DNA from: Ferruginibacter sp.
Lineage (GTDB): Bacteria; Bacteroidota; Bacteroidia; Chitinophagales; Chitinophagaceae
DNA length: 19,211 nucleotides
Assembly: GCA_018057635.1 (NCBI GenBank)
Contig: JAGPDJ010000009.1
Coordinates: 1 to 19,211 of the forward strand
Direction of reading: 5' to 3'
Made by a program: the position numbers and the translations under genes. The notes under the pieces were generated by a model. It saw only the letters and a list, made by a program, of their open reading frames with translations. It was not told where the DNA came from and searched no databases. Below, piece by piece: positions 1 to 19,211 of the stretch (within the stretch, counting starts at the first letter, position 1; each line of letters begins with the position of its first letter).

Positions 1-119
1 ACATATAACAGGTTTTATAAAGCAATTCCTGTAAATTAATACAAAGGGCAGGGCGAACTACCGAAACTATACTTAATTACCAGAAAAAAGTTGAGCAGTT
101 ATGTTCTGAACGGGAGTTA

Positions 120-479
120 TCAGAGGAGTTCTTTTACTTTTTTCATGAGGTCGCGGGTACTGAAAGGTTTGGTTATATACAGGCTGGCACCCAGGTCGTA
201 ACCTTTTTGAATATCTGATTCCCTGCTTTTGGCACTCAGGAATACAACACTGATGTCTTTCAGTTTTTTTGTTGTCTTGATGTGTTTGCATATCGCATAA
301 CCATCAACGTCAGGCATCATGATATCAAGCAAAACAAGTACCGGAACTTCCTTGTCAACGATTTCAAGTGCTTCCTTACCGTTTCGGGCAACTTTTACAT
401 CGTAGCCTTCTTTCTTCATCAGGAATTCAAGCGACATCAGTATATATGGGTCATCATCTACTACAAGTATCTTTTTCAT
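120..479 (-). CDS. Stand-alone receiver-domain response regulator (CheY-like)
   Basis: A 119-residue protein that is a single receiver domain. The acidic pocket is D8-D9 in VVDDD, the likely phosphoacceptor is D52 in LLDIMMPD, the switch residue is S82 in FLSAKS, and the conserved lysine is K104 in TKPF. The chain ends right after the last helix, so no DNA-binding or enzymatic output domain is present. It starts 9 nt after the stop of the symporter-histidine kinase gene on the same strand and is almost certainly its partner in the same transcript. By family knowledge the phosphate passes from the kinase histidine to D52. What follows is not visible: the protein may act by protein contact or pass phosphate on. 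In gammaproteobacterial CrbS/CrbR systems the regulator carries a LuxR-type HTH, so the lack of one here is notable. Confidence 0.93.
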   Translation of the reverse strand: MKKILVVDDDPYILMSLEFLMKKEGYDVKVARNGKEALEIVDKEVPVLVLLDIMMPDVDGYAICKHIKTTKKLKDISVVFLSAKSRESDIQKGYDLGASLYITKPFSTRDLMKKVKELL

Positions 480-488
480 AAATTATTA

Positions 489-3197
489 TCAACTGATCGG
501 TAGTGTAAAGATAAACCGTGATCCGTTTCCTTCTGTACTTTCCACCCAGATTTTTCCATGGTGCATTTCAACAATCTTTTTACAAATAGCCAATCCCAAC
601 CCGGAGCCTTCAGGTTTCTTTAATGTCTGGTTCCTTGCCTGGAAAAATTTATCAAAAATCAATTCATGAAGGTCTTGTGCAATTCCCCGGCCATTATCTT
701 CAACCCAAACCTGAAGTTCGTCGTGATTAGTATGCAATGAAACCCTGATCATGCCGTTTTCTTCCGGGGCAAACTTGATGGCATTTGACAATAAATTATA
801 CAATACCTGTTGTATAAGCGAAGCATCGCATTGTACCAGGTACATAGAATCCGGCACTTTTTTAATAATACTGATATTTTTCTCTTTTGCAAGTGCATTT
901 ACAGATACGATCGTATCATCCAGTAAATCGTTCATCAGCACTGCAGCAATATTCAGATGCTGACGACCGCTTTCATATCGTTCCAGGCTAAGAACCTGGG
1001 TAATGAGGTGGCTTAACCTTTCTGTTTCTTTGATCAGGCCCGATAAAAAATATTGCTTTTCTTCGTCATTCATAGATGGGTTATCATGCACAATTTCGGC
1101 CATTGCCCGGATGGAGGTAAGCGGTGTTCTGAGTTCATGGGTAACCGTATATAAAAATTCATCTTTCAGCTGGTCAATATCCCTCAATTGTTCGTTGGCG
1201 TTGGTTAACTGATCCGTTGCTTTTTGCAATTCGGCCGATTTTCTCCTCAGTTCTTTGTTCAGTTCCATCATCTGTTGTGATTCGCGTAGAATATTGATCA
1301 CTTCATCAATCTTCAATTCCTCTTCTTTTGTTACAGAACTTACCATGATCCTGGCAGATGCAGAACCGATCACACCACTCAAAATTTTTTCTGCAAATGA
1401 TACCAGCCTGGGGTCAGCTTTCTTCTGATCCATTGGTATCCTGTTGCGCTGTGCAAATGCACTGATTATCTTTTTTGCCCTTTCAGCACCCAGGAAATTT
1501 GACAACAAAGAATCCAGGTCTTTCAGGTATGCGGTACCTTTCCACAGAACATTGCTGTCTGAATTGGATGAATGACGGAAAATATCTACAAAGATCTCTG
1601 CCTGGTATATTTCCTGTGCAGACCTGCTGCTGTTTAATGAAACAGCAACCAAACTCACAATATTAAACAGCATACTCCAGAAAAAACAATGTGTGATAGA
1701 ATCCATACCTTCCATACCGAACAACGACAATGGTTTCAGCCATTCAATTCCAAACAGGCCGTTTTGTACAATACTGCTACTGATGATGCCTGCACTTGAC
1801 ATAGAAGGTATAACAGCTGTAAAGAACCAGACTGCAAATCCTACACAAATACCTGTTAATGCTCCTTTTTGTGAAACATGCTTCCAATAAATACCAAGGA
1901 TAACCGAAGGTGCAAACTGGGCTACTGCAGCAAATGAAATAAGACCAATAGATACCAATGTAAAATATTGTGCAACGATCTTGTCGTACAGGAAAGCAAA
2001 TGCTATGATCAATACTATACAAATGCGCCTGATGTTTAAAATCAGGTTGCGTAATTTACCGTCGCTGTGAGCCCTGAATTTATTTGTAGACAATAATAAC
2101 GGTGTTGCAATATTGTTGCTCATCATGGTACTCAGTGCAATGGTTTCAACAATGATCATACTGGTTGCTGCAGAAAACCCACCGATGAAAGTGAAAATCC
2201 CCAGCAATTTTTCGCCATGCTGCAAGGGTAAAGAAAGTACATACATATCTGCACTCACACCGGAATTTGCCAAAAGTAACTTCCCTCCAAATGCAACAGG
2301 AATAACAAATATATTGATCAGGAGCAGGTACAACGGGAAAAGCCAGATCGCTTTTTTCAGATGAGATTCCTGTACATTTTCCACTACCCCTAACTGGAAT
2401 TGCCTTGGCAGGAAAACAATGGCCAGCATTGACAAAAGGATGAGCCCAAACCAGGAAATATAAGATGTATTGGGTTCAATTAAAAACAGTTTCTTCATTG
2501 ATTCGTTTGCACCTGCCTGCGCAAATATATCTGTAAACCCATTGAACAATCCGTATGTTACAAATATACCGACTGCTATAAACGCTATTAATTTTATTAT
2601 TGATTCAAAAGCAATCGCCGCAACGAGTCCTTCATGTTTTTCAGATGCATCAATTGACCTTGTTCCAAAAAGAATGACAAAAATGGTTATTACGATGGCA
2701 ATATAAAAAGTGTTGTCGCCGATAAAACCGGCCAGCCCGGGTTCCGGTGCCGCAACACCTGAGAGTACACTGAAACTTGTTGATATGGCCTTAAGCTGCA
2801 GGGCTATGTATGGAATGATCCCCAACACACATAATATGGTGACCACAACTGCGAGGGAAAAATTCTTACCATACCGTGTTGAAATAAAATCGGCAATGCT
2901 GTTTATCCGCTGGGTACGGCAAATGCGTATGATTTTTCTTAATAATGGCCAGAACAAAGCAGCCATGATGGTTGGCCCTATATAGATGGTAATGAATTCA
3001 ATGCCCCTGGAAGATGCCAGTTCAACACTGCCGTAATATGTCCATGCCGTACAATACACCCCCAGGGAAAGCGCATATACATATGGGTTATTAATGATAC
3101 TTTTTCCCTTTTTCAGTTTATACTCAGCATAGTATGCCACCCCGAACAAAATACACAGGTACAGTAAAATACTGACTATGGCCATCCAGTTATTCAT
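489..3197 (-). CDS. Sodium/solute symporter-like sensor histidine kinase (SLC5-STAC-HisKA-HATPase, CrbS/CbrA-like)
   Basis: A 902-residue inner-membrane sensor. Residues about 1-520 form a many-helix sodium:solute symporter (SSS/SLC5) domain. Residues about 553-625 match the STAC linker (LLSNFLGAERAKK, then SGVIGSASARIMVSSV). A coiled coil follows at about 630-680. The kinase core has the H-box at 681-692 with phosphoacceptor H687 (VTHELRTPL), N-box N801/N805, G1 DNGRG at 834-838, an F-box near 848-853 and G2 GSGLGLA at 864-870. I see no PAS domain between STAC and the H-box. Known relatives sense or transport a small solute: CrbS controls the acetate switch and acs, CbrA senses histidine. 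Acetate as signal is inferred from acs and transporter genes nearby. The start overlaps the preceding 71-residue gene by ATGA (3194-3197), and the receiver follows after 9 nt. Confidence 0.95.
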   Translation of the reverse strand: MNNWMAIVSILLYLCILFGVAYYAEYKLKKGKSIINNPYVYALSLGVYCTAWTYYGSVELASSRGIEFITIYIGPTIMAALFWPLLRKIIRICRTQRINSIADFISTRYGKNFSLAVVVTILCVLGIIPYIALQLKAISTSFSVLSGVAAPEPGLAGFIGDNTFYIAIVITIFVILFGTRSIDASEKHEGLVAAIAFESIIKLIAFIAVGIFVTYGLFNGFTDIFAQAGANESMKKLFLIEPNTSYISWFGLILLSMLAIVFLPRQFQLGVVENVQESHLKKAIWLFPLYLLLINIFVIPVAFGGKLLLANSGVSADMYVLSLPLQHGEKLLGIFTFIGGFSAATSMIIVETIALSTMMSNNIATPLLLSTNKFRAHSDGKLRNLILNIRRICIVLIIAFAFLYDKIVAQYFTLVSIGLISFAAVAQFAPSVILGIYWKHVSQKGALTGICVGFAVWFFTAVIPSMSSAGIISSSIVQNGLFGIEWLKPLSLFGMEGMDSITHCFFWSMLFNIVSLVAVSLNSSRSAQEIYQAEIFVDIFRHSSNSDSNVLWKGTAYLKDLDSLLSNFLGAERAKKIISAFAQRNRIPMDQKKADPRLVSFAEKILSGVIGSASARIMVSSVTKEEELKIDEVINILRESQQMMELNKELRRKSAELQKATDQLTNANEQLRDIDQLKDEFLYTVTHELRTPLTSIRAMAEIVHDNPSMNDEEKQYFLSGLIKETERLSHLITQVLSLERYESGRQHLNIAAVLMNDLLDDTIVSVNALAKEKNISIIKKVPDSMYLVQCDASLIQQVLYNLLSNAIKFAPEENGMIRVSLHTNHDELQVWVEDNGRGIAQDLHELIFDKFFQARNQTLKKPEGSGLGLAICKKIVEMHHGKIWVESTEGNGSRFIFTLPIS

Positions 3198-3409
3198 GAG
3201 CCGCTGTTACTTTTTGGCCCCTTATGTTCCGCCGACCTGTACAATAATATGATACTGACCACCCATGCCACAGCTATATAAACAAAAAGCAACGGGATGC
3301 CGGCCACCATTTTTGATTTATTGGCAAGTGAAATAAGCGGGTAACAGAATACAACCATCATCAGCAGGGCAAGAAAGGTAAAGCGTTGTTTTTTTATCCT
3401 GTCGGGCAT
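3194..3409 (-). CDS. Small two-helix membrane protein, DUF3311-like symporter small subunit
   Basis: A 71-residue protein with a basic N-terminus (MPDRIKKQR), a first hydrophobic segment at about 12-28, a short loop NKSKMVAGIP, a second segment at about 34-56 and a polar tail. The pattern of asparagine, then GIP and an aromatic second helix resembles DUF3311-type small partners of sodium/solute symporters. This is recognition by eye, not a search. It overlaps the symporter-kinase gene by 4 nt, so the two are probably translationally coupled and made in equal amounts. It may stabilise or complete the symporter half of the sensor. Its ATG at 3409 is 11 nt after the U-tract of a strong terminator, leaving no room for a promoter of its own in between. 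Confidence 0.85.
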   Translation of the reverse strand: MPDRIKKQRFTFLALLMMVVFCYPLISLANKSKMVAGIPLLFVYIAVAWVVSIILLYRSAEHKGPKSNSGS

Positions 3410-3420
3410 ACAAAGTGATT

Positions 3421-3477
3421 AAAAAAAGAATAACATTCATTTACTAAAATTGAATTTAGTAAAGAATGTTATTCTTT
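3421..3477 (-). terminator. Long intrinsic terminator hairpin between transporter genes and sensor genes
   Basis: Two arms, 3425-3448 and 3455-3477, pair over about 23 bp with a single bulged base and a 6-nt loop (ATTGAA). On the minus strand the stem is followed directly by seven T residues (complement of 3421-3427). The U-run fixes the direction: it would end transcripts from the porin, MFS and 85-residue genes. The stem is unusually long and may also block 3' exonuclease. The next gene begins 11 nt beyond it, so it could also act as a leaky attenuator for the sensor genes. Confidence 0.85.
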
Positions 3478-3493
3478 CATAAATAAATCTTGC

Positions 3494-3751
3494 TTAATAA
3501 TCGGTGATCTCTGCCGAACTCTCAGGCAGGTGGTCATAATAACCCTTAACACTGTAATAACCGAAAATGAGTAAACCGATACATATTGGTATAAATATGA
3601 CCAAAATAATCACCCATTGCAATGTTACGTTAGACCTGGTTAAGTCACTGGCTTTCCCGATCTTGTCTGAAGCCTGCCAAAGCAGAAATGCTACTGTTGC
3701 AGGTGATAAGAGTATCCAGATAATTCCTAAAAATCTTTTTAAAGCATTCAT
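3494..3751 (-). CDS. Small two-helix membrane protein linked to the MFS transporter
   Basis: An 85-residue protein with hydrophobic segments at about 8-26 and 44-66 and a conserved-looking end (FGYYSVKGYYDHLPESS). I recall similar 70-85-residue Bacteroidota proteins next to MFS genes, possibly the family catalogued as DUF6814, but cannot confirm it here. It starts 25 nt after the stop of the MHS-type transporter and is the last gene before the terminator at 3421-3477. It therefore shares the transporter's transcript rather than the sensor's. A role as an accessory subunit of the transporter is inferred from position only; no catalytic motif is visible. Confidence 0.85.
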   Translation of the reverse strand: MNALKRFLGIIWILLSPATVAFLLWQASDKIGKASDLTRSNVTLQWVIILVIFIPICIGLLIFGYYSVKGYYDHLPESSAEITDY

Positions 3752-3776
3752 ATTAATAATTTTTTAAGTTTTGTAA

Positions 3777-5474
3777 TTAATCCATTACGTCTGTATCTAT
3801 TTTGTTGTTCAGGTAGATCGCTCCTATTATCAAACTAAGAATGGCAACTCCAATCGGGTACCACAAACCGGCAAGAGGGTCACCACCTGGATTTTCCGGT
3901 GTTTTGGTAAATTCAACGATCAAAGTTCCCAGGAATGGAACCAGACCACCAAAAACGCCGTTACCAATATGATAAGGCAAAGACATGGAAGTGTACCTGA
4001 TCTTTGTTGGGAATAATTCAACCAGGAATGCTGCCATTGGCCCGTAAACCATCGTTACAAAAATAATCTGTATAAATACAAGAAAAACCATTTTCCAGAA
4101 TGTCTGTTTATCCAGTTCCTTTTCTGTGACCACACCTGGTTTCACAGATTTTTTGTCAACACTTACATAAGTTACCCCATCCGGCAATGATGTTCCGGCA
4201 GGTACTTTTGCCTTAACCATAACGGTATCCATAGACGAAGGATCGGATTTTGATGCCAGGATGTAACCTATTGAAGCCGTTTTACCCGCATAAGATTCCG
4301 TTAAATGAAGTGTATCTGTTTTTGTATAAGTATATTTAGCCCCGTCGGTGTAAACACTATCATACTTGGTTGAAACGGTCACTTTCTTTTTATCCTTTGC
4401 ATCAATTGCAGCCAGTGATGCGCCAACCGTTGTTTTTGAAGCATCAACCAAGGCTGATCTTGATGCCGGACTCGTCAAATTGAGAAAGGTTTTATATATC
4501 GGGAAATAACTAAGAATACCCAACAGCATACCGATCAGCATGATCCATTTCCGCCCGATCCTGTCGCTCAATGACCCAAATACAACAAAGAACGGTGTGG
4601 CAAAAAGGATAGCGATTAAAATGATGTTCCTTGAATCAACAAAATTCACTTTACAAACATTCTCAATAAACGATTGAGCATAAAACTGACCGGTGTACCA
4701 GATAACTCCCTGTCCCATTACTGCTCCAAAAAGTGCCAGTAACACCATTTTAAAATTAGCCCGGTGGCCAAAACTTTCTTTCAATGGGTTAGTAGAAGTT
4801 TTACCCTCAGCTTTCACTTTGGCAAACATTGGCGACTCGCTCATGCGCATACGGATAATGATACTTACAATTACCAGTAACAAGGATATCCAGAAAGGGT
4901 AACGCCATCCGCCCCATTCTGATGTGAAATTTTCAACACCCTGTGCTTCGCGAAGCAAGATGATGATACCAAGAGCAAGAAACAATCCCAATGTGGCAGT
5001 AGTTTGTATCCAGCTGGTCCAGAAACCCCGCCTGTTAGCCGGCGCATGTTCAGCAACGTAAGTAGCGGCGCCGCCATACTCTCCGCCTAATGCAAGGCCC
5101 TGCACCAAACGAAGTACCAGCACCAATATGGGTGCAGCCCAGCCAATAGTTTTAAAGCCGGGCACAAGGCCAATGGCAAATGTGGAACCACCCATCAAAA
5201 TGAGTGTTAGCAGGAATGTGTATTTACGGCCAATCAGGTCTCCGAGTCTTCCAAATACCAGAGCTCCAAAAGGCCTTACAATAAAGCCTGCAGCAAAAAT
5301 AGCCAGCGTGCTTAGCAATGCAGATGTACCTGAATCTTCCGGGAAAAACTGTTTGGAAATAACGGTGGCTAACATACCAAATATGTAAAAGTCATACCAT
5401 TCAATCAGCGTGCCTACAGATGAAGCCCCGATGATGAACCCCATCCCTTTTTCCGGTTTTATATTGTTACTCAT
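3777..5474 (-). CDS. MFS transporter, metabolite:H+ symporter (MHS) type, with large periplasmic insertion
   Basis: A 565-residue inner-membrane carrier. The N-terminus GTLIEWYDFYIFG (21-33), the first signature loop GRLGDLIGRK (75-84), RLVQGLALGGEYGG (122-135) and the repeat signature GSLSDRIGRK (300-309) are typical of MHS carriers such as ProP, KgtP and ShiA, which move carboxylates or betaines with protons. Twelve helices can be placed. Between predicted helices 9 and 10 lies an extra stretch of about 125 residues (331-457), rich in Thr, Ser and Lys, where family members usually have a short loop. Topology puts it in the periplasm. The gene lies 29 nt after the porin-like gene. Acetate or another short monocarboxylate is a reasonable substrate guess from acs and the sensor nearby, but the sequence does not settle it. 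Confidence 0.93.
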   Translation of the reverse strand: MSNNIKPEKGMGFIIGASSVGTLIEWYDFYIFGMLATVISKQFFPEDSGTSALLSTLAIFAAGFIVRPFGALVFGRLGDLIGRKYTFLLTLILMGGSTFAIGLVPGFKTIGWAAPILVLVLRLVQGLALGGEYGGAATYVAEHAPANRRGFWTSWIQTTATLGLFLALGIIILLREAQGVENFTSEWGGWRYPFWISLLLVIVSIIIRMRMSESPMFAKVKAEGKTSTNPLKESFGHRANFKMVLLALFGAVMGQGVIWYTGQFYAQSFIENVCKVNFVDSRNIILIAILFATPFFVVFGSLSDRIGRKWIMLIGMLLGILSYFPIYKTFLNLTSPASRSALVDASKTTVGASLAAIDAKDKKKVTVSTKYDSVYTDGAKYTYTKTDTLHLTESYAGKTASIGYILASKSDPSSMDTVMVKAKVPAGTSLPDGVTYVSVDKKSVKPGVVTEKELDKQTFWKMVFLVFIQIIFVTMVYGPMAAFLVELFPTKIRYTSMSLPYHIGNGVFGGLVPFLGTLIVEFTKTPENPGGDPLAGLWYPIGVAILSLIIGAIYLNNKIDTDVMD

Positions 5475-5503
5475 TGTTTTAGTTTTGAATTATAAAAAAA
5501 TTA

Positions 5504-6901
5504 TTACAGGAATATTTGTGTTTGCAACATCAGTTCACCTTTGCTGCCATTACGTTCCGGATTACCGCTTACTGTTTTATATAAAGGCCTGGTGCTGTAT
5601 TGCAGCGTGATCTTTGCATTGTGCCCGTTAACGAGGTAATTCATACCGAGGTCAAATTGTCCGGATGCTTTATCTATGCGATCGAATTTTTTATATGTAA
5701 ATGTTGCATATGGCATTAAAGCAGAACCATTTTTGAATTTTGGCAATAAATAACCTGCCTGTGTATACCAAATATTTCCTGTTCCAATTGTTGGTTGCAG
5801 GTTTCCTCCCCCAGCCCAGGATGTTTCTGAATTGGTTGCCAAAGATTGTGTTGTACCATGCAGGTTGAGGATACCGATATTACGGATATAGTTTTTACCG
5901 AAATAATTATTATAAAAAACGCTGTACACGCTTAATGCAGTACCCGTTTTTTTATTCAGGGGTAATTCAAGGAATACATCTGCGCCGAGGTTATACTGGT
6001 TGTGTTCTTTAACGGAATCAAGTGCAGAAGCCCTGCTGGCAGTTGCTCCTTTATGAGTATACCAACCGGCGCCAACATTCAGCACTTTTTTCTTTCCCAG
6101 GTAAGTTCCCACAAAATAGGGTAACGCATTGCTCTCACTTTCCCAGAACATATAGTTAAGGTAGCCACCGGTACTCCAGTTTTCATTTAAAACATTCACA
6201 GCATTTGCAGAGGTTACAGCAGAAAGGGATGAACCAAATGCAAATGGTTTATTGAGGTGAATCCTGTAATCCAGTTTTCCCAGCTGTCCTTTTGCATAGA
6301 TACCCAGTTGCCTTGCAAACTGGTCTGTAGCTTCAATATTGAACCAGTTAAAAATAGGCGCATCCATTGTCATAAAGTTCAGTGTACTGTGACTGCTTAA
6401 CCTTGAAACGCCGTTCCAATAATGCAAACCTGCACCAATATGCAGTTTCCCGGGTTTGATGGCATATTCCGTCCAGGCATCATGTATATAAACCTGCGGA
6501 CGTTTTCCTCCCTGGGCAGTTGCACTGGAGCCGGTACCTAATGTGCCCGAACCACCACCATTTACAAAACTCTGGTTATTGATGCCCCAATGGCTTACAA
6601 TCATGAAACGGGGAGAAACCTGCACCTGTACCAGGAACCTGGAACGGCGTATGGCTATATCAGTAGCATTCTTCTGAACCTTGCCATTGATATCAAGCGT
6701 ACCTGGATTGTTATTCGTATAGGAAGCCCATATCTGGTGCCAGGTGATGAAGCGAATAAACTTCTGCCCCTTTTCATCCAGTTTTAAAACAATAGGTTTA
6801 TAGCTGTGGTCAATACCGGGAGCATTGGTACCCTGTGCATACAGCCTGGCTGCAGCAAGACTACTAACAGCAAGGGTCAAACTAAGCAATCGTTTAAACA
6901 T
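5504..6901 (-). CDS. Outer-membrane porin-like beta-barrel protein
   Basis: A 465-residue secreted protein with a clear signal peptide (MFKRLLSLTLAVSSLAAARLYAQ), probably cut after residue 23. I chose the ATG at 6901 because the upstream ATG at 6952 would put 17 residues before this normal signal. The mature chain alternates polar and hydrophobic residues with many aromatics (ITWHQIWASY, RFMIVSHWGINNQ, LGAGWYTHKG-like strands) and ends in the hydrophobic strand MLQTQIFL, as expected of a barrel. It resembles OprO/OprP-type porins in layout. It is followed after 29 nt by the MHS transporter, so the pair probably moves one solute across both membranes. A palindrome at 6977-7004 lies about 75-100 nt upstream of its start. 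Confidence 0.88.
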   Translation of the reverse strand: MFKRLLSLTLAVSSLAAARLYAQGTNAPGIDHSYKPIVLKLDEKGQKFIRFITWHQIWASYTNNNPGTLDINGKVQKNATDIAIRRSRFLVQVQVSPRFMIVSHWGINNQSFVNGGGSGTLGTGSSATAQGGKRPQVYIHDAWTEYAIKPGKLHIGAGLHYWNGVSRLSSHSTLNFMTMDAPIFNWFNIEATDQFARQLGIYAKGQLGKLDYRIHLNKPFAFGSSLSAVTSANAVNVLNENWSTGGYLNYMFWESESNALPYFVGTYLGKKKVLNVGAGWYTHKGATASRASALDSVKEHNQYNLGADVFLELPLNKKTGTALSVYSVFYNNYFGKNYIRNIGILNLHGTTQSLATNSETSWAGGGNLQPTIGTGNIWYTQAGYLLPKFKNGSALMPYATFTYKKFDRIDKASGQFDLGMNYLVNGHNAKITLQYSTRPLYKTVSGNPERNGSKGELMLQTQIFL

Positions 6902-6976
6902 AATCGTTGGTTTGTGAATGATGAAAATTAAATTCACAACCAATTTCTGCATTAAACCTGTCAGTTATCAAATATC

Positions 6977-7004
6977 AACTATATCCATGCAAAACAATAT
7001 AGTT
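6977..7004. promoter_or_regulatory. Palindromic element upstream of the porin gene
   Basis: Perfect 8-bp arms AACTATAT (6977-6984) and ATATAGTT (6997-7004) flank a 12-nt centre. The element sits between the stop of the InsA-like gene and the porin start. On the minus strand it has no T-tract, so it is a poor terminator. It resembles the palindrome upstream of acs: both have TATA, then a T-rich stretch, then GCAT, two purines and ATATA. An operator is the likeliest reading. Confidence 0.5.
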
Positions 7005-7433
7005 TTAATATGCATTTTTCCTGAAACGTTCCCATTTGATGAGCATGAATTTATCACCCAGTTCGGTGATCATACAACCAGCACTTTTTAATGCATCACG
7101 GTGACTGAAATATTCTTTCAATTCGTCGTGGTTCAATACTTTATAGGTGGGCCTGTACTCATGGTTTGGGGGTGCTGTAACATGGTATTTTTTCACCCAG
7201 TTCATCACTGAAACATGACTGATACCAAGTATGCGTTCAATTTCCCTGTATGTTACTCCTTCAATAAACAATTGCAAAGCTTTTATCACATAATAAGGGT
7301 CTATGTTCTTGCCGTCTTTCAGTACAGTAAAAAAATAATTACAGGTTTTGCAACGGTAACGCTGTCTTCCTTTAACAATACCGCTTTTAGCAAGTTCCTC
7401 ACTTTTACATTTTGGGCATGCAATCTGTTTCAT
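7005..7433 (-). CDS. InsA/IS1-like zinc-ribbon and helix-turn-helix DNA-binding protein, probably a domesticated regulator
   Basis: A 142-residue protein. A zinc ribbon is formed by C6-x2-C9 and C28-x2-C31 (CPKCKSEELAKSG, then RQRYRCKTC), followed by a helix-turn-helix at about 57-82 (VTYREIERILGISHVSVMNW). This layout is that of the IS1 InsA protein and IS1-type transposase N-termini. Residues about 95-142 form an extra C-terminal region with no DDE catalytic motif, and no InsB-like gene lies beside it. The frame is intact and ends cleanly. It is divergent from acs across 107 bp and lies 103 bp upstream of the porin start on the same strand. I infer a transcription factor derived from a transposase rather than a live insertion sequence. 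A palindrome 21 nt upstream of its start could serve autoregulation. Confidence 0.85.
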   Translation of the reverse strand: MKQIACPKCKSEELAKSGIVKGRQRYRCKTCNYFFTVLKDGKNIDPYYVIKALQLFIEGVTYREIERILGISHVSVMNWVKKYHVTAPPNHEYRPTYKVLNHDELKEYFSHRDALKSAGCMITELGDKFMLIKWERFRKNAY

Positions 7434-7453
7434 CTGATAAAATTAAATGGTCA

Positions 7454-7480
7454 GGTATACTATTTTAGCATAAATATACC
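7454..7480. promoter_or_regulatory. Palindromic element in the divergent acs / InsA-like intergenic region
   Basis: Arms GGTATA (7454-7459) and TATACC (7475-7480) flank a 15-nt centre containing TTTTAGCAT. A second TTTAGCA follows at 7483-7489, 19 nt after the first at 7464. The element ends 60 nt before the acs ATG and begins 20 nt before the InsA-like ATG on the other strand. Its core matches the element at 6977-7004, apart from one inserted base and a few substitutions. A shared operator is inferred. Confidence 0.5.
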
Positions 7481-7540
7481 AATTTAGCAAAATAAATTTC
7501 ACGCTGCTTTACAGGTTTGCTTATTTTTATATCCTAAAAA

Positions 7541-9487
7541 ATGATTGCTATGTCATATCCTTATCAGATAAATTCATTTGAACAATACAAGTCAGACTAT
7601 AAAAAAAGCATTGATGAGCCGGAAGCATTCTGGGGCCAGGTTGCTGAAAATTTTTACTGGAGAAAAAAATGGGATAATGTACTGGAATGGAATTTCAAAG
7701 AACCCCGTATTGAATGGTTCAGGGGCGCCAAACTGAATATCACAGAAAACTGTATTGACAGGCATTTGGAAAAATTGGGCGATAAGCCGGCCATCATCTG
7801 GGAGCCCAATAACCCGGAAGAAAGGACCCGCATTGTTACATACAACCGTTTACATAAAAGGGTTTGCCAGGTTGCACAAATGCTCACCAACAATGGAGTA
7901 AAAAAAGGCGACAGGGTATGTATATATATGGGCATGGTACCTGAACTTGTGTATGCGGTTTTAGGATGTGCCAGGATCGGGGCCATACACAGCGTGGTTT
8001 TCGGTGGTTTCAGTGCACAAAGTATTGCCGACAGGCTGGATGACGCACAGGCAACATTTATAATCACCTGCGATGGTGCTTACAGGGGAAATAAAGATAT
8101 ACCCCTTAAAAGTATCATTGATGATGCGCTGATCGGGAATAAGACCATCCAAAAAGTGATCGTATATACCCGGACAAGAACACCGGTATCGATGCTTAAA
8201 GGAAGAGACCTCTGGTGGGAAGACGAAATGGAACATGCAGAAACGCAAATAGAAAAGGATGGAGTGATATCCTTTCCTGCTGCAGAAATGGATGCGGAAG
8301 ATCCGTTATTCATCCTGTATACTTCCGGATCTACAGGAAAACCCAAGGGTGTGGTTCACAGCTGTGCCGGGTACATGCTCTGGACAAACTATACATTTGT
8401 GAATGTATTCAATTACCAGCCCGGGGAAATTCATTTTTGCACAGCAGATATCGGATGGATTACCGGCCATAGTTACATTGTTTACGGCCCACTGAGTGCG
8501 GGCGGAACTTCGCTGATGTTTGAAGGTGTACCTACCTGGCCCGATGCCGGCAGGTTCTGGGATATTGTTGATAAACACCAGGTTAATATCCTGTATACCG
8601 CACCGACTGCCATCCGGAGCCTGATGGGATTCGGGCTTGACCCGCTGAAAGGGAAAAATCTTTCATCTTTGCGTATACTCGGTACCGTTGGTGAACCCAT
8701 CAATGAAGAGGCCTGGCATTGGTATGATGAAAATATAGGAAAGAAAAAATGCCCCATTGTAGACACCTGGTGGCAGACAGAAACCGGTGGTGTTATGATA
8801 TCCAATCTTGCGGGCATTACAGACTCAAAACCAGGCTGGGCAACCCTTCCGTTACCGGGCGTATATCCCTTACTGGTAGATGACCAGGGAAATGAAGTAA
8901 CAGAAAAAGATGATCATGGCCTGCTGAAAGGGAATTTATGCATCAAATCTGCCTGGCCTTCCACCATTCGAACAACTTACGGTGACCATGAACGCTGCCG
9001 CACAAATTATTTTGCCACCTACGATAATTTATATTTCACCGGCGACGGTGCGCTGAAAGACGAAGCAGGCAATTACCGAATAACAGGACGGGTAGACGAT
9101 GTGTTAAACGTAAGCGGCCACCGCATTGGTACGGCTGAAGTGGAGAACGCCATCAATATGCACTCCGGCGTTGTGGAAAGTGCTGTTGTAGGTTACCCGC
9201 ACGATATAAAAGGCCAGGGAATATATGCTTATGTGATCTGTAACCACATGCATGGAGATGAAAACCTTACCCGCCAGGATATCCTGCAAACAGTGTCACG
9301 TATCATTGGCCCGATTGCCAAACCGGATAAGATACAGTTTGTAAACGGGTTACCTAAAACAAGAAGCGGTAAGATCATGCGGCGCATATTGAGGAAAATA
9401 GCAGAAGGTGATATGGAAAATGTGGGTGATACTACTACCCTGCTTGACCCGGCTGTGGTTGAAGAAATTAAGGAAAAAAGAATTTAA
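7541..9487 (+). CDS. acs: Acetyl-CoA synthetase (AMP-forming acetate-CoA ligase)
   Basis: A 648-residue cytoplasmic enzyme making acetyl-CoA from acetate, ATP and CoA through acetyl-AMP. Length matches the family. Visible motifs: P-loop-like YTSGSTGKPKG (260-270), DTWWQTETGG (408-417, whose second tryptophan limits the pocket to acetate in Salmonella Acs), YFTGDGALKDEAG (498-510), the hinge and CoA region GRVDDVLNVSGHRIGTAEVE (516-535), and PKTRSGKIMRR (605-615) with the regulatory lysine K611 that acetyltransferases modify in other bacteria. The ATG at 7550 would give an N-terminus MSYPYQI, which I recall as usual for Bacteroidota Acs, so it is a serious alternative start. The gene is divergent from the InsA-like, porin, transporter and sensor genes, which supports an acetate-use module. 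Confidence 0.98.
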   Translation: MIAMSYPYQINSFEQYKSDYKKSIDEPEAFWGQVAENFYWRKKWDNVLEWNFKEPRIEWFRGAKLNITENCIDRHLEKLGDKPAIIWEPNNPEERTRIVTYNRLHKRVCQVAQMLTNNGVKKGDRVCIYMGMVPELVYAVLGCARIGAIHSVVFGGFSAQSIADRLDDAQATFIITCDGAYRGNKDIPLKSIIDDALIGNKTIQKVIVYTRTRTPVSMLKGRDLWWEDEMEHAETQIEKDGVISFPAAEMDAEDPLFILYTSGSTGKPKGVVHSCAGYMLWTNYTFVNVFNYQPGEIHFCTADIGWITGHSYIVYGPLSAGGTSLMFEGVPTWPDAGRFWDIVDKHQVNILYTAPTAIRSLMGFGLDPLKGKNLSSLRILGTVGEPINEEAWHWYDENIGKKKCPIVDTWWQTETGGVMISNLAGITDSKPGWATLPLPGVYPLLVDDQGNEVTEKDDHGLLKGNLCIKSAWPSTIRTTYGDHERCRTNYFATYDNLYFTGDGALKDEAGNYRITGRVDDVLNVSGHRIGTAEVENAINMHSGVVESAVVGYPHDIKGQGIYAYVICNHMHGDENLTRQDILQTVSRIIGPIAKPDKIQFVNGLPKTRSGKIMRRILRKIAEGDMENVGDTTTLLDPAVVEEIKEKRI

Positions 9488-9571
9488 CCGGTTTAAATTG
9501 TCATATTAAAAATTTCATTAAATTCACTGTTGAAGAGCCTGGTCAATTTAGACTGGTTAAAAACAACCCTT

Positions 9572-10972
9572 ATGGAATTAAATACAAAGCATCAGGAAAT
9601 TGAAAATAACATCGTTATTTTAAGAAGACATATTCTAAATATTACAATTTCATGTTTGTTGCTTTTTTCTATAAATACAACTGTAGCCCAGATTGGCATT
9701 GGCACCAACAACCCGGACCCAAGTGCGGCTTTACATGTTTATGATACGGCCAGGGGGCTTCTGATACCCAGGTTAACTGCTTTACAAAGAGCAGCAATCG
9801 TTTCACCGGCGGAAGGTTTGCTGATTTACCAGACAGATGCAATAAAAGGATATTGGTATTTTACTGATGGCGTGTGGCGGAATATGGCTGCTGCAATGAA
9901 TGGCGGTAAACAAACACTCATACTGGCCGACAATATTACAAATGCCGAAGCACAGGCTAAAATTGCTGCAGAAGTTGGCCCTAATACACAAGAGATAAGA
10001 ATCAACAGGTGCAGTAATCTTACAACTGTTGATCTTTCCATGGTAACCAGCCTTACTGAAATTTACATTTCCGGCAACCCGGTTTTACAAAGCGTTAATC
10101 TATCCAATCTGCAATCTATTGATGGCGGTTTTTTCATTGATAAATGCCCGTTGCTTTCAACCCTTTCTACAAATTCTATTACAAAAATTGGCCAGACTTT
10201 TAATGGAACTTACGGCCTGGAAATTAAAAACTCAGGTGTACAGAACCTGAATATGCCATTGCTGACTCAAATTAGCGGAACCATTTACATTTACAATAAC
10301 AGCGCACTTTCGGCTATTAGTTTCCCGCAACTTTCCGATCACCCTTTAAACGGGTCATTTGCTTTTTCTATACAATTGAACACAACACTTTCCAATATTT
10401 CTTTGCCCGCACTTAACATTGTTGGAGACATTTCCATGGGGAATAATTATAACCTGGCTGCTGTTAATTTATCTGCCTTAACATCAGCAAATTCATTGTT
10501 AATAAGCAACAGCAATGTCATCACATCCATCGCCTTACCGGTTCTGAATAGTGTAAATATTGGAATAATAATTGGTGGAAATAGTTTACTGAATACCATC
10601 TCATTACCCTTCCTTTCATCCATAGGTAATTTTAATATTCAAAATAATGCTTCGCTGGCCAGCATTTCATTTCCTTCCTTAACAAGCATCAGCAATGCAC
10701 AAAATGGAAGTTATATTATTAACAACAGCAATCTCACTTCCATTACATTTAATAACCTGGCCACATTTTCTAACCAGGCTTTTGGTTGCCAGGGTAACAA
10801 ACTTCCTTCTGCACAGGTTAATAATCTGCTGAATAAATTTGTTTCTATAATTCCTTTATTAACCTATAGAGATTTTGATTTCAGGCAAACTTCAGCAGCT
10901 CCTCCAACAGGCCAGGGAATTACAGATAAAACAACTTTAGAGCTAAGGCCTAATGTTGTTTATACTGATTAA
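9572..10972 (+). CDS. Secreted leucine-rich-repeat-like surface protein
   Basis: A 466-residue exported protein of unknown function. I chose the ATG at 9572; an upstream TTG at 9530 is in frame but only lengthens an already long N-region. The signal peptide ends near residue 40 (INTTVAQ). A head at 41-105 (IGIGTNNPDPSAALHVYD, then GLLIPRLTALQRAAI and YWYFTDGVWRN) is a common N-terminal module of Bacteroidota secreted proteins. Residues about 145-405 hold irregular 20-25-residue repeats of the kind NNSALSAISFPQL and NNASLASISFPSL, consistent with a BspA- or receptor-L-like solenoid. The end (PPTGQGITDKTTL, then VVYTD) looks natural, with no type IX sorting domain. It is rich in Asn, Ser and Ile, unlike the metabolic neighbours. 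Adhesion or glycan binding is possible but not shown. Confidence 0.88.
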   Translation: MELNTKHQEIENNIVILRRHILNITISCLLLFSINTTVAQIGIGTNNPDPSAALHVYDTARGLLIPRLTALQRAAIVSPAEGLLIYQTDAIKGYWYFTDGVWRNMAAAMNGGKQTLILADNITNAEAQAKIAAEVGPNTQEIRINRCSNLTTVDLSMVTSLTEIYISGNPVLQSVNLSNLQSIDGGFFIDKCPLLSTLSTNSITKIGQTFNGTYGLEIKNSGVQNLNMPLLTQISGTIYIYNNSALSAISFPQLSDHPLNGSFAFSIQLNTTLSNISLPALNIVGDISMGNNYNLAAVNLSALTSANSLLISNSNVITSIALPVLNSVNIGIIIGGNSLLNTISLPFLSSIGNFNIQNNASLASISFPSLTSISNAQNGSYIINNSNLTSITFNNLATFSNQAFGCQGNKLPSAQVNNLLNKFVSIIPLLTYRDFDFRQTSAAPPTGQGITDKTTLELRPNVVYTD

Positions 10973-11216
10973 AATTTTATACCGTAATTCCAAATTTTAC
11001 ATAAATTAATGTCCAATCATACTTAATGATACAGGATGGCCTTTACTAACATAGGTATCTATAAAATACAACCAATTGCCTCATTTACAGCATCAAAATT
11101 ATCATTTACCCATAAAAAGCTGATATTATTGTACCTTTACACTCATCTGCCGAAAATAGTAACTCCTTTTCCACAGGTGTATTAAAACATATAATACAAC
11201 AAATCAGCAATTCATC
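10973..11216. other. Intergenic region before the cold-shock-domain gene, no gene seen
   Basis: This AT-rich 244-bp stretch has no convincing ORF, hairpin terminator or repeat. A TACCTTTA at 11132-11139 resembles the Bacteroidota -7 element TAnnTTTG, but the matching -33 element is poor. A promoter for the next gene is plausible only. Confidence 0.3.
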
Positions 11217-11663
11217 ATGGCAGAAACCTGGAATAAAAAGGAAAGAGAAAAGAAAAAAAAGCAACAAAAAAAAGAAAAGGCCGAGAAAAAACAGGAGCGA
11301 AAAGACAATCCGAGGAATGGCGACGGACAAGACAGTATGATCGCATACCTCGACGAGAATGGCAATATCTCCTCTACTCCACCCGATCCGAGAAAAAAGA
11401 TCATCATCAATGCCGAAGATATTGAAATAGGTGTTCCCAAACATGTACCAGCTGAAGCAGGTGAAATTACAAGGAACGGTACTGTTACTTTCTTCAACCA
11501 TGATAAAGGATACGGATTCATCAAAGATGTGCTAACCCAGGAAAGTGTATTTGTTCATATCAATTCTCTGAGTGAACCGATCAATGAACAGAATAAAGTA
11601 AGTTTCGAAATTGAAATGGGGCCCAGAGGTTCTAATGCAGTAAATGTAAAACTTATCAAATAA
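11217..11663 (+). CDS. Cold-shock-domain RNA-binding protein with lysine-rich N-terminal extension
   Basis: A 148-residue protein. Residues about 87-148 form a cold-shock domain with RNP1 KGYGFI (97-102) and RNP2 VFVHI (111-115), the surface that binds single-stranded RNA or DNA. Residues 7-29 are nearly all Lys, Glu, Gln and Arg, a highly charged probably helical or disordered tail. A linker at about 38-85 carries DENGNISSTPPDPRKK. Classical CspA proteins are about 70 residues, so the extension doubles the size; such extended forms are familiar in Bacteroidota. The role is probably RNA chaperoning in the cytoplasm. It stands alone, with its neighbour on the far side convergent. Confidence 0.93.
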   Translation: MAETWNKKEREKKKKQQKKEKAEKKQERKDNPRNGDGQDSMIAYLDENGNISSTPPDPRKKIIINAEDIEIGVPKHVPAEAGEITRNGTVTFFNHDKGYGFIKDVLTQESVFVHINSLSEPINEQNKVSFEIEMGPRGSNAVNVKLIK

Positions 11664-11715
11664 AAATACTCTCCGGTAAAAGACAGATACAGCTGCATAA
11701 CTCAATGTAACATAG

Positions 11716-12009
11716 TTAGTCTTTTGCGTATTTGGCTATAATAATCTCCGGATATTCATTTTTCTCAGTTGCCCATTTATACAATAATTCACTGTTAAGT
11801 GGTTCATAGATATCTTTCTTTAACGGGTCAGTTGGTAATTCCCTGAAGGGAACAAGTAATAAATAATGTGGCTCCACATAATCATAGTGCATGTCAAGTG
11901 TCAACCCTTTAATCTGAACAAATTTATACCCTTTACTTATCAGGTTTTCTAATGCCAATACATTGAAAATTGTTGAGCCGTTTTTTGCCTCTGTTATTCC
12001 TTTTCGCAT
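11716..12009 (-). CDS. Hypothetical 97-residue protein
   Basis: I do not recognise this protein. It is soluble-looking, with no signal peptide or membrane helix, and has mixed charged and aromatic composition (TLDMHYDYVEPHYLLLVPFRELP, split here as one continuous patch near residues 37-59). The start MRKGITEAKNGS and the stop TAA at 11716 are clean, and normal amino-acid use supports a real gene. It converges on the cold-shock gene with a 52-bp gap and is divergent from the PEP carboxykinase gene, with 287 bp between. No partner in the window suggests a function. Confidence 0.7.
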   Translation of the reverse strand: MRKGITEAKNGSTIFNVLALENLISKGYKFVQIKGLTLDMHYDYVEPHYLLLVPFRELPTDPLKKDIYEPLNSELLYKWATEKNEYPEIIIAKYAKD

Positions 12010-12218
12010 ATGACTGATTATTTTCTTTCAATAACAAACAATAAACGGTTATGTTCATACCACCCAAATTATTAAAATACAAGATCGGATTAACAATGTT
12101 TAACCATTTAATTACATATCAAGCCATTAAAAAACAGGTTTTTTATTACATCAAAACGAAATTGAGTAAAAAGTATTTTCTTTAATTATGCAAATCAAAA
12201 TCAGCAACTAATATGATT

Positions 12219-12241
12219 AACAACATTTTAAAATTGTTGTT
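12219..12241. promoter_or_regulatory. Inverted repeat upstream of PEP carboxykinase
   Basis: Perfect 7-bp arms AACAACA (12219-12225) and TGTTGTT (12235-12241) flank TTTTAAAAT. It lies 55 nt before the PEP carboxykinase start in an otherwise gene-free 287-bp spacer. There is no following T-run, so an operator or leader hairpin is more likely than a terminator. A TAACTTCG just downstream (12248-12255) is one base from the Bacteroidota -7 consensus. Confidence 0.4.
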
Positions 12242-12296
12242 TATTTTTAACTTCGCAAATCAGCAATTTCATTATTAAAATAGAAAAACAAATTTT

Positions 12297-14156
12297 ATGA
12301 TCCCGCACAGCAACGCTTATATTCTGGATAATACCCCTGCAAAGGATGAAATAGAAAGTTGGATAAACAGGCAGGCTGCTTTTTGTGAACCAAAATCAAT
12401 TCATTGGGTTGATGGTTCGCAGGGAGAATATGATAGTCTGTGTAACTTATTGGTAAAAAAAGGAACATTCATTCCACTAAACCCTGAAAAGAGGCCCAAT
12501 AGTTTTGCCTGTTTCAGCGATCCAAGCGATGTGGCAAGGGTTGAAGACAGGACCTTTATTTGTTCCAGGTTAAAAGAAGATGCCGGACCTACCAATAACT
12601 GGATGGAGCCTTCAGCAATGAAAAAAGTACTCGACAAACACCTGGAGGGTTGTATGAAAGGCAGAACCATGTATGTGATTCCATTTTGTATGGGGCCACT
12701 CGGTTCACCTTATTCCAGATATGGTGTGCAGATTACCGATTCTGAATATGTTGTGGTGAATATGCGTATTATGACAAGAATGGGTGAAAATGTGCTACCC
12801 TATATTAAAAAGAATGGTTTTGTAAAATGCATGCACACTGTTGGCGACCCGCTTGAAAACGGAAAACCAGAAAGTAAATGGCCCTGTAACCCTGATGTAA
12901 AATACATTTCGCATTTCCCTGATGAACGTATGATCATATCTTATGGTAGTGGGTATGGTGGAAATGCTTTGATGGGAAAAAAATGTTTCGCATTGCGGAT
13001 TGCATCTGTTTTGGGAAGAGAAGAAGGCTGGCTGGCAGAACACATGCTTATCATGGGTGTAGAATCTCCCGACAAGAAAAAAAATTACGTAGCAGCGGCT
13101 TTCCCGAGTGCTTGCGGAAAAACAAATTTTGCCATGCTTATCCCACCAAAAGAATTTGAGGGATGGAAAATAACAACAGTTGGTGATGATATTGCATGGA
13201 TCCACAAAGCAGGCGATGGTCAATTATTTGCAATAAATCCGGAATCAGGATATTTTGGAGTAGCGCCCGGTACGAATTTTAAAACAAATCCAAATGCAAT
13301 GGAGAGTATCAGGGCTAATACCATTTTTACAAATGTTGCCATTACAAAAGATAAAGATGTTTGGTGGGAAGGGATGACCAAAGAAATTCCGGATGGATTA
13401 ACCGATTGGCATGGCCAGCCCTGGGACGCTGCCAGTGGAAAACCCGCAGCACATCCAAATTCAAGGTTTACTGCTCCGGCTCATCAAAATCCGGCAGTTG
13501 ATGAAAAATGGGATGATCCAAAAGGTGTTCCAATAGACGGATTTATATTTGGTGGAAGAAGAAGTTCCGGAGTACCCTTGGTTTATCAGTCTTTCAACTG
13601 GAATTTTGGCGTTTACCTGGCAACAACCATGGGCAGTGAAACTACTGCTGCTGCCTTTGGAGAAATAGGTAAAGTGCGCCGCGACCCGTTTGCCATGCTG
13701 CCATTCATGGGTTATCATATCGGAGACTATGTAAATCACTGGCTGCAATTTGGCAGAAACCTTCCAAATGCACCCCGGATATTTGGTGTAAACTGGTTTA
13801 AAAAAGATGAAAATGGTAAATTCTTATGGCCCGGATTCAGTGATAATATTCGTGTACTTATATGGATCGTGCAAAGAATAAGAGGCCGTGCATCATCTGT
13901 TGAAAGCCCTATCGGCTGGATGCCACGCTATGAAGATCTTGACTGGCGTGGGTTGGAAAATTTTACCCGGGAAGATTTTTCTAAAATTATGGCTGTAGAA
14001 AGAGAACCCGGTAAACAGGAACTTCTATCACATGAAGAATTATTCGAAAAAATATATGACAAGCTTCCGAAAGAATTCTTTTTCATGAGAGAATTGCTTT
14101 TATCTGCATTGTGGCGTTCACCTGAAAAATGGAAACTGGAATCAGAAGATCATTGA
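12297..14156 (+). CDS. pckG: Phosphoenolpyruvate carboxykinase (GTP)
   Basis: A 619-residue cytoplasmic enzyme that interconverts oxaloacetate plus GTP with PEP, CO2 and GDP. Length fits the GTP class, as do the motifs: R-loop [12 protein letters not shown] (79-90), kinase-1 PSACGKTN (270-277, with the reactive cysteine of the GTP enzyme), kinase-2 GDDIAW (296-301), [10 protein letters not shown] (419-428), and the nucleotide-binding [18 protein letters not shown] (496-513). The ATG at 12297 gives the expected N-terminus. It can serve gluconeogenesis from acetate and propionate carbon, or run toward oxaloacetate in fermentative Bacteroidota; the sequence does not decide. It ends 43 nt before a clear terminator, so it is probably transcribed alone. 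A palindrome 55 nt upstream may regulate it. Confidence 0.98.
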
Positions 14157-14199
14157 TATATAACAGGTATTTGAATAAAATATCAACTTAAAAAAATCA

Positions 14200-14229
14200 G
14201 GCAACGGGGCTGTCCTGTTGCCTTTTTTT
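14200..14229 (+). terminator. Intrinsic terminator after PEP carboxykinase
   Basis: The arms GGCAACGGG (14200-14208) and CCTGTTGCC (14214-14222) pair over 9 bp with one G-T wobble and a 5-nt loop GCTGT. Seven T residues follow at 14223-14229, and an A-run precedes the stem at 14191-14196. This is a textbook rho-independent terminator. It ends 12 nt before the next start codon. Confidence 0.93.
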
Positions 14230-14241
14230 AAATTTATTAAT

Positions 14242-15912
14242 ATGCAAAACTGGTTTACCGAACTGTTTTCAAATAATTCAATAGCTCAAACCGTTTTAAT
14301 TTTCGGGCTGGTTATTTCAGTTGGTATATGGCTGGGAAGGGTAAAGATCGGCGGAATTTCATTGGGTGTAACATGGGTTTTATTCATGGGCATGCTTTGC
14401 TCATATGTAGGTATTTCAGTTGATGAAAATACCGGCCATTTTTTAAAGGAATTCGGTTTAATCCTTTTTGTATATTCCATTGGGTTGCAGGTTGGTCCCG
14501 GATTTTTTGCCAGCTTAAAAAAGAATGCTTTAAAAAATAACCTGCTGGCAGCACTGATCGTTTTCATTGGTATTTTAATTACAGTGATTCTCTTTTACCT
14601 GAGCCATGATCACATTTCAGTGATGGCAGGAATCATGAGTGGCGCTGTAACCAATACGCCCGGGCTTGCTGCTGCACAAGCTGCTGTAAGCGACCTTAAT
14701 ATAACGGGAACGGATAAATCTCTTATCACACTTGCATATGCTGTAACATACCCATTGGGTGTATTCGGGATTATCGGGTCGTTACTATTGCTCAAAAGAA
14801 TATTCGGAATAAATATTGAAAGTGAACAGGAAATGCACAGGAAACTGAATATTATCCGTGCCGACAAACCTGTATCCAATCACTATAGCCTGGAAAACAA
14901 AATGCTCGCAGGGCAAACACTAAATACTGTTTTTGAAATGCTGAAAGAGAAGATCATTGTTTCCAGAATGATGCACAAAAGTGAAATTTTCACCCCAACA
15001 CCTGACACCGTGCTGGCTGAACTTGATGTTTTGCTGATTGTTTCTTCAAAAAAAGAAGTTGAACAGCTAAAACTGATTATCGGCCCGTTCAGCAATGTAA
15101 ACCTTAAAACATCTGCAGAAAGTAATCTTATATCCCGTTCAATCATTGTTACAAAAAAATCTGTTACGCATAAAAGGCTTGGCGACCTGCCTGAATTATT
15201 CCAGCACAATTTTACATTAACGCGCCTTAAAAGGTCAGGCTTTGAAATGGTTCCCCACGGAGACATATACCTGCAACTGGGCGATGTGATAAAAGTGGTT
15301 GGCACCGAAGAAGGCGTAAATGCTGTTGCAGAAGCGCTTGGTAATTCTGAAAAGAAACTGGAAGTGCCGGATCTCGCTCCAATTTTCTTTGGGATCGTAT
15401 TGGGTGTTGTTGCCGGAAGCATTCCATTTCATTTTCCGGGTATGCCGGTAGCGGTCAAGATAGGCATGGCCGGCGGGCCATTGATCATTGCACTGCTGCT
15501 TAGCAGGTTTGGCAATGTTTTTTACCTCACCAATTATACAACCAACAGTGCCAACCTGATGATCAGGGAATTGGGAATCAGTTTGTTTCTTGCCAGTGTT
15601 GGATTAAGCAGTGGTAAAAACCTTTCGGTTGCATTTGCAGACGGCAGGGGTTTTATCTGGATGATCATGGGCATTGCCATTACTATCATTCCACTTATTA
15701 CCGTGGGAATCATTGCCCGGAAATATTTTAAGAAAACGTATTTTGAAGTATGTGGTTTACTGGCCGGAGCCTCTACAGATCCGCCGGCACTGGCTTTTGC
15801 AACTAAACTGGCTGGAAGTGATATTCCTTCCGTTACTTACGCTACCGTATATCCGCTAACAATGATCTTACGCATTATTGCGGCGCAGTTGCTGATACTG
15901 TTATTCAGTTAA
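14242..15912 (+). CDS. AspT/YidE-family (aspartate-alanine exchanger) transporter with two RCK_C domains
   Basis: A 556-residue inner-membrane protein. Two membrane halves (about 14-190 and 380-555) each carry the family repeat motif, GAVTNTPGLAAAQ (134-146) and GASTDPPALAFA (509-520). Between them lie two cytoplasmic RCK_C (TrkA-C) domains at about 218-290 and 295-367. This is the layout of AspT, YidE and the succinate exporter SucE. The substrate is not readable here, but a dicarboxylate or amino acid is likely, and the place beside PEP carboxykinase fits a C4-acid carrier. I chose the ATG at 14242, because the in-frame TTG at 14218 lies inside the terminator stem. The gene converges on the carboxylase operon with a 16-bp gap. 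Confidence 0.93.
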   Translation: MQNWFTELFSNNSIAQTVLIFGLVISVGIWLGRVKIGGISLGVTWVLFMGMLCSYVGISVDENTGHFLKEFGLILFVYSIGLQVGPGFFASLKKNALKNNLLAALIVFIGILITVILFYLSHDHISVMAGIMSGAVTNTPGLAAAQAAVSDLNITGTDKSLITLAYAVTYPLGVFGIIGSLLLLKRIFGINIESEQEMHRKLNIIRADKPVSNHYSLENKMLAGQTLNTVFEMLKEKIIVSRMMHKSEIFTPTPDTVLAELDVLLIVSSKKEVEQLKLIIGPFSNVNLKTSAESNLISRSIIVTKKSVTHKRLGDLPELFQHNFTLTRLKRSGFEMVPHGDIYLQLGDVIKVVGTEEGVNAVAEALGNSEKKLEVPDLAPIFFGIVLGVVAGSIPFHFPGMPVAVKIGMAGGPLIIALLLSRFGNVFYLTNYTTNSANLMIRELGISLFLASVGLSSGKNLSVAFADGRGFIWMIMGIAITIIPLITVGIIARKYFKKTYFEVCGLLAGASTDPPALAFATKLAGSDIPSVTYATVYPLTMILRIIAAQLLILLFS

Positions 15913-15928
15913 TTTTATATTCCTGAGA

Positions 15929-17473
15929 TTACAATGGAATGTTACCGTGTTTTTTCCTGGGTCTTTTAGCCACTTTGTTTTCCAGCATGGCAAAAGCCTT
16001 GATCATTTTTCTCCGGGTATCTCTTGGTTCAATTACTTCATCTATAAATCCCCGTTCGGCAGCTGTATAGGGATTGGCAAACAATGCTGCATATTCGGCT
16101 TCCTTCTCCAGTAATTTCTTTGCCGGGTCTGCCGAAGCAGCAATTTCATTCTTAAAAATGATCTCACTCGCTCCTTTGGCTCCCATCACGGCAATTTCTG
16201 CAGATGGCCATGCATAGTTCATATCTGCACCAATATGTTTTGAGTTCATTACATCATAAGCACCGCCATAAGCTTTCCGGGTGATCACAGTAACACGTGG
16301 CACCGTTGCTTCACTGAGCGCATATAATAGTTTGGCGCCATTGGTAATAATGCCATTCCATTCCTGGTCTGTACCCGGTAAAAAACCCGGCACATCTACC
16401 AATACCATCAGCGGAATATTAAAACAATCGCAGAATCTAGTGAACCTGGCGCCTTTTACGGAGCTGTTGATATCAAGTACACCTGCCAGGCACATGGGCT
16501 GATTGGCAACAATACCAATACTCCTTCCGGCGATCCTGGCAAAACCAACTACCATATTATCAGCAAAATCCCTGTGTATCTCAAAAAATGAATCAGTATC
16601 GCAAATGCCATTAATAACATTGCGCATATCATAAGGCTGATTGGCACTTTCAGGCACTATACTTTCCAGCACTTCCCTTGTTTCATCAACTGGCGTATAA
16701 GGAAGTTTTGGAACCACATCTTCGCAGTTCTGAGGCATGTAACTGAGCAGTTTTTTTACATGCTCAATACATTCCATATCATTTGGTGCGGTTAAATGAG
16801 TTACACCCGACTTAATAGAATGTGTAGACGCACCACCCAGTTCTTCTGAAGTAACTTCTTCATTGGTTACTGTTTTCACCACATTTGGCCCGGTTACAAA
16901 CATATAACTGCTGTTTTCTACCATAATGGTGAAATCGGTCATTGCCGGGGAATAGACTGCACCGCCGGCACATGGCCCCATGATGGCAGATATTTGCGGA
17001 ATAACACCGGATGCCTGTACATTGCGGTAAAATATTTCGGCATAACCTCCCAATGACCTAACGCCTTCCTGTATACGAGCACCACCTGAATCATTCAGCC
17101 CGATCATGGGAGCCCCGGTTTTCATTGCCATATCCATGATCTTACAGATCTTCTCGGCATGAGTTTCGGATAATGCGCCTCCAAAAACAGTAAAATCCTG
17201 TGCAAAAACATACACGAGTTTTCCGTTCACGGTACCATAACCGGTTATTACTCCATCACCATAATATTGCTGGTTTTCCATTCCAAAGTCCTTGGTACGG
17301 TGAATGACAAGGCCTCCTATCTCTTCAAAACTGCCCGGGTCCATCAAAAGTGTAACCCTTTCCCTGGCGGTTAATTTTCCTTTCTTATGCTGCTTTTCAT
17401 TCCTATCTGCGCCGCCACCCAATTTACTCAGTTCAAGCTTTTCCTTTAAAATTTCAACTTTTGATTTCATCAC
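15929..17473 (-). CDS. pccB: Acyl-CoA (propionyl-CoA) carboxylase carboxyltransferase subunit
   Basis: A 514-residue biotin-dependent carboxyltransferase. It moves CO2 from carboxybiotin to an acyl-CoA, forming methylmalonyl-CoA if the substrate is propionyl-CoA. Two crotonase-like halves are visible. The oxyanion-hole glycines are in [12 protein letters not shown] (166-177) and [11 protein letters not shown] (399-409). D407 in the latter matches the aspartate that marks propionyl-CoA preference in Streptomyces PccB, where acetyl-CoA-specific enzymes differ. [11 protein letters not shown] (127-137) and [11 protein letters not shown] (430-440) also fit. It starts 21 nt after the biotin carboxylase gene in the same operon. 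The related decarboxylase alpha subunit is similar in sequence, but the adjacent biotin carboxylase argues for a carboxylase. MM at the start leaves one codon of doubt. Confidence 0.95.
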
Positions 17474-17494
17474 AAAAAAATATTTTTACATGTA

Positions 17495-18970
17495 TTATTT
17501 AGCTAGCCTGCGTTTCCAACTGGTTGACCTGTTTTCAACTGCATGAACAATTTTTTGTTTATCCATCCAGCATCTTAAAGCAACAATAGCTGCAACTTCC
17601 GCATTTGCTTTTTGCTTTTCTTTAATCTTTTCAGGTGTATAATGATTCTTTACAAAGTGGGTATCAAATTTTCCTGAAATGAAAGCATCGTGTTCAAAAA
17701 CAAATGTTCCGAAAGGTAATGTTGTGGAAACCCCTTCTATCCTGTATTGCATGATGGCTTCTTTCATTTTTTGTATAGCCTCTACCCTGTTCTTTCCCCA
17801 TACAGCCAGTTTTGCAATCATAGGATCGTAATAGATCGGAATCGGCATACCCTGTTCATAACCATCATCTACCCTTATACCTTCACCGGAAGGCTTAACA
17901 TATTTGGTTAATGTACCTATTGACGGCAGGAAATTATTTAGCGGGTCCTCTGCATAAACCCTCAATTCAATGGCGTGGCCGTTGATGTGCAGGTCATCCT
18001 GGGTAAAGCCAAGCTTTTCGCCCCGGGCTATCTTTATCTGTTCTTCCACCAGGTCAATTCCGGTGATCATTTCAGAAACAGGATGTTCTACCTGCAACCT
18101 GGTATTCATTTCCAGGAAATAAAAATTCAGCTTATCATCCATCAAAAACTCTACCGTACCTGTACTGGTATAATTACAGGATTTTGCCACCATAACAGCA
18201 GCCTCCCCCATTTTTTTTCTAAGCTCGGGTGTGAGTACTGCTGAAGGGGATTCTTCTACAACTTTCTGATGACGGCGCTGGATACTGCATTCCCTTTCAA
18301 ACAAGTGTACTGTATTGCCAAAATTATCTGCCAAAACCTGTATTTCAACATGCCTTGGAGAGGTAACATATTTTTCAATGAAAACTGAACCATCACCAAA
18401 TGAAGATTTTGCTTCGCTTATTGCCCTTTCCATTTGTTCTGCAAATTCTGATTCTTTGTCAACGATACGCATGCCTTTTCCTCCACCGCCAGCTGAAGCT
18501 TTTATTAAAATGGGATAACCAATTTCTGCTGCTATTTTTTTTGCTGTACCCACATCTTCTATTGCTTTATCAATACCCGGTACCATGGGAATATTATAAG
18601 TTTTTACACATTCCTTGGCTGCCAGTTTAGACCCCATAACCCGCATTGCATCTGGCCCAGGGCCAATAAATACAATTCCGGCATCTGTAACTTTTTGTGC
18701 AAAATCTGCATTCTCACTCAGAAAGCCATATCCCGGATGAATGCCATCCACACCCAAATCTTTGCAAAAAGCAATGATCTTATCGCCGTTTAAATAGGAC
18801 TGACTAGATGCTGGTGCACCAAGGCATACTGCCTCATCTGCGAAAAGAACATGTGGCGAAAGCCTGTCGGCTTCTGAATAAACAGCAACAGATTTAATTC
18901 CCATCTTACGGATCGTATGCATGATCCGCAATGCAATTTCACCCCTGTTAGCGACCAATATTTTTTTCAT
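17495..18970 (-). CDS. accC: Biotin carboxylase subunit of acyl-CoA carboxylase
   Basis: A 491-residue ATP-grasp enzyme that carboxylates protein-bound biotin using bicarbonate and ATP. Visible are the N-terminal ILVANRGEIALRI (4-16), the glycine-rich ATP loop KASAGGGGKGMR (157-168), ERECSIQRRHQKVVEE (225-240) and the catalytic EMNTRLQVEHPVSE (287-300) with E287, N289 and R291. The body ends near residue 445 as in E. coli AccC. Residues about 447-491 are an extra charged tail (EKIKEKQKANAEVA, then NRSTSWKRRLAK) that may dock the other subunits. It lies between the biotin carrier gene (60 nt upstream) and pccB (21 nt downstream), so it probably serves propionyl-CoA carboxylase; accC-like and pccA-like names are both used for such genes. 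Confidence 0.96.
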   Translation of the reverse strand: MKKILVANRGEIALRIMHTIRKMGIKSVAVYSEADRLSPHVLFADEAVCLGAPASSQSYLNGDKIIAFCKDLGVDGIHPGYGFLSENADFAQKVTDAGIVFIGPGPDAMRVMGSKLAAKECVKTYNIPMVPGIDKAIEDVGTAKKIAAEIGYPILIKASAGGGGKGMRIVDKESEFAEQMERAISEAKSSFGDGSVFIEKYVTSPRHVEIQVLADNFGNTVHLFERECSIQRRHQKVVEESPSAVLTPELRKKMGEAAVMVAKSCNYTSTGTVEFLMDDKLNFYFLEMNTRLQVEHPVSEMITGIDLVEEQIKIARGEKLGFTQDDLHINGHAIELRVYAEDPLNNFLPSIGTLTKYVKPSGEGIRVDDGYEQGMPIPIYYDPMIAKLAVWGKNRVEAIQKMKEAIMQYRIEGVSTTLPFGTFVFEHDAFISGKFDTHFVKNHYTPEKIKEKQKANAEVAAIVALRCWMDKQKIVHAVENRSTSWKRRLAK

Positions 18971-19030
18971 TCTTATATTTATTTCTGAAGCAATTGTTTA
19001 AAATGATGAAATGAAAAACCATAAATCCGG

Positions 19031-19211
19031 TTAATCAAGTTCAACCAATACCTGGCCTTTTTCCACTGCCTGCCCGGTTTTTACCAATATTTTTTTAATG
19101 GTTGCATTCGCATGTATAATGATACTGTTTTCCATCTTCATAGCTTCAAGGATCAGTATTTTATCTCCTTCCAATACCTCCTGTCCTTCAATAACAGCAA
19201 CTTCCATAACC
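19031..19211 (-). CDS. Biotin carboxyl carrier (biotinyl) domain protein, 5' end beyond the window
   Basis: The last 59 codons of a minus-strand gene run off the window edge; the stop TAA is the complement of 19031-19033. The translation contains the biotinylation motif EAMKMEN, whose lysine codon is the complement of 19136-19138, and continues through IHANATIKKILVKTG to a C-terminus GQVLVELD, the normal end of a biotinyl domain. An ATG at 19207 is inside the domain and is not the true start. The gene precedes accC and pccB in the same direction, so it is the carrier subunit of this carboxylase. Its N-terminal part, perhaps with a subunit-binding region, is not visible. Confidence 0.92.
   Translation of the reverse strand, partial: VMEVAVIEGQEVLEGDKILILEAMKMENSIIIHANATIKKILVKTGQAVEKGQVLVELD

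Follow-up and report, generated by a model that had tools for sequence, protein, structure and literature searches.

How a membrane-bound sensor kinase could control a neighbouring acs gene, if the receiver encoded beside it carries no DNA-binding domain, is the question raised by a locus of Ferruginibacter sp. (GenBank assembly GCA_018057635.1, contig JAGPDJ010000009.1, positions 1 to 19,211). The window refers throughout to this whole stretch of 19,211 nucleotides.

Gene content of the locus

All eight open reading frames named in a preliminary description of this DNA are present, the family scans agreeing with the claimed identities, weakly so for the porin, and acs is indeed encoded divergently from a one-strand block of sensor, transport and InsA-like genes (minus strand, 7433 to 120; acs on the plus strand, 7541-9487). 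The gene features are:

2..4, minus: possible start codon of prpE (propionate–CoA ligase-like; ATG at the window edge, the inferred gene lying past the window)
120..479, minus: stand-alone receiver (REC), 119 aa; PF00072 over residues 4-116 of 119, E 7.9e-31, 107 bits in the Pfam scan
489..3197, minus: SLC5-STAC-histidine kinase, 902 aa; SSF, HisKA, HATPase_c; alignment to PDB 10ed_A
3194..3409, minus: two-helix membrane protein, 71 aa; 4-bp overlap with the kinase start
3494..3751, minus: DUF6814 small membrane protein adjoining the MHS carrier; PF20664, 94 bits
3777..5474, minus: MHS-type MFS carrier; TIGR00883, 348.7 bits, under the cut-off of 443
5504..6952, minus: porin-like outer-membrane protein in a conserved place; NF040900, 43.1 bits, cut-off 150
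7005..7433, minus: InsA-like protein, 142 aa; zinc ribbon 1-37, HTH 46-83, C-terminal beta-alpha-beta-beta part
7541..9487, plus: acs, acetate–CoA ligase; TIGR02188, 909.1 bits, cut-off 724.95

In the 902-aa protein the SLC5 part is joined to the histidine kinase via a STAC domain, residues 11-621 aligning to residues 15-590 of 10ed_A, which are the SLC5-STAC part of Pseudomonas CbrA. SSF, HisKA, HATPase_c and HATPase_c_5 are its sole Pfam families, the HATPase match ending at residue 901 of 902, and the scan found neither a PAS domain nor a fused REC, the REC being a separate gene. D52 and K104 of the receiver were counted in the sequence; over its 119 residues, of which PF00072 spans 4-116, the Pfam scan found no DNA-binding or output domain. 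The acs product passes the AcsA equivalog model, the nearest solved structures being the acetyl-CoA synthetases 2p20/1pg3. The porin-like protein, whose reading frame begins 52 bp after insA, has no Pfam matches and its identity is weak. As read from the sequence, the MHS carrier has an extra long hydrophilic loop at approximately residues 340-450. No RNA family reached the gathering threshold in the window. The ATG at 2..4 is possibly the prpE start, judging from relatives in which a prpE-like gene follows REC across a similar gap.

Conservation of the module and its InsA-like protein

A family profile of the InsA-like protein detected at least 579 relatives among at least 591 candidate stretches, of which the best 80 of at least 579 loci were kept, so that close relatives are over-represented. 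Gene order was counted by tblastn in those 67 of the best 80 loci whose downstream sequence extends 8 kb or more beyond InsA. The kinase is kept on the same strand in 62/67 loci and the receiver in 61/67, the MHS carrier in 55 and a porin of the window type, at the porin position, in 51. We found acs in 54 of the 67, divergent in 33 and downstream in 21, part of the apparently missing acs genes lying beyond the end of the fetched stretch. A hydrophobic small reading frame lies just before or overlaps the kinase in 56/68 loci. The usual order among the 80 loci is InsA, porin, carrier, small proteins, kinase, receiver; three loci (L038, L046, L051) are absent from that neighbourhood listing, the ORF caller giving no InsA reading frame in them, while tblastn detects InsA. 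The placement of acs differs between groups, being divergent beside InsA chiefly in Chitinophagaceae and 3' of the receiver in Hymenobacter, Flavobacteriia and Cytophagales. Outside the module genes and their substitutes, each other gene cluster occurs in at most 15 loci, the clusters being not all named.

The preliminary description had tied its proposal to a gene order shared with relatives. The order is kept in Chitinophagaceae, Hymenobacter, Flavobacteriia and Cytophagales and, since relatives across Bacteroidota retain it, goes beyond chance. The carrier is the exchangeable part: in 11/80 loci (clusters C13 and C14) MHS plus DUF6814 is swapped for a VC_2705-type symporter plus DUF4212, the replacement pair of locus L052, DUF4212 and a VC_2705-family sodium symporter, scoring far above cut-off, whereas sensor, InsA and the repeat described below persist. 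A distant acs paralogue (below 45% identity), which we call prpE-like, is present in 31/67 loci. The sole such protein scanned, that of L005, matches propionate–CoA ligase models best but stays under both cut-offs, and is barely over an acetate–CoA ligase subfamily cut-off. Mantel tree congruence over 50 loci is 0.64-0.84, high for all four genes compared, and thus does not single out InsA.

The InsA-like protein has an N-terminal zinc ribbon followed by an HTH, as in the InsA-type DNA-binding protein of IS1. It scores 43.6 bits with the InsA zinc-ribbon model NF050000 (cut-off 28) and 77.3 bits with the IS1 transposase model NF033558, under the cut-off of 100 and covering profile positions 1-110 of 199, the C-terminal DDE catalytic half not being present in its 142 residues. 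Its relatives in the 80 loci kept share 64-86% identity with it. Foldseek with the InsA model returned no match at E <= 0.001, and a VIA structural comparison gave HTH- and zinc-ribbon-sized matches alone, barely probing the C-terminal part. These features are best read as domestication of the DNA-binding half of an IS1-type transposase.

A sample of 296 genomes of the phylum is a more independent test than the 80 loci, one genome (G001) being also that of locus L002. The InsA-like protein occurs in 26/296 genomes, with one copy in each of the 26 (the window's own genome lies outside the sample), and is strong (E below 1e-50) in 23 of them. The kinase was found in 32/296, three candidates being scored per genome. 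Strong InsA and kinase occur together in 21 of the 23 strong-InsA genomes, compared to a random expectation of about 2.5. The two exceptions, G186 and G310, still lacked a kinase when rechecked with all candidates scored, suggesting that InsA may function independently of the kinase. Nine of 10 InsA-positive genomes checked, mostly those with the kinase unseen beside InsA or the contig broken, have the kinase; in G318 and G324 InsA and kinase are both present on different contigs, the kinase unit consisting of the 71-aa protein, kinase and receiver. Conversely, 11 genomes have the kinase without InsA; eight proteins from seven of these 11 loci comprise PAS, exonuclease-domain, HTH_3/M78 and PTS enzyme I proteins and two family-less ones.

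A tandem repeat between insA and acs

The preliminary description contained neither the tandem repeat that we found between the divergent genes insA and acs nor the half-site at 68-82. The features discussed in this section are:

68..82, minus: half-site TGGTAATTAAGTATA upstream of the presumed prpE; 16.1 bits, same place as the half-sites of relatives
7438..7445, minus: -7-like box TAATTTTA of the putative insA promoter, 10 bp after the candidate operator
7456..7490, minus: tandem candidate operator TTGCTAAATTGGTATATTTATGCTAAAATAGTATA between insA and acs; chance expectation 0.00
7522..7529, plus: -7-like box TATTTTTA of the putative acs promoter, 31 bp from the edge of the candidate operator

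The repeat is a 35-bp tandem direct repeat of the form TTGCTAAnnnnGTATA-nnn-TGCTAAnnnnGTATA with a period of 19 bp. The copy in the window has 0 mismatches to the 34-base pattern, and none was seen in 200 shuffles. The repeat stands out by eye at most loci. A 25-letter seed, itself picked visually from these 80 loci, was matched at 20 or more letters upstream of InsA in 73/81 sequences, the window included. The eight poor fits (L054, L060, L066, L068, L074, L076, L078, L079) have 16-19 seed letters, the second half being degenerate or shifted in some. The aligned sites hold 47.5 bits of information and score from -4.2 to 52.9 bits (median 43.9), the shuffled maximum being 5.9 in 1.5 million positions. 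A search of 20 whole genomes gave a single site at 0-2 mismatches in 17, a 3-mismatch site in two others and no site in the remaining one; three additional 3-mismatch matches stand against nine for the reversed pattern. A free-spacing pattern at zero mismatches gave 19 matches in 31 genomes, one each in 19, its reversed control giving none.

In the phylum sample, the repeat at no more than one mismatch occurs in 18 genomes, all InsA-positive, lying directly before InsA in 16, between InsA and porin in G210 and at a contig end in G285. Copies with 2-3 mismatches precede InsA in G092, G073 and G162; 2-mismatch matches also occur in six InsA-negative genomes, and any match at up to 3 mismatches in 77/296, mostly background like the reversed control. 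As for the two kinase-less genomes, G186 has, judged by eye, a version with one extra base, and the upstream region of G310 is interrupted by a contig end. The 11 kinase-positive InsA-negative genomes have no repeat match and their loci (L081-L091) no half-site above 12 bits; the repeat is likewise absent from the unlinked kinase-receiver units of G318 and G324. Since the usual place of the repeat is the insA promoter, some of its association with insA is to be expected anyway, and copies at acs and prpE carry more weight as evidence.

Such copies accompany acs where it is placed differently. In G317/L117 and G321/L118, where acs comes after prpE at the distal operon end, a separate tandem repeat with a period of 23 lies about 180-190 bp upstream of acs. 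A half-site lies 52-54 bp before an acs that is separated or further from InsA in L020, L024, L040, L043 and L048, and L105 has another before acs. Half-sites such as CTGGTTATTTGGTATA were seen by eye in the receiver-prpE gap of 14/26 loci, 6 of which pass the 12-bit threshold; that at 68-82 of the window probably belongs to a prpE starting at the window edge. No half-site precedes prpE in the Hymenobacter loci (0/8), and none was found at an acs on another contig than InsA (G318/L109, G005/L112). Altogether, the 80 loci without the window contain 45 extra half-sites above 12 bits (26 before module genes, 8 intragenic and 11 elsewhere), where a chance estimate (3 in 405,545 shuffled positions) predicts roughly 20 in 2 x 1.45 million. 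Two half-site patterns were run on 10 genomes: the first had 4 matches in the module and 19 outside it (12 with the pattern reversed), the second 10 in the module and 4 outside (7 reversed). The outside matches are unannotated and may include further targets.

The repeat is flanked by promoter-like elements. The Bacteroidota -7 consensus is TAnnTTTG, and a similar box (at least 5/6 letters) lies 10 bp past the repeat on the InsA side at 18/73 sites. On the acs side of 39 divergent loci, the box is at offset 30 in 12 and at offset 31 in 21. A TTTG/TTG element 17-23 bp ahead of the -7-like box is missing in 25/31 and 32/34 cases. In this arrangement the second repeat would cover the -33 region of insA, and the whole candidate operator would lie upstream of the acs promoter. 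This geometry fits an activator acting at two weak promoters; a repeat over the expected -33 region makes repression of insA possible as well.

A putative switch for short-chain acids

The repeat suggests a dedicated operator bound by the InsA-like protein, which thereby gains candidate target genes next to a candidate binding site; the repeat is the new element of the present analysis. We consider it probable, if far from assured, that the locus encodes a Bacteroidota SLC5-STAC acetate two-component system having as its DNA-binding output a domesticated IS1-type InsA at a dedicated operator. In the mechanism we propose, the SLC5-STAC kinase, together with its small membrane partner, would sense the acid or a metabolic consequence of it and phosphorylate the stand-alone receiver, a phosphotransfer that is standard for both families and is presumed here. 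A receiver without DNA-binding domain must act via another protein and, since InsA is the only DNA-binding protein retained alongside the other module genes, we propose that it acts on InsA. The latter would bind the tandem repeat ahead of its own operon, a shared or copied operator would bring acs and prpE under its control, and once the receiver is phosphorylated InsA would most likely activate its targets. Porin and carrier could then import the acid for conversion to acyl-CoA by Acs/PrpE. The more specific proposal, that the phosphorylated receiver controls InsA at the tandem operator and that operator copies accompany acs and prpE upon gene rearrangement, is tentative and falls just short of even chances in our judgement. 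As a whole, a conserved Bacteroidota utilisation switch for short-chain acids, mainly acetate, is the best explanation of the data.

The joint role in acetate sensing, uptake and activation proposed in the preliminary description is partly supported. The conserved module bears it out, whereas acetate as the signal, the sign of regulation and the chain from kinase via receiver to InsA remain predictions. Similarly, its transposase-derived regulator gains from the single gene copy, the absent catalytic half, the tandem repeat and the recurrence of the latter at acs/prpE, the sign of regulation being predicted.

Other readings of the locus differ in what they make of InsA. It may be a kinase-independent local regulator of transport and acs, similar to the IS1 autorepressor, with kinase and receiver reporting elsewhere and being merely co-inherited. 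This is unlikely, although it deserves serious weight: G186 and G310 have InsA without kinase, G318 and G324 have kinase and receiver as a separate, operator-free unit, the repeat overlaps the presumed -33 region of insA, and IS1 InsA represses its own promoter (PMC12428005). The kinase being present in 21/23 strong-InsA genomes, where about 2.5 are expected, argues against it, as do a receiver without output domain and the lack of any non-module cluster occurring in more than 15 loci. That another, unlinked transcription factor binds the repeat, with InsA as a passenger gene, is quite improbable; a repeat in the insA promoter could, at most loci, suit any regulator of the operon, but InsA is the first gene past it, carries a zinc ribbon and an HTH, keeps 64-86% identity across the selected 80 loci relative to the window protein, and none of the 11 kinase-positive InsA-negative genomes has the repeat. 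Relatives bear the name 'IS1 family transposase' in some sources, and the protein scores 77 bits with the model of that transposase. With one copy in 26/26 positive genomes, a match confined to positions 1-110 of 199 and the same place and strand phylum-wide, a chance IS1-type insertion, still active or recently dead, has a negligible probability. An active or mobile insertion sequence is rejected on its single copy per genome and missing catalytic half.

A different question is the substrate. The prpE-like gene downstream in 31/67 loci, often with its own half-site, would suit a module serving mainly propionate or other monocarboxylates with acs as a side target. We regard this as distinctly unlikely, given that acs passes the acetate–CoA ligase equivalog cut-off and lies within the locus in 54/67, and that the scanned prpE-like protein is under both propionate cut-offs and just above the acetate–CoA ligase subfamily one.

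Within the preferred reading, an acetate two-component system with InsA as output, the module would work like CrbS/CrbR (MxtR/ErdR), described as an acetate system of Vibrio, Pseudomonas and Sinorhizobium in PMC5436829, PMC5715377, PMC7918813 and PMC9100948, in that an SLC5-STAC sensor kinase is linked with acs and a carrier for acetate. In CrbS/CrbR the kinase is needed for expression of acs on acetate. It is not the same system, differing in the defining parts: the CrbS/MxtR kinase has PAS and a C-terminal REC, both lacking in the kinase here, where the receiver is separate; the CrbR receiver is joined to a LuxR-type DNA-binding domain, which the neighbouring receiver here lacks; and CrbS/CrbR is associated with an imperfect inverted repeat (ACTU) instead of a tandem direct repeat. 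A CrbR-type output was rejected, the receiver being bare and no non-module cluster, among clusters not all named, being present in more than 15 loci. According to PMC9100948, the SLC5-STAC kinase of RpuS/RpuR-MctP controls a monocarboxylate carrier, RpuR itself being reported to activate transcription via a conserved promoter motif, unlike the receiver here with no output domain. In CbrA/CbrB the output CbrB is a sigma-54 activator, again unlike a bare receiver. CbrX packs against the CbrA symporter domain and its gene overlaps the kinase gene, as stated in PMC13022988; the 71-aa protein resembles it in place, kinase overlap and size but not in sequence. Homology to CbrX gained no support from a profile of its family against the PDB, which had its best match at E 0.75 and CbrX not among the matches listed. 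SLC5-STAC kinases are reported from many phyla, but those characterised are mainly proteobacterial and work with ordinary response regulators (PMC9100948, PMC7918813). The module offers a candidate output for a receiver that lacks a DNA-binding domain.

IS1 InsA is a DNA-binding autoregulator and repressor without the catalytic half (PMC12428005), and the protein here shares with it the zinc ribbon, the HTH and the absent catalytic half. It differs in being present in single copy, in a metabolic operon and not an insertion sequence, with a longer C-terminal part and a tandem direct repeat. A search of open-licence PMC papers with few terms, judged from listings, found no description of an InsA-like acetate regulator. 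The InsA-like protein may represent the recruitment of an IS1-type DNA-binding domain for conserved metabolic regulation, and the repeat provides a candidate operator amenable to gel-shift assays.

The E. coli operon acs-yjcH-actP includes yjcH, and the locus here is alike in combining acs with a small membrane protein and a putative acetate symporter. E. coli actP is cotranscribed with acs, going by a reference title in PMC7918813, and E. coli acs is under CRP control (PMC5436829); the carrier here is instead MHS with DUF6814 or VC_2705 with DUF4212. The module suggests acetate-related roles for DUF6814 and the VC_2705/DUF4212 carriers in Bacteroidota.

Exchange of the carrier pair

The MHS carrier of the window (3777-5474, minus strand) contains about 100 additional hydrophilic residues, located at about residues 340-450 and being rich in Thr, Ser and Lys. 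At 11 loci of relatives (L052, L055, L056, L059, L065, L067, L069, L073, L075, L077 and L080) the slot of the MHS carrier and DUF6814 is filled by a different carrier with a small partner, in L052 by a VC_2705 symporter and DUF4212. This exchange is a non-homologous swap leaving the upstream tandem repeat, our candidate operator, in place.

In Winogradskyella, a conserved hydrophobic protein of 74-75 amino acids, for which Pfam gives zero matches above cut-off, is encoded between the receiver and prpE (propionate--CoA ligase-like) or acs:
L073 17313-17540, plus strand, hydrophobic protein; present also in L052, L077 and L080

Genes near acs

The following genes of the window lie close to acs:
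9530-10972, plus strand, directly after acs, protein weakly matching a receptor-L/leucine-rich-repeat family (E 2.8e-07)
12297-14156, near acs, GTP-PEPCK
15929-17473 and 17495-18970, minus strand, near acs, biotin carboxylase/carboxyltransferase pair

GTP-PEPCK and the biotin carboxylase/carboxyltransferase pair could be part of acetate/propionate assimilation; scanning the window for half-sites of the repeat, we saw none above 12 bits upstream of either.

Other possible regulators and a contig label

One kinase locus without InsA encodes a protein adjoining the kinase:
L087 11900-13390, minus strand, HTH_3 and M78 protein

This domain composition is that of RamB/ScfR regulators of short-chain acyl metabolism, and the protein is perhaps a substitute regulator. 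Distant InsA-like relatives, 37-40% identical, are found in other gene contexts (L094 8054 and L095 8971, both plus strand), the tandem repeat being absent at both loci. The phylum may hold further domesticated InsA-type regulators. Contig JASGCQ010000086.1 (L019) carries the Bacteroidota operon described here under a Phycisphaerales title, probably being misbinned or mistitled.
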